Part shown: positions 1 to 50,967 of the stretch, piece by piece
How positions within the stretch are numbered: position 1 is the first letter of the stretch
Layout: each line of letters opens with the position of its first letter
NCBI GenBank assembly: GCA_002685955.1
Contig: NYYU01000041.1
Coordinates: 1-50,967 of the forward strand
Source of the DNA: Parcubacteria group bacterium
Lineage (GTDB): Bacteria; Patescibacteriota; Minisyncoccia; Portnoybacterales; UBA2143
DNA: 50,967 nucleotides
Direction of reading: 5' to 3'
The notes under the pieces: generated by a model
What the model was told of the DNA's origin: nothing
The model's input: only the letters and a program-made list of their open reading frames with translations
Databases searched by the model: none
Made by a program: the position numbers and the translations under genes

Positions 1-252
1 AAAGGTAATCCTTTTTGCCCCAAGCCCTAAATATTTCTCTGCATAGCCAGGCAAACGATGCAATCCTTTTGTCCGTAAAATCACTTCGCCATAAATAAGC
101 CCAATTAAAATACTAACTAGGCTTAAAACAAGAAAATAAAAAAGCATTACCCAAATGCCAACCCGAGCGGTGATGTAAGGCAAGCTATAAAGGCCTACCC
201 CGATAATACTTCCAACTAAAGTGGATAATGCGTAAATAAAACTTCTTTTCAT
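1..252 (-). CDS. Amino-acid permease, N-terminal part (cut by window edge)
   Basis: This frame is absent from the ORF track because its stop lies outside the window. Read on the minus strand from an ATG at 252 it gives an open frame starting MKRSFIYALSTLVGSIIGVG, followed by LYSLP and two hydrophobic stretches. The pattern GSxIGxGxxxLP in the first membrane helix is typical of amino-acid/auxin permease and aromatic amino-acid permease families, where it lines the substrate site. It would be an inner-membrane importer, which fits an organism with little biosynthesis. The substrate cannot be told from 84 residues. It lies 6 nt downstream of the small membrane gene and is probably in the same minus-strand transcript. 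Confidence 0.7.
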   Translation of the reverse strand, partial: MKRSFIYALSTLVGSIIGVGLYSLPYITARVGIWVMLFYFLVLSLVSILIGLIYGEVILRTKGLHRLPGYAEKYLGLGAKRITF

Positions 253-258
253 TGAATT

Positions 259-501
259 TTAAATAGGTAAATAGCCTTGGCCAACTAGCCAACTAGATAG
301 ATAATAGAAAATTATCCCCCAAACAACCGCAATGGCTAAAATAATTTTAGCCTCTTTTTTTAACTCTGGTTCAGTCCAAAAAGCGATTCCGATAACTAAT
401 CCAGAAAACACCGGATTAAGTAAAGCAATCACAATACCAATCCAAAGCCACTTTTTACGAGATTTTAAACTCAGCTTTTCTTGTTTTGATGAATCATCCA
501 T
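259..501 (-). CDS. Small two-helix membrane protein, unknown function
   Basis: The product has 80 residues with a charged N-terminus (MDDSSKQEKLSLKSRKKW) and two hydrophobic segments at about residues 19-42 and 51-74. No family was recognised. Its ATG lies inside the 3' end of the upstream HIT gene (8-nt overlap), so the two are very likely translationally coupled. It sits between the HIT gene and the permease. The clean frame and tight packing support a real gene; nothing in the sequence assigns a role. Confidence 0.6.
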   Translation of the reverse strand: MDDSSKQEKLSLKSRKKWLWIGIVIALLNPVFSGLVIGIAFWTEPELKKEAKIILAIAVVWGIIFYYLSSWLVGQGYLPI

Positions 502-832
502 CGCTTAAACCACCTCCTCCCATTAAATGTAAATGAAGATGGTCAATAATTTGACCGCCGCCTCGACCAACATTGAAAAATAAACGATAACCTTTCACAG
601 CTATGCCTTGTTTTTTAGCCAAACTTTTAGCTAAAAAAATCATTTGATTTATTAACTCTCTATCTTCTTCTTCCAAATAGTTAATCGATTCAATGTGTTT
701 TTTAGGAACAATTAAAAGATGAACTTTCGCTTGAGGATGCATATCCTTAAAAACAATTATTTGCTCATTCTCAAAAACAATATCAGTTTTTTGTTGATGA
801 TTAGCAATTTTACAAAAAATACATTCTTCCAT
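494..832 (-). CDS. HIT-family (histidine triad) nucleotide hydrolase
   Basis: This 112-residue protein has the full HIT fold signature. It starts CIFCKIANHQ, has the middle strand VHLLIVPKKHIES, and ends with the histidine triad DHLHLHLMGG, whose central His is the catalytic nucleophile in the HINT branch. These proteins hydrolyse AMP-lysine-type phosphoramidates and related nucleotides in the cytoplasm. The length is normal. It lies 1 nt after hisS and overlaps the next gene. HIT proteins may clear aminoacyl-adenylates, which would suit a position beside a tRNA synthetase, but that link is inference. Confidence 0.93.
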   Translation of the reverse strand: MEECIFCKIANHQQKTDIVFENEQIIVFKDMHPQAKVHLLIVPKKHIESINYLEEEDRELINQMIFLAKSLAKKQGIAVKGYRLFFNVGRGGGQIIDHLHLHLMGGGGLSDG

Positions 833-833
833 A

Positions 834-2135
834 TTAATTATTCTTAAGTCTTTTTTTTACTTCTTTAACCACTTTAGCCAAAGGCACAACTTCCTGACTG
901 CCAGAAACCATATCTCTGATAATAATTGTTTCATCCAGCGCTTCTTTTTGTCCCAAGATTAATGCCAGCCGGGCTTGCCGCTTATTGGCTATTCTAAGCT
1001 GAGATTTGATAGTATCTCGACTAAAAGAGCTGGCTGTTTCCAATCCGGCTCGACGCAATTCTTCGAATAATCCCAATGACCTTTTTTTACTAAGCTCACC
1101 TAACTGAACTAGAAAAATAAGGGGTCGATTCTTAGAAGCAACTTTAATTTCTCTCGCCTTCATTAAATTAATCATCCTGTCCAGCCCCATGGCAAAGCCA
1201 ACCGACGGTGTATCTTTGCCGCCTAAAAGCTTAATCAAATTATCATAACGACCGCCGCCGCCCAGAGCAATCTGTCGCCCCTCTTCTTCTTCCGGCCAAA
1301 ATTCAAAAACAGTTTTAGTATAATAGTCTAATCCTCGAACTAAATATGGATTTAAAATATAGGGAATTTCTAATTCATCTAAATACTCCAAAACATTCTT
1401 AAAATGACCGTTACAATCTTCACACAAATAATCAATAGTTTGAGGCGCTTGAGCAGCTATCTGCATACATTTACTCTCCTTGCAATCCAACAACCTTAAA
1501 GGATTTTGCTGAAGACGCCTTTGGCAATCAACGCAAAGTTGTTTTTTCCTACTGCGATAAAAACTTACCACTTTTCTCCGATAAGCTGGCCGGCACCGGG
1601 AACAACCAATACTATTAATCTGAGTAATTATCTCCTTAAGACCTATTTCTTTACTAATAGAGAAAAATAGTTGGATTAACTTAGCGTCAAGGATTGGATC
1701 ATTCTCTCCAATAATCTCAAAATTAGCCTGATAAGATTGTCGATAGCGCCCCTTTTGAGCTCTTTCATAGCGAAAAATAGGACCGAGGCTGTAGAGCATT
1801 ACTGGATGCGGCAGACTAGACAAACCGTTTTCCAGATAAGCCCTCATAATGGCTGGAGTAAATTCGGGGCGTAGGGCCAATTTTTCGCCACCCTTAGTTC
1901 TTAAGGTATACATTTCTTTTTCAACAATATCAGTATAAGCGCCTATTCCCTTTACAAATAAGTCCTTATCTTCAAGAATAGGCGTATCTATCCGCTTGAA
2001 TCCATAAGTTCTGGTCAAGTTTCTAATTACTTTCCTAATCTTTTCCCAATAGGCCTGGTCTTCAGGTAAAATATCCCGCATTCCCTTAGCGGTTTGAAAT
2101 GACCTTTTAATTTTGGGCTGTGATTTAGTAGGCAT
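834..2135 (-). CDS. hisS: Histidyl-tRNA synthetase
   Basis: A 433-residue class II synthetase that charges tRNA-His. Motif 2 appears as GPIFRYERAQKGRYRQSYQ and the histidine-specific loop as LVRGLDYYTKTVFEF. Motif 3 appears as GGGGRYDNLIKLLGG followed by GFAMGLDRM. The C-terminal part is the usual anticodon-binding domain. The middle (about residues 175-245) carries four Cys pairs (CSRC, CVDC, CKESKC, CEDC), suggesting a zinc-stabilised insertion domain. The gene is followed after 1 nt by the HIT gene and preceded after 4 nt by lepB, so lepB-hisS-HIT reads as one minus-strand unit. Confidence 0.96.
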   Translation of the reverse strand: MPTKSQPKIKRSFQTAKGMRDILPEDQAYWEKIRKVIRNLTRTYGFKRIDTPILEDKDLFVKGIGAYTDIVEKEMYTLRTKGGEKLALRPEFTPAIMRAYLENGLSSLPHPVMLYSLGPIFRYERAQKGRYRQSYQANFEIIGENDPILDAKLIQLFFSISKEIGLKEIITQINSIGCSRCRPAYRRKVVSFYRSRKKQLCVDCQRRLQQNPLRLLDCKESKCMQIAAQAPQTIDYLCEDCNGHFKNVLEYLDELEIPYILNPYLVRGLDYYTKTVFEFWPEEEEGRQIALGGGGRYDNLIKLLGGKDTPSVGFAMGLDRMINLMKAREIKVASKNRPLIFLVQLGELSKKRSLGLFEELRRAGLETASSFSRDTIKSQLRIANKRQARLALILGQKEALDETIIIRDMVSGSQEVVPLAKVVKEVKKRLKNN

Positions 2136-2139
2136 AGAT

Positions 2140-2676
2140 TTAATATACTGCTGCTACATCAAAAGGCCAGGCTCGCAACCATACTCGACCGATAATATTC
2201 CCCTCTGAAAGAGGACCCCATTGACGAGAATCAGAACTAGCCTGACGATTATCTCCTAAAACAAAATATTCTCCTTGAGTTAGTTCAATCTTAATTATCC
2301 CCCGAGTAGAAATATCTTGAGGCAAATAAGAAGATTCATCTAAAATCATTCCTTGAGGAAATTCCTCATTATAAATAATTACTTGTCCACCCTTAACCTC
2401 TACTGTTTCATTAGGCAAACCAACAATTCTTTTAATATAGTACTGAGATGTATCTAGGGGATATTTGAAAACAATTGTTTCTCCTCTTGCTGGTTGATTA
2501 AAACGATAGCTGATTTCATCAATGACTAAATATTGGCCACTGTTAAAATTCGGCTCCATAGAAGCGCCTCTTACAAAAAATGGCTGAATTAAATAATAGC
2601 GGATGGGAATAATAATAGCTAAAGAAATAACTACTATCTTAGTTATTTCCCAAATAAAAACGATAAGTTTTCTCAT
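2140..2676 (-). CDS. lepB: Signal peptidase I
   Basis: A 178-residue membrane protease that cleaves signal peptides from exported proteins. One N-terminal membrane helix (about residues 6-26, WEITKIVVISLAIIIPIRYY) is followed by box B with the catalytic serine (RGASMEPNF). Box D holds the catalytic lysine (YYIKRIVGLP) and box E is GDNRQASSDSRQWG. The Ser-Lys dyad is intact and the length is normal for a compact bacterial type. It is the first gene of the minus-strand group with hisS and is divergent from the LCP gene across a 55-bp spacer that must hold both promoters. Confidence 0.96.
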   Translation of the reverse strand: MRKLIVFIWEITKIVVISLAIIIPIRYYLIQPFFVRGASMEPNFNSGQYLVIDEISYRFNQPARGETIVFKYPLDTSQYYIKRIVGLPNETVEVKGGQVIIYNEEFPQGMILDESSYLPQDISTRGIIKIELTQGEYFVLGDNRQASSDSRQWGPLSEGNIIGRVWLRAWPFDVAAVY

Positions 2677-2694
2677 ACCATAATACTAACTAAT

Positions 2695-2723
2695 TTCTCA
2701 AAAAAAATCAAATCTGTTATAAT
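2695..2723 (+). promoter_or_regulatory. Promoter of the LCP gene, leaderless spacing
   Basis: A perfect -10 box TATAAT (2718-2723) lies 17 nt after TTCTCA (4/6 match to the -35 consensus). The ATG at 2732 follows the -10 box by only 8 nt, with no room for a Shine-Dalgarno sequence, so the transcript should begin at or next to the start codon. Confidence 0.6.
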
Positions 2724-2731
2724 TATAGATA

Positions 2732-3841
2732 ATGACTCAAGATCAACAAATCAATCACCTAGTCAAAAAAGGGCTATTTGACTATCAATTAAAAAAGCAA
2801 AAGCAAAAAAAAGAGCTTATTAAATCATTAAAAATCACTGGTTTAAGCTTATTGGTCCTAGCCGGCCTTTTCCTATTTGTCCAATTATTAATCCCGGCCA
2901 GCTCTATGGAGATATCTTCAGACCCAACCCAACCCAAGAAAAAAAACATTATCAAGTCAATTCTTCCTCTTGATTTAAATAGTATAAAGAATAGTCTGGA
3001 TCAAATTAATATTCTAGCTTTAGGCAGACCCGGCCAAGGTTATTCCGGTCAAGATTTAACCGACACTATTATCCTAATTCATTTAGAGCCGAGCGGAGAA
3101 TCCGCCAAAGGCGGACCCGCCTCTGGCGGGAAAGCGGTTCTAATTTCTTTACCGCGCGATTTGCTGGTTAAAACCCCTGGTTCTGGTCGTCTGACTAAGA
3201 TTAACTCTCTCTATCATCTAGTTGGCATGGATGGCCTTAAGAAAAAAGTAGAAGAAATTACTGGCTTGCCAATAGATCATCATGTTTTAATTGACTTAGT
3301 GGTTGCTCAAGAAATCATTAAACTAGTTGATGGCCTTAATGTTTTTGTCCCTCAAGATATCCATGACCCTTATTTTCCCGGACCCAATTATTCCTATCAA
3401 ACTTTTAATCTGGTCACTGGCTGGCGTTATTTAGATGGAGAACAAGCCCTGAGATACATCCGCACTCGCTACACCTCGCCTAATGGCGACTTTGACCGTA
3501 TGGCCCGCCAACAACAAGTTATCCAGCTTCTTAAACAAAAAGTCTTAACGCTTAACCCTCTTTGGGACTTACCCACTTATTTAAAAATCTTTCATACTCT
3601 TAGAAGCAATATTGAAACTAATTTAAGTCTATTAGAGATAAGAAGGCTTTATCAAATAAGCCGGGAATTAAAAATTGATCAAATAAATAGTCTGGTTATT
3701 GATAAAAAAGAAACCGGCTTATTAACCGGCGGCATGGTGAATTTTGGCCAACAAAAAGCTTCCGTAGTCTATCCTAAAGCAGGCCAAGAAAATTATAATG
3801 AAATACAAAAATATATTAAAGACATAATTAGCAATAGATAA
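2732..3841 (+). CDS. LytR-CpsA-Psr (LCP) family cell-wall ligase-like protein
   Basis: 369 residues with a basic cytoplasmic N-terminus, one membrane helix at about residues 33-55 (LKITGLSLLVLAGLFLFVQ) and an external LCP domain. Recognisable LCP blocks are NILALGRPGQGY, LTDTIILIHLE, VLISLPRDLLV (the conserved S-[IL]-PRD motif with catalytic Arg-Asp), KINSLYHLVG and YIRTRYTSPNGDFDRMARQQQV. LCP enzymes transfer lipid-linked glycopolymers to the cell wall or to surface proteins. The stretch GESAKGGPASGG between LIHLEPS and KAVLISLPRD is not part of the normal domain and is encoded by two GC-rich hairpins (separate entry). The gene is monocistronic, followed by a 217-bp structured spacer. Confidence 0.92.
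   Translation: MTQDQQINHLVKKGLFDYQLKKQKQKKELIKSLKITGLSLLVLAGLFLFVQLLIPASSMEISSDPTQPKKKNIIKSILPLDLNSIKNSLDQINILALGRPGQGYSGQDLTDTIILIHLEPSGESAKGGPASGGKAVLISLPRDLLVKTPGSGRLTKINSLYHLVGMDGLKKKVEEITGLPIDHHVLIDLVVAQEIIKLVDGLNVFVPQDIHDPYFPGPNYSYQTFNLVTGWRYLDGEQALRYIRTRYTSPNGDFDRMARQQQVIQLLKQKVLTLNPLWDLPTYLKIFHTLRSNIETNLSLLEIRRLYQISRELKIDQINSLVIDKKETGLLTGGMVNFGQQKASVVYPKAGQENYNEIQKYIKDIISNR
3101..3130. repeat. Two adjacent GC-rich palindromes inserted in the LCP gene
   Basis: TCCGCCAAAGGCGGA (3101-3115) is followed directly by CCCGCCTCTGGCGGG (3116-3130). Each is a perfect 6-bp stem with a 3-nt loop. The 30-nt block adds exactly ten codons in frame, in a loop between two conserved LCP strands, and is far more GC-rich than the surrounding gene. 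Confidence 0.8.
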
Positions 3842-3976
3842 CAAAAACGAACACTCTAAACTTTACGCTCCGAAAACTAAATTTTTGAAATCGCTTAGCC
3901 CTCCTCTCGCTCCGCTCGAGCAGCGCGCCCACGCCTACGATTCCAAAAACTTGTTTTCTTCGCGTAAGTATAGCGA

Positions 3977-4042
3977 TCACTTTGAATTTTCCGAGACGCA
4001 TCGGAGCCCTTTAGGGTAAAGCGCGAGGAAAATTTAAAGTGA
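3977..4042. repeat. Long inverted repeat in the pth leader
   Basis: The left arm TCACTTTGAATTTTCC (3977-3992) pairs with GGAAAATTTAAAGTGA (4027-4042) over 16 positions with one G-T wobble. The 34-nt loop contains its own small palindrome CCCTTTAGGG. It ends 16 nt before the pth ATG. The whole spacer 3842-4058 has no convincing gene: the 66-residue minus-strand frame in it lacks any protein-like pattern. Confidence 0.7.
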
Positions 4043-4058
4043 GAGCGAAAACAACAAC

Positions 4059-4601
4059 ATGAAATTAATTGTCGGTCTGGGTAATCCAGGAACAAAATAT
4101 CAAAAAACTAGACATAATCTAGGATTTTTGATAATAGATGAAATCGCTGTTAATTTTCAGTTTTCAATCAATTTTCAATCAATTTTCAATGCTAAAATTT
4201 CTAAAAAAATAATTAAAAATCAAAAAATCATTTTGGCTAAACCGCAAACCCTGATGAACAACTCCGGTCAAGCAGTCCAAAAGATGGTCAAATATTACAA
4301 AATCCCGATTGAGGATATTATAATCATTCACGATGAGATTGATTTACTTCTGGGAGAGATTAAGATCCAAAAAGGCCGGGGAGCGGCCGGACACAATGGC
4401 GTCCAATCAATCATAGACCAATTAGGCGCTAAGGACTTTGTTAGAATGAGAATTGGCATTAAACCAATAGATGGCCCTAAAGAAAGAATAATAAATACTG
4501 AAAAATTTGTTTTGAAAAATTTTACATCGGAGGAAAAAGATATTATTGAACAAATAATAGAGAAAGCTGCCCAAATAATTATAACCGCCTTAAATGAATA
4601 A
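4059..4601 (+). CDS. pth: Peptidyl-tRNA hydrolase
   Basis: 180 residues. It releases tRNA from peptidyl-tRNA that drops off the ribosome. Conserved blocks are LIVGLGNPGTKYQKTRHNLGF (substrate loop and catalytic His), AKPQTLMNNSGQAV, IIIHDEIDLLLGEI (catalytic-site Asp) and GRGAAGHNGVQSI. The length is slightly short but complete. The 3' end overlaps dprA by 8 nt, so pth-dprA-topA-rel form a tight overlapping run. The leader carries a long inverted repeat that may control expression or simply be a dispersed repeat. Confidence 0.96.
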   Translation: MKLIVGLGNPGTKYQKTRHNLGFLIIDEIAVNFQFSINFQSIFNAKISKKIIKNQKIILAKPQTLMNNSGQAVQKMVKYYKIPIEDIIIIHDEIDLLLGEIKIQKGRGAAGHNGVQSIIDQLGAKDFVRMRIGIKPIDGPKERIINTEKFVLKNFTSEEKDIIEQIIEKAAQIIITALNE

Positions 4602-5487
4602 ATTCATTAATCCTCAATCTAAATATTTTAACGCTTTTAATTTAATTGGTTTAATCGGCCCAATTGGCTTTAAAAAACTGCTGGCTCATTTTAAGTCTTT
4701 AGAAAATGCTTGGTCAGCTGGAATAAATGAATTTAGCCAAGCTGGTTTAAACAAATCCACTATTGAGCAGATTAGAAAACAACGGCCTCAAATTAATCCT
4801 GATTGGGAAATGGAAAAGCTAGCTAAACACCAGATTAATTTAATCACCATCCAAGATAAAAATTACCCTAAATTACTTAAAGAAATTTATGCTCCACCGG
4901 CTGTCTTATATATCCGAGGCGCTCTTCAAAAAATTGACCAACCAAGCCTAAGTATTGTTGGAACCAGAAGACTTTCCAGCTATGGTCGCCAGATCACTCC
5001 TTTAATTACAACTGATTTAGTCAAAGCCGGATTAGTTATTATCAGCGGCCTGGCTAAAGGCATTGATGCTTTAGCCCATCAGGCTGCTCTTAAAGCTAAA
5101 GGACAAACTATCGCCGTCTTGGGCTCGGGCGTAGATAAATCTAGTATTTATCCTGCTGTTAATAAAAGTTTAGCTGAGCAGATTAGCCAAAACGGAGCGT
5201 TAATCAGCGAATTTCCTATGGGCACGGCTCCTTTGGCTCAAAACTTCCCTCAACGCAACCGAATTGTCGCTGGCTTAAGTCCAGGCATTCTGGTTATTGA
5301 AGCGCCAGTCAGAAGCGGCGCTTTAATTACTGCCAAGGACGCTTTAGAGCAAAATAGAGAGATTTTTGCTATTCCTGGGCACATTCTTTCTCAAAATTCA
5401 ATTGGCCCTAATAATCTTATCAAAATGGGGGCTAAATTGGTTAGCCAAGCTAATGACATCCTCCAAGAACTTAACTTAAATATATGA
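4594..5487 (+). CDS. dprA: DNA processing protein DprA (Smf)
   Basis: 297 residues. DprA binds incoming single-stranded DNA during natural transformation and loads RecA. The Rossmann-like domain is clear: SIVGTRRLSSYGRQ, VIISGLAKGIDALAHQAAL, TIAVLGSGVD, ISEFPMG, NRIVAGLS and SGALITAKDALEQNREIFAIPG. A helical N-terminal part precedes it. The C-terminal winged helix of long DprA proteins is missing or minimal. It overlaps pth upstream and topA downstream by a few bases. Together with the PilB-type ATPase later in the window it hints at DNA uptake, but no comE genes are visible here. Confidence 0.95.
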   Translation: MNKFINPQSKYFNAFNLIGLIGPIGFKKLLAHFKSLENAWSAGINEFSQAGLNKSTIEQIRKQRPQINPDWEMEKLAKHQINLITIQDKNYPKLLKEIYAPPAVLYIRGALQKIDQPSLSIVGTRRLSSYGRQITPLITTDLVKAGLVIISGLAKGIDALAHQAALKAKGQTIAVLGSGVDKSSIYPAVNKSLAEQISQNGALISEFPMGTAPLAQNFPQRNRIVAGLSPGILVIEAPVRSGALITAKDALEQNREIFAIPGHILSQNSIGPNNLIKMGAKLVSQANDILQELNLNI

Positions 5488-7541
5488 ATCTAATTATTGT
5501 TGAATCACCTACTAAATCAAAAACAATCTCAAAATTCCTAGACAAAGAATACAAAGTCTTATCCTCTTATGGCCATGTTCGAGATCTTCCTAAAAATCAA
5601 CTAGGAGTTGATCTTGATGATAATTTTAAACCTAAATACGTCATCCCGACTAAAGCCAGAAAAGCAGTTAAAGAATTAAAGGATGCGGCAAAAAAAGCTA
5701 AGTTGATCATTTTAGGCACTGACTCAGATAGAGAGGGAGAAGCAATTGCTTGGCATATTGCCCAAATTTTAAAATTAGATAAAGAAAATTCTCAACGAAT
5801 TGTTTTCCATGAAATAACAAAAAGCGCAATTGAACAAGCTTTAAAAAATCCGCGTCAGCTTGATACAAACTTGATTAATGCTCAACAAGCTCGACGCATT
5901 TTAGACAGACTGGTTGGTTACAAATTATCACCATTTCTATGGAAAAAAGTAGTCAAAGGATTATCAGCTGGTCGGGTTCAATCAGTAACGGTCAAATTAA
6001 TTGTTGACCGAGAAAGAGAAATAGAAAAATTTAAACCAGAAGAATACTGGACAATCGTCGCTTCGCTCTTCAAGAAACAAGAGTTTGATGCTAAATTGAT
6101 AAAAATAGATAACAAAAGGTTATCTAAGTTGGACATTAAAACCAAACAAGAAGCAGATAAGATCTTAACAGATTTAAAACAGGCCCAATACAAAATTTCT
6201 GATATCAAAAAAAAAGAAGTTCAAAAATATCCCAGTCCGCCCTTCACCACCAGCACCCTGCAACAAGATGCAGCCCGCAAGCTTTACTTTTCAGCTAAAC
6301 AAACCATGGTTATTGCCCAGCAGCTTTATGAAGCCGGCCTTATCACTTACCACCGGACTGATTCCTTAAATTTATCTGATCAGGCCCTAATCGCTTTGCA
6401 TCAATTTATTAAAAGCAAATTCGGCTCCGAATATAATTTGACTCAGCCAAGAATCTACAAAACAAAAAGCAAAGGGGCTCAAGAAGCTCATGAGACAATT
6501 CGACCCACTCAAATTGATGCTCAACCGGATCAGATTAAGCAACGTTTAGATCAAAGACAACGCAAATTGTATGATTTAATCTGGCGCCGGGCGATTGCCT
6601 GCCAAATGGCCCCAGCCCGCTTTGATTCCACTAGTCTTGAAATTGAAGCGAATACTTGTATTTTTAAAGCAACTGGTCAGATTCTAAAATTTGACGGCTT
6701 TTTAAAAATTTACCCAACCAAATTTCAAGAAGTCGAACTGCCTTTACTAACTAAAGGAGAAGTATTAAAATTAATCAAACTATTTTCCGAACAACATTTC
6801 ACCAAACCGCCCGCCCGCTACACTGAAGCCTCTTTAGTCAAAACTTTAGAAGAATATGGCATTGGCCGACCCTCAACTTACGCGCCGATTATCAGCACCA
6901 TTCAAGAACGCGGCTATACAGAAAAAAATGACCAAAAAAGATTTATACCCACTGAAATCGGCTTTATTGTTACTGATTTGCTTAAAGAAAACTTCCCTAA
7001 AATTGTTGATATTAAATTCACTGCTTACTTAGAAAAAGACTTAGATAAAATCGCCCAGGGCCGACAGAACTGGCTAGCGATCCTTAAAGAGTTTTATCAA
7101 CCCTTTCAGGAAAACCTTGATAAGAAATATGAGGAAGTAAAAAAGAAAAATCTTGACCAGCCAACTGACAAAAAATGTCCCAAATGCGGCAGCCCCATGG
7201 TCATTAAATTGGGACGCTTTGGTAAATTCTATGCTTGCTCTGCCTTCCCTGACTGTAGACACACTGAACCAATTATTAACTCCACTGGGACAACTTGCCC
7301 AGAATGCAATCAAGGACAAATAGCCAAAAGGAGAACAAAAAAGGGCAAAATATTCTACTCTTGCTCTCGATATCCTAAATGCAAATATGCCCTATGGGAC
7401 GAACCAATTAACGAAAAATGTCCTGAGTGTAATTCTATTCTAGTTAAAAAGGGCAACCAAATTAAATGCAGCAACAAAGAATGTAATTACAAACAATCAC
7501 ATGGAAATAAAAGAGTTTCTGGAAAAATTAAAAAAGATTAA
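5484..7541 (+). CDS. topA: DNA topoisomerase I
   Basis: 685 residues, type IA topoisomerase that relaxes negative supercoils. The Toprim domain starts IIVESPTKSKTISKFL and has the acidic cluster LGTDSDREGEAIAWH. The nucleophilic tyrosine lies in AGLITYHRTDSLNLSD. The C-terminus carries zinc-ribbon modules (CPKCGSPMVIKLGRFGKF with CSAFPDC, CPECNQGQ with CSRYPKC, and CPECNSILVKKG with CSNKEC). The start overlaps dprA by 4 nt, and the 3' end overlaps the rel gene by 41 nt in a different frame. The domain content is complete for a compact bacterial enzyme. Confidence 0.96.
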   Translation: MNLIIVESPTKSKTISKFLDKEYKVLSSYGHVRDLPKNQLGVDLDDNFKPKYVIPTKARKAVKELKDAAKKAKLIILGTDSDREGEAIAWHIAQILKLDKENSQRIVFHEITKSAIEQALKNPRQLDTNLINAQQARRILDRLVGYKLSPFLWKKVVKGLSAGRVQSVTVKLIVDREREIEKFKPEEYWTIVASLFKKQEFDAKLIKIDNKRLSKLDIKTKQEADKILTDLKQAQYKISDIKKKEVQKYPSPPFTTSTLQQDAARKLYFSAKQTMVIAQQLYEAGLITYHRTDSLNLSDQALIALHQFIKSKFGSEYNLTQPRIYKTKSKGAQEAHETIRPTQIDAQPDQIKQRLDQRQRKLYDLIWRRAIACQMAPARFDSTSLEIEANTCIFKATGQILKFDGFLKIYPTKFQEVELPLLTKGEVLKLIKLFSEQHFTKPPARYTEASLVKTLEEYGIGRPSTYAPIISTIQERGYTEKNDQKRFIPTEIGFIVTDLLKENFPKIVDIKFTAYLEKDLDKIAQGRQNWLAILKEFYQPFQENLDKKYEEVKKKNLDQPTDKKCPKCGSPMVIKLGRFGKFYACSAFPDCRHTEPIINSTGTTCPECNQGQIAKRRTKKGKIFYSCSRYPKCKYALWDEPINEKCPECNSILVKKGNQIKCSNKECNYKQSHGNKRVSGKIKKD

Positions 7542-8976
7542 TCCAAGTTTGGACTTTGATCTTATTAAAAAGGCTTATATTTTTGCTCAAGAAAGATATC
7601 AAGGACTAATGCGTCTTTCCGGCCAAAGCTACCTTGATCATTGTCTGGAAATCGCTTTAGATCTAGCCAGAATGAAACTAGATTCAGCCAGTATCGCTAC
7701 GGCTATCCTCCACGAAATACTAGAAAGAGCTAATGTAAAAAAAGAAGAGTTTAAAAAAAACTTTGGTCAGGAAATTACCTTCTTGGTTGAAGGAGTAACC
7801 AACATTGGTAAAATAGAACATCGACAAACCGAACGCAGTTCAGAAAACCTGCGCAAACTATTTTTAGCCATGGCTCAAGACATTAGGGTTATCTTAATTA
7901 AATTAGTCAATCGTCTCCACGGGCTAAGAACTCTTTATGTCTTCCCCGAAGAAAAACAAAAAAGAATTGCTTTAGAAACTCTAGAAATTTATGCCCCTTT
8001 AGCTAATCGACTGGGCATTGGTGAAATTAAAGGACAAATAGAAGACTTAGCTTTTTCTTATGCCTACCCCAAGGAATATAATAATATTGTTAAACAGGTT
8101 AAGGACAAATATATCCAAGGAGAAAGAGATATTAAAAAGGTAATTCCTTTAGTTAAGAAAATCTTAACTAAAAAAAATATCCGGATAATTGAAATTCATG
8201 CCCGGACTAAACACTACTACAGTTTGTATAGGAAACTTCTCCGTTTTGATATGGATTGGCATAAAATTTATGACTTAGTCGCTTTACGGATTATTGTCCC
8301 GGATATTGAAAGCTGTTATGCTGCCTTAGGAGCAATCCATAAAAAATGGAAGCCTTTAATTGGCTGTATTAAAGACTATATCGCTATTCCTAAGCCCAAT
8401 GGTTATCAATCACTGCATACCACCGTATTTTGCCAAGAAGGCAAGATTGTTGAATTCCAAATTCGCACTCCAGAGATACATGAAGAAGCTGAACGAGGCA
8501 TTGCGGCTCATTGGTATTATAGCGAACACAAAGGCCTTAAAGTGTATATTAAGGAAAAAATACTAAGACAAAAACCAGCCAAAGAAAAAGAATTCAAAAA
8601 AGAACTTAATTGGGTTAAACAACTTCAAGAATGGCAAAAAGAGGAATTTTCATCCTCTAAAGAATTTGTTGACTCTTTAAAGATTGATTTTTTAAAAAAA
8701 CGCATATTTGTTTTTACTCCTAAAGGCGATATAATTGATTTGCCCGAAGGAGCAACGCCGATTGATTTCGCCTACCAAATTCACACTGACGTCGGACACC
8801 AATGCAGCGGCGCTAAGATTGACGGCAAACTTTGTTCTTTATCAGTATCATTACAAAATGGTCAAATGGTTGAAATTATGACCCAAAAAAACAAAAAGCC
8901 AAATAGAGATTGGCTTAAATTTGTTAAAACTAACCAAGCTAAATCAAGAATTAAAGCTTGGCATAAGAAAAATTAA
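7501..8976 (+). CDS. RelA/SpoT-type (p)ppGpp synthetase, probably synthetase-only
   Basis: 491 residues in order: degenerate HD hydrolase domain (about 20-190), RelA/SpoT synthetase domain (about 220-350) and TGS domain (about 400-465). It makes the starvation alarmone (p)ppGpp. The synthetase blocks are intact: YDLVALRIIV, KDYIAIPKPNGYQSLHTTVF, EFQIRTPEIHEEAERGIAAHW. The hydrolase metal ligands are altered: HDxxED reads HEILER (71-76) and the usual KLADRxHNMRTL reads KLVNRLHGLRTL, with Asp to Asn at 137. The C-terminal helical and ACT regions of full-length Rel are missing. The start overlaps topA by 41 nt; a later start would remove part of the first HD helix. Confidence 0.9.
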   Translation: MEIKEFLEKLKKINPSLDFDLIKKAYIFAQERYQGLMRLSGQSYLDHCLEIALDLARMKLDSASIATAILHEILERANVKKEEFKKNFGQEITFLVEGVTNIGKIEHRQTERSSENLRKLFLAMAQDIRVILIKLVNRLHGLRTLYVFPEEKQKRIALETLEIYAPLANRLGIGEIKGQIEDLAFSYAYPKEYNNIVKQVKDKYIQGERDIKKVIPLVKKILTKKNIRIIEIHARTKHYYSLYRKLLRFDMDWHKIYDLVALRIIVPDIESCYAALGAIHKKWKPLIGCIKDYIAIPKPNGYQSLHTTVFCQEGKIVEFQIRTPEIHEEAERGIAAHWYYSEHKGLKVYIKEKILRQKPAKEKEFKKELNWVKQLQEWQKEEFSSSKEFVDSLKIDFLKKRIFVFTPKGDIIDLPEGATPIDFAYQIHTDVGHQCSGAKIDGKLCSLSVSLQNGQMVEIMTQKNKKPNRDWLKFVKTNQAKSRIKAWHKKN

Positions 8977-9890
8977 ATTTTCATCAAATATGCGGTAAGT
9001 TTCTCTAATTCTTTTTGATCAGCAAATTCGATATTAATATAATTAGTATCACCTCTTTTAAGAATGCTTACTCGCCGACCCAAGACCTTTCCCAGGTCTT
9101 TTTCTATTTTCTTCAAAAACGGGTTTTTGGGTCCATGAGAATACGCCTTGTTTTCTATAGCTACCTTTCTGGCTCTTTCTTCGGCCTGACGGATACTCAA
9201 ATTGTTCTTAATAATTGCTCGAAAAAGAGCGTCTTGAGCAGACGGCCTTGCCATTAAGACAGCCCTACCATGCCCTTCACTGATTTTACCAACCATCATT
9301 GCTTTTTGTACTTTAGCTGGCAAAGTCAAAAGTCGTATCATATTAGTTATCGTCGTTCGGCTTTTGCCTACTTTTTGACCAATTTTTTTATGAGTCAATT
9401 TAAAATTATCTTGAAGCTGTTTAAAAGCTATAGCAGTTTCCATAGGATTAAGATTTTCTCGTTGAATATTTTCAACCAAAGCTAATTCTAATTTTTCATT
9501 AGCTGAACTATCTCGAATAATTACTGGTACATGCGGCAACCCAGCCATCCGAGAGGCTCGCCATCTTCTCTCGCCAGCCACTAATTCATATTCAACATCC
9601 TGGCCTCTTTCAGTTGATTTTTCAACCTTAGTAACAATTAATGGTTGAAGAATACCATGTTCTTTGATTGACTCAGATAATTCTTTTAATCCTTTGTCAG
9701 GCAAATCACGACGAGGCTGATCAGGGTTAGGTCTAATTTTATCAATCTCTATATTAAAAATACTTTCCTTTTTTGGTTTGCCCCAACTGGATGTTTGCGA
9801 TTGACGTTTTATCAAACTTTCTATTTTAGATTCCTTCTTAGGAATTAAAGATTGAAGCCCTTTACCTAAAGATGTTTTCATATTTTTCAT
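8973..9890 (-). CDS. parB: Chromosome partitioning protein ParB (Spo0J)
   Basis: 305 residues. ParB binds parS sites, spreads on DNA as a CTP-dependent clamp and stimulates ParA. After a basic linker the ParB nuclease-like domain reads IRPNPDQPRRDLPDKGLKEL, SIKEHGILQPLIV and YELVAGERRWRASRMAG (the GERRxRA motif for CTP binding). The helix-turn-helix region is KKIGQKVGKSRTTITNMIRL. The start overlaps parA by 4 nt (ATGA-type). The 3' end overlaps the convergent rel gene by 4 nt. No parS-like 16-mer was noticed in the window. Confidence 0.95.
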   Translation of the reverse strand: MKNMKTSLGKGLQSLIPKKESKIESLIKRQSQTSSWGKPKKESIFNIEIDKIRPNPDQPRRDLPDKGLKELSESIKEHGILQPLIVTKVEKSTERGQDVEYELVAGERRWRASRMAGLPHVPVIIRDSSANEKLELALVENIQRENLNPMETAIAFKQLQDNFKLTHKKIGQKVGKSRTTITNMIRLLTLPAKVQKAMMVGKISEGHGRAVLMARPSAQDALFRAIIKNNLSIRQAEERARKVAIENKAYSHGPKNPFLKKIEKDLGKVLGRRVSILKRGDTNYINIEFADQKELEKLTAYLMKI

Positions 9891-10651
9891 TTATCTAAAT
9901 TAATAATTTCTTGAGCTAATTGCCGATAAGCTCTAGCTCCTTTAGAACGAGGATTATATTGAATAATTGACTGACCAAAACTAGGCGCTTCAGCTAATTT
10001 AACACAACGAGGGATAATTGTTTCAAACACATAACCAGCAAAATTTCTCTCCATTTCCTTGCGCACTTGTCTGGAAAGTCGATTACGGCGATCATACATA
10101 GTTAATAAGGCGCCTTTAACCTTTAGAGGGCTACCTAGATTTTCTTTAACTAATTCAATAGTTTTTAAAAGTTGTCCTAAGCCTTCTAAAGCATAATACT
10201 CGCATTGAACTGGAATAATTACTTCATCGGCCGCTACCAAACCATTAATAGTCAAAAGGCCTAAACTAGGCGGGCAATCAATCAGGATATAGTCATAATT
10301 AGTTCTGACTTGACGAAGCAGTTCATACAATCTAAATTCCCTATTAGATACACTAACTAATTCTATAGTTGCCCCAGCTAAATCCGAAGCGGCTGGAATA
10401 ATATCACAACCAAAAAGACCAGTTTTACGAATTACTTCTTCAGGTAAAAGACCACCAATTAAAGAATGATAAAGATTCAAAGGAACTGCCTGAGGATCAA
10501 GGCCAATACCAGAAGTAGCGTTAGCTTGTGGGTCGATATCAACCAAAAGAACATACTTGCCCATAACAGCTAAGTAAGTTGATAAATTTATTCCTGTAGT
10601 TGTCTTGGAAACCCCTCCTTTTTGATTGACTAATCCAATTATTTGAGCCAT
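9887..10651 (-). CDS. parA: Chromosome partitioning ATPase ParA (Soj)
   Basis: 254 residues. ParA is a nucleoid-bound ATPase that moves ParB-parS complexes apart. The deviant Walker A is NQKGGVSKTTTGINL (the usual GVGKTT has Ser here), motif A' is VLLVDIDPQANAT and Walker B is YDYILIDCPPSLGLLT. The C-terminal part RCVKLAEAPSFGQSIIQY is typical of chromosomal Soj. It is the first gene of parAB and has a near-consensus promoter that shares its -35 region with the divergent tRNA-Leu. Confidence 0.96.
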   Translation of the reverse strand: MAQIIGLVNQKGGVSKTTTGINLSTYLAVMGKYVLLVDIDPQANATSGIGLDPQAVPLNLYHSLIGGLLPEEVIRKTGLFGCDIIPAASDLAGATIELVSVSNREFRLYELLRQVRTNYDYILIDCPPSLGLLTINGLVAADEVIIPVQCEYYALEGLGQLLKTIELVKENLGSPLKVKGALLTMYDRRNRLSRQVRKEMERNFAGYVFETIIPRCVKLAEAPSFGQSIIQYNPRSKGARAYRQLAQEIINLDK

Positions 10652-10659
10652 ATATCCTT

Positions 10660-10688
10660 ATTATACTCTAATTCCTTTTAATTGACAA
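10660..10688 (-). promoter_or_regulatory. parA promoter, overlapping a divergent tRNA promoter
   Basis: On the minus strand TTGTCA (10683-10688), 17 nt, TATAAT (10660-10665), then 8 nt to the parA ATG. These 8 nt read AAGGATAT, so either leaderless start or a very close Shine-Dalgarno is possible. The same bases on the plus strand give TTGACA (10682-10687), the likely -35 of the tRNA gene, whose -10 is weaker (AAAATA at 10706). Confidence 0.65.
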
Positions 10689-10718
10689 CAAAAGGGTTTT
10701 AAGAGAAAATAAGTATAG

Positions 10719-10805
10719 GCCGGTGTGGCGGAATTGGCAGACGCGTGCGATTCAAAATCGCATGGACTTTAGTCCTTGTGGGTTCGACTCCCACCACCGG
10801 CACCA
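10719..10805 (+). tRNA. tRNA-Leu (anticodon CAA)
   Basis: The acceptor arm GCCGGTG pairs with CACCGGC (10795-10801). The discriminator is A and the CCA is encoded (10803-10805). The anticodon stem TGCGA/TCGCA closes the loop TTCAAAA, giving anticodon CAA, which reads UUG. A long variable arm (GGAC/GTCC) and the T arm GTGGGTTCGACTCCCAC fit the class II structure of tRNA-Leu. It is divergent from parA. The convergent tsaC gene ends 3 nt beyond the CCA. Confidence 0.95.
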
Positions 10806-10807
10806 AA

Positions 10808-11455
10808 TCAACTCAATATCTTCATTAAATCCTTACCACTGACTGGACCAACTCTAAGAATTTTAGGCTGAGAACTAGTCAGATCTAATACAGTTGAAGG
10901 AGGACTGGCTGGTAAATCACCCGCATCCAAAATTAGGTCTGGTCGAGGATAAGCTTTTTCGAAATTTTTTATCACTTCCCTTGAAGAAATTAAAGGTGGC
11001 TGACCAGAAAGATTTGCTGAAGTTACTGTAATCGGTTCAACCAAGTTTTCCATCAAAGCTTGAGTAAACTGACAATCAGGAATTCTTAAACCGATTGTCC
11101 TTTGTTTAGCTGTTAAAACTTCTGGAATAATCCGTCTTTTTTCTAAAACTACCGTTACTGGCCCAGGCCAAACTTTTTTTAAAACCGCTTCTTGTTTTTT
11201 ATTAACAAAAGCAATTTGTTTAGCCATTTCAATATCACGAATCATTATTGGTACTGGTTTAGTAGCCGGCCTTTTTTTTATTTTAAAAAGACGCTCAATG
11301 CTATCAATTCGTAGAGCATCTACGCCTAATCCATAAACCGTATCAGTCGGATAAACAAAACTACCGCCTCGCTTGATTACGCCAACTGCTATTTCAATAA
11401 TATTCTGCTCAATATCATTCCATTGCCCAGACAAATTAAACCTGATAACTTCCAT
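10808..11455 (-). CDS. tsaC: L-threonylcarbamoyladenylate synthase (YrdC/Sua5 family)
   Basis: 215 residues. It makes threonylcarbamoyl-AMP from threonine, bicarbonate and ATP, the first step of the t6A37 modification of ANN-decoding tRNAs. Family blocks are GGSFVYPTDTVYGLGVDA, KIKKRPATKPVPIMI, WPGPVTVVLE, IGLRIPD, ITVTSANLSGQPP and STVLDLTSSQPKILRVG. The C-terminal Sua5 domain is absent, so this is the short YrdC form. tsaE, a later-step partner, lies at 44706-45170. It starts 3 nt after the leuS stop on the same strand. Confidence 0.93.
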   Translation of the reverse strand: MEVIRFNLSGQWNDIEQNIIEIAVGVIKRGGSFVYPTDTVYGLGVDALRIDSIERLFKIKKRPATKPVPIMIRDIEMAKQIAFVNKKQEAVLKKVWPGPVTVVLEKRRIIPEVLTAKQRTIGLRIPDCQFTQALMENLVEPITVTSANLSGQPPLISSREVIKNFEKAYPRPDLILDAGDLPASPPSTVLDLTSSQPKILRVGPVSGKDLMKILS

Positions 11456-11458
11456 ATT

Positions 11459-13861
11459 TTATACCACTAAATTAACCAAGCGATTAGGAATGTAGATAAT
11501 CTTTTTTGGTTTTTTGTTATTCAACCATTTCTGAACTTTTTCTTGAGCTAAGGCTAATTCTTTAACTTGTTTTTCAGAAATACCTTGTTTAACTTCTACT
11601 TTATCCCTGACCTTGCCATTAATCTGAATAATCAATTGCCAAATTTCTTGTTTGATTAGCTTTTTGTCGTATTCGGGCCATGGCTGCTTAAAAATACTTT
11701 GCTTATTGTCTAAACTGCTCCACAATTCCTCAGCTAAATGAGGCGCAAAAGGGGATAAAATAGATAGAAAAATCTGGGCGTCCTTTTTAGACAAAACTCT
11801 ATTATTCTCTGACCAGATATTAACAAACTCCATCATAGCAGCTATAGCAGTGTTAAACTTCATACTATCCAAATCCTCATCTACTTTCTTAACTACCTGA
11901 TGCAACTTAGTAATTAATCCCTTATCATTCTTTCCTGTTATCTTACTTTCATCATTAAACAAGGCTAAAACCTTGTTTAAGAATCTAAAACAACCATGAA
12001 CTCCCTCAGTACTCCAGGAAATCATCTGGTCAAACGGGCCCACAAACATTTCGTAAACTCTCAAAGTGTCAGCCCCGTACTGGTCTACAACATTTTTTGG
12101 TTTAATAACATTACCAAAACTCTTGCTCATCTTCCGACCATCTTCAGCTAAGACTACACCATGGGAATAGCGACGCTGGTAGGGTTCAATTGTGGGGACA
12201 TGACCTAAATCGTACAAAAACTTATGCCAGAATCTGGAATAGAGCAAATGGAGAGTTGTATGCTCCATACCGCCATTGTATAAATCTACAGGTAGCCAAT
12301 ACTCTAATTTTTCTGGAGCAGCAAACTTTTTATCATTTTTAGAATCAATATATCTTAAAAAATACCAAGAAGAACCAGCCCAATTAGGCATAGTATCTGT
12401 TTCTCTTTTAGCTGGACCGTTACATTCAGGACACTTAACATTAACCCATTCCTTAATATCTGCTAAAGGAGATTCGCCTGTGCCTGTTGGCTCATATTTC
12501 TTAACATAGGGAAGCTTAACTGGTAAATCCTTCTCTGGAACTGACCGAACGCCGCATTTCTGGCAATGAATAATCGGAATAGGTTCTCCCCAGTAATGCT
12601 GGCGAGAAAAAACCCAATCCCTTAATTTGTAATTAACTGTTTTTTTACCAACCTTGTTCTTGATTAACCAGACAGTAATTTTCTCAATGGCTGTTTTTGA
12701 ATCTAAACCGCTGAATTGTCCAGAATTAACCAAAGTACCATAATCAATATATGATTGTTTTGAAACATTACCGCCTGAGATAACTTCTCTAATTTCTAAA
12801 TCGTATTTCTCTGCAAACTGGTAATCTCTTTTATCATGGGCTGGTACAATCATTACTGCTCCACCGCCATAAGTAGCTACCACATAATCCGAAATCCAAA
12901 TGGGCACTTTTTCATTGTTAACTGGGTTAATACAGTAAGAACCACTAAATACTCCTGTTTTTTCTTTATCTAGCTGAGTTCTTTCAAATTCACTCTTCTT
13001 TTTAGAAGCGGCTACGTAAGCTTTAACCTTACTCTTATTCTCTTTAGTAATCAGTTTTTCTAATAGAGAATGCTCTGGAGCAATAACCATAGCGGTAATA
13101 CCAAAGGAAGTATCAGCCCGAGTGGTAAACACATTGATTACGTCTTCCGAGCCAACTACTTTAAAATCTATTTCAGTTCCATAGCTCCGGCCTATCCAAT
13201 TAATCTGCTGTCTCTTAATTTTTTCTACATAGTCAACTTTCTCCAAATCATCAATCAACCTATCCGCATAAGCTGTGATTTTTAACATCCATTGCTTTAA
13301 TGTTTTTCTACTGGTTTCTGCCCCACAACGCTCACATTTGCCGCCGATCACTTCTTCATTGGCTAAGCCGATTTTACAGCTCGGGCACCAATTAATGGGC
13401 ATCTTTGACTGGTAGGCCAAACCTTTCTTAAAAAACTGGATAAAAATCCATTGGGACCATTTGTAGTATTTAGGATCAGTTGAATCAATTTCCCTGCTCC
13501 AATCAAAGGAGAGGCCAATAGATTTCATCTGCTTCTTAAAGGTTGCGATATTATCCTTAGTTACTTTGGCCGGATGAATACCTGTTTTAATAGCATAATT
13601 CTCTGTAGGCAAACCAAAGGCATCCCAGCCCATGGGGAAAAGCACATTGAATCCTTCCATTCTTTTCTTACGGGCCAAAGCATCTAAAGAACAATAGCTG
13701 CGCAAATGACCCATATGTAAACCATCACCAGAAGGGTAAGGGAATTCTACCATTATGTATTTCTTCGGTCTTTTATCAAAGTCAACGGCTTTATACAAGT
13801 CTTGTTCTTGCCATTTCTTCTGCCACTTTTTTTCAATTTTACTAGGATTATATTTAGGCAT
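11459..13861 (-). CDS. leuS: Leucyl-tRNA synthetase
   Basis: 800 residues, class I synthetase charging tRNA-Leu. The HIGH region reads PYPSGDGLHMGHLRSY and the KMSKS region is EDGRKMSKSFGNV. The CP1 editing domain is present (TTRADTSFGITAMVIAPEH, GGGAVMIVPAHDKRDYQFA). A zinc-type Cys pattern occurs at CPSCKIG with CERCGAE, and a second at CQKCG with CPECNG. The C-terminal domain ends VQKWLNNKKPKKIIYIPNRLVNLVV as in bacterial LeuRS. The gene is followed by tsaC after 3 nt. A tRNA-Leu(CAA) gene lies just downstream of that pair. Confidence 0.97.
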   Translation of the reverse strand: MPKYNPSKIEKKWQKKWQEQDLYKAVDFDKRPKKYIMVEFPYPSGDGLHMGHLRSYCSLDALARKKRMEGFNVLFPMGWDAFGLPTENYAIKTGIHPAKVTKDNIATFKKQMKSIGLSFDWSREIDSTDPKYYKWSQWIFIQFFKKGLAYQSKMPINWCPSCKIGLANEEVIGGKCERCGAETSRKTLKQWMLKITAYADRLIDDLEKVDYVEKIKRQQINWIGRSYGTEIDFKVVGSEDVINVFTTRADTSFGITAMVIAPEHSLLEKLITKENKSKVKAYVAASKKKSEFERTQLDKEKTGVFSGSYCINPVNNEKVPIWISDYVVATYGGGAVMIVPAHDKRDYQFAEKYDLEIREVISGGNVSKQSYIDYGTLVNSGQFSGLDSKTAIEKITVWLIKNKVGKKTVNYKLRDWVFSRQHYWGEPIPIIHCQKCGVRSVPEKDLPVKLPYVKKYEPTGTGESPLADIKEWVNVKCPECNGPAKRETDTMPNWAGSSWYFLRYIDSKNDKKFAAPEKLEYWLPVDLYNGGMEHTTLHLLYSRFWHKFLYDLGHVPTIEPYQRRYSHGVVLAEDGRKMSKSFGNVIKPKNVVDQYGADTLRVYEMFVGPFDQMISWSTEGVHGCFRFLNKVLALFNDESKITGKNDKGLITKLHQVVKKVDEDLDSMKFNTAIAAMMEFVNIWSENNRVLSKKDAQIFLSILSPFAPHLAEELWSSLDNKQSIFKQPWPEYDKKLIKQEIWQLIIQINGKVRDKVEVKQGISEKQVKELALAQEKVQKWLNNKKPKKIIYIPNRLVNLVV

Positions 13862-13951
13862 ATATATTGAATATACCGAATATTGGTCATTTTTTCAAGC
13901 TTATTAAAAACAAAAAAGCGGCCTAGTTGCCACAATCACCTTGTAATGATT

Positions 13952-14212
13952 TTATTTATATAAATCTCTATGTCTGCCCAAAACAACAAAAATGCATTCC
14001 TCGGGATTAATGTATTTATAAATCGCCCTTAGATCGCCCGTAATATTGATACTCCGATAATCCAAATACTTTCCTTTAAGAGGGTGATTCTTTAAAACCG
14101 GAGTGAATGGATCTTTCAAAAATATTTTTAATCTTTCTTGAATTTTCTTCTTCTGTTTTTCCGTTAATTTCCGATACTGTTTTTTAAAATTTTTATGAAA
14201 GCGAATTAGCAT
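13952..14212 (-). CDS. RelE/YafQ-type toxin
   Basis: 86 residues, very basic, with the RelE/ParE superfamily layout: an N-terminal helix hairpin (FHKNFKKQYRKLTEKQKKKI), the strand region HPLKGKYLDYRSINITGDLRAIY, and a terminal strand CIFVVLGRHRDLYK. Toxins of this branch cut mRNA on the ribosome. The C-terminal His-Arg-x-x-x-Tyr resembles the catalytic end of YafQ/YoeB relatives. It overlaps the upstream antitoxin by 7 nt, the normal antitoxin-toxin order. It appears intact. Confidence 0.85.
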   Translation of the reverse strand: MLIRFHKNFKKQYRKLTEKQKKKIQERLKIFLKDPFTPVLKNHPLKGKYLDYRSINITGDLRAIYKYINPEECIFVVLGRHRDLYK

Positions 14213-14484
14213 AAGGAAGATAAATATTTCTTTAAATTCTTACTATCAGAAATAGAACGAGACAAATTTTTCCCTCGTTTAATATCCCCCTCAATTTTAC
14301 CCAAAATATCTTCTAATTCTTTAGACATATTGGGCGTAGAGCTAAAATAAACACTTTTATTCCTAATAAACTGCTTAAGATAGGCATTAATGACTGCGCT
14401 CAAAGATAAGCCTAAATCTTGAGCAATTTTTTTTGCCTTTATTTTAACTTCTTGATCCGCCTTGACATTAATTACTGTTTTCAT
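14206..14484 (-). CDS. RelB/DinJ-type antitoxin
   Basis: 92 residues. The N-terminus MKTVINVKADQEVKIKAKKIAQDLGLSLSAVINAYLKQF is a ribbon-helix-helix DNA-binding domain of the RelB/DinJ type. The charged C-terminus (LEDILGKIEGDIKRGKNLSRS) should wrap the toxin. The pair should repress its own promoter, and a 24-bp near-perfect palindrome overlaps the -10 region directly upstream of the ATG. The start codon lies 8 nt after the -10 box. Confidence 0.85.
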   Translation of the reverse strand: MKTVINVKADQEVKIKAKKIAQDLGLSLSAVINAYLKQFIRNKSVYFSSTPNMSKELEDILGKIEGDIKRGKNLSRSISDSKNLKKYLSSLC

Positions 14485-14485
14485 A

Positions 14486-14521
14486 TAACTATAGTGTATA
14501 CGATAGTTATTTTGATGTCAA
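14486..14521 (-). promoter_or_regulatory. Toxin-antitoxin promoter with palindromic operator
   Basis: On the minus strand TTGACA (14516-14521), 17 nt, TACACT (14493-14498), 8 nt, ATG at 14484. The -10 and part of the spacer are covered by a palindrome (14486-14509) with arms TAACTAT and ATAGTTA around GTGTATAC; 22 of 24 positions match the reverse complement. This is the expected operator for the RHH antitoxin. Confidence 0.75.
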
Positions 14522-14668
14522 GAAGTTTTATTTAAATAGCTAATTTTTTAATTCTAATATCTTAACCTTGAAGTTCTAAAAAATGAATGTTATGCTTTTA
14601 ATGATATAGAAGTTTTTTAACAAAATAGAGAATATATATACCAGAACAACAAACAAGGAGAATCTGTC

Positions 14669-14917
14669 ATGGATACTAAAACAAATGATGATATTATCAA
14701 TGATTTCATCAATGACCCAGAACTCACCGAAGAAGACATAAAAAAAATCAATGAAGGAGCCAAAGCCTATGAAGCAGAAATGGCCAAGATAAGACAGATT
14801 ACAAAGGATTTTATGAAACATTCAAGGGCCGAGGAAAAAAGAATGCAACAGTCAGATGAGGATTACAGACGGTACATGGACGCAGTATGGAAAAGACTGA
14901 AAGAAATAAAGAGTTAA
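14669..14917 (+). CDS. Small acidic helical protein, unknown
   Basis: 82 residues, highly charged and predicted helical (ELTEEDIKKINEGAKAYEAEM, QQSDEDYRRYMDAVWKRL). No family recognised. It has a good Shine-Dalgarno (AAGGAG about 8 nt before the ATG), unusual among genes here, many of which look leaderless. The opposite-strand frame 14576-14821 is a shadow. It lies in the accessory patch between a toxin-antitoxin pair and a broken Fic gene and may be a mobile passenger. Confidence 0.6.
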   Translation: MDTKTNDDIINDFINDPELTEEDIKKINEGAKAYEAEMAKIRQITKDFMKHSRAEEKRMQQSDEDYRRYMDAVWKRLKEIKS

Positions 14918-14935
14918 AAGAAGGGAGGTCTTGTT

Positions 14936-15106
14936 ATAACAAAAATATTCTTTCAAAAATATCTTGAAAGTTTGGGGGACACAACACCGAGTAATTACAG
15001 GATTGTAACGCTTGCCATCATTTGCCTATTTACAACATTGGCATTAATCGATGGAGTAATCTATCCCGCGTTCAAAACTAATTCCGTTAGAGATAGAAGG
15101 AATTAA
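14936..15106 (+). CDS. Possible small membrane protein with non-standard start
   Basis: An open frame not in the ORF track runs to TAA at 15104-15106. It includes a clear membrane helix (YRIVTLAIICLFTTLALIDG) and a charged tail (NSVRDRRN). There is no ATG or GTG. A strong Shine-Dalgarno GGGAGG (14924-14929) is placed ideally for AUA at 14936 (56 codons); TTG at 14972 is the alternative (44 codons) but has no SD. The helix and SD argue for a real or recently real gene. It may instead be the decayed end of a longer gene. Confidence 0.35.
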   Translation: MTKIFFQKYLESLGDTTPSNYRIVTLAIICLFTTLALIDGVIYPAFKTNSVRDRRN

Positions 15107-15129
15107 AAGGGCGTGGGATTTTGTGTTAA

Positions 15130-15351
15130 AAAAAACATAAAAGAGGAAGGGTTGCTATAGCATCTGACTTTATCAAAAAACTTCACGAAATTGGTTTTGC
15201 TTGGATATTCCCTAAAACTGGCGGAAAATTCCGCAAGATTGAAGTAGTTGTTTCAAAGTATACTCCGCCAAAATTTTATCTAATTCCGCAATTAATGGAA
15301 AGCTATTGCCAGGATACCAAGACAAGATTAAAACATTTACCAACAGGTTGA
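15130..15351 (+). pseudogene. Fic-family protein fragment (truncated)
   Basis: The frame between TAA (15127) and TGA (15349) has no start codon but reads as protein: SDFIKKLHEIGFAWIFPKTG, then GKFRKIEVVVSKYTPPKFYL, then IPQLMESYCQD. This matches the first half of a Fic/Fido domain (xxLHxxIFPxAGKFRxxxVxVSxYxPPxFxxIPxLM). The catalytic HPFxxGNGR segment that should follow is missing, because after LKHLPTG the frame stops and an unrelated minus-strand frame begins. Fic proteins transfer AMP or related groups to target proteins and are often in toxin modules. This copy cannot be active. Confidence 0.6.
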
Positions 15352-15554
15352 TGCTCACGCGGAACATCTCTAGATATTTTGGATGCGAATTTATTCAAAA
15401 CATCACGCACCATTTTATGGGTAGTTTGAGGATTTTCCGTTTTGGTTGTACGATAAATCATCTTTTCTTCAAAGGCGCGCAAAAATTCCCGGCGTTTATT
15501 TTCCGAGCTTTTCTGGTATTTTTTCAAGGTTGTGGCAATACTTTGCTTAGTCAT
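15303..15554 (-). CDS. Unknown basic protein, possibly chimeric at its 3' end
   Basis: From ATG at 15554 (the track used an upstream GTG) the frame encodes 83 residues: MTKQSIATTLKKYQKSSENK, REFLRAFEEKMIYRTTKTEN, MVRDVLNKFASKISRDVPRE and so on. It is helical and basic; no family recognised. Its last ~16 codons overlap the Fic remnant on the other strand, where the plus strand is the more protein-like. So the natural C-terminus was probably lost at a rearrangement junction near 15350. It may be non-functional. Confidence 0.35.
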   Translation of the reverse strand: MTKQSIATTLKKYQKSSENKRREFLRAFEEKMIYRTTKTENPQTTHKMVRDVLNKFASKISRDVPREHQPVGKCFNLVLVSWQ

Positions 15555-15641
15555 TTTTTGTTTATCTAATCTTAACACGATTTAGCTTATATTTTGTAGC
15601 ATACCATATTAGAGAAATTTGGCAAGTTCGCAAATTTTTGC

Positions 15642-16490
15642 TTATATCCCAAACAACTCTTTGGCATTCTTAGTTGTTTGTTCGGCTACTTTGGCAAATT
15701 TAATTTTTTTAATTTGAGCGATTCTTTGAGCCACATATTTTACATATAAAGGTTCGTTTCTTTTACCGCGATGCGGTTCGGGCGCTAAATAGGGCGAGTC
15801 GGTTTCAATTAAAATATTCTCTAAGGGCGCCTTCTCAATAACTTTATCATAATCATGGACATAAGTTATCAATCCGGTAAAACTAAGATAAAAGTCCATA
15901 GCTAATAGCTTTTCGGCTTGAGCCCAGCGGCCAACAAAACAATGAACTACGCCTTTTAATCCAGCTGGCGCGCAAGCATGAGGGCAGCTAGCGCAGCCAG
16001 AATTAAACATCGTTAATAAACCAATTAAATCTTCATAAGCCTTACGACAATGAATCGCTACTGGTTTATTCATTTGTTGAGCTAATTCTAATTGTTCTAA
16101 AAATGCTTGCTGCTGTTTTTCTTTTTCCTGATCAGTAATTTTATCATAATAATCTAAACCGATTTCTCCTAAAGCAACTGTTTTTTTATCCTCTAATAAT
16201 TTTCTGTATTTTCCCTGATTGAATTCTTCAAATTCTCTTTTCCCGACGTCTTCAGAGTCGGGATTTTCATTGGATATTACATGACTGGGATGCAAGCCTA
16301 CGATCGCATAAACCCCTTGCTCATATTTATTGGCGTATTTAACTGCTCGGACACTGCTTGAATATTGAGCCCCAACATTAATGACCCAAACACCATGCTC
16401 CAGCGCCCGATTAATTATTTTGCCTCCATCGTCCTTATAACCATTAAAATTAATATGGGCGTGGGTATCGATTAATAGAGGTTTTTTCAT
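15642..16490 (-). CDS. tatD: TatD-family metal-dependent DNase/hydrolase
   Basis: 282 residues with the TIM-barrel metal-site blocks LLIDTHAHINF, YAIVGLHPSHV, VALGEIGLDYY, PVAIHCRKAYEDL, GVVHCFVGRW, LIETDSPYLAPEPHRGKRNEP and the C-terminal helix IAQIKKIKFAKVAEQTTKNAKELFG. TatD enzymes act as 3'-5' exonucleases in DNA repair or turnover. Two stretches are foreign to the family: SGCASCPHACAPAG before the VVHCF strand, and NPDSEDVG after the GLHP block. Both are encoded by inverted repeats (separate entries) and lie in loops, so the enzyme is probably active. The Cys cluster in the first insert is a by-product of the repeat and need not bind metal. Confidence 0.93.
   Translation of the reverse strand: MKKPLLIDTHAHINFNGYKDDGGKIINRALEHGVWVINVGAQYSSSVRAVKYANKYEQGVYAIVGLHPSHVISNENPDSEDVGKREFEEFNQGKYRKLLEDKKTVALGEIGLDYYDKITDQEKEKQQQAFLEQLELAQQMNKPVAIHCRKAYEDLIGLLTMFNSGCASCPHACAPAGLKGVVHCFVGRWAQAEKLLAMDFYLSFTGLITYVHDYDKVIEKAPLENILIETDSPYLAPEPHRGKRNEPLYVKYVAQRIAQIKKIKFAKVAEQTTKNAKELFGI
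15965..16000. repeat. GC-rich inverted repeat inserted in tatD (site 1)
   Basis: CTGGC-GCGC (15965-15973) pairs with GCGC-A-GCCAG (15991-16000) with one bulged base. The 36-nt block encodes most of the extra loop SGCASCPHACAPAG in TatD, keeping the frame. Confidence 0.6.
16241..16263. repeat. Inverted repeat in tatD (site 2)
   Basis: TCCCGAC (16241-16247) and GTCGGGA (16257-16263) form a perfect 7-bp stem with a 9-nt loop. It encodes part of NPDSEDVGK in a loop of TatD. Family members vary in length here, so insertion is less certain than at site 1. Confidence 0.5.
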
Positions 16491-16541
16491 ATTTACTCAT
16501 CATAGCTTATTAAGGAGGTGTTTTCAAGTAAAGAATTGTGG

Positions 16542-16547
16542 TATAAT
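16542..16547 (+). promoter_or_regulatory. -10 box of the 16555 gene, leaderless spacing
   Basis: Perfect TATAAT 7 nt before the ATG at 16555. No clear -35. A stray AAGGAGGTG (16512-16520) upstream has no suitable start codon after it. Confidence 0.5.
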
Positions 16548-16554
16548 ATATTAA

Positions 16555-16791
16555 ATGACTTATTTAAATAATCCTTCTATTATTCCTTTAATTGCCTTTT
16601 CATTTGTGCTTGTCTTTTATTTGTGGTATACCTTTTCCACTATTTATCATTTTGTTAGATTTGGATACGGCACTAAACCCAAAACTCTAGCTCTGGTATT
16701 TTTTGTTGGCTCATTTATTTTATTTGTCATCTCTATTTATACTTATACTCAAATTGATTGGTCAAATATTCTTCCTATGACCCCTCTTTAA
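16555..16791 (+). CDS. Small two-helix membrane protein, unknown
   Basis: 78 residues with two membrane helices (about residues 9-30, PLIAFSFVLVFYLWYTF, and 42-62, ALVFFVGSFILFVISIYTY) and short loops. No family recognised. It is followed after 2 nt by the bPH-domain membrane protein, so the two form an operon and may work in one membrane complex; that is inference. Divergent from tatD. Confidence 0.65.
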   Translation: MTYLNNPSIIPLIAFSFVLVFYLWYTFSTIYHFVRFGYGTKPKTLALVFFVGSFILFVISIYTYTQIDWSNILPMTPL

Positions 16792-16793
16792 TT

Positions 16794-17297
16794 ATGTCTA
16801 TTTTTACCTTTTCAAAAAATAGTTTTGAAAACCAATTGCCAGATGAAAAAATAGTTCTTTTGACTAGAAAACACTGGTTTGTCTTATTTGTCCCCTTCCT
16901 CATTATTTCCATCCTCACCTTAGTGCCTCTCATCATCCACCCTTATTTTAATCAAGCCACCCTGCCTCTTTTTTGGTTTTTAACTTCAGTTTACTTTCTA
17001 ATCCTTTGGCATCTGCTATTCTACAGCATCATGCTTTATGCTTTAAACACTGTTATTATTACTAACAAAAGAATAGTTGAAAATCAACAAACAGGATTTT
17101 TTAGACACCGAGTAGATGAACTAGAATTACACAGAATTCAAGATATTTCCATAAAAGTTTATGGTATTATCCCAGAACTGATTGGCTTTGGCGATTTAAA
17201 AATCCAAACAGCCGGAGCTGGAAATGAATTTATTTTTACCCAGCTACCTAATCCAAAAAAAATTAAAAGCGCTATTAGGCGCGCTAATGGATTATAA
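16794..17297 (+). CDS. Membrane protein with bacterial PH (bPH2) domain
   Basis: The ATG at 16794 (MSIFTFSKNSF) is chosen instead of the upstream TTG of the track because it follows the previous stop by 2 nt. The 167 residues hold two membrane helices (WFVLFVPFLIISILTLVPLI and LFWFLTSVYFLILWHLLFYS) and a YdbS/YdbT-type PH domain. The domain reads TNKRIVENQQTGFFRHRVDE, ELHRIQDISIKVYGIIPELI, GFGDLKIQTAG and ends LPNPKKIKSAI. Such domains occur in membrane-stress proteins, but no exact role is known. The stop at 17297 abuts a terminator that is also a relic of the metG 3' end. Confidence 0.85.
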   Translation: MSIFTFSKNSFENQLPDEKIVLLTRKHWFVLFVPFLIISILTLVPLIIHPYFNQATLPLFWFLTSVYFLILWHLLFYSIMLYALNTVIITNKRIVENQQTGFFRHRVDELELHRIQDISIKVYGIIPELIGFGDLKIQTAGAGNEFIFTQLPNPKKIKSAIRRANGL

Positions 17298-17328
17298 CCG
17301 AGGGAAAAGTGCCTCGGCTTTTTTGTTT
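17292..17328. repeat. Left copy of the metG 3' end (att-like repeat)
   Basis: Read on the minus strand this segment encodes NKKAEALFPRL followed by TAA (17292-17294), identical in protein to the present metG C-terminus at 18240-18276. Over about 31 nt the two copies differ at three positions, all transitions and all synonymous in the metG frame (AAC/AAT, GCA/GCG, TTC/TTT). The stop codon of the bPH gene directly abuts this relic stop on the other strand. Confidence 0.75.
17298..17328 (+). terminator. Intrinsic terminator after the bPH gene
   Basis: CCGAGG (17298-17303), loop GAAAAGTG, CCTCGG (17312-17317), then CTTTTTTGTTT. A strong rho-independent terminator starting at the base after the stop codon. 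Confidence 0.9.
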
Positions 17329-17333
17329 AAGAA

Positions 17334-17362
17334 TTGCAAATTAACAACTTTTGTGGCACAAT
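17334..17362 (+). promoter_or_regulatory. Promoter of the AbiE-like module
   Basis: TTGCAA (17334-17339), 17 nt, CACAAT (17357-17362). The ATG at 17369 is 6 nt after the -10 box, another leaderless arrangement without a Shine-Dalgarno. Confidence 0.5.
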
Positions 17363-17368
17363 AAAGAT

Positions 17369-17596
17369 ATGGCAAAAGTAAATAAAAGGCTGTTCTGGGA
17401 CGTAGAGTTTAAAAAATTAAATTATGAAAAACATGCTGATTTTGTTATCAAGCGGGTTTTACAATATGGAGATGTAGAAGATTATAAAGCTATTAAAAAA
17501 GAGTATGGATTAAAAAAAATTAAAAAAGTAGCTCAAAAAATCAATTACTTTGATAAAAAAAGTCAAAACTTCTGGAAATTTGTTTTCGATATATAA
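17369..17596 (+). CDS. Antitoxin-like partner of AbiEii (DUF6922-type)
   Basis: From ATG 17369 (the track used an upstream TTG) the product has 75 residues: MAKVNKRLFWDVEFKKLNYE, HADFVIKRVLQYGDVEDYKA, KKEYGLKKIKKVAQKIN and a tail with NFWKFVFDI. The pattern FWDVxF - FVIKRVLxYGDxED - YG - NFW matches a short family commonly found directly before AbiEii nucleotidyltransferases. I recognise it as DUF6922-like from memory only. It is probably helical and DNA-binding, acting as the antitoxin. It lies 3 nt upstream of the toxin gene. Confidence 0.65.
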   Translation: MAKVNKRLFWDVEFKKLNYEKHADFVIKRVLQYGDVEDYKAIKKEYGLKKIKKVAQKINYFDKKSQNFWKFVFDI

Positions 17597-17599
17597 ATC

Positions 17600-18214
17600 A
17601 TGCGCCAAAAAATACTTAATCAAAAAACTAAATCCTTATTACAAGAAATATCTCCAAAAGAATTTCTTAGTGATTTTTATTTAGCCGGCGGTACTGCCCT
17701 AGCGTTACAATTAAACCACAGAAAATCAATCGACCTGGACTGGTTTAATCAAAAAGATTTTAATACTGAAAAACTTAAAAGAGAATTAAATCAACTCGGC
17801 AAGGTCATTATTGAATCAGAAGAAAAGAATAGTCTTAATTTAATTTTATCGGGGGTTAAATTGAGTTTTTTGAACTATCCATATAAATTACTTTTTCCTT
17901 TAATAGACTGGCAAAAAATTAAATTAGCTGATAAACGTGATATTGCTTGCATGAAATTAAACGCTATTTCTTCTCGTGGCAGTAAAAAGGATTTTATTGA
18001 TTTATTCTTTATCTTAAAAGAATATCCCTTAATTGAACTCTTGAAATTGTTTGATCAAAAATATCAGAATATTAAATATAATAAAATGCATATCTTTAAA
18101 AGTCTGACTTATTTTATTGAAGCGGATAACGAACCCCTACCAATTATGCTTAAAGATATAAATTGGGAAGAAATAAAAAAGCACCTCCAAGAGATAACCA
18201 AGAGAAGACTTTAA
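17600..18214 (+). CDS. AbiEii-family nucleotidyltransferase toxin
   Basis: 204 residues. The N-terminal block FYLAGGTALALQLNHRKSID followed by LDWF is the nucleotidyltransferase signature of AbiEii/AbiGii: the GGTALAL helix and a DxD-type metal site in SIDLDWF. A second block DKRDIACMKLNAISSRGSKKDFIDLFF fits the conserved K...R..KKDFxDLxF region. AbiE systems are type IV-like toxin-antitoxin modules that cause abortive infection against phage; MenT relatives modify tRNA ends. With its partner it makes a compact defence module, bounded by two metG 3'-end copies. It is followed by the terminator at 18246. Confidence 0.85.
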   Translation: MRQKILNQKTKSLLQEISPKEFLSDFYLAGGTALALQLNHRKSIDLDWFNQKDFNTEKLKRELNQLGKVIIESEEKNSLNLILSGVKLSFLNYPYKLLFPLIDWQKIKLADKRDIACMKLNAISSRGSKKDFIDLFFILKEYPLIELLKLFDQKYQNIKYNKMHIFKSLTYFIEADNEPLPIMLKDINWEEIKKHLQEITKRRL

Positions 18215-18239
18215 ATATTCTATAGCCTTAAACTGTTAT

Positions 18240-18276
18240 TTACAACCGAGGAAAAAGCGCCTCGGCTTTTTTATTT
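18240..18276. repeat. Right copy of the metG 3' end (att-like repeat)
   Basis: This copy is the present 3' end of metG (NKKAEALFPRL, stop 18240-18242) and matches the segment at 17292-17328 apart from synonymous changes. Together the pair bounds the AbiE-like module of about 0.95 kb. Confidence 0.75.
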
Positions 18277-19667
18277 CCTTTGAGCTGACTTAAGATTTTT
18301 TTTGAAGTATCAGGCATGAATGGTTCTAATAAAACGGTAATTTCTTTGATGGTGTTTAATAAACTGGAAATAACTTGGCTAAATTTCTTTTGATTATCCT
18401 TAACCAACTGCCAAGGTTTATTCTTTTCAATATATTCGTCGCAAACACCAATTAATCGCCAGATTGATTCTAATGCTTCATGAAATTTAATTTGTTTTAT
18501 GGCTTGATGATATTTGGCCTGAGTTGATTTAATTTCTGAAGACAATTCATTAGAAGATGTATTCTTTATATTTGCTTTGGCTGATAAGGTTAAGATTCGA
18601 CTAACCAGATTTCCTAAACCATTGGCCAAATCGGCATTGTATCTTTCTTCTAATCTTTTAATACTAAAATCACCATCCTGACCAAAGGCAAACTCTCGCA
18701 AAAGAAAATATCTTAACGAATCTAGGCCATACTTATCGGCTAGATGAATTGGATCAATAGCATTGCCTAAACTCTTACTCATTTTTTGACCATCAGATGT
18801 TAAAAACCCATGAACAAAAATTCTTTTAGGTGGTTTTAGTCCAACCGCTAATAATAGAGCAGGCCAGAAAATAGCATGGAACTTAACAATATCTTTAGCT
18901 ACCAAATGAAGATCAGCTGGCCAATATTGATTAAATTTTTTTTTGTTATCCTCATAACCAATAGCAGTGACATAGTTTTGCAAAGCCTCCACCCACACCC
19001 AAACATTCTGTTTTTGATCAAAAGGCAGAGGAATACCCCAAGTTACATTTTGTCGAGAAATAGAAAAGTTACCTAAATCCTGATTTATTAATGAAAGAAC
19101 TTCTTTTTTCCGCTCTTTTGGCTCAATTAATATTTTATTGTCTTTAATAAGTTTTTTTACTTGAGGCAGGAAATCAGTAAATTTGAAGAAATAATTTGTT
19201 TCTGAAATTAATTCTGGCTCTTTTTGATGATCAGGACATTTGCCATCAATTAATTCTTTTTTAGTAATAAATTTTTCACAACCGGTACAATATAGTCCTC
19301 TATATTCATCTTGGTAAATTTTATTACTTTTTTCTAATTTCAATAAGAATTTTGCTACGCCTTTTTTATGTCTTAATCCAGTAGTTCTAATAAAGTCGTC
19401 ATTAGAAATATTAAGTGTTTTCCAATTTTTTTTAAATTTTTCTACAATTCCATCAACAAACTCCTGAGGCGACTTGCCTGCCTTTTCGGCCGCACAAGCA
19501 ATCTTTTCCCCATGCTCGTCAGTACCGGTTAGAAATAAAACATCATCGCCTTTTTGCCTGTGATAACGCGCTAAAACATCGGCCGCAATGGTGGTATAAG
19601 CTGTACCAATATGAGGCGCCTGATTAGTATAATATATTGGAGTAGTGATATAGAATTTCTTTTTCAT
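18240..19667 (-). CDS. metG: Methionyl-tRNA synthetase
   Basis: 475 residues from ATG 19667 (MKKKFYITTPIYYTN); the track start at 19688 would overlap rsmI, whereas this start leaves a 1-nt gap. HIGH region PIYYTNQAPHIGTAYTTIAA, KMSKS region DGQKMSKSLGNAI, zinc-type Cys (CTGCEKF ... CPDHQ) and anticodon domain FNxxLANGLGN-type (YNADLANGLGNLVSR). No C-terminal dimerisation domain. The 3' end carries a plus-strand terminator and is duplicated at 17292. It charges initiator and elongator tRNA-Met. Cotranscribed with rsmI. Confidence 0.96.
   Translation of the reverse strand: MKKKFYITTPIYYTNQAPHIGTAYTTIAADVLARYHRQKGDDVLFLTGTDEHGEKIACAAEKAGKSPQEFVDGIVEKFKKNWKTLNISNDDFIRTTGLRHKKGVAKFLLKLEKSNKIYQDEYRGLYCTGCEKFITKKELIDGKCPDHQKEPELISETNYFFKFTDFLPQVKKLIKDNKILIEPKERKKEVLSLINQDLGNFSISRQNVTWGIPLPFDQKQNVWVWVEALQNYVTAIGYEDNKKKFNQYWPADLHLVAKDIVKFHAIFWPALLLAVGLKPPKRIFVHGFLTSDGQKMSKSLGNAIDPIHLADKYGLDSLRYFLLREFAFGQDGDFSIKRLEERYNADLANGLGNLVSRILTLSAKANIKNTSSNELSSEIKSTQAKYHQAIKQIKFHEALESIWRLIGVCDEYIEKNKPWQLVKDNQKKFSQVISSLLNTIKEITVLLEPFMPDTSKKILSQLKGNKKAEALFPRL
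18246..18276 (+). terminator. Terminator of the AbiE module, inside the metG coding end
   Basis: CCGAGG, loop AAAAAGCG, CCTCGG, then CTTTTTTATTT on the plus strand. The same bases code for the last residues of MetRS on the minus strand, so one sequence serves as terminator and coding end. Confidence 0.85.
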
Positions 19668-19668
19668 G

Positions 19669-20343
19669 TTATTTAACCACAACGACAAATTCTCCTTTGA
19701 TTTTGTCTTTTTTTATTTGTTCAATTACTTGTTTAACATTGCCGCGATAAATAGTTTCAAATTTCTTGGTTAATTCCCGGCCAACCACAATTCGCAGCTC
19801 GTATTTCGTAGCTCGTAGCTCGTCTAATTCTTCTAGGCTCTTAATAATCCGGTGGGGTGATTCATAGAAAATAACTGGGTACTTAGAATTAATCACCCCT
19901 TGAAAAAATTTCTTCCTTTTCTTCTTATTAGGTGGAAAACCTAAAAAAGTAAATCTATCAACTGGAAATCCAGCAATACTTAAAATTGTTGCTAAAGCTG
20001 AAGGACCAGGCACAGGAATAATTTTCAAATTAGAAAGTCTTTCAATCAAATAACTAATTAACTTTGCCCCGGGATCACTAATTAAAGGTGTGCCGGCATC
20101 TGAAACCAAAGCTAATTTTTTATCTTGTTCTAATTGTCCTGAAATATATTTCAGTTTAGTTAATCGGCTATGCTGATGATAGCTAATAGTTGGTTTAGAA
20201 ATTTGATAATGATTTAATAATTTTCTAGTTACCCGCGTATCTTCACAAAGAATTAAATCTGCTTCTTTCAAAATTCTCAAAGCCCGAAACGAAATATCCT
20301 CAAGATGGCCAATCGGCGTCGCAATAACATATAGCTTAGACAT
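19669..20343 (-). CDS. rsmI: 16S rRNA 2'-O-methyltransferase RsmI
   Basis: 224 residues. RsmI methylates the ribose of C1402 in 16S rRNA. Family blocks are LYVIATPIGHLEDISFRAL, EDTRVTRKLLNHYQI, SDAGTPLISDPGAKLI, VPGPSALATILSIAGFP, FTFLGFPPNKKKRKKFF, IFYESPHRIIKSLEEL and VVGRELTKKFE. Between the last two blocks lies DELRATKYELR, encoded by a short tandem repeat (19791-19823) that also occurs in tsaE; relatives have a plain helix-turn here. The C-terminal domain is short. Confidence 0.94.
   Translation of the reverse strand: MSKLYVIATPIGHLEDISFRALRILKEADLILCEDTRVTRKLLNHYQISKPTISYHQHSRLTKLKYISGQLEQDKKLALVSDAGTPLISDPGAKLISYLIERLSNLKIIPVPGPSALATILSIAGFPVDRFTFLGFPPNKKKRKKFFQGVINSKYPVIFYESPHRIIKSLEELDELRATKYELRIVVGRELTKKFETIYRGNVKQVIEQIKKDKIKGEFVVVVK
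19791..19823. repeat. Tandem CGTAGCTCGTA-type repeat inside rsmI
   Basis: On the coding strand the block is built from repeated GAGCTACGA/GAGCTGCGA units and encodes ELRATKYELR. A related block is found in frame in tsaE at 44898-44940. Confidence 0.65.
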
Positions 20344-20356
20344 GACTTAATTGTAT

Positions 20357-20386
20357 ACAAAAACCGCCCCTTTTGACAAGGACGGC
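20357..20386 (-). terminator. Intrinsic terminator after the AI-2E gene
   Basis: Minus strand GCCGTCC, loop, GGGGCGGT followed by TTTTTGT. It separates the AI-2E/M16/glyS group from rsmI-metG. Confidence 0.7.
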
Positions 20387-20415
20387 TAGAATTAATCTCT
20401 TGAAACTAAACTGGC

Positions 20416-21429
20416 CTAAACTGTTTGCTTTTGGAAATCTTTTAAGAATTCGGCCATTGCGGCTGCTAAAGGAACAGATAAAATAATGCCTAAAATCCCG
20501 GCTAATTTAGCTCCAATTAACATTACAATAATAATAACAATTGGATTCAAGCCCACTGTTTTTTTCATCACCTGCGGAACAATAACATAGTTTTCTAATT
20601 GTTGGATAACGATATATAAGATGAGGACTAATAGAGCTAAAAAGGGTAATTGCAAAAAAGCTAATCCAACGGCCGGTAAAGCTGCTAAAATTGGACCGAT
20701 ATAAGGGATAATTTCTAAAAGTCCGGCGATTAAAGCCAAAGTAAGAGCGTATTTAACGCCTAATAAAGAAAGGCCAAGATAGGTTAAAAGACCAATAATA
20801 AGCATAAGCATTAACTGGCCCCTTAACCAGCCTCCGATTTTAACCTGAATGCGTTCGATTAAATCAGCCAGATAACGCTGATGATCGTCTGGCGTCAAAG
20901 AAACTAAAAATCTTTTAACGCCTTTTTCTTGGACTGCTAAATAAAAAGAAATAGCTAAAACAAATAAAGATGAGAATAATCCGCCAAAAATACCGATGGT
21001 CGTTACGAAAACACTTGAAGCGGCCTGGCTTAGATTACCGCTAATTTTACCTAATAAAACCTGTAAATTATCTTCTAATTCATACCCGCCCCACCATTTT
21101 TGAACGCTTGAACTTACTTTTTCTAAAACTTGTGGAAAATTAGCAGCTAATTGTTTAGTCTGCTCTGCCAAAGGAGGGAAAACTAAGGTGATTACTGTGG
21201 CCAAAATTAGAAAAAGAGCTAGGTAAATAAATATTACTCCTAGAATACGGGGCACTTTGTGCCGCTGCAGCCAACTGACCGGCCCATTAATTGCTGAAGC
21301 GATAATAACCGCTACAAAAACAATTATTAGAATGTCTCTAACCAAATACAGAAAAACTAGGCCTAGTAAAATAAGGATGATTCGAAAAATAGTAGAAGTA
21401 GAGATATTAATAGTTTCAGCTTGATTCAT
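20416..21429 (-). CDS. AI-2E family transporter (TqsA/PerM-like membrane protein)
   Basis: 337 residues with about seven to eight hydrophobic helices. The family pattern is clear: N-terminal helix pair (TIFRIILILLGLVFLYLVRD, ILIIVFVAVIIASAINGPVSWL), a middle soluble part (LAANFPQVLEKVSSSVQKWW), and a C-terminal block GLLEIIPYIGPILAALPAVG with QQLENYVIVPQVMKKTVGLNP. The name covers exporters of varied substrates, including Na+/H+ antiport and efflux; the actual substrate is unknown. Its ATG overlaps the M16 peptidase stop by 4 nt. Confidence 0.92.
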   Translation of the reverse strand: MNQAETINISTSTIFRIILILLGLVFLYLVRDILIIVFVAVIIASAINGPVSWLQRHKVPRILGVIFIYLALFLILATVITLVFPPLAEQTKQLAANFPQVLEKVSSSVQKWWGGYELEDNLQVLLGKISGNLSQAASSVFVTTIGIFGGLFSSLFVLAISFYLAVQEKGVKRFLVSLTPDDHQRYLADLIERIQVKIGGWLRGQLMLMLIIGLLTYLGLSLLGVKYALTLALIAGLLEIIPYIGPILAALPAVGLAFLQLPFLALLVLILYIVIQQLENYVIVPQVMKKTVGLNPIVIIIVMLIGAKLAGILGIILSVPLAAAMAEFLKDFQKQTV

Positions 21430-22691
21430 ATTTTTAATATTTTCTCAAATTTTGTTTTATCTTTAAATGGCCCAATTAGAGCTAAATTAAGCTTATCTGG
21501 CCTAAAAATGTCTTGAGCCACCCGCTGAATATCATTTACGGTTACTGCTTCAATTTTAGCAAACTTCTGCTCTGGAGTCAAAATCTCGCCAGTTAGTAAC
21601 TCTTGAAATGTATAGAAAGAAGCTTGCTCATCAGATGCTTCTAATCCAATTAGGGCAGTCCCTTTAGTGTAATCTTTGGCTTTCCTTAATTCAGCTGGAC
21701 TGATTTTTTTCTGAGCAATCTTCTTGTACTCATCAAGGATTATTTTAATTGCCTTATCTACTCTCTGATTATCAACACCAGCCCGAGTAACCAAAAAACC
21801 AGCATCAGTATCAAGATCAATCCCAGTGCTAACATAATAGGCAAGACCTTGTCTTTCTCTAACAGAAATCCATAAGCGAGAACTCATATTGCCTCCTAAA
21901 ATTACTCCCAATAATCCTAAGGCATATTTGTCAGGATGAAAAATATCATAAGCTCTAGCACCTAGACAAAGATGAGTTTGATCAGTTTTTTTGTAATGAA
22001 TTAAAGATTGAGGCCTACCCTGTTTCTCTTTAACTGACAATTTATCCTTCACTTCACTGGTATTAATTGATTTAAAATATTTTTTAACTTTATTAATGAC
22101 CGGAGTATGATCAATTTTACCCGCTACGGCAATAATGGTGTTCTTAGAAGAATAATGTTCCTGAAGATATTTTACAAACTGCTGCCTTTTGACTTTTTTG
22201 AGTACGTCTTCTGTCCCAATGACAGACCAACCAGCTGGTTGATCACCGTACAAAAGACTAGTCCAAAGATCACCTACATATCTCATTGGTGTATCCAAAT
22301 ACATATTAAGTTCTTGAAGAATGGTCCCTTTTTCTCTATCAATTTCAACTTGTTCTATTTTTGAATTTAAATAAATATCAGATACCCAATCTAAAACTAA
22401 ATCTAAATGATTAGCATCAACCTTAGCCCAATAACCAGTAGCCTCTTCAGAAGTAAAAGCATTGTAATGACCGCCAACTTTATCCAAAGGCTCTATTACT
22501 TTTAAAGTATTGGGGTGCTTTTTGGTTCCTTTAAAAAACATATGCTCTAGAAAATGAGATAAACCATTAATATCTTTTGTTTCATACTTAGAACCAGTAC
22601 CAACCAAAACCAAAACAGTTACCGTTTTGGTTTCCTTGCCGGGGACGGTAATAATTCTTAATCCGTTTTTAAGCGTAGTTTTTTTATACAT
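21426..22691 (-). CDS. M16 family zinc peptidase
   Basis: 421 residues, two M16 half-domains. The inverted zinc motif is HFLEHMFFKGT (HxxEH), with the third ligand region EKGTILQELNMYLDTP. The second half has SSRLWISVRERQGLAYYVST, a conserved inactive-domain block. Relatives are the processing-peptidase-like YmxG/PqqL group that degrade peptides, in or outside the cytoplasm; no signal peptide is visible here. The start shares one base with the glyS stop, so glyS-M16-AI-2E are translationally linked. Confidence 0.94.
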   Translation of the reverse strand: MYKKTTLKNGLRIITVPGKETKTVTVLVLVGTGSKYETKDINGLSHFLEHMFFKGTKKHPNTLKVIEPLDKVGGHYNAFTSEEATGYWAKVDANHLDLVLDWVSDIYLNSKIEQVEIDREKGTILQELNMYLDTPMRYVGDLWTSLLYGDQPAGWSVIGTEDVLKKVKRQQFVKYLQEHYSSKNTIIAVAGKIDHTPVINKVKKYFKSINTSEVKDKLSVKEKQGRPQSLIHYKKTDQTHLCLGARAYDIFHPDKYALGLLGVILGGNMSSRLWISVRERQGLAYYVSTGIDLDTDAGFLVTRAGVDNQRVDKAIKIILDEYKKIAQKKISPAELRKAKDYTKGTALIGLEASDEQASFYTFQELLTGEILTPEQKFAKIEAVTVNDIQRVAQDIFRPDKLNLALIGPFKDKTKFEKILKI

Positions 22692-23995
22692 TATAATTTA
22701 TCTTTTAAATAATCAGCTAATTCTTTAATTTTAACCCTTGTTTGCTTCATACTATCTCTGTCTCTAACCGTAACATCGTCTTTTTCTAAAGAATCAAAGT
22801 CCACCGTAACACAATAAGGAGTGCCGATTTCGTCCTGGCGGCGGTAACGTTTACCGATATTGCCATGATCATCAAACTCAGTCATAAATTCACGTTTTAG
22901 TTTATCATAGGCCTCTCGAGCCTTTTTGACTAACTCTGGTTTATTCCTTAACAATGGGAAAACAGCAACTTTATAGGGCGCCATATCAGGATGAAGTTTC
23001 AAAACAACTCTTTTCTCTCCCTTAACTTCTTCTTCCTGATAAGCCTCAACTAAAACTGCTAAAAGAGTGCGATCAAAGCCGAAGGTTGGCTCAATCACAT
23101 GAGGAATATATTTTTTACCTGTCTTTGCATCAGTGTATTCCATACTTTGGCCTGAGGCTTTTTGGTGGCTGGACAAATCATGATCAGTTCGATAGGCAAC
23201 TGCCCATAATTCATCTTTGCCAAAAGGATACTCGTAGTACATATCAATTGTTCTTTTAGAATAATGGGCCAAATCTTCTTTGGGAATCTCAACATCATGA
23301 AGTTTTCTATCATCAAGGCCAATTATTTCTGTAAATTTATGTATATAATTACGCCATTCCTCAAAAATATTTTTCCAGCTATCATTAGGTGAAATAAAAT
23401 ACTCCAATTCCATTATTTCAAATTCAATAGTCCGGAAAATAAAATTACCAGTAGTGATTTCGTTTCGAAAGGACTTACCCATTTGCCCGATCCCGAACGG
23501 GATTTTAACAACTGTAGAATTTAACACATTTTTAAAATTAACAAAAATATTTTGGGCGGTTTCAGGTCTTAAATATGTCATTACTCCTTCTTCCTCAACT
23601 GGACCAATGGTCGTTTTAAATAGTCCGCTAAAAAGCTTTTCCTCAGTAAATACCCCTCCACACTCAGGACATTTTGTTTCACTCTCCAATTTGTCCGGTC
23701 TAAATCTCTTATGACATTTCTTACACTCCACTAAAGGATCTTTAAAATTTTTAACATGGCCACTGGCATTCCAAACATCTTCTTTTAATATTACTCCTCC
23801 ATCAATACCGACCATATCCTCTCTGCCCTGAACAAAATACTTCCACCAAGCTGCCTTAATGTTATTCTTTAATTCAGCTCCTAATGGGCCGTAATCATAA
23901 GTATTAGCCAGACCACCATAAATCTCCGAACCTGGATAAATAAATCCACGCCGCTTACAAAGAGAGATAATTTTTTGCATTAAGTCTTGGGGCAT
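22691..23995 (-). CDS. glyS: Glycyl-tRNA synthetase (dimeric alpha2 type)
   Basis: 434 residues, class II. N-terminus with RRGFIYPGSEIYGGLANTYD and YGPLGAELKNNIK. A zinc-type insert follows (CKKCHKRF ... CPECGG), then motif 2 GIGQMGKSFRNEI and motif 3 VIEPTFGFDRTLLAVL. The C-terminal anticodon domain ends YCVTVDFDSLEKDDVTVRDR. This is the eukaryote/Gram-positive-like single-chain type, not the alpha2beta2 type. The length is normal. Confidence 0.96.
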   Translation of the reverse strand: MPQDLMQKIISLCKRRGFIYPGSEIYGGLANTYDYGPLGAELKNNIKAAWWKYFVQGREDMVGIDGGVILKEDVWNASGHVKNFKDPLVECKKCHKRFRPDKLESETKCPECGGVFTEEKLFSGLFKTTIGPVEEEGVMTYLRPETAQNIFVNFKNVLNSTVVKIPFGIGQMGKSFRNEITTGNFIFRTIEFEIMELEYFISPNDSWKNIFEEWRNYIHKFTEIIGLDDRKLHDVEIPKEDLAHYSKRTIDMYYEYPFGKDELWAVAYRTDHDLSSHQKASGQSMEYTDAKTGKKYIPHVIEPTFGFDRTLLAVLVEAYQEEEVKGEKRVVLKLHPDMAPYKVAVFPLLRNKPELVKKAREAYDKLKREFMTEFDDHGNIGKRYRRQDEIGTPYCVTVDFDSLEKDDVTVRDRDSMKQTRVKIKELADYLKDKL

Positions 23996-23998
23996 AAT

Positions 23999-25876
23999 TT
24001 AATCAACAATAATGCTGTCTTCGCTAATAATGGCTGGGTCATCGGGTAAATCTGTATCAATTGGCTCGTCTGTATCAATTAACTCTAAATCAACAAAATT
24101 ATCTAATCCAGTTACTTTAGATTGCCCGATTAATTCTACTAGATTGCCTAAATCAGCTAAGCTAGGCGTTATTGATATTTGAAAAGCTATTTGTTTAACC
24201 GGTAAAAGTACGCCCGTAGCAGACGATAAATCTCCAACTTGCCAGATTAATTGACCGGTCTGAAAATTGTATTTCAAATTACCACTGCTAGGGCTAATTT
24301 GATTAAGCCACTTAACATGAGGCGGTAAAAAGGCAACCACTCTTACCTTGCTTAAATCATTAGCTGTATTAACTAAACGCCACTTTATCGTATAAGTAGT
24401 CGTTTGTCCAACCTTAGGCGGGATGGCCCCGCTGTTTAAAAAAGTGTCGTCGTTATAGTAGCCCTGAGCCTGAAGAGTTAATTGGCTAGCTAACTTAGTG
24501 ATTGACTGACTCTGGCCGCCAATTTGGATTCTTTCTAAAGAAAGAGGTATTTCTGAAGAATCTATTTTAACTGTATTAATTATTTTAAAATTCTTATCTG
24601 AGTAATTGCTTATGGGCAAAAGATCCTTAATTTTAATTGAAAAATTAAGCTGACCTTTTTGTCGCGCTCCAAGAAATTCTAAGGCCGGTAAATTACTAGC
24701 TTTCCAGGTAATAGTTTGAGTTAAACCATCAAAAGAACCGCTCTCTGATTCCAGGCTGGCGAAATCAAGTACAGCTCCTTCCAGCTTTGAAGTGATGACT
24801 ACATTTTTAATACCAATATCAGTAGTATTTTCAAAATTAATTTGGTAATCTAGCTGCTGGCCAGTTTCAGCTATATAGTCAGTTGACTCATTGACTGTCT
24901 GAACAACAGACAAAGGTGAAAGGGAAATCTGAAGCGCCTTAACCGTTTCAGCATAAGGAATAAATTGATCATCATCAACAAGACCTATTTGGGCTTTAAA
25001 TAGCTTTACTTCGCCTCGCTCGCCCTCAATATTACCCCGAATAAAAATTTTATCCTCCTGGCCAGCCATTAAACTGTCAATGGACCAAGCGCCGTCTCGT
25101 TCTGAAAGAGACGATTCGCTTGATTGAAGATTAAAACCGGTTGGATAATCAATCCGAATTTCAAGGTCATCAAAAGAAACTTCTGCTTGATTAAGATATT
25201 TTAAAGAGAAGTCAAAAGACTGACCATCAACTAATTTCTCAGGCAGATCAAAATCAAGCAATAAAGGAACGGAAATTATATTACTGGAAAATTCGGCTTG
25301 ATTAGTGTAGCGAGAACTTAAATTGCCCGGTTGATAACTTAATTCCAGCCAAGCTTCTTTTTCCTCTCCTTTCAACCCAATAATTCTAGCTGATAGTTCA
25401 ACCTGATTTTCCTGATCTGGCTCAATATCTGGCAGATCCATGGCCTGGACTAAATCATTATCGTCAAATGGAATTGATCCTTCTGGATAATGAAAAACTA
25501 ACTGAAGATTATTCAAGGCCAACCTAGTATTATTCTTATACTTAACTATATATTTTATCTCTTCGCCGCTGACTACCCTTTCTGGCCATGCAATTTCTAA
25601 TCTAACTTTATCTTTATCAAAAGAAGTAAAACCACGCCACGTAAAAATAACAATGATGATTAAAAAAATAACTCCGGCTATAAAACCGATACTTTTTAAA
25701 GTTTTTTTCTCTCTGACCGTCAAAAGTCTGAACCTTCTTTTTTTACTGCCAGACCATTCCTCTGACAAAACTTTTTTCCTCTTTCGTTCCGGTTGAAAAA
25801 CTTCTGGTTTTTCCAATCTTTCTTCAAATTCAGTTTCAGGTTTATATAGTTTTTCTTTAAGTTTTTTTAGTTTCAT
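23999..25876 (-). CDS. Membrane-anchored surface protein with DUF11-like repeats
   Basis: 625 residues. A basic cytoplasmic N-terminus (rich in KRKK/RRFR) is followed by one membrane helix at about residues 60-82 (SIGFIAGVIFLIIIVIFTW). The rest is external beta-rich sequence with repeated domains of the type EIKYIVKYKNNTRLALNNLQ, FDFSLKYLNQAEVSFDDLEI, DYQINFENTTDIGIKNVVI and TTYTIKWRLVNTANDLSKVR. This pattern (Y-x-[IV]-x-[WY/F] ... N ... L..V.V...LP) is that of DUF11/CARDB-like Ig-fold modules of surface proteins. It is probably a structural or adhesive envelope protein. Its stop lies 3 nt before glyS starts. Confidence 0.75.
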   Translation of the reverse strand: MKLKKLKEKLYKPETEFEERLEKPEVFQPERKRKKVLSEEWSGSKKRRFRLLTVREKKTLKSIGFIAGVIFLIIIVIFTWRGFTSFDKDKVRLEIAWPERVVSGEEIKYIVKYKNNTRLALNNLQLVFHYPEGSIPFDDNDLVQAMDLPDIEPDQENQVELSARIIGLKGEEKEAWLELSYQPGNLSSRYTNQAEFSSNIISVPLLLDFDLPEKLVDGQSFDFSLKYLNQAEVSFDDLEIRIDYPTGFNLQSSESSLSERDGAWSIDSLMAGQEDKIFIRGNIEGERGEVKLFKAQIGLVDDDQFIPYAETVKALQISLSPLSVVQTVNESTDYIAETGQQLDYQINFENTTDIGIKNVVITSKLEGAVLDFASLESESGSFDGLTQTITWKASNLPALEFLGARQKGQLNFSIKIKDLLPISNYSDKNFKIINTVKIDSSEIPLSLERIQIGGQSQSITKLASQLTLQAQGYYNDDTFLNSGAIPPKVGQTTTYTIKWRLVNTANDLSKVRVVAFLPPHVKWLNQISPSSGNLKYNFQTGQLIWQVGDLSSATGVLLPVKQIAFQISITPSLADLGNLVELIGQSKVTGLDNFVDLELIDTDEPIDTDLPDDPAIISEDSIIVD

Positions 25877-25899
25877 ATAATTTCTAACGGGGCATAGTT

Positions 25900-26439
25900 C
25901 TATTTTACCAGATGATTAACTCTTTGTAAAAAATATTTTGAATTTAATTCTTCTTTTAGAAAAGATTCAATAAAACAAACTGGATCTTTTTGCTCACAAC
26001 CATAGCCTAAGAATTCTAACAATCTGTTTTCAAAATTGTTAATAATAGTCTTGATCGGCTGGTTGGGCCGGTTAAATTCTTGAAGGCTATTTAACAATAA
26101 CGGCCAAATATTAATATCTTTTTCTGAATCAGAAATTAATTTATCAATTAATTCAGATAAATAATAGCTGGCCGCTAATGAAGATAAATCTTGATGAAGA
26201 TAAGAAAATCCTTCAATGGTTTCGGCGCCAGTGATAATATCCAACCCCCGACCAGGCGCAATCATTAAATGATTATGAAGAAAAAGTTCAAGATGTCCTT
26301 TAAGTTTAGCTTGGTTTTTTCTAACTGATTTAGCTTTTACTAAAATTTTACCGAAATCTTCGGTGTAGATAGTCAGCAAGCGATCAGCTTCGCCTAAGTT
26401 TGCTTTTTTGATAATAATACCTTGAGTTTTTAAAAGCAT
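25900..26439 (-). CDS. recO: DNA repair protein RecO (short form)
   Basis: 179 residues. The N-terminal OB fold is clear: KTQGIIIKKANLGEADRLLT, YTEDFGKILVKAKSVRKNQ and LKGHLELFLHNHLMIAPGRG. The C-terminal helical part has the Cys-containing segment LEFLGYGCEQKDPVC but is shorter than in typical 240-residue RecO. RecO loads RecA on gapped DNA with RecR. It is followed 3 nt after the ileS stop. The reduced length may reflect genome streamlining. Confidence 0.85.
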   Translation of the reverse strand: MLLKTQGIIIKKANLGEADRLLTIYTEDFGKILVKAKSVRKNQAKLKGHLELFLHNHLMIAPGRGLDIITGAETIEGFSYLHQDLSSLAASYYLSELIDKLISDSEKDINIWPLLLNSLQEFNRPNQPIKTIINNFENRLLEFLGYGCEQKDPVCFIESFLKEELNSKYFLQRVNHLVK

Positions 26440-26442
26440 ACT

Positions 26443-29280
26443 TTATTCAATCCCCAACCAAATCTTATTCTTATCTAAATCAATTTCTTTTTCAATCAAA
26501 TATTTTTGGCTGGTTTTCGGCTTTAATGCTAGTTTTTGGCTCTTAGTTTCAGATTTAATTTCCTGCATTTGATCTTTAATTATTTTACCTAAATCAGTAT
26601 TAGTTTGGTAATAAAGAATAATTGGCTGGCCTGGTTTTAAGCCAGCTTGTTTTCTTAATCCTTGAATAGAACGAATCAAGTCTCTAACTAATCCTTCTTG
26701 TTTTAATTCTTTGGTAAGTTTGGTATTTAATTTAATACTTTTACCAAAAACAACTTTTTTAACATTAATTTCATCTTTAACTAATTCAATCAAATCCTTA
26801 TCTTTAATTAATTGTTTATTATTTATAGCTAGTTCAGAAAGCGGCTGTCTAACCTTGATACCGGCTTGAGCTCTTTTAGCTAGAGCCGAGGCAACAATCT
26901 TCCTAATATTCTCCATTTTAGATTCAAGGGCTTTATCAATTAATTTTTTGTTTGGTTTTGGATAATCACAAAGATGAACTGATTGAGTATCCTTATTCGT
27001 CCTTAATCCTCGATAAATTTCTTCACTAATAAAAGGGGTGAAAGGAGCAATTAGTTTAGATAGATTAAATAGGATTTGGTAAAAGGTTTGAGATGCTTCT
27101 TGGAATCTCCTTCTTGAACGACGGATATACCAATTTGAAAAATCATCAACAAAATCTTCGATTAAACGAGCGGCTGAAACAACATCGTATTTTTCTAAAT
27201 TATTAATTACTGCATCGTTTAAAGAATGGTATCGGGAAACGATCCATTTATCCAAAAGATGATTTGGTTTTGATAGCTTATATTTAAAGTCTTTATTCTG
27301 ATAAGTTTGAAAAAAAACAAAAGAATTAAATAAAGTTCCAAAAAACCTTCTATTTTTATCAGCCACATCTTTGACATCAAACTTCTTTGGCTCACCAGCC
27401 TGATTGACTGTATAAAGATACCAACGCAAAGTATCAGCCCCGAACTTATCGCACATTTCCCAAGGATTAACTACATTACCCAAGGATTTTGACATTTTCT
27501 TTCCTTTTTTATCTAAAACATGACCTAAACAAATTACATTATCAAAACAATGACCTTGTTTAATTTCACCCAGATACTCCATTAAAGTGGCGATGGCTAA
27601 AAGTGAATAAAACCAACCTCTAGTTTGATCAACTGCTTCACAGATATAATCAGCTGGATAATGTTCTTTAAATTTCTTCTTACTATTAGCTCCAAAAGGG
27701 TAATGCCATTGAGCAAGAAACATTGCCCCTGAGTCAAACCAACAATCAATAACACTTTTATCCCGGATCATCTGACCACCGCACTTACATTTAAATTTAA
27801 CCTCATCAATGTATGGACGGTGTAAGTCTTCTATTTTTTTACCTAATTCTTTAACACTGCCGATACATTTAAACTGACCGCATTTTTGACATTGCCAGAT
27901 AGGCAAAGGCGTCCCCCAATATCTTTCTCGAGACAAAGCCCAATCTCGAGCTTCTTTAATAAATTCTCCAAATCTTCCTTTTTTAATGTGAGCTGGTTCC
28001 CAAAATATTTTTTGATTATTATCCACCAAATTCTTACGAAGTTTTGACATTTTAATAAACCAAGAATCTTTAGCGTAATAGAGTAAAGGGGTATCACAAC
28101 GCCAGCAAAAGGGATAATCATGCTCATATTCCTCTTGTTTAAATAACAAATTATTCTTTTTTAAATAAGCAATAATCCTATTCTCTGCTTCTTTGCCTTT
28201 AACGAATTTATCCAATAAATTATATTTAGCTAAATCTTTTGTAAAAAATCCTTTTTCAGTAACCGTATGAACCATGGGCAAATCCAATTTTTTACCTAAT
28301 TCATAATCTTCTTCGCCATACATAACAGCTGTATGGACGATTCCAGTTCCATCTTCAGCACTGACAAAATCTGCTGGAGTAACATAGTAAGATTTTTTAC
28401 CACTTTTTTGAACTGATTCAACTTCAAACAAAGGTTGATACTCCACACCCATTAAATCTTTGCCTTCGAATTCGGACTCTATCTTATAGTTTCCATCAAT
28501 TATTTCTAATCTGCTTTTGGCTAAAATATATTTTTTGTCTTGATACCTTATTTTTACATAATCGATTTTTTCACCCACAGCCAAAGCAACATTGCCAGGT
28601 AAAGTCCAAGGTGTAGTTGTCCAAGCTAAAATATTATCGTTTTTCTTAACCTTGTTGTTCCCTTTAGTAACCTTAAAGCTTAGATAAACAGAATTATCTT
28701 TAACTTTTTTATACCCTTGAGATACTTCATGAGCTGAAAGCCCAGTCTCGCACCGAGGGCAATAATGAATCACCTTAAACCCTTTATAAAGTAATCCCCG
28801 ATCCCAAACTTTTTTAAGAATATACCAAACACTCTCAATGTACTGATCTTCATAGGTAATATAAGGGTCTTTCAAATCAAGCCAAAAAGCAATTCTATCA
28901 GTTAGTTTTTCCCATTCGTCTTTATATTTCCAAACGCTTTGTTTGCATTTTTGATTAAATTTAGCAATACCATATTTTTCGATATCTTCTTTGTTTTTAA
29001 AACCAAGCTGTTTTTCCACCTCCAGTTCAACTGGCAAACCGTGAGTATCCCAGCCAGCTTTGCGGTCAACAAAAAAACCGCTCATCGTCTTATAGCGCGG
29101 GATAATATCTTTAAAAGCCCTAGATTCGACATGATGTATGCCTGGTCGACCATTAGCCGTAGGTGGCCCCTCAAAAAAAACAAAACTCTTCTTGTTTTTG
29201 TTCTTTTTCAAGCTTTGTTCAAAAATCTTATTCTTCTTCCAAAATTTTAATATTTTCTCTTCGTTTTTAGCTAAATCCAT
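26443..29280 (-). CDS. ileS: Isoleucyl-tRNA synthetase
   Basis: 945 residues from ATG 29280 (MDLAKNEEKILKFWKKNKIF), which follows the argS stop by 1 nt; the track start at 29301 would overlap argS. HIGH region EGPPTANGRPGIHHV, KMSKS region GKKMSKSLGNVV, editing domain NILAWTTTPWTLPGNVALAV and DGTGIVHTAVMYGEEDYELG. Zinc-type Cys pairs occur (CPRCETG, CQKCGQFKC). The C-terminal part is the short eukaryote/archaea-like type (LVRDLIRSIQGLRKQAGLKP), a form often linked to mupirocin resistance. It charges tRNA-Ile. Confidence 0.96.
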   Translation of the reverse strand: MDLAKNEEKILKFWKKNKIFEQSLKKNKNKKSFVFFEGPPTANGRPGIHHVESRAFKDIIPRYKTMSGFFVDRKAGWDTHGLPVELEVEKQLGFKNKEDIEKYGIAKFNQKCKQSVWKYKDEWEKLTDRIAFWLDLKDPYITYEDQYIESVWYILKKVWDRGLLYKGFKVIHYCPRCETGLSAHEVSQGYKKVKDNSVYLSFKVTKGNNKVKKNDNILAWTTTPWTLPGNVALAVGEKIDYVKIRYQDKKYILAKSRLEIIDGNYKIESEFEGKDLMGVEYQPLFEVESVQKSGKKSYYVTPADFVSAEDGTGIVHTAVMYGEEDYELGKKLDLPMVHTVTEKGFFTKDLAKYNLLDKFVKGKEAENRIIAYLKKNNLLFKQEEYEHDYPFCWRCDTPLLYYAKDSWFIKMSKLRKNLVDNNQKIFWEPAHIKKGRFGEFIKEARDWALSRERYWGTPLPIWQCQKCGQFKCIGSVKELGKKIEDLHRPYIDEVKFKCKCGGQMIRDKSVIDCWFDSGAMFLAQWHYPFGANSKKKFKEHYPADYICEAVDQTRGWFYSLLAIATLMEYLGEIKQGHCFDNVICLGHVLDKKGKKMSKSLGNVVNPWEMCDKFGADTLRWYLYTVNQAGEPKKFDVKDVADKNRRFFGTLFNSFVFFQTYQNKDFKYKLSKPNHLLDKWIVSRYHSLNDAVINNLEKYDVVSAARLIEDFVDDFSNWYIRRSRRRFQEASQTFYQILFNLSKLIAPFTPFISEEIYRGLRTNKDTQSVHLCDYPKPNKKLIDKALESKMENIRKIVASALAKRAQAGIKVRQPLSELAINNKQLIKDKDLIELVKDEINVKKVVFGKSIKLNTKLTKELKQEGLVRDLIRSIQGLRKQAGLKPGQPIILYYQTNTDLGKIIKDQMQEIKSETKSQKLALKPKTSQKYLIEKEIDLDKNKIWLGIE

Positions 29281-29281
29281 A

Positions 29282-30835
29282 TTACATTTTCTCTGGGGCA
29301 TTAATGCCCATTAACCCTAAAGTGTTTTTTAAAATAATTTGAGTAGTTTTAACTAAATTAATTCTAGCTTGAGCTATTTTTTTATCTTTATCCAAAACTC
29401 GACACTGTTCATAAAACTTATGAAAACTATGAGCCAGTTCTAAAGAATAATAGGGCAAACGCTGAACTTGATAATCCCTAGCGATATCCTCTATCATTTC
29501 TGGAAATTTAATTAACTGACGGATAAGATTTAATTCGGTTGGATGATTTAATGAATCTAAATCTTTGTTGTTACCTTTCAACTCTGCCTTTCGTAGAATA
29601 CTACAAATTCGGGCATGAGCATATTGGATATAATAGACTGGATTTTTAGCTGATTGCTCTTGGGCTAAAGCTAAATCAAAATTCAAATGAGTATCAGCTG
29701 ATTTTTGTAAAAAGAAAAATCTGACTGCGTCCGGACCAACCTTATCAAGTAATTCATCCATTTCTACATAAAGCCCGGCTCTTTTAGACATTTTTTGTTT
29801 TTCACCTTTGTCTAAAATAGTTACAAACTGTAAAAGAATAACTTTTAATTTATCCTTATGGCCAATTGCCTCTACGCCAGCCATTAAGCCTGGGACATCT
29901 CCATGATGATCAGCTCCCCAAATATTAATCACTTGATCAAATTTTTTATCCTCAAACTTATACCGATGCAAAGCAATATCACCGGCTAAGTATGTATTAT
30001 TCCCATCCTTCTTAATCATGACCCTATCTCGTTCATCTCCAAACTGTTTTGACTTAAACCATTCAGCCTCATCTTTCTCATAGATTAAACCTTTTTTCTT
30101 TAAAAAACTCAAGGCTTGATCAACTTTTTTTAATTGGTGCAAATCTGATTCAAAAATCCATTCGTCATATTTAACCCCTAGTTTATCAGTAGTTTTCTGG
30201 ATTAAGTCTTTAATAATATGTTTAGCGGCTAATTGGCCCGCTTTAAATGGGTCTTTTTCTTTGATTTTTTTATTTAATTGATCAATATATTCACCCTGAT
30301 ATTTTGCTTGATCATCTTTTAAAACAGAATGGCCCAGAGTCAAAATCTGCATACCAGCATCATTAACATAAAAAGCTTTTTCACATTTAAAACCTGCTTT
30401 ATTCAAAATATTAGCTAAAACATCACCAAGGGGTCCGCCTCGGGCGTTACCCACGGTTAAAGGACCAGTCGGATTAGCTGAAATAAATTCAACTTGGACT
30501 TTTTTATCCTGACCAACATCTAAACTCCCATAATCATCTCGTTTGCTTAAAATCTCAGAAACTTCTTCAGTTAAAGCATTTTTAGATAAAAAGAAGTTTA
30601 TAAAGCCCTGCCCGCTACGCTTCGCGTAGCGATGCGGGCGGGCGGGACCGACAACTTCTATCTTTTCAAATAGTTGATTATCTTTTAATTTACTGATAAT
30701 CTTTTGAGGATCAATCTTAGTTTGCATGGCCACATTAGTTGAAAAATCGCCAAATTCAAGATTAGCCGGATGCTCTAAATGAACATCTTTTTTAACAATG
30801 TCTTTAATTAATTTTTCTATTTCCCCACGAAGCAT
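29282..30835 (-). CDS. argS: Arginyl-tRNA synthetase
   Basis: 517 residues, class I. The HIGH-type region is SANPTGPLTVGNARGG (the variant with Thr/Asn replacing the His residues, which also occurs in some bacterial ArgRS). Other blocks are GDIALHRYKFEDKKFDQVIN, GADHHGD, KQKMSKRAGLYVEMDELL and FDLALAQEQSAKNPVYYIQYA. The C-terminal DALR domain is complete. The N-terminal domain carries a foreign 12-residue loop, ARPHRYAKRSGQ, between VGP and GFINFFL. In relatives these are contiguous (xxGPGFINF), so this is an in-frame palindromic insertion (separate entry). Confidence 0.95.
   Translation of the reverse strand: MLRGEIEKLIKDIVKKDVHLEHPANLEFGDFSTNVAMQTKIDPQKIISKLKDNQLFEKIEVVGPARPHRYAKRSGQGFINFFLSKNALTEEVSEILSKRDDYGSLDVGQDKKVQVEFISANPTGPLTVGNARGGPLGDVLANILNKAGFKCEKAFYVNDAGMQILTLGHSVLKDDQAKYQGEYIDQLNKKIKEKDPFKAGQLAAKHIIKDLIQKTTDKLGVKYDEWIFESDLHQLKKVDQALSFLKKKGLIYEKDEAEWFKSKQFGDERDRVMIKKDGNNTYLAGDIALHRYKFEDKKFDQVINIWGADHHGDVPGLMAGVEAIGHKDKLKVILLQFVTILDKGEKQKMSKRAGLYVEMDELLDKVGPDAVRFFFLQKSADTHLNFDLALAQEQSAKNPVYYIQYAHARICSILRKAELKGNNKDLDSLNHPTELNLIRQLIKFPEMIEDIARDYQVQRLPYYSLELAHSFHKFYEQCRVLDKDKKIAQARINLVKTTQIILKNTLGLMGINAPEKM
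30608..30643. repeat. 36-nt GC-rich palindromic insertion in argS
   Basis: The core CGCTACGC-TTC-GCGTAGCG (30613-30631) is a perfect 8-bp hairpin, and an outer CCCGC/GCGGG can pair too. Exactly 12 codons are added between GGP and GFINF of ArgRS. The rest of argS is AT-rich. Confidence 0.8.
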
Positions 30836-30884
30836 GCTTTTATTCTAGCTTATTTACTCATTTCCCTCAAGTATAAAATTATGC

Positions 30885-30914
30885 TTGTTGATAATCGCTT
30901 TTTTATGGTAAAAT
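30885..30914 (+). promoter_or_regulatory. Promoter of the 30948-37076 operon
   Basis: TTGTTG (30885-30890), 18 nt, TAAAAT (30909-30914). Unlike other genes here a leader of about 25 nt follows, with AAAGGA before the ATG at 30948. Confidence 0.5.
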
Positions 30915-30947
30915 TAAATTAATTAATAATTATGAAAGGATACCATT

Positions 30948-32837
30948 ATGGCAAATAAATTTGAACAACCAAATCAAGAAACAAAAGAAGAACCTTTAAT
31001 TAAGGTTGTTAGTCCTGTAGGGGCTGAAGGGAGGAAAATAAGTGAAAAAACAATAGATAATGCCCAGAGGACAATTGATGAATTAAAATTTGAAAAAGAT
31101 ATAAAGAAAAAACAAAAAGAAGGAGTTTTACTCTCTAAAGAAGAAACAGCTAAATTAAGAGAATTAGAAAAAGAAGCAGAAAAACATGAGGATTTAGAAA
31201 AAAAGAAAGAATTAATTTTAGACGATGTTAGAAAAGAGTATGCTAAAATAGATTTAAACGCAGAAAAATACATTAAAGAAAATAAAGGAAAACTTAAGAA
31301 TGACTTTGAAGGCTATGAAGAAGCGAAATCAGCTTATTTAGAAGCATTGAAAAATCAACGGGTGAAAATGTATGAAAAAGCACTTAAAGAAGTGAAAGGA
31401 TTATCTCTTCCAGAATCAAAGAAAGAAGAAAAAAATAAAAAAATGAAAGAAAAAATGGAAGAGATTGTTAAAGAGACGATTATCAAAGAAGCCAATAAAT
31501 TGTATGATCAAAAAATGGATTTGAAATTAGAAGCTAAGGGAGAATTAGGAAAATTAGAAAAAATAAAGAATTTTACTGGCAAGATAGTTGAAAAATATAG
31601 GAGAATGCCTTTATATAAAAAGCTTTTAATTTCTGGTGGGTTAATAGCTGGCGGAATAGCAGCTGGCGCTGCTGGAGGAGCTACTGCAGCTGCTTTAGCT
31701 ACTGGGATGGTAACTGGTAGGTGGGCTCAAAGAGCTTTAGGTGGTGCAGCTACAGCAGTTGGCTTAGAAGCGTTAATTAAAAGGAGTCAAGAGAAAAAAG
31801 AAGGTAAAGAAGTATTAGCTGAGTTGGCCAATGAGTTACAAAAAAGCATTAAAGATAATGATAAAAAATTAGATAAAAAATTATTTGAATTAGAAGGAAG
31901 TAAGAAAGGACAAAAAACCCGACGATATATTATAGCTGGCGCAGCAGGAACATTAGTTGGTTCTGGCTTAGTTGGTAAAGCATTAAACGGTGTAGTTGGA
32001 GGTATTTGGGGTGGTGAAGGAGCAGAAAAAGTAACTGAAAAAGTAGTTGAACAAGTGCAAACAGAAGGATTTACTGAAACAGCTGGAAAAGGTGATTCAG
32101 TATGGAAAATGGCAGAAGATCAATTAGAAAAATATTATGGAGGAAAGTTTTCTGGATTAGATAAAGCCACTCAAACTCATCTTATTGACGCAGTCAAAGA
32201 TAAAGTTGCTGAAAATTCTGAAAAATTTGGTTTAGAAGATGTTGATAAATTAAAAGTTGGTCAGAAAGTTGATTTTTCAAGTATTTTTGAAGATTCAGCG
32301 CAAATGGATGAAATGTCGAAAGAAGCAAGCAGTTTAGTAGATAGCGAAAAAACAAATATTTTAAATAATAATAATAAGATTGAAGAATGGATGAGTGAAC
32401 ATCCTAAAGAAGAATTAACTTCTGAAAAAGTTGATGAGATTTTATCAGGAAAAACAGAAATTTCAGATACAGAAGTTGACGTAGCTGCAGAAGAAAGAAT
32501 TGCTTCTGAAATGAGCAACCAAGCAAATATTGAAATACAAATAGATGAAGCTGAAAATAAATTAGTTGAATCACTTGGATTTACTCCAGATGAATATAGT
32601 GCTATTGAATCTGTAAAAGTAGATTATTTATTAGAGCAATTACCTTCAAAATTTGAGGCATGGGAAATGTGGCATAATACGCCAACAAATATAGATTTGC
32701 CTCATGATGGAATTTATGGTTTTGGCGAATTTGGCCGACATATTGAATTAGCAGAATATATTCGTTCTCTTAATCCTAATGAAGGCGCAAAACAAATGAC
32801 AATTAGTCAATTTATGAGAGTTGCAGCTAGTAAATAA
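30948..32837 (+). CDS. Coiled-coil membrane protein with LysM-like domain, lineage-specific
   Basis: 629 residues. The first ~210 are charged coiled coil (KQKEGVLLSKEETAKLRELE and similar). Two Gly/Ala-rich membrane segments follow: ISGGLIAGGIAAGAAGGATA (about 226-250, a glycine-zipper look) and YIIAGAAGTLVGSGLVGKAL (about 328-350). After these GKGDSVWKMAEDQLEKYYGG to DKLKVGQKVDFS resembles a LysM-like peptidoglycan-binding module. The C-terminus is acidic and ends with a well-ordered segment (WHNTPTNIDLPHDGIYGFGE). First gene of a plus-strand operon with the TraG-like ATPase. An envelope-spanning or scaffold role is inference. Confidence 0.7.
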   Translation: MANKFEQPNQETKEEPLIKVVSPVGAEGRKISEKTIDNAQRTIDELKFEKDIKKKQKEGVLLSKEETAKLRELEKEAEKHEDLEKKKELILDDVRKEYAKIDLNAEKYIKENKGKLKNDFEGYEEAKSAYLEALKNQRVKMYEKALKEVKGLSLPESKKEEKNKKMKEKMEEIVKETIIKEANKLYDQKMDLKLEAKGELGKLEKIKNFTGKIVEKYRRMPLYKKLLISGGLIAGGIAAGAAGGATAAALATGMVTGRWAQRALGGAATAVGLEALIKRSQEKKEGKEVLAELANELQKSIKDNDKKLDKKLFELEGSKKGQKTRRYIIAGAAGTLVGSGLVGKALNGVVGGIWGGEGAEKVTEKVVEQVQTEGFTETAGKGDSVWKMAEDQLEKYYGGKFSGLDKATQTHLIDAVKDKVAENSEKFGLEDVDKLKVGQKVDFSSIFEDSAQMDEMSKEASSLVDSEKTNILNNNNKIEEWMSEHPKEELTSEKVDEILSGKTEISDTEVDVAAEERIASEMSNQANIEIQIDEAENKLVESLGFTPDEYSAIESVKVDYLLEQLPSKFEAWEMWHNTPTNIDLPHDGIYGFGEFGRHIELAEYIRSLNPNEGAKQMTISQFMRVAASK

Positions 32838-32881
32838 ATAATTTAATATTAATAATTAATAAAAAAATAACTAAAACAATT

Positions 32882-33202
32882 ATGAACAAGAAAAATATTC
32901 AACAAAACATTATTAAAGAACTTGGTTTAGAAGGTTTGCCAGAAGATAAACAAATAGAACTTTTAACTACCATGACTGAGTCAGTTTTAAAAAGAATAAC
33001 TATTAAAGTATTAGAACTATTATCTGAAGAAGATAAAAAAGAATTTGATCAAGTTCGAGAAACAAATGATCCAGATAAAATTAGTGAATTTTTAAAAGAT
33101 AAAATTAATAATTACGATGAAATAGTTGAAGACGTAATTAAAGAATTTAAGGAAGAGATGAAAAGCACAATGGCAAGTTTAGAAGAAGGTTTAGAAAAAT
33201 AA
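32882..33202 (+). CDS. Small helical protein of a Patescibacteria-type family (DUF5663-like)
   Basis: 106 residues, all-helical and acidic. Start NIQQNIIKELGLEGLPEDKQ, then ELLTTMTESVLKRITIKVLE, then LSEEDKKEFDQVRETNDPDK. The pattern [LI]GL..LP.[ED][KR]Q..LL..M...V..R[IV]...VL..LSE.[ED] is one I associate with DUF5663 proteins of candidate phyla, from memory only. Third-party function unknown. Second gene of the operon; spacing of 44 nt to the previous gene and 6 nt to the next. Confidence 0.6.
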   Translation: MNKKNIQQNIIKELGLEGLPEDKQIELLTTMTESVLKRITIKVLELLSEEDKKEFDQVRETNDPDKISEFLKDKINNYDEIVEDVIKEFKEEMKSTMASLEEGLEK

Positions 33203-33208
33203 TTTTTT

Positions 33209-33685
33209 ATGTCTGAAATAAGAGATAAATATCAGGAGCCACTTGAAGGCGATCCATCTGCTTTCAGCGAAAAAGTTGAATTAAAAAAGGAGGATTTTTC
33301 AAAAAAACCTTCTTTGCCAGATGAATCTGTTTCAAAAGAACAGGAAGTTTTAGAATTAGAAAAAAAATTGGCAGAGAAAAAGATGGAGTTAAATAAAGAA
33401 GTTGTGTCTAAAAAAAATGAAGAATCAGAGCCAGAAAAAGAAACTACCCCAAGACCAAATATACCGCCAGGCAAGGTTCAACAACGAGTTAAACAATTAA
33501 AAGATACCAGTAAAGAAAATCAAGTTAAAGCGCTTTGTGATCTAGCCTTTCAAAAGGGCCTTGATTTTGCTGTTGAAACAGCTAAAAATCTAGATAATGC
33601 TTATGTTTTAGATGAATTCCACGATACTCTAGTTGATGAATTGCGTGAAAAGCTAATTCAAAAAGGAGAGTTAAAAAAACTATAA
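33209..33685 (+). CDS. Acidic protein with helical C-terminal domain, unknown
   Basis: 158 residues. Residues 1-95 are low-complexity and charged, likely disordered or coiled coil (EVLELEKKLAEKKMELNKEV). The C-terminal half is compact and helical: KVQQRVKQLKDTSKENQVKA, LCDLAFQKGLDFAVETAKNL, NAYVLDEFHDTLVDELREKL. No family recognised. It ends 4 nt before the ATPase start, and its end carries the ATPase Shine-Dalgarno (AAAAGGAG). It is likely an accessory or adaptor of the ATPase (inference from position). Confidence 0.6.
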   Translation: MSEIRDKYQEPLEGDPSAFSEKVELKKEDFSKKPSLPDESVSKEQEVLELEKKLAEKKMELNKEVVSKKNEESEPEKETTPRPNIPPGKVQQRVKQLKDTSKENQVKALCDLAFQKGLDFAVETAKNLDNAYVLDEFHDTLVDELREKLIQKGELKKL

Positions 33686-33689
33686 TTTC

Positions 33690-36182
33690 GTGAGTATCAA
33701 TCAAATATTTTTATCTACAATTTCTCTCCTGATTCTGTCTATTATCATTATAGGCAGTCTCCTTTTTGTCCATCGCCTTAAAAACAAAGGGCAAACAAGA
33801 CGGGCTTTAAATATGAGCCTGTTTTTAATTACTCTGCCTAAAAAAACTAAAAATCAAGAACAATCGCCCAAGAACGAAAAAGAAATCATTTCAGTTATGG
33901 AACAGGTCTACAGTAGTTTAAGTAATATTCAGGCCAAGGAAAATACCTTTATTTACGGCCAGCCTCATTTAGTTTTTGAAATAGCTACCCCACAAATTGG
34001 TGAAGAAATTGCCTTTTATCTGGCCGTACCTAAAAATTACGAAGAAATTGTTGAAAAACAGATTCATGGGTTTTATCCTGAAGCTTCCATTGAACCAACT
34101 GAAGATTATAATATTTTCAATCCTCAAGGTGGAGTAGCTGGTAGTTATTTAAAATTAACTAAAAGCTATATTCTTCCTTTTAAAACATACCAACATTTAG
34201 AAACTGACCCACTTAACGAAATCACTAATACTTTAAGTAAATTAGAAGAAGATGGCGAAGGAGGAGCAGTTCAAATTATCTTCAGACCTACTAAAGTAAG
34301 GTGGCAAGCCCTAAGCCGAGGAATTGCCCAAGAAATGCAAAAAGGAAAAAGTTTTTCTCAAGCGAAATCAGCCAAAGGCAGTAATGAATTAGTTAAATTA
34401 ATTAAAGGATTTCAAGAAGATGTTAAATCTCCTAAAAAAGAAAAAACAACAGAAGAAGAAAAACCAACTATTACTTCTGGCCAAGAAGAAATTATCAAAG
34501 CCTTAGAAGGAAAATCAGCTAAAAAGGGCTTTGATGTAAATATCAAGTTATTGGTTTCAGCTAAAGACAAAGACAGGGCTGAGGAATTACTAAATCATCT
34601 AGAAGCAGCTTTTGTTCAATTTGAAGCGCCTGATCTAAATCAATTAAAACCAATCAAACTCAAAAATAGATCTTTAAAAAAACTAATCTATAATTTTTCT
34701 TTTCGGCTTTTTAATAAAAAACAAACAATGCTTTTAAATACTGAAGAATTAACTAGCGTTTTTCATTTTCCTACGGCTAGTACTGAAACGCCTAAAGTTA
34801 AATTCCTTAAATCAGAACAAGCGGCTCCACCTGCTAATATGCCTAAGCAAGGTCTCATTTTAGGAAAAAATGATTATCGTGGTGTAGAAACAGTTATTCG
34901 TATGCAAGAAGATGACAGGCGTCGTCATTTATATGTTATTGGACAAACTGGAGTAGGTAAATCTAATTTCTTAAAAAATATAATTCTTCAGGATATTAAA
35001 GAAGGCAAAGGAGTTTGCTTTATAGACCCTCATGGAAGTGATTTAGAATCAGTTATGGGTCAAATACCTAAGGAAAGAGCTGAAGATGTTATTTTAATAG
35101 ATCCAGCTGATATGGAAAGACCTTTAGGTTTAAACATGGTGGATTATAATGCAAAGTATCCAGAACAAAAAACTTTTGTTGTTAATGAATTAATGAGTAT
35201 TTTTGAAAAATTATACGATATGAAAGCATCAGGTGGGCCGGTATTTGAACAATATACCCGTAACGCTCTTTTATTACTAATGGATGATCCAAGCGAGAAA
35301 TTTACATTAATGGAAGTTCCTAAAGTTATGTCTGATAAAGAATTTCGTACTCGTTTGTTAGTAAAATGTAAGAATATAGTGGTTAAGGATTTTTGGGAAA
35401 AAGAAGCAGAAAAAACAGGTGGTGAATCTTCTTTACAAAATATGGTTCCATATATTACCTCTAAATTTAATGTATTTATTGCTAATGACTATATGAGACC
35501 AATAATAGGGCAATCAGAAAGTTCTATTGATTTTAGACAACTTATGGATGAACAAAAGATTCTTTTGGTTAATTTAAGTAAAGGCCGATTGGGAGATATT
35601 AATAGTCATTTATTAGGTTTAATTATTGTAGGTAAGTTATTAATGGCTGCTTTTTCAAGAGTTGATATTCCTGAGGAAGAGCGCAAGGATTTTTATCTAT
35701 ATATGGATGAGTTTCAAAACTTTTCAACTGATAGTATTGCTACAATTCTTTCTGAAGCAAGGAAGTATAAGCTTTGTTTAACTATGGCGCATCAATTTAT
35801 TGGACAATTGCCTGAAGAAATTAGTAAAGCTGTTTTTGGCAATGTTGGCTCAATGGTTGCCTTTAGAATTGGCGCTGAAGATGCAGAGTTTTTAGTCAAA
35901 CAATTTGAACCAATCTTTGACACTAATGATTTAATTAATATTGATAACTTTAATGCATATGTTAAACTAATGATTAACAACGAAACTTCTGAACCGTTTA
36001 ATCTTTCGGTCTATCCGCCAGCCAAAGATAATCCAGAAATCGCCCAAAAAATCAAAGAGCTTTCCAAAATTAAATATGGCAAGGATAAAAACGTAGTCGA
36101 AAAAGAAATTACTAATCGCTGGCAAGACACAGCTGTCACCGAAAGCCAGCCTCCATCAAACTCAGATATGGAAATTAGATAA
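33690..36182 (+). CDS. TraG/HerA-type (type IV secretion-like) ATPase, membrane-anchored
   Basis: 830 residues, GTG start. One N-terminal membrane helix (about residues 5-27, IFLSTISLLILSIIIIGSLL) precedes a ~340-residue domain. The RecA-like motor has Walker A HLYVIGQTGVGKSNFLKNI, FIDPHGSD, NPxDx-type VILIDPADMERPLGLNM, Walker B FYLYMDEFQNFSTDS and arginine-finger-side block EARKYKLCLTMAHQFIGQLP. This is the DUF87/TraG_D/VirB4-like class that pumps DNA or protein across membranes. No relaxase, VirB or pilin genes accompany it; its neighbours are lineage-specific hypotheticals. So it is either part of an undescribed envelope system or acts in DNA translocation. Confidence 0.85.
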   Translation: MSINQIFLSTISLLILSIIIIGSLLFVHRLKNKGQTRRALNMSLFLITLPKKTKNQEQSPKNEKEIISVMEQVYSSLSNIQAKENTFIYGQPHLVFEIATPQIGEEIAFYLAVPKNYEEIVEKQIHGFYPEASIEPTEDYNIFNPQGGVAGSYLKLTKSYILPFKTYQHLETDPLNEITNTLSKLEEDGEGGAVQIIFRPTKVRWQALSRGIAQEMQKGKSFSQAKSAKGSNELVKLIKGFQEDVKSPKKEKTTEEEKPTITSGQEEIIKALEGKSAKKGFDVNIKLLVSAKDKDRAEELLNHLEAAFVQFEAPDLNQLKPIKLKNRSLKKLIYNFSFRLFNKKQTMLLNTEELTSVFHFPTASTETPKVKFLKSEQAAPPANMPKQGLILGKNDYRGVETVIRMQEDDRRRHLYVIGQTGVGKSNFLKNIILQDIKEGKGVCFIDPHGSDLESVMGQIPKERAEDVILIDPADMERPLGLNMVDYNAKYPEQKTFVVNELMSIFEKLYDMKASGGPVFEQYTRNALLLLMDDPSEKFTLMEVPKVMSDKEFRTRLLVKCKNIVVKDFWEKEAEKTGGESSLQNMVPYITSKFNVFIANDYMRPIIGQSESSIDFRQLMDEQKILLVNLSKGRLGDINSHLLGLIIVGKLLMAAFSRVDIPEEERKDFYLYMDEFQNFSTDSIATILSEARKYKLCLTMAHQFIGQLPEEISKAVFGNVGSMVAFRIGAEDAEFLVKQFEPIFDTNDLINIDNFNAYVKLMINNETSEPFNLSVYPPAKDNPEIAQKIKELSKIKYGKDKNVVEKEITNRWQDTAVTESQPPSNSDMEIR

Positions 36183-36205
36183 TCATTTTATAAGAATATA
36201 AAACT

Positions 36206-36799
36206 ATGAATAAATTAGAAATGGGTATTGAAAATATTCCTCAGGAATTAAATCAGGATAATTCTGAAAAACCAAACATTGAACAAGAGACAGAATCTGA
36301 TTTGGATGGAATGGCCGATCAAGAAAAAAGTATCTTAGAAAAATTTAGAGGCAAGGCTAAAAAAGTAGCTCTTGTTATGACTGTGGCCACCTCTCTGGCT
36401 GTTATAGGCTGCAAAGCGGAAAAAGCCCAAGACAATGTTTCTGGAAAAAATCAAGAGAGCGCGACGCATGAAGTCCAGGAATTAACCGAAGGAGAAAAAA
36501 ATGCGTTGGATCTAGTCAATGGGCTGAAACAAATACCCGAAAAATTACAAGAAGCTATAAAACAAGGAAAAGTAGAATCAGTTGGTCCTGCCCAAGATAA
36601 TGCTAGAGAGAGACAAGCCACTATGGATAGCATCCAAGCTTACTTTGACTCAGCAAAGAATAAAAGGGCTGCAATTGAAAACCTGGAATCAGCCTTGGGA
36701 AGCTTAGGTTTAGGCTCGCTTGATAAAGATGTTCAAAGAGGCTTGCTTAAAAAATTCGTTAATTACAAAAAAGCGCTTGACCGAACGGAAAAAAAATAA
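36206..36799 (+). CDS. Membrane-anchored protein, cassette gene A (copy 1)
   Basis: 197 residues. An acidic N-terminal tail (about 50 residues) ends with QEKSILEKFRGKAKKVALVM and one hydrophobic segment with a lipobox-like end, SLAVIGCKAEK. The rest should be outside the membrane and is helical (TEGEKNALDLVNGLKQIPEK ...). The tail-plus-helix module is shared with the protein at 37425-38045 (QEKGFIEGLRGKSKLVAKTM), while the outer parts differ. The gene is followed after 10 nt by cassette gene B. Function unknown; the layout of common anchor and variable outer part is notable. Confidence 0.65.
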   Translation: MNKLEMGIENIPQELNQDNSEKPNIEQETESDLDGMADQEKSILEKFRGKAKKVALVMTVATSLAVIGCKAEKAQDNVSGKNQESATHEVQELTEGEKNALDLVNGLKQIPEKLQEAIKQGKVESVGPAQDNARERQATMDSIQAYFDSAKNKRAAIENLESALGSLGLGSLDKDVQRGLLKKFVNYKKALDRTEKK

Positions 36800-36809
36800 A
36801 TTAATTAAT

Positions 36810-37076
36810 ATGAATAGTCTTGAAAAACTTAAACAAATATTAGAAGGTTCAAAGCTGTCGAGCCGAGACCAAAAAGCGCTTGTTGATCTTTTCTCGTCAG
36901 CAAAAGACGAAGAGCTGGAACCTGTGATTAAATTATTTTCTGAAAATCCGGAATGGATTGAAAAAATCAGCCATAACCACAAAATAAAACAAGAAGCATT
37001 GAAAAAGAGTGATGCAAATTTATGGCAGAAAATTATTCAAGAAGAAGAATCTCAACTCAGAGAATTAGAAAAATAA
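36810..37076 (+). CDS. Small helical protein, cassette gene B (copy 1)
   Basis: 88 residues from ATG 36810 (MNSLEKLKQILEGSKLSSRD); the track start is 90 nt upstream inside gene A and less likely. Further blocks are QKALVDLFSSAKDEELEPVI, KLFSENPEWIEKISHNHKIK and a terminal helix IIQEEESQLRELEK. It aligns along its whole length with the minus-strand 37148-37420 product. No known family. It ends 24 nt before the palindromic terminator shared with the convergent copy. Confidence 0.65.
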   Translation: MNSLEKLKQILEGSKLSSRDQKALVDLFSSAKDEELEPVIKLFSENPEWIEKISHNHKIKQEALKKSDANLWQKIIQEEESQLRELEK

Positions 37077-37100
37077 CCCAAAACCAATGGCATAATTAAA

Positions 37101-37151
37101 ACCGTCTGCCTGAGGCAGACGGTCTTGTCTTTATTAATCCCTAAAAATCAG
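37101..37151. repeat. 51-bp direct repeat, copy 1, with bidirectional terminator
   Basis: ACCGTCTGCC-TGA-GGCAGACGGT (37101-37123) is a perfect 10-bp hairpin with T-rich flanks on both sides, between two convergent genes. The adjoining TTGTCTTTATTAATCCCTAA and onward to TCAG is repeated at 38903-38932. The last bases include the stop codon of the minus-strand gene B. Confidence 0.85.
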
Positions 37152-37420
37152 ATAGATTTATCAATTTCATCTAAAAATTCTTTTTCTTCTTTTAATATCT
37201 CGCTAAAATCAGCCTGTTTATTCCCCATAAAAATATTTTGTTTTTTCTTATAATTATTATAAACCCATGTTACCCATTTTTTATCTTCTTTGAACAATTC
37301 AAGAATTATAGAAAGATTATTCATAGGAGAATATCCAATAATATTATAAAGCTCATCCTGTTCTTGTTGTTTAAGATTAGATGATGATATTAATTTCCTT
37401 ATTTGTAATAATGTCTCCAT
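37148..37420 (-). CDS. Small helical protein, cassette gene B (copy 2)
   Basis: 90 residues: METLLQIRKLISSSNLKQQE, QDELYNIIGYSPMNNLSIIL, ELFKEDKKWVTWVYNNYKKK, ending LKEEKEFLDEIDKSI. Aligns with the 36810 product (SKLSSRDQKAL/SNLKQQEQDEL, FSENPEWIEKISHNHKIKQ/FKEDKKWVTWVYNNYKKKQ, IIQEEESQLRELEK/ILKEEKEFLDEIDK). The two are old paralogs. It starts 4 nt after its gene A partner, as in copy 1. Confidence 0.65.
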   Translation of the reverse strand: METLLQIRKLISSSNLKQQEQDELYNIIGYSPMNNLSIILELFKEDKKWVTWVYNNYKKKQNIFMGNKQADFSEILKEEKEFLDEIDKSI

Positions 37421-37424
37421 GATA

Positions 37425-38045
37425 TTAAAAATCTGACGGTTTCATATATTCGTTCCCTTTTGTTATGGTCACTGAAGGATCTTGCTTTTTATTTTTATCC
37501 TCTATCTCATCATCTTCCACGCTATCTACAGGCGATCTTTTAATTTTACGCGCTTTTTCAACGCTTTCTCTCTCATCATCAGTTAATAAATCTAAAGGCA
37601 CATTATGTTCATTAATATGAGTTGGCACGAATCCTTCTAATTTAATTGAAGGATTATTGGAATCAAAATCAATTCCCATTTTTCCAGCAAGCTCTGATGC
37701 CCTTTTAATCCATCTTTCTCTTTCTTCTTGCTTTTGTTTCTTTTTCTTTAACACTTGTTCTATTCGCCTTTGCATACGCTCATCACCAGAATATTTATTC
37801 TGGTCAGCACCTTTTTGCTTCTCACTTATGGTATGTCTTTTTATCTCATCACCTGCTTCTGCTTTAGATAAACTAACAGTACCAGCAAGTAAAGTGCACA
37901 AGACCATTGTTTTAGCTACTAATTTTGACTTACCGCGCAATCCCTCTATAAATCCTTTTTCTTGAATTGCAAGCTTATCCAAATCAATATGTGGTTCTTT
38001 CTCGTTAGTATTATTAATATTTTCTGGAAACTTTTCTAAATTCAT
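37425..38045 (-). CDS. Membrane-anchored protein, cassette gene A (copy 2)
   Basis: 206 residues. Short acidic tail, then IDLDKLAIQEKGFIEGLRGK, the hydrophobic segment VAKTMVLCTLLAGTVSLSKA and a charged outer part with KKKKQKQEERERWIKRASEL. The first 70 residues match the anchor of the 36206 product; the rest does not. The segment ends SLSKAEAGDE, so signal peptidase cleavage after AEA is possible. It has a clean promoter with leaderless spacing and forms a unit with gene B at 37148. Confidence 0.65.
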   Translation of the reverse strand: MNLEKFPENINNTNEKEPHIDLDKLAIQEKGFIEGLRGKSKLVAKTMVLCTLLAGTVSLSKAEAGDEIKRHTISEKQKGADQNKYSGDERMQRRIEQVLKKKKQKQEERERWIKRASELAGKMGIDFDSNNPSIKLEGFVPTHINEHNVPLDLLTDDERESVEKARKIKRSPVDSVEDDEIEDKNKKQDPSVTITKGNEYMKPSDF

Positions 38046-38053
38046 ATAGTTCT

Positions 38054-38081
38054 ATTATATCATTTATGTTATTTTTATCAA
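38054..38081 (-). promoter_or_regulatory. Promoter of cassette copy 2, leaderless spacing
   Basis: Minus strand TTGATA (38076-38081), 16 nt, TATAAT (38054-38059), then 8 nt to the ATG at 38045. No Shine-Dalgarno. Confidence 0.65.
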
Positions 38082-38182
38082 GTATATATCTGTCGATTAT
38101 AACTTTTTTGTGATAAGATGATAGAGAAATTCGAAAATAATAAATTTATACAAAATTTGTTGTTAAAAGTAAACAATTTTTC

Positions 38183-38848
38183 ATGAAACCAACATATTTT
38201 CAATTTAATTGTAAAGAAATTGATAAATTAGACTTACATCAAGCCAATGCAGTTTTGAAACATAAACCAGATATAATAGTTCTTGAATATCCGAACAATA
38301 ATAAAACACCCGATCTACCATTTAATCAGTACTCACCTTTAAAAAAACCGAAGGGTATGATAAAAAGTCGTCTTAAAAAATTCCCAGATAAAGTTTTGAA
38401 AATTCATCCATGGGTTAAAGCAGATACTATAATGTGGAAGAATATTGCAAGTCTTTGGAAGAAAAATCATCAAATTTTAATTTACCCGGTAGATGCTCCA
38501 AGTGAGCTGACAAAAGAATGGATAGAAGTATGGAATCACACTTATCCCTGCGTAAAGAAAAACTGGGCTTGGTGGGTAAAAATATATTTACGCGAAAAGA
38601 TTATGGCTAAAAATATTCAATGGATACTAGATAATTATAAAAAAAAGAAAAAACCTAAAGTTTTGATATTTTTACAAAGTTTCCACTGGAATCATGTAAA
38701 ATTTCTTCTAGATAATCCGACTAAAAATGAAATCTGGAAATATTATTTTGGAAACTTTCCCGAAATAGATAAACAAAATATCAGAGGCAAAATAAGAAAT
38801 CTAAATAATACATTCTACAAATATTGGAATAAAATATCAGACTTCTAG
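38183..38848 (+). CDS. Unknown protein, distantly TraB/GumN-like
   Basis: 221 residues. Blocks: ANAVLKHKPDIIVLEYPNNN, HQILIYPVDAPSELTKEWIE, WWVKIYLREKIMAKNIQWIL and KPKVLIFLQSFHWNHVKFLL. The order 'KPDIIVLEYP ... RExxMAxxI ... KVLxFxxxxHxxHVxxLL' recalls the TraB/PrgY/GumN (Tiki-like) fold, where an Arg-x-x-x-Met helix and a late His form the active site. The resemblance is weak and the usual GxxH becomes SFHW. It is rich in Lys and Trp. It lies inside the segment bounded by the 51-bp direct repeats and is probably accessory. Confidence 0.45.
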   Translation: MKPTYFQFNCKEIDKLDLHQANAVLKHKPDIIVLEYPNNNKTPDLPFNQYSPLKKPKGMIKSRLKKFPDKVLKIHPWVKADTIMWKNIASLWKKNHQILIYPVDAPSELTKEWIEVWNHTYPCVKKNWAWWVKIYLREKIMAKNIQWILDNYKKKKKPKVLIFLQSFHWNHVKFLLDNPTKNEIWKYYFGNFPEIDKQNIRGKIRNLNNTFYKYWNKISDF

Positions 38849-38880
38849 TTTTTACAACATCACACATCACTAGACATTTG

Positions 38881-38932
38881 ACCGTCTGCCTGGGACAGAT
38901 GGTTTTTGTCTTTATTAATCCCTAAAAATCAG
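38881..38932. repeat. 51-bp direct repeat, copy 2, with terminator
   Basis: ACCGTCTGCC-TGG-GACAGATGGT followed by TTTTTGTCTTT forms a terminator for the 38183 gene. The whole 52 nt matches 37101-37151 with a few substitutions and one indel, through to CCTAAAAATCAG. Confidence 0.85.
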
Positions 38933-38945
38933 CTACTATTTATAT

Positions 38946-39359
38946 ATGAAGCAATATAAAACTAAAGTTAGGATACTGACTGGCAAAAACTATCCTGATT
39001 TATATAAAAAGGCCTTTAGTCTTTATCGACAGATTAAACGAAAGACAAAACGTAAACCATACATAAGGTCATTCTATTTTAGAAAAGATAAAATATTCTT
39101 GGATTTATTCTGGCAACATCTTCATCAGAAAAACTGGCGGGATAGAAAAAGACGCATACGATATTATCCTTGCGCCATAGAGCTTATCAGATATTCGCGC
39201 CTTGACCCAGCATCAACAGATAATCCTAATAATCCATCAGAAATTTTGCATAAATTTAGCGGCATTGCGCCTGATGGAAGTGTTTTTTATGTTCAAATTA
39301 AAGAGAACAAACGGAATAACCAAAAATATTTAATGTCCGTATTCCCAGAGCAAAAATAA
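38946..39359 (+). CDS. Probable RelE/barnase-fold nuclease-like protein (PBECR-like)
   Basis: 137 residues, very basic. Blocks: YIRSFYFRKDKIFLDLFWQH, KNWRDRKRRIRYYPCAIELI, SRLDPASTDNPNNPSEILHK and FSGIAPDGSVFYVQIKENKR ending YLMSVFPEQK. The C-terminal beta-strand series 'EILHKFxGxxxDGxxFxVQIKExKxxxxKxLMSVFP' resembles PBECR/barnase-EndoU-RelE-like nuclease domains found in phage and mobile elements. I assign this from memory with limited certainty. No antitoxin is adjacent. It follows the second 51-bp repeat by 13 nt. Confidence 0.5.
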   Translation: MKQYKTKVRILTGKNYPDLYKKAFSLYRQIKRKTKRKPYIRSFYFRKDKIFLDLFWQHLHQKNWRDRKRRIRYYPCAIELIRYSRLDPASTDNPNNPSEILHKFSGIAPDGSVFYVQIKENKRNNQKYLMSVFPEQK

Positions 39360-39367
39360 ACAAAACA

Positions 39368-39417
39368 AAAAGGCCTTCTGTCAGGTGTAGTATAGAAACT
39401 ACGACTAAAAGCCTTTT
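39368..39417 (+). terminator. Stem-loop after the 38946 gene
   Basis: AAAAGGC (39368-39374) pairs with GCCTTTT (39411-39417); an inner hairpin GTAGT-ATAGAA-ACTAC lies in the loop. T run is part of the stem, so termination strength is uncertain. Confidence 0.45.
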
Positions 39418-39491
39418 ATGCTATAAGTATAGCAAACTAATATAATCTGTCAAGCCTAATATTGTGAATAACCAAAAAGGTCAAATTAACT

Positions 39492-39941
39492 ATGCCTACA
39501 CTAGCCACTAATCGCCAAGCTAGATTTAATTACAAAATTCTGGAAACCTATGAAGCCGGCATAGTTTTAGCCGGCCATGAAGTTAAATCAGTTAAAAATG
39601 GCCATATTAGCTTAAAAGGTTCCTATGTTACTATTAAAAACCAAGAAGCTTGGCTAGTTAATGCCCAAATCTCTCCTTATCAACCCAAAAATATGCCTAA
39701 GGATTATGAACCAACTAATTCTAGAAAATTACTCCTTCATAAAGATGAAATCAAGGCTTTAGTTGGGAAAACCAAACAAAAAGGCTTGACTTTAGTGCCT
39801 TTGCGGGTCTATACTAAGCACAGTATTGTTAAGCTAGAATTTGGCTTAGGCCAAGGCAAAAGAAAAACAGATAAACGAGAAACAATTAAAAAAAGAGAAG
39901 CTGAGAAAAGAATTGGCCGAGCTTTAAGACAAAGGGGATGA
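39492..39941 (+). CDS. smpB: SsrA-binding protein SmpB
   Basis: 149 residues. SmpB binds tmRNA and brings it to stalled ribosomes. Blocks: TNRQARFNYKILETYEAGIV, LAGHEVKSVKNGHISLKGSY, NAQISPYQP, RKLLLHKDEIKALVGKTKQK and LVPLRVYTKHSIVKLEFGLG. The C-terminal tail RETIKKREAEKRIGRALRQRG is complete. The stop codon (39939-39941) lies within the first 8 nt of the tmRNA gene, so mRNA and tmRNA ends overlap. Confidence 0.97.
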   Translation: MPTLATNRQARFNYKILETYEAGIVLAGHEVKSVKNGHISLKGSYVTIKNQEAWLVNAQISPYQPKNMPKDYEPTNSRKLLLHKDEIKALVGKTKQKGLTLVPLRVYTKHSIVKLEFGLGQGKRKTDKRETIKKREAEKRIGRALRQRG

Positions 39942-40275
39942 CAGGTATCGATGAGAGTTCATTTTTTGATAAGCAAGTCGAGCTTAAAATCTCGTAAAAC
40001 TTTTAAACCTAACAACTGCTAAACCTAATTTAGCTTTTGCTACTGCTTAAGTTCGGTAGCCATCCAATCTCTTGATTTCTGATAGGGAGTCTCGGGTGTC
40101 AATTTTTCAGAATAGGCAATTAAATTATCTCGCTTTTTTGCCAAAACTTTAGAGATAAGGGTTAAGAATTTTTTGCTTGATTTTTCAGTTCTTAATTCCT
40201 CAAATTAAATCGAGCTAAGCTTGTAGAATTGTTAAACAATGACTTTTAGACGGGGGTTCGATCCCCCCATCTCCA
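39934..40275 (+). ncRNA. ssrA: Transfer-messenger RNA (tmRNA)
   Basis: The 5' end GGGGATGACAGGTATCGATG and 3' end GACGGGGGTTCGATCCCCCC with CATCTCC-A form the tRNA-like domain: acceptor GGGGATG/CATCTCC and a T arm with GTTCGAT. The genome continues CTAA, so CCA is not encoded and must be added. The tag frame probably starts at GCT 40018 and ends TAA 40048-40050, coding AKPNLAFATA. The tag ends in Ala like other tags but not in the common ALAA. The 342-nt length is normal. It begins inside the smpB stop region and is followed after 22 nt by the infC start. Confidence 0.95.
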
Positions 40276-40297
40276 CTAATAAAATAAAAGGAAATCT

Positions 40298-40834
40298 ATT
40301 TACAAGAAAAGGTTTTTCAAAAAAAAATTCGTTCCTAGAACCCGTATCAACCACTGGATTAAAGTCAGCCCTATCCGATTAATTGATGAAAAAAACAATA
40401 ATTTAGGCATTGTTGAAACTAGTCAAGCAATTAAAATGGCTAATGAAAAAGGGCTTGATTTGATAGAAATAGCTCCTCAGGCGCGACCACCAGTCTGTCG
40501 AATTATGGACCATGGCAAATATCAGTATCAGAAATCAAAAGAAGAAAAAACCCAAAGATCTAAACAGAAAAGAACAGAAACTAAAGGTGTCAGAATCAGC
40601 TTCCGCATTGGACAACACGATTTAGAATTTAAGGCTAAACAAGCAGAAAAATTCCTAGAACAAGGACACAAAGTTAAAATAGAATTAATTCTACGCGGTC
40701 GAGAAAAAGGATTAATTCAAGTTGCTAAAGAAAAGTTAATCCAGTTTATTGAATTAATTCCTTTAGAAACAAAAATTGAACAAGAGATTAAAAAACAGCA
40801 CAGAGGATTAGGCGTAGTAATAACAAAACAATGA
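40298..40834 (+). CDS. infC: Translation initiation factor IF-3, AUU start
   Basis: The track starts at an internal ATG (40436), but the frame is open upstream and codes for the missing N-terminal domain: VPRTRINHWIKVSPIRLIDE, NNNLGIVETSQAIKMANEKG. The first plausible start is ATT at 40298 (MYKKRFFKKKFVPRT), with AAGGA 7 nt upstream. This gives 178 residues, the normal IF-3 length. AUU is the classic infC start, through which IF-3 represses its own synthesis. The C-terminal domain has RISFRIGQHDLEFKAKQAEK and GLGVVITKQ. It overlaps rpmI by 4 nt (ATGA). Confidence 0.93.
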   Translation: MYKKRFFKKKFVPRTRINHWIKVSPIRLIDEKNNNLGIVETSQAIKMANEKGLDLIEIAPQARPPVCRIMDHGKYQYQKSKEEKTQRSKQKRTETKGVRISFRIGQHDLEFKAKQAEKFLEQGHKVKIELILRGREKGLIQVAKEKLIQFIELIPLETKIEQEIKKQHRGLGVVITKQ

Positions 40835-41028
40835 CCAAACTTAAAACAAGAAAAGCATTATTAAAAAGAATTAAAATTACAAAAAGAAAAAAGATAATCC
40901 ACCGGCCTGTTCATCAAGGCCATTTTAATGCTAAAGAATCAGGCAGCAAAACCAGGGCAAAAAGGAAAGGAAGCCAATTAGCCTCAGTTAATAGAAAAAG
41001 AATTAAAAAAATATTACCACATCTTTAA
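40831..41028 (+). CDS. rpmI: 50S ribosomal protein L35
   Basis: 65 residues, strongly basic: [60 protein letters not shown]. The length and pattern fit bacterial L35 (K-T-x-K-x-x-x-K-R-x-K-x-T, H..K....R.L). It is in the standard infC-rpmI-rplT operon, coupled to infC by a 4-nt overlap and 1 nt from rplT. Confidence 0.95.
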
Positions 41029-41029
41029 T

Positions 41030-41383
41030 ATGACTAGAGTTAAACGAGGTACTACCGCTCACAAACGAAGAAAAAAAATCATTAAACAAGCTAAGGGATT
41101 CAAATGGGGGCGTAAATCTAAATATCGCCTAGCTAAAGATGCCCTTAAACATGCTTGGACTTATGCTTATCGAGACCGTAAAACAAAAAAGCGGAATTTT
41201 CGTCGACTCTGGAACATTAAAATCAATGCCGCCTCTAGAATGCACGGCTTAACTTATAGTCAGTTTATTAATAAATTAAAAAAAGCTAATATTGAAATAG
41301 ATAGAAAAATATTAGCTCTATTAGCTGAAAAACATCCAGAAATATTTGAACAAATAGTTAAACAAGTTGGTAAAACAAAATAA
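41030..41383 (+). CDS. rplT: 50S ribosomal protein L20
   Basis: 117 residues: [80 protein letters not shown]. Full-length L20 with the basic N-terminal extension and globular C-terminal domain. Last gene of infC-rpmI-rplT, convergent with holA 4 nt away. No terminator is visible in this gap. Confidence 0.97.
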
Positions 41384-41387
41384 CAAT

Positions 41388-42320
41388 CTATATTTCTGCT
41401 ATTAATAAATCTAACGCAGTCGGGCCATCTATCTGGCCTGTTTTTAATTCCCAGTCAATCTTCATCAAATATTGATAAATCCTTTTTAATTGGTCCAAAC
41501 TAAAGTTTTTTAATTGCTGAGCGCTTTTTCTAACCACAAAAGGATGGAGCCCGCTTTGTTTGGCTAAATTATAAAAAGGAGTTCCTTTTTCTGTTAAATC
41601 TTTTAATCTAAGTAATGTTCGTAATTGATAAATAAACATAGAAAGCAAATAGATTTCGTTATCACCCTGACTAAGATGCTCATGTAAAAGACGAAAAGCA
41701 GTTTTTTTATCCCGTTGAGCCAAAGCATCAATCGCTTTAAAAATATTTGTATCTATTTTAGCTTTAACTAATAAATCTATATCTTGTTCATCAATCAATT
41801 GACCTTTCTTATAATCAATCAGCTTATTTAATTCATTACTAATTTGCCATAAATCATTACCTGTATAAATAATTAACTTCCTAATTGCTCCTTGGCTGAT
41901 ACTCACTTTATTCTTGTCCACCTCTTTTTTAACCCACCTAGCTAAAGCAAGATTGTCCAAAGGAGAAAATTCTTCGGACATGCTTACTCGTCGCTTAAAA
42001 TCAGCTTGAGGCAATTTGCCTGATTGATAGATAACTACCAATATATCTTGATTATCTTTGAGTTTGCTTTTTTTAAGATACTCAAAAAAATCTTCTTGGA
42101 AATCCTTTTTATTAAAAAGATTTTCTAGAACAATAAGTTTTTTTTCATCAAACATAGAAACTACTTCAACTTTTTGCCTAAATTTATCAAAGTTTAAATC
42201 CTCTTCTCTAAAACGCATCAAATCAAGACCACTCTGATGTTTGGCCTGATACTGTTCAATAATTTCATTTAATTTTTCTCGCTGGCGAAAAGTATCTTCA
42301 CCATAAAGTAAAATAATCAT
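41388..42320 (-). CDS. holA: DNA polymerase III delta subunit (clamp loader)
   Basis: 310 residues from ATG 42320 (MIILLYGEDTFRQREKL); the track TTG is 12 nt further up. Blocks: LYGEDTFRQREKLNEIIEQY, KKLIVLENLFNKKDFQEDFF, LARWVKKEVDKNKVSISQGA, ALDALAQRDKKTAF-type (DALAQRDKKTAFRLLHEHLS), IYLLSMFIYQLRTLLRLKDL and HPFVVRKSAQQLKNFSLDQL. It matches HolA along its length. The delta subunit opens the sliding clamp. Starts 2 nt after the DUF3048 gene stop. Confidence 0.9.
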   Translation of the reverse strand: MIILLYGEDTFRQREKLNEIIEQYQAKHQSGLDLMRFREEDLNFDKFRQKVEVVSMFDEKKLIVLENLFNKKDFQEDFFEYLKKSKLKDNQDILVVIYQSGKLPQADFKRRVSMSEEFSPLDNLALARWVKKEVDKNKVSISQGAIRKLIIYTGNDLWQISNELNKLIDYKKGQLIDEQDIDLLVKAKIDTNIFKAIDALAQRDKKTAFRLLHEHLSQGDNEIYLLSMFIYQLRTLLRLKDLTEKGTPFYNLAKQSGLHPFVVRKSAQQLKNFSLDQLKRIYQYLMKIDWELKTGQIDGPTALDLLIAEI

Positions 42321-42322
42321 AA

Positions 42323-43357
42323 TTATTCCCAAGTTACTTCTTGGTTCGGCTCAACTATTTCTATCCAAGTTTGGCCAACCACAAAAGGTATTTCCTTGTT
42401 TGTATCCTTATTTAAAAATTTAAGTTTACTGGCTGGATTTTTTTCGCTTTTCTGCCACAAACAGGGAATCACCTGCCCATTTTGATAAATCTGGCAGAGG
42501 CCACTGCCTTCTAAATCTAAATCATTGTAATAAGGACCTTCAATTTGTTTTGAAAAAACTCTCATCACTACAATATTCTTTGCCTCAATCTGCTGATTAT
42601 TGTTCCGGTCTATTTCTTTTAAATTAGTTCGATAGCGTAAATATGAATTAGTGGCCGGCTCATACTGATATGATATATTGTATGGATAACTATAGCCAAT
42701 TCTCAAAACTCGACTTGTCTGTTCCTGGTTAAGCTCTTCTTGAATATGACCATAACCTTCAAATTGATTAACTAATCGATAACCTAGCTTTTGGGCAGCC
42801 TTGAGTAGTCTTTCCATTGTAGTAAATCCATTATGAGGCTGAGGAATAGTATTTTTCTGATAAAAAGCATTATAGGGATTTTTTAAGGCGTCAATATTAT
42901 CAATGATGCCGGCATCTAATTGATCAAGAATAAAATGAGAGCCTCCCCAATGGACAAAAATGGCATCAAATCCTAAAGCCAAGGGGACAAAATCATGACG
43001 AGCGCTGCGCAAGGAGCCAATTTCCTCCGGAGACTGGCAAATATAGAAAGCAATCATTCTGGTAATACTCCCGGTGATCACCGGCATCTCTATGACTAAA
43101 TCAGCCTGGCTCAATCCAGCCAGAGGACGAGCCACTGGGTCACTAGCCAAGACCACGGCTAAAGGACGTCTTTGATGATTTTGACAAGCCATCCCGCTTA
43201 AAGGATTAGCTTGCCCTAAGACCGGCTGATTAACTTGTTCAATTGATTGATTATTTATTTCAGTTATCCGTTCAGACTGATGCCAAACAAAAATTAGCCC
43301 TAAGGCTAAGAGCAAACAGCTAAAGATTAGCATAAGCTTGGTTTTTGGACTGAACAT
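42323..43357 (-). CDS. DUF3048 (YerB-like) membrane-anchored protein
   Basis: 344 residues from ATG 43357 (MFSPKTKLMLIFSC), which leaves a 1-nt gap to the response regulator; the track start would overlap it by 50 nt. One membrane helix (LMLIFSCLLLALGLIFVWHQ), then the DUF3048 domain: MACQNHQRRPLAVVLASDPV, ARPLAGLSQADLVIEMPVIT, IGSLRSARHDFVPLALGFDA, FVHWGGSHFILDQL and the C-terminal part with YRTNLKEIDRNNNQQIEAKN and VVMRVFSKQIEGPYYNDLDL. External; YerB-type proteins have no proven enzyme activity. Confidence 0.88.
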   Translation of the reverse strand: MFSPKTKLMLIFSCLLLALGLIFVWHQSERITEINNQSIEQVNQPVLGQANPLSGMACQNHQRRPLAVVLASDPVARPLAGLSQADLVIEMPVITGSITRMIAFYICQSPEEIGSLRSARHDFVPLALGFDAIFVHWGGSHFILDQLDAGIIDNIDALKNPYNAFYQKNTIPQPHNGFTTMERLLKAAQKLGYRLVNQFEGYGHIQEELNQEQTSRVLRIGYSYPYNISYQYEPATNSYLRYRTNLKEIDRNNNQQIEAKNIVVMRVFSKQIEGPYYNDLDLEGSGLCQIYQNGQVIPCLWQKSEKNPASKLKFLNKDTNKEIPFVVGQTWIEIVEPNQEVTWE

Positions 43358-43358
43358 T

Positions 43359-43769
43359 TTAGAGATCTTTTTTATCCAGGACTTGTTTAATTTTTTGAAT
43401 AATTTCATCAGGTGTAAAATGAGCTTTGATTAAATATCCACTTGCCCCCAATTGGATACCTTTTTCTACCTCTCTTTCCTCTCCTATGTTGCTTAAAATG
43501 ATTACTGGAATTTTACTAATCTGAGGATCTATTCTAATCTGTTCCAGAACTTCAAAACCACCCATACCAGGCAAGATCAAATCCAATAAAATCAGTTGAG
43601 GCCGGTCTTTTTTAGCCTTGGCCAAAGCTTCTTGTCCAGTAACGGCGATTGATAGCTTAAACCCCTCGTCTTTTATTTTACGAACTAAAAGCTCTCGCAG
43701 AAACTTGTCGTCTTCAACTATCAAAATCAATTCGTTTTTCTTATGGCTGCTTTTTAGTTCACTAATCAT
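43359..43769 (-). CDS. Stand-alone response-regulator receiver protein
   Basis: 136 residues, a single REC domain. The acidic pair is in LILIVEDDKFLRELL, the phospho-acceptor Asp in LILLDLILPGMGGFEVL, the switch Ser in PVIILSNIG and the Lys in SGYLIKAHFTPDEII. No output domain, so it signals by protein contact, as CheY/PilG-type proteins do. No histidine kinase lies in the window. A link to the pilus ATPase at 46145 is possible but unproven. Confidence 0.92.
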   Translation of the reverse strand: MISELKSSHKKNELILIVEDDKFLRELLVRKIKDEGFKLSIAVTGQEALAKAKKDRPQLILLDLILPGMGGFEVLEQIRIDPQISKIPVIILSNIGEEREVEKGIQLGASGYLIKAHFTPDEIIQKIKQVLDKKDL

Positions 43770-43842
43770 ATACTTTATTAATTATTTCTGCATTCATTTT
43801 ATCACATTCAATAGAAACTGTCACCTAGCTGCTTGAAATTGG

Positions 43843-44709
43843 CTATTGCAGTATAGACAATCTTTGGATTAAGCTTTTAAATTCCAATTTCCCCAATAAT
43901 TTATTCACTTGAGAACGGTCAAATTTGCCCCAATAAGATTGTTTTAACTTAAATTCAATCGGTACATCTTTTTTAATAGTTACTAAATACTGACTGAAAA
44001 AAGCTTCTTTTTTATACTCCAATAATCTAGCTTTTAGTTTAGGGTTTAAATTGCTGGTTCCTAAAGACTGATAAAGATTTTCTAAACTGCTAAACTTCCT
44101 TATTAACTCAGCAGCTGTTTTTTCGCCAACACCGGGCACACCAGGGATATTATCAGAAGGATCGCCTTTAAGTCCTTTAAAATCAATTAATTGTTCTGGC
44201 CTCAAGCCATAACGTTTCTTAACTGCAACTCGGTCATAGATAGTTGACCCCTTAACGCCTTTTGAAATATGGACTTCTGTCTTTTTATTAACCAATTGAA
44301 GAGTGTCTAAATCACCGGTGATAATAATACTTTTAATTTTTTGTTTAGCTACCTTGCCCACAATCGTGCCAATAAAATCATCTGCTTCAAATCCTTTTTT
44401 TTGATAAATAGGGATATCCATAGCTTTAACTATTTCTTTGATTAACGGAATCTGATCGTATAATTCCTGGGGCGGCTTAACCCGCTTAGCCTTGTAATCT
44501 TGATACTCTACATGGCGAAATGTCGGTCCGGCTAAATCAAAAGTAGCCACTAAATAGTCTGGCTTTAAATCCTGAATTACTTTAAAAAGAATGGAAGTAA
44601 ATCCATAAACGGCATTAACTAATTGACCTTGCTTAGTTCTAAAAGGCGGCAAAGCATGATACGCCCGATGGATTAAAGCATTACCGTCAATAATAACTAA
44701 AGTTTTCAT
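43843..44709 (-). CDS. 5'-3' exonuclease (Pol I N-terminal domain type)
   Basis: 288 residues: LVIIDGNALIHRAYHALPPF, VNAVYGFTSILFKVIQDLKP, YKAKRVKPPQELYDQIPLIK, FEADDFIGTIVGKVAKQKIK, SIIITGDLDTLQLVNKKTEV, KGLKGDPSDNIPGVPGVGEK with TAAELI. All metal-binding Asp blocks and the helix-hairpin-helix are present. There is no polymerase part and the frame ends cleanly, so it is either a stand-alone flap nuclease or this lineage's split Pol I. It overlaps tsaE by 4 nt. Confidence 0.92.
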   Translation of the reverse strand: MKTLVIIDGNALIHRAYHALPPFRTKQGQLVNAVYGFTSILFKVIQDLKPDYLVATFDLAGPTFRHVEYQDYKAKRVKPPQELYDQIPLIKEIVKAMDIPIYQKKGFEADDFIGTIVGKVAKQKIKSIIITGDLDTLQLVNKKTEVHISKGVKGSTIYDRVAVKKRYGLRPEQLIDFKGLKGDPSDNIPGVPGVGEKTAAELIRKFSSLENLYQSLGTSNLNPKLKARLLEYKKEAFFSQYLVTIKKDVPIEFKLKQSYWGKFDRSQVNKLLGKLEFKSLIQRLSILQ

Positions 44710-45170
44710 AAAGTAATCTTTCTTTCGTTTAAATTTAGATACTCAAATTTAATCCAAAGCGTGTCTTGGGGTAAAATCTTTTTAACTCGCTCGGCCCATT
44801 CTATGATAATCACATTTTTTGGCTGTTTAATAATTTCTTTAAAATCTAAATCTAATAAATCTCTTGATTTAATCCGATAACAATCAATATGATAAAAGTT
44901 CGTAGCTCGTATCTTGTAGCTCGTAGTTCGCAGTTTGTATTTTTTCATAATTACGAAAGTGGGGCTGGTAAGCTTATCTTTGATTCCCAGGCCTTTCGCC
45001 AATCCTTGGACAAAAGTTGTTTTGCCGCTGCCCAATTCACCCTCTAATCCAATGACCAAAGCCTCTTTTCTTTGTTCGGATTGATTAAGTATTTCTTGAG
45101 CTAAAACCTTGGCCGCTTTTTGCGTTTGTTCAGTATTTTTTGTAATAATTTCTAACAATTCAGATTTCAT
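44706..45170 (-). CDS. tsaE: tRNA t6A biosynthesis ATPase TsaE
   Basis: 154 residues from ATG 45170 (MKSELLEIITKN). The P-loop is LEGELGSGKTTFVQGLAKGL, followed by LTSPTFVIMKKYKL, FYHIDCYRI, DFKEIIKQPKNVIIIEWAER and KILP. TsaE works with TsaB and TsaD in transferring threonylcarbamoyl to tRNA; tsaC is at 10808-11455. Between the KYKL strand and FYHIDCYR lies RTTSYKIRATN, encoded by a short tandem repeat related to one in rsmI. Relatives have a short loop here. Confidence 0.92.
   Translation of the reverse strand: MKSELLEIITKNTEQTQKAAKVLAQEILNQSEQRKEALVIGLEGELGSGKTTFVQGLAKGLGIKDKLTSPTFVIMKKYKLRTTSYKIRATNFYHIDCYRIKSRDLLDLDFKEIIKQPKNVIIIEWAERVKKILPQDTLWIKFEYLNLNERKITL
44898..44940. repeat. Tandem CGTAGCTCGTA-type repeat inside tsaE
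   Basis: The forward strand reads CGTAGCTCGTATCTTGTAGC then TCGTAGTTCGCAGTTTGTAT, several copies of a TCGTAG-type unit. It encodes KLRTTSYKIRATN in a TsaE loop and is related to the rsmI block at 19791-19823. Confidence 0.65.
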
Positions 45171-45240
45171 ATGCTTTGGCAATTTTTATAAAAGATTCCT
45201 TAATGCTTTTTATTCATTTCCCCTGTTGATAAATTAGCTA

Positions 45241-45313
45241 TTGACAATAAATAATAATCTGATAGACTTTTAATATAAAGAGCGTGTCCCAGGTGTGGGT
45301 GCCCGCTTTTTTG
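45241..45313 (+). other. Possible very short transcription unit (promoter and terminator)
   Basis: TTGACA (45241-45246), 16 nt, TAGACT (45263-45268), then a GC-rich imperfect hairpin AGCGTGTCCCA / TGGGTGCCCGCT (45281-45306) and TTTTTTG. If used, the RNA would be about 35-40 nt. The hairpin may instead only terminate the convergent DUF3800 transcript. The rest of the spacer 45171-45318 shows nothing else. Confidence 0.3.
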
Positions 45314-45318
45314 TTTAT

Positions 45319-45986
45319 TCAAAAAATCTTTACCAACAAACGCTTATTTATAACTTTCTTTAGATCTATATTCCTTTTCGTAAAATACTCCTTAATCGCT
45401 CCACTTATCAAATCTGACATTTGCATCGCATTAACATATTCCGAGTTTACATGTGTAACATGTTTGATTCTTTGTATTGTTTTTGTGTTCACTCTTTTTT
45501 TTAAATAATTATCACAGTTCTCAAAATTGCCGTCCAATAATCTCCTATCCGCCCTATCAATCACAACTTCCACATCAAGAAAATTTGATTTCCTTACTGC
45601 CAAATTAACAAGTTTTACCAAATTATATTCATCAAAAACATTATGGTTTTTTCTACCAGGCGCCGCAAATTTCCCTTTATACTTTTTCTTATCAATGAGA
45701 CGATAATAAACTTGATATCAAGTTTATTAATAATATTTAGGAGCGCTTTGTATAAACTCAAAGAAACATCAGTACTTTTAATTTCTTTTTTATAGCCAAA
45801 TTTGTTTTTTATTTCCATTACCATGTTTTCTAACAAAAACAACTGGCGAGAATTAATACAAACAGCAGAAAGTATGTAATATAAGCTCGCGCCCGTTGCA
45901 ACCCTTTTTCCGCCAGAATTAATTTTAAATAGTTTTCCTGGATCGCCTGATTCATCAACAAAAATATAATTATAAGATTTATTCAT
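45319..45986 (-). pseudogene. DUF3800 family gene with one frameshift
   Basis: Two minus-strand frames (45986-45615 and 45621-45319) make one DUF3800 protein. The first has YNYIFVDESGDPGKLFKINS (the DESGD motif of this RNase H-like family) and runs in frame to about 45695. From there the second frame continues KKKYKGKFAAPGRKNHNVFD and onward to VEVVIDRADRRLLDGNFENC, with VNAMQMSDLISGAIKEYF (the conserved 'QxADLxxG' end). The homologous text crosses between frames around GTCTCATTGATAAG; one extra base there would restore it. A read error is possible. The family often accompanies mobile and defence genes. Confidence 0.75.
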
Positions 45987-46106
45987 CGTCTTTTTTATTT
46001 ATCAATCAACATTTTAATAACTTCTAAAGTTTTAGATTCCATATCTCATCCCCTACATTCTAATCATACTACATCCAATCTAACAAGACAAAACATATTA
46101 TCTTGT

Positions 46107-46135
46107 TTGACCTTGGGATTAAAATAGCATACAAT
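46107..46135 (+). promoter_or_regulatory. Promoter of the pilB-like gene, leaderless spacing
   Basis: TTGACC (46107-46112), 17 nt, TACAAT (46130-46135), then 9 nt (TAAATTAAG) to the ATG at 46145. No Shine-Dalgarno. Confidence 0.65.
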
Positions 46136-46144
46136 TAAATTAAG

Positions 46145-49141
46145 ATGCCTTTAGTTAACCCCAAAGTTAAAACTAAAAAACTTGAAGAAAAGTTAACCTT
46201 AATCAAACGCCAAGAAGAAGAAACGTCTGCTAAGCGATTAGCTCAAGAGCTTGATTTGCCCTATATTAATTTAGCTATGACCGCGATTGACTCTGATAGC
46301 CTGGCCATCTTGCCCAAAGAAACTGCTCAAAAAGGAGAAGCATTAATCATTAGAAAATATGGCAAAATATTACGTTTAGCCGTCAGGAATCCTGACAATC
46401 CTCAGACAGTTGAAATTATTGAACAACTCGAGCGTCAAGGTTTTGAATGCAAATTCTTTATTGTCTCTTTAACAAGTTTAGAAATAGGTTGGCAGCGCTA
46501 CGAATTAACCGCCCCTAAATCTAGCTCGATTAGGGGCATTTTAACTATTCAGAAAGAAGAATTAGAAGAATTTGAAAAATCTCTTAAAACCATTCAAGAT
46601 CTTAAAAAGACCATTAGCAATTTATCAACTACCGGTCTTCTTTCTATTATTGTAGCCGGAGCAATTAAAATGAAGGCTTCGGATATTCATTTTGAACCGG
46701 GCAAAAAAGGCATTAAAATGCGCTACCGAATTGATGGATTACTTCAAGAGATAACTATTTTCCCAACAAAATCATATCGTTTCCTGCTTTCCAGGGTTAA
46801 AACCCTGTCAGACATGATTATTAATGTTCATGATATTAGTCAAGATGGCCGTTTTACTATTAGAATTTTAGGCGATAAAAAATCTCAGGATATTGACATG
46901 AGGGTTTCAGTTCTGCCTACGGGCTATGGAGAAAGTATTGTGATACGTCTTTTAGGATTGGGCATAGTTGAATTAAATCTGCCTGACTTAGGCATTAGAC
47001 CCGAATTATTTGAACTGGCTAAAATGCAAATCACCCGGCCCAATGGCATGGTTTTAACCACCGGACCAACCGGCTCAGGTAAAACCACTACTCTCTATGC
47101 TTGTTTAGAATATGTTAATAAACCGGAGAATAAAATTATTACAGTTGAAGATCCAATTGAGTATAGATTAAAAGGAATTACTCAAACCCAAATTAACAAA
47201 CGCAAAGGACAAACCTTTGCCAAGGTTTTAAAAACAGTTGTTCGTCAAGATCCTGATACTTTAATGGTCGGCGAAATTAGAGACAAAGAAAGCGCTGATA
47301 TCGCCGTTCATTCTGCCTTAACCGGCCATATAGTTTTCTCTACTCTTCACGCCAATGACGCGGCTAGTGCCGTACCGCGTTTAATCGACATTGGGGTTAA
47401 GCCGGCTTTTATTCCTCAAACGCTTAATTTAGTTATTGCTCAAAGATTAGTTAGAAGGCTTTGTCCCTATTGCAAAAAACCCTATAATCCTTCTGATCAG
47501 ATGATCAAAGATACTAAAAAGATTTTTTCTTTGATCTCGCCTAAAACAGGTATTGATATTCCTAGAAAAATATCTACTTTTTACAAACCTCAGGGATGTC
47601 CTAAGTGCCATGGCTTAGGCTATCAGGGCCGAATTGGTATTTTTGAATTTTTTACTGTTAGTCAGGCAATTGAAAAGATGATTCTTGAAAAAGGCACTTC
47701 ATTTGAACTCCGGGCTAAAGCGATGCAACAAGGCATGATGACTCTCATGCAGGACGCCATGTTAAGAATAGTTGAAGGAACCACTTCTATGGAAGAATTA
47801 CAAAGAGTCATTGGCTCTCCTCAATACATTGAACAACTTTACGGCCAATCAATTATGTCCATGCTTACTCGAGCCTTGATCATAACTGATAGAATGATTA
47901 CCTGGGCTAAATCTATAGTGCTGGGTGACAAGAAAACCCAGAAAAAACTTGATAAAGTTAAAATGGAAGATTTGGTTGAATGGCTTGCTGTAGCCGCCCT
48001 GCATATGAAAGCAACTGATATTCATTTAGAAGCAGAAGAAAATATTTTCAAAATTAGATTAAGGATAGATAGCGCCCTTGAAGAAATAGCTCAAATTCCT
48101 AAAGAATTATTCTTGTCCGTTGTGGCCAAGATTAAAGAATTAGCTGGTATGGATATTGAAGTCCATCAAAGAACCCAAGATGGTCGCTTTAAGATAGATT
48201 ATCCTGATGGGAAATCATATGATACGCGAATATCGGTTATCCCTAGCGGCTATGGCGAATCGGTCATTATCCGATTGCTCCGGTCAGATATTGGAATATT
48301 AACTTTAGAAGAATTAGGTTTGCGAAAAGAATCATTAAAAATTATCCAAAAAGCGATTAAATCGCCTAATGGCATTATTTTTGTTACGGGGCCGACCAGC
48401 GCTGGAAAAACAACCACTCTTTACTCAATCCTTAACCAACTTAATCGCCCTGAAGTTAAAATCTTTACGATTGAAGATCCGATTGAATACCGTCTTAAAG
48501 GAATCATCCAGACTCAGATAAACAAAGAAGAAGGCTATACCTTTCTTGAAGCTCTTAGAGCCCTGCTCCGACAGAATCCTAACATTATCATGCTCGGTGA
48601 AGTTAGAGACGCAGAAACCGCTCAAGCAGCTATTCAGGCATCTTTAACCGGCCACTTGGTTTTAACCACCCTTCACACTAATAGCGCCGTAGAAGCAATC
48701 CAAAGATTAAATACTTTGGGCATTAAGGCCGATGATATTAGTTCTTCTTTACGGGCAATTGTTGCCCAAAGATTAGTCAGAAAACTCTGTCAAAAATGTA
48801 AAAAAGAAATAAAAATACCTGCAGAAACTCTAGCTCAAATCAAAAAAGAACTTAAAAAAATCCCTGCTTCTTATAAACAAGGAATTAAACAAATTAAACT
48901 TTATCAACCAGGTAAGTGCAAAGAATGTAATCAAAGAGGATATCAAGGTCAAATGGCTATCTTTGAGATTCTAACAGCTGATGACGAGATAAAACAAAAA
49001 ATTCGAGATTCAATTAACCCAACTGAACTAGAAAAATTAGCTAAAGAAAAAGGAATGGTTGCTCTATACCAAGATGGCTTGCTTAACGCTTTAAAGGGTA
49101 TAACCAGCCTAGATGAAGTAGAAAGAGTAACTACTGGTTGA
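46145..49141 (+). CDS. PilB/GspE-type pilus assembly ATPase with two fused ATPase modules
   Basis: 998 residues, almost twice the usual 560-600. Order: MshEN-type N-domain (about 20-115), first ATPase (about 155-560), linker, second ATPase (about 605-990). Module 1: SDIHFEPGKKGIKMRYRIDG, Walker A TTGPTGSGKTTTLYA, Asp box VEDPIEYRLKG, Walker B-type LMVGEIRDKESADIA, zinc CPYC...CPKC. Module 2: TDIHLEAEENIFKIRLRIDS, VTGPTSAGKTTTLYS, IEDPIEYRLKG, IMLGEVRDAETAQAA, zinc CQKC...CKEC. Both sets of catalytic motifs are intact. Only module 1 has the N-domain. It powers type IV pilus extension or DNA uptake at the inner membrane; no pilin or PilC gene is in the window. Confidence 0.93.
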   Translation: MPLVNPKVKTKKLEEKLTLIKRQEEETSAKRLAQELDLPYINLAMTAIDSDSLAILPKETAQKGEALIIRKYGKILRLAVRNPDNPQTVEIIEQLERQGFECKFFIVSLTSLEIGWQRYELTAPKSSSIRGILTIQKEELEEFEKSLKTIQDLKKTISNLSTTGLLSIIVAGAIKMKASDIHFEPGKKGIKMRYRIDGLLQEITIFPTKSYRFLLSRVKTLSDMIINVHDISQDGRFTIRILGDKKSQDIDMRVSVLPTGYGESIVIRLLGLGIVELNLPDLGIRPELFELAKMQITRPNGMVLTTGPTGSGKTTTLYACLEYVNKPENKIITVEDPIEYRLKGITQTQINKRKGQTFAKVLKTVVRQDPDTLMVGEIRDKESADIAVHSALTGHIVFSTLHANDAASAVPRLIDIGVKPAFIPQTLNLVIAQRLVRRLCPYCKKPYNPSDQMIKDTKKIFSLISPKTGIDIPRKISTFYKPQGCPKCHGLGYQGRIGIFEFFTVSQAIEKMILEKGTSFELRAKAMQQGMMTLMQDAMLRIVEGTTSMEELQRVIGSPQYIEQLYGQSIMSMLTRALIITDRMITWAKSIVLGDKKTQKKLDKVKMEDLVEWLAVAALHMKATDIHLEAEENIFKIRLRIDSALEEIAQIPKELFLSVVAKIKELAGMDIEVHQRTQDGRFKIDYPDGKSYDTRISVIPSGYGESVIIRLLRSDIGILTLEELGLRKESLKIIQKAIKSPNGIIFVTGPTSAGKTTTLYSILNQLNRPEVKIFTIEDPIEYRLKGIIQTQINKEEGYTFLEALRALLRQNPNIIMLGEVRDAETAQAAIQASLTGHLVLTTLHTNSAVEAIQRLNTLGIKADDISSSLRAIVAQRLVRKLCQKCKKEIKIPAETLAQIKKELKKIPASYKQGIKQIKLYQPGKCKECNQRGYQGQMAIFEILTADDEIKQKIRDSINPTELEKLAKEKGMVALYQDGLLNALKGITSLDEVERVTTG

Positions 49142-49326
49142 TACACCATAGCCCTGATTAACCTGTAGGCAACGACTCTCTGCCTGAGAACAGAGAGAAA
49201 AGGTCTTTCCGAGGAATATTCCAGTCGGAACCAAAATATCCAAAAACTAAGAGAAAACCCCCATCGAACTCTATTTATAAAAAACGAGTCCTTATTGCCT
49301 ACAGATTAGTAAGGGCTATGGTGTAT
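49141..49326 (+). ncRNA. Structured non-coding RNA, unidentified (6S-like size)
   Basis: The ends form a long helix: ATACACCATAGCCCT (49141-49155) pairs perfectly over 15 bp with 49312-49326. Then comes a 7x7 region that can mostly pair (ATTAA/TTAGT), then CTGTAGGCAA (49163-49172) pairs perfectly with TTGCCTACAG (49295-49304). Inside are GACTC/GAGTC (49174-49178/49286-49290), alternative hairpin CTCTCTG/CAGAGAG, hairpin TTCCGA...TCGGAA (49207-49230) and an A-rich 3' side. Size and closed-rod shape recall 6S RNA, but the interior is not clearly the 6S bubble. Sequence marks of RNase P, SRP RNA or tmRNA are absent. It could also be a ruvB leader. No clear promoter. Confidence 0.6.
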
Positions 49327-49329
49327 TTA

Positions 49330-49352
49330 AAAGCTGCCTTAAAAACAGCTTT
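49330..49352 (+). terminator. Hairpin after the ncRNA, weak terminator
   Basis: AAAGCTG-CCTTAAAAA-CAGCTTT followed by ATTC. A 7-bp stem with little U tail, 28 nt before ruvB; may end the ncRNA. Confidence 0.4.
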
Positions 49353-49380
49353 ATTCAAATAATAGCAAAATATTATAAAA

Positions 49381-50400
49381 ATGTCAAGTAATTTATCAAA
49401 CCCCGAACAATTGAATGAAGATCGCTATTTAGATTCAACTCTTCGTCCCCGCTCTTTTGATGAATACATGGGCCAGCAAAAAATCAAAGAAAATCTTAAA
49501 ATTTTGATTGAAGCGGCCAAAAAAAGGAATGAAGGCATTGAGCATGTGCTTTTACATGGCAGCAGTGGGCTAGGTAAGACAAGTTTAGCCCATATTATTG
49601 CCAAAGAGATGAATGCTAATATTAAAATAACTTCAGGACCCGCTATTGAAAAAGTGGGTGATTTGGCTTCTATTCTAACTAATCTCCAACCCGGAGATAT
49701 TTTATTCTGCGATGAATGTCATCGATTAAATAAAACTATTGAAGAAACTCTTTATCCAGCCATGGAAGACTTTATTCTGGATATTATCATTGGCAAAGGA
49801 CCTTCAGCTCGGACCTTACAATTAGAATTGCCCCGCTTTACCTTTATTGGAGCGACTACTCGAACTGGATTAATTTCCTCGCCTTTAAGAAGCCGATTTG
49901 GCGCTACTTATTGTCTTGATTTTTACAATCAGGAAGATATTGAAAAAATTATTGCCCGTTCAGCTGAAATTTTAAAAATCAGCATAGACCAGAATGAAGC
50001 CTTAAAAACTATTGCTCAATCAGCCCGCCGAACACCCCGGGTAGCCAATCGCCTCCTCAAAAGAGTTCGAGATTACAGCCAAGTCAGAGCTGATGGGGTT
50101 ATTAGCCAACAAACAGCCCAAGAAGCCCTAAAAATGCTGGAAATTGACCAATATGGACTAGAGCCATCTGACCGCCGTTTGCTTAAAATCATTATTGAAA
50201 AATTTAGTGGTGGACCAGTTGGTTTACAGGCCTTGGCGGCCGCCACTCTGGAAGAAACTGAAACAATTGCTGATGTTTATGAGCCCTATCTTTTGCAAAT
50301 GGGTTTTCTTGACCGGACGCCGCGCGGCCGAACCGCCACCAAACTAGCCTACGCTCACCTTGGAATTCCCTACCCAGAAAACCAAGATAAGTTGTTGTAA
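49381..50400 (+). CDS. ruvB: Holliday junction branch-migration ATPase RuvB
   Basis: 339 residues. Blocks: [40 protein letters not shown] (Walker A), [20 protein letters not shown] (Walker B), [20 protein letters not shown] (sensor 1 and Arg finger), [20 protein letters not shown] (sensor 2) and C-terminal winged helix [20 protein letters not shown] with [20 protein letters not shown]. Complete. The ATG has no Shine-Dalgarno; TATTAT ends about 5 nt before it. It is preceded by the structured RNA. Confidence 0.97.
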
Positions 50401-50428
50401 TACCCCCAACCATCCCGGCAGAGTTTGA

Positions 50429-50698
50429 TTATTGATAAATCCGATGAGTGCCAATTAAATAAAAACGGACTGTATTTTTATCTGTAAATCTAAAAACAAT
50501 CCGATATTTATAACCAATAGAAAAAGACCAGTATTTTTCTATCTTTCCTTTAAATTTTCCGTGAAGTTTGTGTGTTTTTAATTCAGGACTAAATGGATTT
50601 TGGCGAAAAACTTTTTCTTTTTTTTCAGCTAATTTTTTAGCTTCATCTGGTAACTTTTTATAACCTCTAATAAACTTAGAAGAATATAAAATTTTCAT
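50429..50698 (-). CDS. RelE/ParE superfamily toxin
   Basis: 89 residues: MKILYSSKFIRGYKKLPDEA, FRQNPFSPELKTHKLHGKFK, and ending YWSFSIGYKYRIVFRFTDKN with VRFYLIGTHRIY. The fold signature (xFxxxxKKLP ... LxGxxxxxWSxxIxxxYRIxFxxxxx ... xxxIGxHxxxY) is that of RelE/YafQ/ParE toxins. The final His and Tyr favour an mRNA-interferase type. Downstream of its antitoxin by 26 nt. It differs from the pair at 13952 and belongs to another subgroup. Confidence 0.85.
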   Translation of the reverse strand: MKILYSSKFIRGYKKLPDEAKKLAEKKEKVFRQNPFSPELKTHKLHGKFKGKIEKYWSFSIGYKYRIVFRFTDKNTVRFYLIGTHRIYQ

Positions 50699-50724
50699 AA
50701 AATTATCCTCTTTAATTTCTTAAT

Positions 50725-50943
50725 TTATCTCAAATCTTTTAAAGAATTCAGAATTTTGCCCTTACCAGTATCAAACTCTTTATCAATTGCTTCCAATTCA
50801 GCTAATAATTTACCTTCTTCTTCATAATTACGTAAAAGAGCGCGGAAAAATTCGCTGACGCTGACATACTTATTCTTTTTTACCTCCTGCTTAATCATTT
50901 TAACCATTTCAGCAGGAAGAGAAATATTAACGATATTACGCAT
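50725..50943 (-). CDS. Ribbon-helix-helix (ParD/CopG-type) antitoxin
   Basis: 72 residues. The N-terminus RNIVNISLPAEMVKMIKQEV with YVSVSEFFRALLRNY is a typical RHH domain: a DNA-binding strand, then two helices. The C-terminal tail EAIDKEFDTGKGKILNSL should bind the toxin. Start at 50943 close to the window end, so the operator is not visible. Confidence 0.82.
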   Translation of the reverse strand: MRNIVNISLPAEMVKMIKQEVKKNKYVSVSEFFRALLRNYEEEGKLLAELEAIDKEFDTGKGKILNSLKDLR

Positions 50944-50967
50944 GGTTTTGTTTAATTATTTATTAGT

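Follow-up and report, generated by a model that had tools for sequence, protein, structure and literature searches.

A candidate 30-bp double-hairpin mobile repeat read in one dominant frame in protein genes of Patescibacteria

Introduction

Fungal mitochondria, whose genomes are AT-rich, contain scattered short GC-rich hairpins in the form of mobile double-hairpin elements and GC clusters; these are organellar, and the resemblance of the element described here to them is noted for architecture. Most known cases of selfish DNA in essential genes come from Rickettsia and Wolbachia, with a few from elsewhere. Rickettsia palindromic elements (RPEs) are palindromic sequences, about 150 bp in length, that have inserted in frame in protein genes (PMC10969869, PMC2996958), and RPEs, like the coding palindromes of Wolbachia and Methanocaldococcus jannaschii, are selfish in-frame inserts in unrelated housekeeping genes, with the translated peptide lying in tolerant regions (PMC10969869, PMC2996958). 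PARCEL coding palindromes are likewise translated palindromic DNA, but they form tandem amphipathic repeat domains, whereas the present element occurs as single short inserts (PMC2996958). REPs are hairpins of 20–40 bp, frequently arranged as inverted dimers, that fall into GTAG and CGTC superfamilies and are mainly intergenic; many of the intragenic ones lie in replication and repair genes (PMC3733652).

Here, we describe a far smaller element that appears to do as RPEs do in another phylum with reduced genomes, where its targets include ribosomal proteins and tRNA synthetases. Like RPEs, it is a palindrome inserted in frame in protein genes that are unrelated to one another, but it consists of two separate hairpins, uses one dominant frame and measures 30 nt at two empty sites, not about 150 bp. 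The initial annotation of the locus had likened it to RPEs, and this likeness stands as a functional analogy, with length and host phylum differing and the comparison being one of function, not of sequence. An earlier description of the element in Patescibacteria was not found in the open-licence papers searched.

Results

The window, that is, the whole stretch of 50,967 nt that was analyzed, belongs to a MAG of 919 kb with 84% completeness. The product of the ORF at 2732–3841 matches Pfam LytR_cpsA_psr (E 3e-31), and its residues 124–133, SAKGGPASGG, are encoded by a 30-nt block, TCCGCCAAAGGCGGACCCGCCTCTGGCGGG, composed of two perfect hairpins placed back to back, each with a 6-bp stem and a 3-nt loop. 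The two 15-nt halves, TCCGCCAAAGGCGGA (3101–3115) and CCCGCCTCTGGCGGG (3116–3130), are the only matches to CCGCCNNNGGCGG in the window. The features of the locus are as follows.

2732 to 3841, plus strand: host gene, LytR-CpsA-Psr (LCP) family protein of 369 aa (Pfam PF03816; PDB relatives TagT/TagU/TagV)
3098 to 3100, plus strand: GAA codon, left side of the empty site (codon alignment)
3101 to 3130, plus strand: 30-nt double-palindrome element, a clean in-frame gain of 10 codons (missing in orthologs; dispersed family)
3101 to 3115, plus strand: hairpin 1, TCCGCC-AAA-GGCGGA, coding SAKGG (sequence and DNA fold MFE)
3116 to 3130, plus strand: hairpin 2, CCCGCC-TCT-GGCGGG, coding PASGG (sequence and DNA fold MFE)
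3131 to 3133, plus strand: AAA codon, right side of the empty site (codon alignment)

Sequence, ORF and Pfam match confirmed the initial annotation of two perfect GC-rich hairpins that add SAKGGPASGG in frame to an LCP gene, and in DNA folding of this copy the minimum-energy structure was the two-hairpin form. The insert most likely extends a loop that joins two beta strands and confers no new function; the loop was placed by alignment of the protein to a solved relative, and the AlphaFold model (mean pLDDT 46) was too poor for this purpose. Beyond the LCP gene, the 217-nt spacer at 3842–4058 contains patches of high GC content and several inverted repeats of 8 bp, and the next gene (4059–4601), which looks like a putative peptidyl-tRNA hydrolase judging by its start sequence, carries an A/T-rich repeat, TTTTCAATCAATTTTCAATCAATTTTCAAT, in frame at window positions 4155–4190.

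LCP proteins are present in 9/9 genomes of the family to which the window genome belongs. In a codon alignment with LCP orthologs from six related genomes (L044–L049), exactly ten codons, or 30 nt, were missing in five, and the sixth (L046) had a shorter variable segment with five residues at the element position. GAA and AAA are joined directly in the nearest ortholog. Because more distant LCP paralogs are also without the 30-nt block, insertion rather than loss is the simple reading. These comparisons support the earlier view of a foreign in-frame block, since five of the six orthologs are without exactly these ten residues; orthologs sharing them through non-palindromic codons, which the initial annotation had named as evidence to the contrary, were not seen in the alignment. 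A second empty site was found in uS9 of genome G088, which reads ATT TTT (30 nt) GAA AAA, and the ten codons are missing in eight of its relatives. As the closest relative reads GTA TTT GAA AAA, the flanking TTT and GAA predate the insertion, without target duplication.

Across the family, the unit consists of a 15-nt hairpin repeated as an inverted dimer, TCCGCC-RRA-GGCGGA / TCCGCC-TYY-GGCGGA, an arrangement of short hairpins that is also frequent among REP/BIME elements. The T-A/C-G pair at stem position -2/+2 covaries, being paired in 125 of 132 units in hairpin 1 (87 expected) and in 126 of 132 in hairpin 2 (90 expected), while the search pattern itself dictated the inner stem bases, which are therefore uninformative on covariation. 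The loops, of three bases each, are variable; RRA is common in hairpin 1 and TYY in hairpin 2. The center of the unit is GATC in 78/132 and GACC or GGTC in most others. Loops 1 and 2 were reverse complements of each other in 26/132 units against 14 expected, so that the loops are mostly independent and one long hairpin instead of two was rejected, although RNA folding of the window copy preferred a single longer hairpin (-23.1 kcal/mol, z -1.9 versus shuffles).

The flanks show a preference for WTTN|NAAW that is alike in genes and spacers, in place of the unpaired GTAG or CGTC end tag of REP/BIME elements; the LCP copy departs from it in having no TT on its left side. Unlike MITEs, the element shows no target-site duplication at the two compared empty sites, LCP and uS9, and elsewhere only a weak 7-nt flank signal. 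In the flanks of 149 elements (L060–L212), a scan for direct repeats spanning the element gave peaks at shifts of 37 and 44. The 7-nt-shifted repeats numbered 17 against 3.2 expected, a modest excess for which clean insertion does not account, with 7-mer arrays accounting for 3 of the 17. Despite these peaks, target-site duplication as a general rule was rejected, because a 7-bp duplication would break the reading frame.

Within the 919-kb window genome, CCGCCNNNGGCGG has 16 sites and its reversed control none; for the looser core CGCCNNNGGCG the counts are 42 and 4, respectively, and the exact 15+15 tandem occurs in three copies versus 0. The copy in contig 32 matches the LCP copy at 29/30 positions and lies about 1 kb upstream of the 16S rRNA, the copy in contig 55, TTCGCCAGAGGCGAACCCGCCTTTGGCGGG, has paired stem changes, and both lie outside ORFs of at least 70 aa. 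A whole-genome search, proposed at the outset for counting hits in genes and spacers, thus bore out the dispersal of the repeat but placed the other two tandem copies outside ORFs, so that the in-gene pattern becomes clear only across many genomes.

Single CGCCNNNGGCG hairpins with unlike, longer arms were also seen in the window genome, many in spacers or near gene starts (for example, L030:3860-3900, L031:4088, L034:4252, L101:2001-2045 and L099:2001), and a few have a ACTAAAGGTTTTGT-like right flank; they may be regulatory hairpins and not the 30-nt element. The core CGCCTTAGGCG occurs twice in the 16S rRNA gene (L031:5031 and L031:5129; gene at 4961-6582 by Rfam), and a single hairpin in an ORF of contig 22 (L027) encodes residues that look native to that protein.

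Among genomes of the class, mostly MAGs like the others used here, CGCCNNNGGCGNNNNCGCCNNNGGCG was found in 89/383, with 346 matches against 3 in the reversed control and a maximum of 20 per genome. The richest were G214 (20 copies) and G375 (19 copies), and the one-contig genome G123 has 15. A phylum-wide draw gave 36 positive genomes among 379, with up to 25 matches per genome and a reversed control near zero. Some single matches, such as those in G234 and G440, are probably due to chance. The tandem unit was absent from the other eight members of the window genome's family, the plasmids searched contained no element match, and 3 matches were obtained among 2.9 million viral contigs.

We read 149 distinct copies, a non-random sample in which shared ancestry was corrected by protein clustering only. 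ORFs of at least 100 aa hold 109 of them, with 40 outside, whereas REP/BIME elements are mostly extragenic. The three frames are used 93, 14 and 2 times among the 109 in-gene copies. The dominant frame, TCC-GCC-NNN-GGC-GGA, yields SAxGG(S/P)AxGG and accounts for 73/84 when counted by gene family or protein cluster; copies from other classes mostly use the same frame. Given the flank preference for TTN on the left and NAA on the right of the element, TTNNAA motifs in the same ORFs, counted by codon phase, served as the null, with phase 0 at no more than 36%. Against this null of about 36%, the observed 85% gives p ~1e-26, and counting by gene cluster gives 3e-22. Stop codons are mostly absent from the other frames, and therefore the bias points to selection and not to a lack of alternatives.

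The host genes encode RecG, IleRS, AspRS, AlaRS, LepA, transketolase, Dus dihydrouridine synthase, DnaE, bL21, uS9, DnaK, GyrA and DnaG. Compared with solved structures, the element coincides with an exact 10-aa gap for uS9 and for one copy in IleRS, and it also stands at gap positions in bL21, DnaK, GyrA and DnaG. The IleRS of one genome carries two copies. Three DnaG copies share one loop, as do two DnaK copies, and the offset of a few residues shown by one DnaG copy and by the DnaK pair suggests independent insertions. The GyrA copies and the Dus copies occupy the same, homologous site between genomes of related species, which may reflect inheritance.

Discussion

In this study, we observed a dispersed family with clean insertion at two sites, a flank preference, stem pairing and use of one frame. 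We consider the block in the LCP gene, with a probability of about 0.82, to be a single copy of a tiny, non-autonomous Patescibacteria repeat that was inserted as exactly 30 bp and whose selfish spread is filtered by frame. A plausible model is that the element spreads selfishly, probably by way of a single-stranded intermediate that forms hairpins and is moved by a host enzyme or a transposase, and would insert near TTN|NAA; purifying selection would then strip in-gene copies unless they are read as the flexible SAxGG(S/P)AxGG in a tolerant loop. The 30 nt are assumed to be without function. With less confidence, though we favor it, we propose a previously undescribed, phylum-wide 30-bp double-hairpin mobile family, inserting at TTN|NAA without target duplication and repeatedly giving Patescibacteria proteins a standard ten-residue linker.

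Mobilization in trans of a REP/BIME-type element by a Y1 (RAYT / IS200-like) transposase, as single-stranded DNA and without target duplication, would be a specific version of this small-repeat reading and not its opposite, and we regard it as possible but doubtful. It agrees with the inverted dimer of short hairpins and the clean LCP and uS9 sites, and Y1_Tnp, a profile wider than RAYT, was matched in 67/89 element-bearing against 164/294 element-free genomes (odds ratio 2.4, p 0.001, phylogeny ignored). However, 22/89 carriers, the richest two (G214 and G375) included, have no Y1_Tnp match, the window genome yields just a short fragment below threshold, and no GTAG or CGTC tag occurs in the element flanks. 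A Y1/RAYT transposase as a requirement is thus unsupported; the association with Y1_Tnp in general is weak, and the many carriers without such a gene may set the element apart from the GTAG REPs with their RAYT transposase.

The conserved stems, the wide spread and the presence of copies in both genes and spacers would also suit a recognition word, such as a DNA-uptake or chromosome-maintenance signal, accumulating by biased uptake and recombination and kept for its function. This is improbable, as copies arise as whole 30-nt insertions and not by point changes (LCP, uS9), many related genomes have no copy and there are few copies per genome. An RNA stem-loop (terminator, stabilizer or attenuator) with an incidental in-gene location has a chance as low or slightly lower: the RNA fold of the window copy is stable and 40/149 copies lie outside ORFs of at least 100 aa, but the majority lie in ORFs in one frame and the fold z is only -1.9. 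Although the genomes used are mostly metagenome assemblies, an assembly artefact or chance palindrome is extremely unlikely given the occurrence in dozens of separate genomes, one of them a single contig, the homologous GyrA and Dus sites in related species and a reversed control near zero.

Copies of the repeat amount to many natural loop-insertion experiments, and they raise the question of which enzyme moves 30 bp without target duplication. Caution is also warranted in annotation, where SAxGG(S/P)AxGG residues of Patescibacteria proteins may stem from the repeat and not be functional.

In the LCP ortholog of G007, a member of the window genome's family, the next loop holds another insert, also in frame but about 30 residues long (L049, minus strand, ~2140-2210). 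Among the other loci examined, the core word of this insert was found in the overlapping L059 only. The insert contains a 15-bp inverted repeat, CCCCGCGCCTTTCAA...TTGAAAGGCGCGGGG, with a DNA fold z of -5.8, and could represent a second, longer class of coding palindrome.

Follow-up and report, generated by a model that had tools for sequence, protein, structure and literature searches.

The window analyzed in this study is the whole 50,967-nucleotide stretch of contig NYYU01000041.1, which belongs to the Parcubacteria group bacterium assembly GCA_002685955.1. It carries the gene for arginyl-tRNA synthetase (ArgRS), whose open reading frame (ORF) contains the Pfam domains Arg_tRNA_synt_N, tRNA-synt_1d, and DALR_1 and has PDB ArgRS structures as its best fold matches. 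Inside this gene lies a 36-nt palindromic element, which a covariance model scan found to be the sole member of its family in the window (Table 1). The core of the element, CGCTACGCTTCGCGTAGCG, occurred in 0 of 100 shuffles of the window, so that a chance occurrence is not expected. A GC-rich match to GCCCGCCCGC at position 6809 was inside a topoisomerase-I-like ORF and proved unrelated to the element.

Table 1. Positions of the ArgRS gene and its insert in the window, and of related copies in the own genome (G000) and at other loci.
Feature	Location	Strand	Basis or remark
ArgRS (argS), host gene	29282..30835	-	517 aa ORF, intact on both sides of insert
36-nt palindromic element, copy CCTGCCCGCTACGCTTCGCGTAGCGATGCGGGCGGG	30607..30642	+	covariance model 61.3 bits, E 7e-14, 36/36 positions
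ArgRS codons 65-76, ARPHRYAKRSGQ, encoded by insert	30608..30643	-	translation, alignment of relatives, empty site
Inner hairpin CGCTACGC-TTC-GCGTAGCG, 8 bp	30613..30631	+	single-strand fold z-score -3.5
Composite palindromes L167-L170	G000 C6:47808, C47:19915, C47:46386, C32:53		terminal inverted repeats and same hairpin
UvrA	L065 and, at a different site, L081		insert splits or abuts domain (Pfam)
UvrB	L064		insert splits or abuts Pfam domain
LeuRS	L079		insert at editing domain (Pfam)
Fpg	L072		insert splits or abuts Pfam domain
TsaD	L074		insert splits or abuts Pfam domain
PNPase	L073		insert between two RNase PH domains
Class V aminotransferase (NifS-like)	L069		insert splits or abuts Pfam domain
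M48 peptidase	L103		insert splits or abuts Pfam domain
TP-methylase (TP_methylase)	L107		insert splits or abuts Pfam domain
Second ArgRS	L049		insert in anticodon-binding domain
FtsZ	L121		two tandem copies near C-terminus
IleRS-like protein	L057		three copies
UvrD-like frame (named by eye)	G012		element ends contig

The initial annotation had placed a 36-nt palindromic insertion in ArgRS at this site, and the sequences of relatives bear it out to the base. The alignment of related ArgRS that it had proposed, made with Patescibacteria sequences, showed a clean 12-residue gap in all 28 relatives covering the site, each of which reads GP-GFINF or an equivalent without interruption, compared to the 12 codons that separate GP and GFINF in the window. 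The same 12 residues in distant ArgRS, which would have spoken against an insertion, were absent. The nearest relative (L007 in genome G003, 76% identity) has the empty site GGT CCC GGC TTT, identical to the window sequence minus 36 nt. The two placements of the insert in Table 1, by fit to the family consensus and by codons, are equivalent because one C is common to the junction. Beyond this single ambiguous C, no target duplication was detected at the ArgRS insertion site.

The AlphaFold model of the window ArgRS (19 family members) had a mean pLDDT of 91, and residues 66-75 were the only run below 50, forming a turn between strands 56-62 and 78-83. The stretch of E. coli ArgRS that matches the insert site in the alignment to E. 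coli chains is A78-G79-P80-G81-F82-I83-N84, in which A78, F82, and N84 contact A20 in the D-loop of tRNA-Arg (PMC8975779). Since the site aligns between A78 and F82/N84, the insert, as modeled, splits the AGP/GFIN motif and opens the A20-pocket loop of ArgRS. Neutrality is not obvious for an insert that adjoins a functional tRNA-binding motif. The insert could have been recruited, with the basic peptide RPHRYAKR by the A20 pocket helping ArgRS to grip or select tRNA-Arg and being kept by protein selection. The placement between the equivalents of these E. coli A20 contacts would suit such a role, as would the five basic residues (R, H, R, K, R) and the use of a basic reading frame that is rare among the copies (2 of 29). 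Recruitment is nevertheless considered unlikely, as no relative has the insert, the predicted loop is disordered, and the DNA hairpin is intact save for one lengthening change and shows no drift towards a protein-optimised form. This change is at element position 10, where T replaces the A of the family and makes the inner hairpin longer.

Conservation of the hairpin was assessed across element variants. As the set defined by the exact core pattern (A2) understates variation, a wider set (A3) was taken instead. The hairpin, examined in 67 distinct variants, comprised the pairs 6-35, 7-34, 8-33, 9-32, 12-30, 13-29, 14-28, 16-26, 17-25, 18-24, and 19-23 in element numbering. Changes on both sides occurred in five pairs and 20 cells, compared to a shuffled mean of 3.7, and none of 500 shuffles reached 20. 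Pair 7-34 accounted for ten compensatory cells by itself, and control pairings slid along the element stayed far below the real hairpin in double-change cells. A symmetric 36-nt stem, with pairs summing to 37, showed no covariation, which appeared when the outer pairs were offset by four. In a second, overlapping hairpin (11-14 with 18-21), compensation from C-G to T-A was found in four variants. Because compensatory changes occur in both hairpins, the variants indicate that the folding of the element, as DNA or RNA, is preserved and not just its sequence.

Such a fold could also act in the message. Located about 190 nt into the argS mRNA, the G+C-rich stem of 36 nt might slow or regulate translation or decay, with the peptide being incidental. 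This agrees with the strong predicted RNA fold (z -3.5) and with REP-type elements elsewhere that are thought to act as RNA (PMC3733652). Against it stand the copies themselves, which occupy many genes as well as intergenic regions, at positions that bear no relation to one another and in either orientation. No relative has a hairpin at the same place and no Rfam family matches, the Rfam scan having returned only a sub-threshold chance match nearby. An mRNA role is thus rated as slightly less likely still than recruitment of the peptide.

The element belongs to a dispersed family of imperfect palindromes with the consensus CCYGCCCGCAACGCTTCGCGTAGCGAKGCGGGCGGG. At up to 3 mismatches, 11 of the 379 genomes in a phylum-wide sample had a copy, and further genomes of the same order and class also carry it. 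A scan of GTDB contigs, which required 24 fixed bases and covered 257 billion bases, returned 70 stretches, nearly all from Patescibacteria and Verrucomicrobiota, compared to a chance expectation of about 0.002 under an assumed uniform composition. Among Patescibacteria, the record titles named Moranbacteria, Magasanikbacteria, Nealsonbacteria, Giovannonibacteria, Collierbacteria, Falkowbacteria, and others. Elsewhere, they named Verrucomicrobia with Lentisphaerae and Kiritimatiellia, and one record was from Acidobacteria. Among the matches listed at up to 3 mismatches, the genomes checked contained between 1 and 18 copies, reaching 18 in G441 and 11 in G443, and with 8 in G428 and 5 in G432.

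The surroundings of individual copies were also inspected. In three genomes (L084, L111, and L118), one common and nearly identical longer repeat surrounds the element (CAAAAAGGAAGG, element, GGGTTGGGGGGAAGGAA) and represents a putative larger shared mobile unit. A blastn search of phage and plasmid records gave no element match. One contig of a viral collection (IMGVR_UViG_3300042691_036497, L053) holds two copies about 350 bases apart in opposite orientation and represents a possible vehicle between hosts. When 91 copies were excised in a search for interrupted tRNA genes, one convincing case was found, and tRNA genes are therefore not a general target. In this case (L100, Verrucomicrobia AV17), ARAGORN found a tRNA only after the element was excised, so that the copy seems to interrupt a tRNA gene. 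Pieces resembling tRNA also adjoin elements in L048, L101, L080, L095, L097, and L105.

The own assembly comprises 919 kb and is 84% complete, and its relatives and repeat family would place it among the Patescibacteria (Candidate Phyla Radiation, CPR). The genome search for the core proposed in the initial annotation had a divided outcome. With up to 3 mismatches allowed, exact and near-exact pattern searches of this assembly found no second copy. A covariance model based on the element variants, however, recovered five diverged relatives, which overturned the view of an element unique in its genome and brings the total to six with the ArgRS copy. Four of the five are 38-nt versions inside conserved composite palindromes of about 120 nt, which start with AGAAAACAAATTTTTTAAATCG and end with an imperfect inverted repeat of it. 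As the ends of this unit inversely repeat each other, the hairpin forms one arm of a MITE-like palindrome. Some of the composites also hold a second hairpin (CCTGCCTGCCGGTAGGCAGG). No long ORF runs across three of the four, and the remaining one is located just upstream of a methionine aminopeptidase-like gene. The fifth relative is a lone 36-nt copy in an intergenic region.

Approximately 40 of 88 distinct catalogued copies (about 45%) were found in open frames of at least 180 aa with sequence on both sides, and Pfam matches were obtained for 29 of 30 scanned ORFs bearing the element. These included DNA repair proteins and tRNA synthetases, among other core genes (Table 1). A comparison of the two UvrA copies revealed another clean 12-aa insertion in L081 relative to L065. 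The element is open in five of its six frames, with the sixth carrying TAG. The frames of small, flexible residues, PARNASRSDAGG and PARIATRSVAGG, were used by 20 of 29 copies (P=0.0015 against equal use, 2/5), a bias that fits the survival of harmless peptides. An assembly or binning error, in which the repeat joined two unrelated contigs, would be conceivable for metagenome-derived genomes, where repeats break or join contigs as in the G012 contig ending in the element, but is very improbable here, since the same ArgRS frame runs through both flanks and is 76% identical to the nearest relative across the insert site, the reconstructed empty site equals that of this relative to the base, and in-frame inserts of this kind occur in other genes of independent genomes.

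Coding hairpins of other sequence were also observed. The ArgRS of L012, from genome G002 of the same family, has a different, near-perfect 44-nt in-frame coding hairpin (GATTTGGGAGTCCTTCTCCCAATTAGGAGAAGGACTCCCAAATC, C12:50377-50410) about 15 codons upstream of the present site. No further copy of it was found in the G002 genome with up to 3 mismatches allowed. A third repeat type, GTCATCCTGAGC...GAATGAC, which reads ..SSGFxLRMT.., occurs in the anticodon-domain linker of ArgRS in L007 (G003) and L010 (G006). In L007, it forms a long hairpin within the coding sequence that is unrelated to the element, and L010 has a related sequence. The UvrA of L081 (KQPVARLSQAIPK) contains an extra in-frame 16-bp coding hairpin (TTGCTTGACTTAGTC...) besides its family copy. 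The hairpins in G002, L007, and L081 indicate that coding palindromes of several unrelated sequences recur in these bacteria.

Taken together, the element is most probably a small, non-autonomous mobile palindromic hairpin of about 32-36 nt, through which ArgRS gained a tolerated 12-residue loop. That an essential enzyme took up a repeat as a peptide loop, as first proposed from the window alone, is supported by the homologues, the dispersed family, the other in-frame copies, and the predicted disordered loop. A foldable hairpin would spread among Patescibacteria and Verrucomicrobiota, and one copy would have inserted into argS at GGTCCC^GGCTTT without a detectable duplication of the target. 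With a length of 36 nt and five of six frames open, the insert would have extended ArgRS by 12 residues instead of breaking it, and the survival of the element in genes would likewise rest on a peptide that can be tolerated. The 12 residues would be translated and make up a flexible turn in the A20-pocket loop, linking two N-terminal-domain strands, where they are presumably tolerated and near-neutral for ArgRS and may touch the tRNA.

Movement would depend on an enzyme, provided in trans, that processes the hairpin as single-stranded DNA. Presence/absence polymorphism of the element at population level was not seen, so that we infer movement from the distribution of copies. The mobility of REP elements is attributed to RAYT/Y1 transposases, which would act on hairpins of single-stranded DNA (PMC8266576). 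For the present element, an association with Y1/RAYT was unsupported. Y1_Tnp was absent from the own genome and from the copy-rich genomes G443, G428, and G432, and its occurrence was not clearly higher in element-bearing genomes of Patescibacterial size (20 of 30) than in relatives without the element (28 of 52). Among the matches listed, no transposase gene was adjacent to an element, and the closest distance on one contig was about 3.4 kb. A mobiliser of another kind is possible, as is one that works in trans or has since been lost. It is proposed more tentatively, as a possibility falling short of even likelihood, that the hairpin family crosses distant phyla (Patescibacteria and Verrucomicrobiota) independently of RAYT via a single strand, and that its in-frame settling in core genes is frequent enough to be a regular source of new peptide loops in these small genomes, in this case within a tRNA identity pocket. 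The identical 12-residue insertions in UvrA, UvrB, FtsZ, and tRNA synthetases constitute a natural series in which the tolerance of core proteins for new loops can be examined. The findings also prompt one to ask how distant phyla came to have a short hairpin in common almost letter for letter.

The element resembles repetitive extragenic palindromic elements (REPs), which are imperfect palindromes of 20-40 nt, by its length of 36 nt and its 12-pair hairpin with compensatory changes. Like REPs, it is dispersed, with some copies in-frame within ORFs and in the same kinds of target gene: GTAG and CGTC REPs occur wholly within ORFs, and their targets include UvrA, UvrB, UvrD, and tRNA synthetases (PMC3733652). 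However, the element lacks a GTAG/CGTC tag, as it ends in CCYG...CGGG with no conserved flanking tetranucleotide in 91 copies. It reaches 1-18 copies per genome among the matches listed at up to 3 mismatches, with 6 in the own genome by covariance model, whereas REPs often exceed 100. No REPtron was found and no RAYT was adjacent to the element among the matches listed, about 45% of catalogued copies are in long ORFs, and the element is near-identical across distant phyla. As tag, copy number, and REPtron features all differ, the element is not filed as a REP.

Four copies in the own genome resemble MITE-like composite palindromes, as they lie in units that span about 120 nt and have terminal inverted repeats. 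The ArgRS copy differs as a bare 36-nt hairpin without terminal repeats, and no parent transposon was found. Coding palindromes are also held by mitochondrial genes of Nematomorpha, where inverted repeats likewise lie within coding sequence. These differ in being perfect, up to 284 bp long, and from animal mitochondria, with no mobile sequence family described (PMC6649704).

The element also resembles the Rickettsia palindromic elements (RPEs), in-frame palindromes in essential genes that are read as extra peptide and are treated as the same phenomenon as ORF-internal REPs (PMC3733652). The present element was likewise found in-frame in conserved genes and absent from homologues, directly for ArgRS and UvrA and via Pfam context for the others. 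RPEs are confined to Rickettsiales in the literature found, and they are likened here by description, not by sequence. RPE-1, the longer type, is larger than the present element, at about 100-150 nt. No description of the present family was found in a search for palindromic or REP elements in CPR/Patescibacteria, which covered mainly open-access literature. Other bacteria also have in-frame palindromic inserts, whereas the present repeat family and its frequency in core genes appear undescribed. Protein-coding palindromes, chiefly reported from Rickettsia and a few REP-rich genomes, are hereby extended to the small-genome, mostly uncultured Patescibacteria.

Follow-up and report, generated by a model that had tools for sequence, protein, structure and literature searches.

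The window analysed here, a stretch of DNA of 50,967 nucleotides, carries a co-directional block of six genes (A to F; 30948-37076, plus strand, from ORF calls) whose fourth gene, D, very probably encodes a motor of the coupling-protein family with the product of gene C as its subunit. The broader reading, in which D is a coupling ATPase that has been domesticated, has adaptors of its own and is used in trans by the T4SS of the genome, we regard, taken as a whole, as evenly balanced between right and wrong. The reality of the block lies far beyond chance, D homologues occurring phylum-wide and C and B being linked in many genomes.

All the genes described in an earlier, sequence-only reading of this DNA are present on the plus strand (its "A-B cassette" corresponds to genes E and F), and the gaps from A to F measure, in order, 44, 6, 4, 23 and 10 bp. 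The block and its downstream flank comprise the following features:

30948..32837, plus strand: A, charged coiled-coil protein of 629 residues (ORF call, hydropathy, motif)
32882..33202, plus strand: B, helical protein of 106 residues, DUF5663 (PF18908; Pfam E 1.4e-7, 32.5 bits against a cut-off of 23.7)
33209..33685, plus strand: C, candidate adaptor protein of 158 residues, the last 80 of which (about 33443-33682) contain a conserved helical domain
33690..36182, plus strand: D, coupling-type ATPase of 830 residues with a GTG start, composed of a TM helix, a VirB4-type N-domain and a VirD4/HerA-type ATPase
36206..36799, plus strand: E, 197 residues, with a single hydrophobic stretch (51-72) and a VIGC that resembles a lipobox
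36810..37076, plus strand: F, small helical protein of 88 residues, the ORF being also readable from a TTG upstream at 36720
37101..37123, plus strand: terminator-like hairpin with a perfect 10-bp stem, between F and G
37148..37420, minus strand: G, 90 residues, inverted diverged copy of F (phmmer E 5e-7, 24% identity)
37425..38045, minus strand: H, 206 residues, inverted diverged copy of E (phmmer E 4e-7, 30% identity)

The scan of the region for hairpins returned five, against 3.8 expected by chance, the one at 37101..37123 having the longest stem, and a promoter scan of the region gave sites no commoner than in shuffles. G and H lie outside the operon. E and F are local genes: none of the relatives' loci examined holds a homologue, and only the paralogues H and G match them. 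As had been stated before, the block contains no relaxase, channel or pilin gene. Protein A displays two glycine-rich hydrophobic segments (residues 226-250 and 328-346, by hydropathy), and alignment identified homologues at five related loci. The LysM-like motif GDSVWKMA at residue 382 recurs in several A homologues, but no Pfam family matched A at E<0.1 and the LysM profiles of Pfam gave nothing up to E 1, so its LysM identity is unproven.

The D protein exceeded the Pfam cut-offs for T4SS-DNA_transf (30.7 bits against 20.1), TrwB_AAD_bind (26.2 against 20.5) and DUF87, the HerA profile (28.9 against 23.2). Four elements were located in it:

33690..33785, plus strand: membrane helix, residues 1-32, one strong N-terminal TM segment by hydropathy (helix 3-40 in the model)
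33801..34847, plus strand: VirB4-type N-terminal domain, residues 38-386
34941..34964, plus strand: Walker A, GQTGVGKS, residues 418-425
35706..35711, plus strand: acidic pair of Walker B, D673-E674, invariant in 38 sequences

Because basic residues come after the membrane helix, the rest of D is predicted to be cytoplasmic (positive-inside). Within the Walker A motif, G418, Q419, T420, G421, G423 and K424 are invariant in 38 sequences. The membrane-anchored, conjugation-class motor with partner proteins and no relaxase or T4SS genes that had been proposed is upheld. In the structural model of D (pLDDT 86.8), the core aligned with VirB4 (4ag5; Z 29.5, 336 residues aligned, 2.9 A), TrwB (1e9s; Z 28.6, 371 aligned) and HerA (4d2i; Z 24.8, 318 aligned). 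The ~340-residue region preceding the motor, earlier held to be without relatives, proved in the remote-homology check to be a VirB4-type N-terminal domain: modelled separately (AF2 pLDDT 89), it matched the N-domain of TrwK/VirB4 (Foldseek E 7e-8; VIA Z 16.6 over 267 aligned residues, 4.7 A), with the next-best family at Z 9.9. A recent fusion of a VirB4 N-domain with a VirD4 ATPase was also considered, and was rejected because plasmid and phage homologues share this two-part architecture.

Homologues of D were found in 377 of 379 Patescibacteria genomes; the motor is therefore not lineage-specific, contrary to the sequence-only reading, and VirD4-type homologues in the phylum have already been counted in the literature (PMC12102498). 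Of 118 loci, 54 have C immediately 5' of the D homologue, and an un-iterated C profile (E 1e-17 to 5e-6) places the C domain in one reading frame with the motor, as a fusion, in 28 loci. Outside ABY1, most loci show C and D either as neighbours or as a fusion; on sequence grounds, C is a true subunit of the D motor. The fused forms possess no membrane helix, so membrane anchoring is not obligatory. DUF5663, the family of B, was located at 22 places in relatives, 16 of them no more than about 4 kb from the motor. The gene order is accordingly conserved for the C-D and B-D pairs, whereas conservation beside D is partial for A and nil for E and F.

The family to which D belongs is that of the coupling ATPase whose gene neighbours a Replic_Relax (MOBC-type) relaxase gene, both in Bacillus plasmids and in patescibacterial conjugative elements. 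Full-length homologues, N-domain included, were detected in Bacillus/Shouchella plasmids and in phage SPO1 (HMM E 3e-25 to 3e-16), each with Replic_Relax directly 3' of it; TcpE and/or VirB4-type genes are present on the plasmids as well. Among the 14 patescibacterial Replic_Relax loci read, nine have a motor homologue adjoining the relaxase gene or one gene away, and one locus makes up an entire element, with genes for a recombinase, pilin, TrbL, PrgI and VirB4. In the tree, a single clade with a support of 1.0 unites the window's D with class B and four motors carried by elements, and the support of the class A clade is moderate (0.71); the window's D falls in a chromosomal clade that has no relaxase. 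Conjugative elements with Replic_Relax are the source family for the motor, and the chromosomal motor no longer has the mating genes that usually surround it and has acquired partner proteins of its own.

It had been asked whether the missing T4SS genes stand next to the motor in relatives. Neither relaxase nor T4SS genes were found near the chromosomal motor copies read, including those of close relatives; they are present only beside the sister copies borne by conjugative elements. That these elements hold exactly the missing genes, and that no Replic_Relax was found in the source genome, would fit a decayed conjugation island, a functionless remnant deprived of relaxase and channel. We consider this highly improbable, the idea being already largely refuted by conservation: the motor is kept in nearly every genome with all catalytic residues invariant, C is retained or fused across many genera, and the chromosomal class is monophyletic. 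Some Replic_Relax loci have no adjacent motor (L244, L246, L247, L250), and mobilizable elements elsewhere are thought to borrow the machinery of other elements (PMC12479173), so the chromosomal motor might act as the coupling protein of mobilizable elements carrying only a relaxase. Such a helper role is unlikely, and it cannot be why the motor is kept, since Replic_Relax occurs in only 39 of the 379 genomes and the motor in nearly all.

A T4SS is essential in the one genetically tested patescibacterium (PMC10633639), in which a coupling-protein homologue was reported to be non-essential (PMC12102498). The T4SS that a cultured patescibacterium needs for growth on its host was reported to have no recognizable coupling protein or relaxase (PMC10633639). 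A chromosomal motor of the coupling type, nearly universal and equipped with a dedicated adaptor that is sometimes fused to it, is an obvious candidate for the missing T4SS substrate receptor, or else for a separate translocator, and D and C offer specific proteins and a fold for experiments to start from. The source genome has a T4SS-type locus with a pilin-like gene on contig C37, and close relatives show pilin, PrgI-like, TrsD-like and VirB4 genes at the matching site. As the end of contig C37 cuts this locus, the empty VirB4 search of the source genome reflects an assembly gap and not an absence.

We propose that D belongs to the type IV coupling ATPases and has become fixed ("domesticated") in the chromosome. 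It would probably form a hexameric ring on the cytoplasmic side of the cell membrane, held there by its N-terminal helix, with C as a dedicated adaptor subunit and B, perhaps also A, in the same complex in this lineage. This complex may pick its cargo, DNA or protein, and pump it with ATP, most likely into a T4SS encoded elsewhere in the same genome; it would thereby take over from the coupling protein that a relaxase supplies in a conjugative element. The homology, fold and domain order of D, the C-D fusions, the linkage of B, the relaxase-free locus and the kinship with conjugative-element ATPases are observed; the hexamer, the direction of transport, the cargo and the docking in trans are what we infer.

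VirB4 occurs in 364 of the 379 genomes, a distribution that, like that of the motor, is too saturated for their co-occurrence to be informative. In 31 single-contig genomes, the median distance between motor and VirB4 is 174 kb, and the only two motor copies within 26 kb of a VirB4 are both beside a second one. No VirB4 was detected in 14 near-complete genomes that retain the motor, one of which (G075) is a single contig. Points counting against the proposed reading are this distance, these 14 genomes, the non-essential homologue, the helix-less fusions and the moderate support of class A.

The genomes lacking a detectable VirB4 and the dispensability of the coupling-protein homologue where the T4SS is essential (PMC12102498) also favor a T4SS-independent translocase, in which D and C would act alone as a membrane pump for double-stranded DNA, working like HerA, FtsK or the archaeal Ced importer and serving DNA uptake, segregation or repair. 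We hold this tentatively as a lesser possibility. The HerA fold match (Z 24.8) and weak matches to the archaeal Ced/Ted ATPase profiles, all below cut-off (CedD 24.9 against 600, CedB 16 against 700), are consistent with it, as is the position of the motor near the clamp-loader gene dnaX in many loci of two classes, although this proximity may be mere synteny. Against it, the N-domain of D is VirB4-type, the closest non-chromosomal relatives adjoin relaxase and VirB4, and the block showed no recognisable gene for a nuclease or NurA-like partner, for ComEC or for recombination. Somewhat more doubtful is a self-standing, conjugation-derived translocator, a phylum-wide relaxase-free complex of D and C (with B and A in this lineage) that would move DNA or protein across the membrane without a VirB4-based T4SS. 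The analysis does not establish the block as a complete new secretion machine; it looks like the motor-plus-adaptor part of one.

Compared with known systems, D shares the DUF87 profile and the hexameric motor fold with the HerA helicase, from which it differs by its N-domain, which matches VirB4; no HAS-barrel profile matched D, and no NurA gene was recognised among the neighbours. With VirB4 ATPases (TrwK, TpVirB4), it shares the two-part architecture, the N-domain fold (Z 16.6) and the ATPase core (Z 29.5). Unlike them, it has its own TM helix and no CagE_TrbE_VirB or AAA_10 match at the curated cut-off, neither profile matching D at E up to 1, whereas both are matched by the genuine VirB4 of a relative; where relatives have a complete T4SS locus, that locus encodes an ordinary VirB4 as a protein of its own. 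The VirD4-type coupling proteins (TrwB, TraG, DotL) have in common with D the ATPase core, the Pfam profiles, the membrane tether and a helical insertion between the Walker motifs, and Dot/Icm likewise combines a coupling ATPase with adaptor subunits. In contrast to VirD4-type proteins, D harbors a VirB4-type N-domain of about 340 residues and one TM helix, has no relaxase or T4SS gene nearby, and would be partnered by C, fused or separate. Full-length homology, N-domain included, links D to the DUF87 coupling ATPase whose gene adjoins that of Replic_Relax in Bacillus plasmids and in phage SPO1 (gp27.4-gp27.3), at about 25% identity; there the partner is a relaxase and the setting mobile, whereas here the partners are C and B and the setting is chromosomal.

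The block formed by genes A to F is a real, conserved module, and we assign its motor, D (830 aa), as a domesticated coupling-type ATPase that combines a VirB4-type N-domain with a VirD4/HerA-type motor. C (158 aa) is its dedicated subunit and B (106 aa) a lineage partner, a role perhaps shared by A (629 aa). The features of the block and its neighborhood are as follows.

30948-37076, + strand: genes A to F, six co-directional genes separated by short gaps and divergent from argS
33690-36182, + strand: gene D, the motor
37101-37123: perfect hairpin with a 10-bp stem, closing the block
38183-38848, + strand: ORF of 221 aa, between the E-F/H-G cassette and the tmRNA gene
38946-39359, + strand: ORF of 137 aa, in the same interval
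39934-40276: tmRNA gene

A Pfam search identified B as DUF5663 and returned no accepted family for A, C, E or F; the 221-aa and 137-aa ORFs likewise had no family match over the cut-off. Between 36206 and 38045, a small cassette of two genes, encoding a lipoprotein-like or membrane protein and a 90-aa helical protein, is present twice, as E-F and, diverged and inverted, as H-G; the copies meet at the perfect hairpin.

The ATPase half of D exceeds the Pfam cut-offs of T4SS-DNA_transf, TrwB_AAD_bind and DUF87. An AlphaFold2 model of D, built from 38 homologues (pLDDT 86.8), gave full-length TrwK/VirB4 proteins as top Foldseek matches (E 1.4e-14). VIA-align ranked VirB4 of Thermoanaerobacter first against the D core (Z 29.5, 336 aligned residues, 2.9 Å), followed by TrwB (Z 28.6, 371 aligned, 3.8 Å) and HerA (Z 24.8, 318 aligned, 3.8 Å). 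The 340-residue domain N-terminal to the motor, for which the sequence-only reading proposed a remote-homology search, was modeled separately (pLDDT 89) and matched the N-terminal domain of VirB4/TrwK (Foldseek E 7e-8; Z 16.6 over 267 residues, 4.7 Å), with ESX-3 as the next family at a much lower Z of 9.9. This structural match identifies the domain as a VirB4-type N-domain, though sequence profiles label the ATPase VirD4-like.

Gene order in other Patescibacteria held for C-D and B-D, in part for A, and not for E-F, which is local. C lies immediately upstream of the motor in 54 of 118 cases (28 of 38 own-class loci and 26 of 80 named genomes, two sets sharing a few genomes). In 28 further loci, an un-iterated C profile detected the C domain within the motor reading frame (E 1e-17 to 5e-6), N-terminal to the VirB4-type domain; the fused junctions checked retained no strong membrane helix. 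Every C match in the loci examined lies in or beside a motor except in L037, where the C gene belongs to the motor's block but is separated from it by several genes. The gene fusion makes C a subunit of D. DUF5663 occurs at 22 places in 21 of 55 relatives, and at 16 of these 22 a motor of D's own class (class A) lies within about 4 kb, against a chance expectation of well under one for genomes of 0.5-1.2 Mb. A is recognizable by sequence in six class A loci; others carry large proteins at a similar place. The conserved core is therefore C-D, with B next and A after it.

C's position is taken by another small protein, unrelated to C by eye, in ABY1-type loci (Uhrbacteria, Falkowbacteria, Komeilibacteria); in L115, L117, L118 and L123, for example, it lies directly upstream of the motor and ends in a conserved IPGVNKFFLEQEAKIK stretch. 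Downstream of the motor, three relatives of the same family (L034, L033, L036) encode a membrane protein of 120-130 aa and a ClpB-like AAA protein of 850 aa that has membrane segments at its N terminus. The B-C-D block is also present on contig DYDB01000003.1 (L097), labeled Micavibrio sp. yet patescibacterial in this block, and probably mislabeled or mis-binned.

Motor homologues were found in 55 of 55 relatives (in G036 as a weak match only) and in 377 of 379 near-complete Patescibacteria genomes, with best matches ranging from close and full-length to weaker, some maybe of another class than the window's copy. A second class of chromosomal motor (class B) has the N-domain in one gene and the ATPase in its neighbor, with secD-secF on one side and, in several loci, alaS on the other; contig C28 of the window's own genome carries one such copy at its end. 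In L072, L075, L087 and other class B loci, secD-secF and an RNA-polymerase-sigma-like gene precede the two genes, alaS often follows them, and the ATPase bears a C-terminal treble-clef zinc finger. In L060 (G052:C1:8000-23000, 6031-13492), genes for a class B ATPase and for a class A motor stand in tandem, the sole case seen, a few genes downstream of one that encodes a T4SS_pilin-domain protein of 666 aa.

Outside Patescibacteria, the full-length family occurs on Bacillus and Shouchella plasmids and in phage SPO1, and the D N-domain profile alone matches these homologues (E 3e-25 to 3e-16). On the plasmids, a Replic_Relax gene directly follows that of the DUF87 protein, and conjugation genes are nearby; the B. 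subtilis plasmid also has TcpE and a VirB4-type AAA_10 ATPase. In SPO1, the homologue is gp27.4, with gp27.3 (Replic_Relax). In streptococcal mobilizable elements, Replic_Relax (PF13814) counts as a MOBC relaxase (PMC5357655), and elements bearing this domain also have a gene for a VirD4-type coupling protein (PMC12479173). Replic_Relax was found in 39 of 379 Patescibacteria genomes, and the motor homologue adjoins it, or lies one gene away, in 9 of 14 patescibacterial loci read. L249 (G340:C53:1-16000, 2268-14892) is a complete conjugative element in a patescibacterium, with a serine recombinase, the motor, Replic_Relax, a T4SS pilin, a TrbL/pilin fusion, PrgI, a TrsD-like gene and VirB4. The ATPase-domain tree unites class A (support 0.71 for 65 sequences), class B (support 0.98 for 27 sequences) and four motors from elements in a single clade with support 1.0. 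The chromosomal motors are therefore kin of conjugative coupling ATPases that became fixed in the chromosome and no longer have the relaxase.

In close relatives (L184, L185, L187), VirB4 is part of a T4SS cluster located near rnpA-yidC. The corresponding locus of the window's genome, on contig C37, runs from rnpA-yidC through a pilin-like gene (its 26.4 bits narrowly miss the cut-off of 26.6) and one more gene to the contig end; VirB4 searches of this genome were empty because the contig breaks off within the T4SS locus. Among 64 motor copies in 31 single-contig genomes, the median distance to VirB4 was 174 kb. Only two copies were closer than 20 kb, both next to a second VirB4 gene; the third closest was 26 kb away. 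VirB4 was not found in 14 near-complete motor-bearing genomes, one a single contig. A second VirB4 query, applied to 12 of them, matched only its source genome, G058; as it is distant for most, G075 (818,817 bases in a single contig) is the one genome for which the absence is firm. No VirB4 was found there though the congeneric G058 has it, and the motor homologues are kept, a possible natural T4SS loss. In the one genetically tested patescibacterium, in which the T4SS is essential, the coupling-protein homologue is reported to be non-essential (PMC12102498, PMC10633639). In view of that report, use of the motor by the T4SS is likely rather than settled.

The motor family itself is already known: an earlier study counted roughly two VirD4 homologues per genome and seldom found them close to virB4 (PMC12102498). 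In the papers searched, there appears to be no precedent for three points: the fold assigned to the N-domain, the fusion of C with D, and the connection with Replic_Relax elements.

Follow-up and report, generated by a model that had tools for sequence, protein, structure and literature searches.

LXG toxins, the substrates of type VII secretion b, join a constant N-terminal targeting module to a variable C-terminal part, and adjacent genes encode small helical Lap/WXG100-like partners that bind the constant module. We analyzed a gene pair of Patescibacteria, here called A and B, in which a constant N-terminal module (N-module) and a variable C-terminal part (C-part) of A likewise stand beside the gene for a small helical partner, B. 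Unlike in the LXG systems, the A module ends in a predicted Sec signal peptide and A carries no toxin domains, and no LXG, WXG100 or T7SS model of Pfam was matched by 45 A proteins or by 13 B proteins, B1 and B2 of the present locus included. The class I chaperone-effector pairs of type III secretion are similar in that a small cytosolic partner, expected to bind the N-terminus, is encoded beside the secreted protein; B, however, is predicted to be all-helical, and export of A would be by Sec. Searches of B against type III and SecB-type chaperone families gave no match, two members touching FlgN with a best E of 0.067. ESPR autotransporters carry a long N-terminal extension ahead of a cleavable Sec signal peptide (PMC2805444), as A appears to do, but A differs from them in having a dedicated adjacent partner gene, and neither the ESPR model nor an autotransporter barrel was matched by the 45 A proteins in Pfam.

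Two further comparisons come from Patescibacteria themselves. Passages of PMC12102498, on type IV secretion systems (T4SS) in this group, place VirD4 homologues mostly far from virB4, and term searches of that paper brought up no passage on a gene pair of the present kind. The A-B pair shares neighbor genes with T4SS/VirD4 coupling-protein loci in three genomes (that of the window, G357 and G178), whereas in most loci the two are unlinked. DUF5663 (PF18908), encoded 3.5 kb upstream of the pair in the window, is likewise a short helical protein beside a tail-bearing membrane protein in Patescibacteria; B gave a weak profile match to it, but the profile-to-profile comparison showed no homology (hhalign probability 9%), and kinship was rejected. 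The A-B family seems not to have been described in the papers and libraries that we searched.

Two converging gene pairs in the window

The window, by which we mean the whole analyzed stretch of 50,967 nucleotides from a Parcubacteria group bacterium, contains two such pairs, A1-B1 on the plus strand and A2-B2 on the minus strand. Both are real and converge, as an earlier note on this DNA had described. The features are as follows:

30948..33685 (+): genes upstream of the ATPase in its operon, for a 629-aa membrane protein, a DUF5663 protein and a 158-aa protein
33690-36182 (+): VirD4/TraG-like ATPase, 830 aa
36206-36799 (+): A1, predicted exported protein, 197 aa
36314..36412 (+): conserved module of A1 (residues 37-69: ADQEKSILEKFRGKAKKVALVMTVATSLAVIGC), homologous to other A modules
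36810-37076 (+): B1, predicted five-helix protein, 88 aa, from the ATG at 36810
37101-37123 (+): terminator-like inverted repeat with a T-rich flank, lying between B1 and B2, which converge on it
37148-37420 (-): B2, diverged B-family member, 90 aa, 24% identical to B1
37425-38045 (-): A2, predicted exported protein, 206 aa
37854..37970 (-): conserved module of A2 (residues 26-64: AIQEKGFIEGLRGKSKLVAKTMVLCTLLAGTVSLSKAEA), homologous to the A1 module
38054..38081 (-): extended -10 promoter-like site, TTGATA-16-TATAAT, just upstream of A2; match to consensus only

The genes are tightly packed, with 10 nt between A1 and B1, 4 nt between A2 and B2, and 23 nt between the end of the ATPase gene and the start of A1, and A1-B1 are probably co-transcribed with the ATPase operon. 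A longer, TTG-start ORF for B1 begins at 36720 and overlaps A1. We rate the inverted repeat (10 pairs, 7 of them G-C) a good terminator candidate; one such repeat was found, and shuffles predict 1.0. The promoter-like site agrees with the consensus at 11 of 12 positions, with 9 such sites found versus 9.8 expected. The four-gene operon at 30948-36182 (+), encoding a tail-bearing membrane protein, DUF5663, a protein of ~150 aa and the VirD4-like ATPase, recurs in many relatives, where other genes follow it, such as a GtrA-like gene or dnaX. Elsewhere in the window, a 998-aa ORF (46145-49141, +) contains two tandem PilB/GspE-type (T2SSE) ATPase modules and an N-terminal MshEN domain. Two overlapping ORFs at 45319-45986 (-) resemble one interrupted gene that starts with MNKSYNYIFVDESGDPG, has no Pfam match at 1e-4 and is presumably DUF3800-like.

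The earlier note had taken the two pairs for a diverged duplicate, and their homology is clear. In the window's own genome (a 919-kb draft, 84% complete), a search with A1 retrieved A2 (E = 1.2e-6, residues 6-79) and, apart from the query, nothing else; the two N-modules match at E = 4.3e-9 in phmmer, and B1 and B2 align throughout, as claimed, with 23-24% identity over their full length (E = 7e-6 in the own-genome search). A fresh local duplication looks less likely. The A1 module is also homologous to the modules of loci L063, L093 and L132, and B1 is 43-47% identical to the B proteins of L062/L093, L063 and L064/L098 but only 24% identical to B2. Consistently, the B tree places B1 inside a starred four-row set (98/91) and B2 outside it, although an AU test did not formally reject B1 and B2 as sisters (p = 0.34). 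Because B1 is nearer to the B proteins of other families than to B2, the window pairs look like two old lineages that were probably brought together tail to tail, rather than like a recent local duplicate. Upon searching with a three-row B alignment, we found named relatives of B1 in Parcubacteria and Giovannonibacteria (three named loci) and no matching viral contigs. Phage and plasmid records likewise contained no match to B, so that nothing points to a cassette of phage or plasmid origin.

Distribution and gene order of the A-B pair

A profile search for the B family in Patescibacteria, as the earlier note had proposed, gave matches in 45 of 384 class genomes (E <= 1e-3) and, for a draw from the phylum, in 49 of 380 (E <= 0.01), the tail of the latter including weak or other-subfamily matches. 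At 60 places we took the surrounding sequence, up to 20 kb each, and, after excluding seven loci of other subfamilies (the GreA-side family, DUF5663 and others), kept ~56 B loci. The A-B unit is widespread but patchy in Patescibacteria and was previously unnamed. The GreA-side proteins (family f140) are B-like, 125-145 aa long and marked by the motif SMNDEERQYWVNILPIMTPEQ; they adjoin greA in L040, L041, L046 and L047 and apparently form a separate subfamily.

A same-strand A-type gene lies directly beside B, within ~70 nt, in 45 of the 56 loci, the remaining 11 B genes having no adjacent A. As to whether B always follows A, a check proposed in the earlier note, adjacency prevails but the order is not fixed: 21 of the paired loci read A-B and 24 read B-A. 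At least six changes of gene order fall on the B tree, indicating that the adjacency of the two genes was kept while their order was not. B-A pairs stand directly after trmD in four loci (L099, L108, L113 and L114) and directly after rpsI in two (L121 and L125).

As a loose rule for an A-like neighbor is satisfied by 28% of control genes, the case for pairing rests on a strict rule and on sequence homology. The strict rule asks for a tail of at least 30 residues whose far part is acidic, for basic last 15 residues, and for a single core with AxA or a lipobox. It held beside 30 of 56 B genes versus 5 of 950 controls (Fisher p = 6e-37); among those five is a true A that shares its contig with an "orphan" B. 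In a later search, the strongest new B match (G044, L199) had an A 6 nt downstream with a tail, a basic stretch and an AWA site, and no clear A was seen beside three much weaker matches (L201-L203). A search with the A module alone, which has low sensitivity, yielded strong matches only in B-bearing genomes and no convincing A without B. The A-B pairing is strongly supported. The outcome that the earlier note named as refuting, with B homologs alone in many unrelated contexts and A-A homology lacking statistical support, was not observed: B genes are rarely alone, and the A-A homology is significant.

B is predicted to be a small soluble cytosolic helical protein, given that the confident model of B1 (pLDDT 92) consists of five helices and that a hydrophobic segment is absent in nearly all members. 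Pfam, NCBIfam and PDB families gave no match of B to a named family, and Foldseek of the B model against the PDB returned nothing below E = 0.84. B sequences matched paramyxovirus P and protein A at E of about 1e-4 to 1e-3; with the structural match at that Foldseek E-value and a generic three-helix bundle in common, we treated the likeness as fold convergence and rejected a relationship.

Linkage to type IV secretion genes

In the earlier note, the pairs were suggested as a possible substrate or accessory set of the TraG-like ATPase, with a check of whether B genes always sit near it. A-B lies directly behind a VirD4/TraG-like ATPase gene both in the window and in G357, a genome of another class. 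In G178 the pair comes immediately after an operon of VirB type, and in G628 it stands 2.3 kb downstream of one. The directly adjacent cases exceed the ~0.1 expected by chance in a rough count, and the pairs of the window, G357 and G178 share one ten-row B clade (97/80). All this would fit a pair that serves the Patescibacteria T4SS as substrate or accessory, with A as a surface or VirB7-like component and B as its chaperone. Such a role is nonetheless improbable for the family, as T4SS genes are near only a few of the ~56 loci, most of which follow other genes, such as trmD, rpsI or ftsH. Moreover, 9 of the 34 genomes with B gave no VirD4 match (PF02534). Seven relatives (G002, G005, G007, G014, G016, G017 and G033) have no A-B behind their ATPase gene, although its operon partners are there, namely the 158-aa gene and, in most of them, the one for DUF5663. 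Linkage of A-B to virB4/virD4 is not constant, and the link to the ATPase is local or clade-specific.

The two parts of A and a model for export

The A proteins have a common layout, in which a tail of 30-140 residues, mostly acidic (net charge -2 or lower in most A proteins), is followed by a basic stretch and then by a short hydrophobic core. In A1, an acidic tail (residues 1-47), the basic RGKAKK and a hydrophobic core lead to the lipobox LAVIG/C69 (the slash marks the putative cleavage site) and a variable helical and charged C-part, which makes it a predicted lipoprotein; A2 presents a tail, RGKSK, a hydrophobic core, the SPase I-type site SKAEA/G (residue 64) and a variable charged C-part. 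By motif rules, not SignalP, AxA occurs behind the core in 33 of 45 A proteins versus 38% of shuffles, and a lipobox occupies the same place in four (A1 of the window, the Giovannonibacteria A, L100 and L106), so that the elements of Sec export (basic stretch, core, AxA or lipobox) are present in A by these rules. The module had been described as a membrane anchor; because it ends in AxA or a lipobox, and because SPase I and SPase II sites switch at one place in homologous modules, which is how signal peptides behave, we favor a signal peptide behind a long tail as the interpretation.

An uncleaved A would call for another explanation. A could be a membrane protein whose tail stays inside and whose outer part is a sensor or adhesin; B would then be a cytosolic signalling or scaffold protein bound to that tail, in a relay between inside and outside as in anti-sigma pairs. 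This is the main rival of a model in which B escorts A, and it can point to the conserved character of the tail, to a tail length sufficient for a cytosolic domain and to an outer part that varies as sensors do. We consider it unlikely, however, as short hydrophobic cores followed by AxA or a lipobox point to cleavage, B has no Pfam or NCBIfam match to regulators, and no recurring transcription factor was seen beside the pair.

An all-against-all comparison yielded 26 significant pairs of N-modules, some of them spanning the two gene orders, versus 4 pairs of C-parts (E < 1e-3). Leave-one-out profiles recovered 20 of 45 N-modules (12/24 and 8/21), above nearly all of ~4,800 ORFs, and no C-part. 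The architecture that the earlier note had recognized in the window, in which the N-terminal module of A stays the same, its outer part changes and a small constant partner is encoded beside it, is general and extends to 45 of 56 loci. In Mantel tests, B similarity correlated with that of the N-module (r = 0.22, p = 0.001) more than with that of the C-part (r = 0.12, p = 0.03), a co-variation that is weak and could partly reflect common descent. Because B tracks the N-module more than the C-part, the suggestion that A is an effector and B its immunity protein is disfavored. Although a two-gene pair with a variable A C-part would suit this idea, it appears very improbable: one B family spans loci whose C-parts lack common homology, a toxin domain is absent in the 45 A proteins, and a defence-library search with B found nothing relevant, one member each matching two SIR2 models at E of about 5e-4 to 8e-4.

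The structure model of A1 (pLDDT 44) is uninformative, a Pfam scan of the 45 A proteins returned one weak EF-hand match only, and a match of A1 to the Cbp1 adhesin (E = 7e-5, 22.5 bits versus a cut-off of 90) was set aside as coiled-coil composition. One C-part is common to three genomes (L130:9804-11744, L146:1538-3586 and L199:1-1470(-)), with an invariant GICGNIH, a later His and (L/I)DY(G/N)N, and resembles a transglutaminase-like Cys-His-Asp triad; the two complete proteins of this set end in FLW, and neither has a Pfam match. An aromatic last residue, often in an R-x-Y/W-like ending, is found in 11 of 45 A proteins versus 58 of 746 other ORFs (p = 9e-4). The C-part of the A at L093:4162-4764 (-), from Parcubacteria GW2011_GWD2_38_12, is weakly similar to an LPP20 lipoprotein domain (E = 0.15).

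As a constant partner matches a constant N-module, the simplest model has B bind the tail/signal-peptide module of A and escort A to export. We suggest, with confidence somewhat short of even, that A-B is a two-gene export module of this kind. A would be made with a long, mostly acidic and probably disordered cytosolic tail of ~30-140 residues; a basic stretch would come next, and then a signal peptide of Sec type that can be cleaved. B would bind this module in the cytosol and keep A export-competent or pass it to the translocase, and it would remain inside once A is cut by SPase I, or by SPase II with lipidation as in A1, and is released or lipid-anchored. Were B to recognize nothing but the common N-module, the C-part that is exported could vary freely. 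We infer the physical binding by B, its escort role, the Sec route and the final location of A from these patterns. B might instead bind the leftover tail and signal peptide after cleavage and, as a feedback, regulate A synthesis or Sec load. The anatomy would be identical and B would equally track the N-module; nothing specific speaks against this reading, but it is less parsimonious than escort, and we think it doubtful at best. With B as an escort, A-B may tentatively be viewed as a swappable-passenger family, whose cytosolic leader extensions of 30-140 residues are each read by a co-encoded five-helix partner, unlike plain Sec substrates, which conventionally travel without such an escort.

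Many proteins of Patescibacteria belong to no named family, and little is known about the surface proteins that these epibionts use in dealing with hosts. Since the C-parts of A cannot be found via homology, B is useful as a constant marker of a highly variable, putatively exported neighbor, and allows A proteins to be listed directly across many genomes. Should B prove to be an escort, a minimal-genome lineage would have a dedicated partner for Sec export, and a swappable-passenger export module, if true, would provide a handle on surface decoration by Patescibacteria epibionts.
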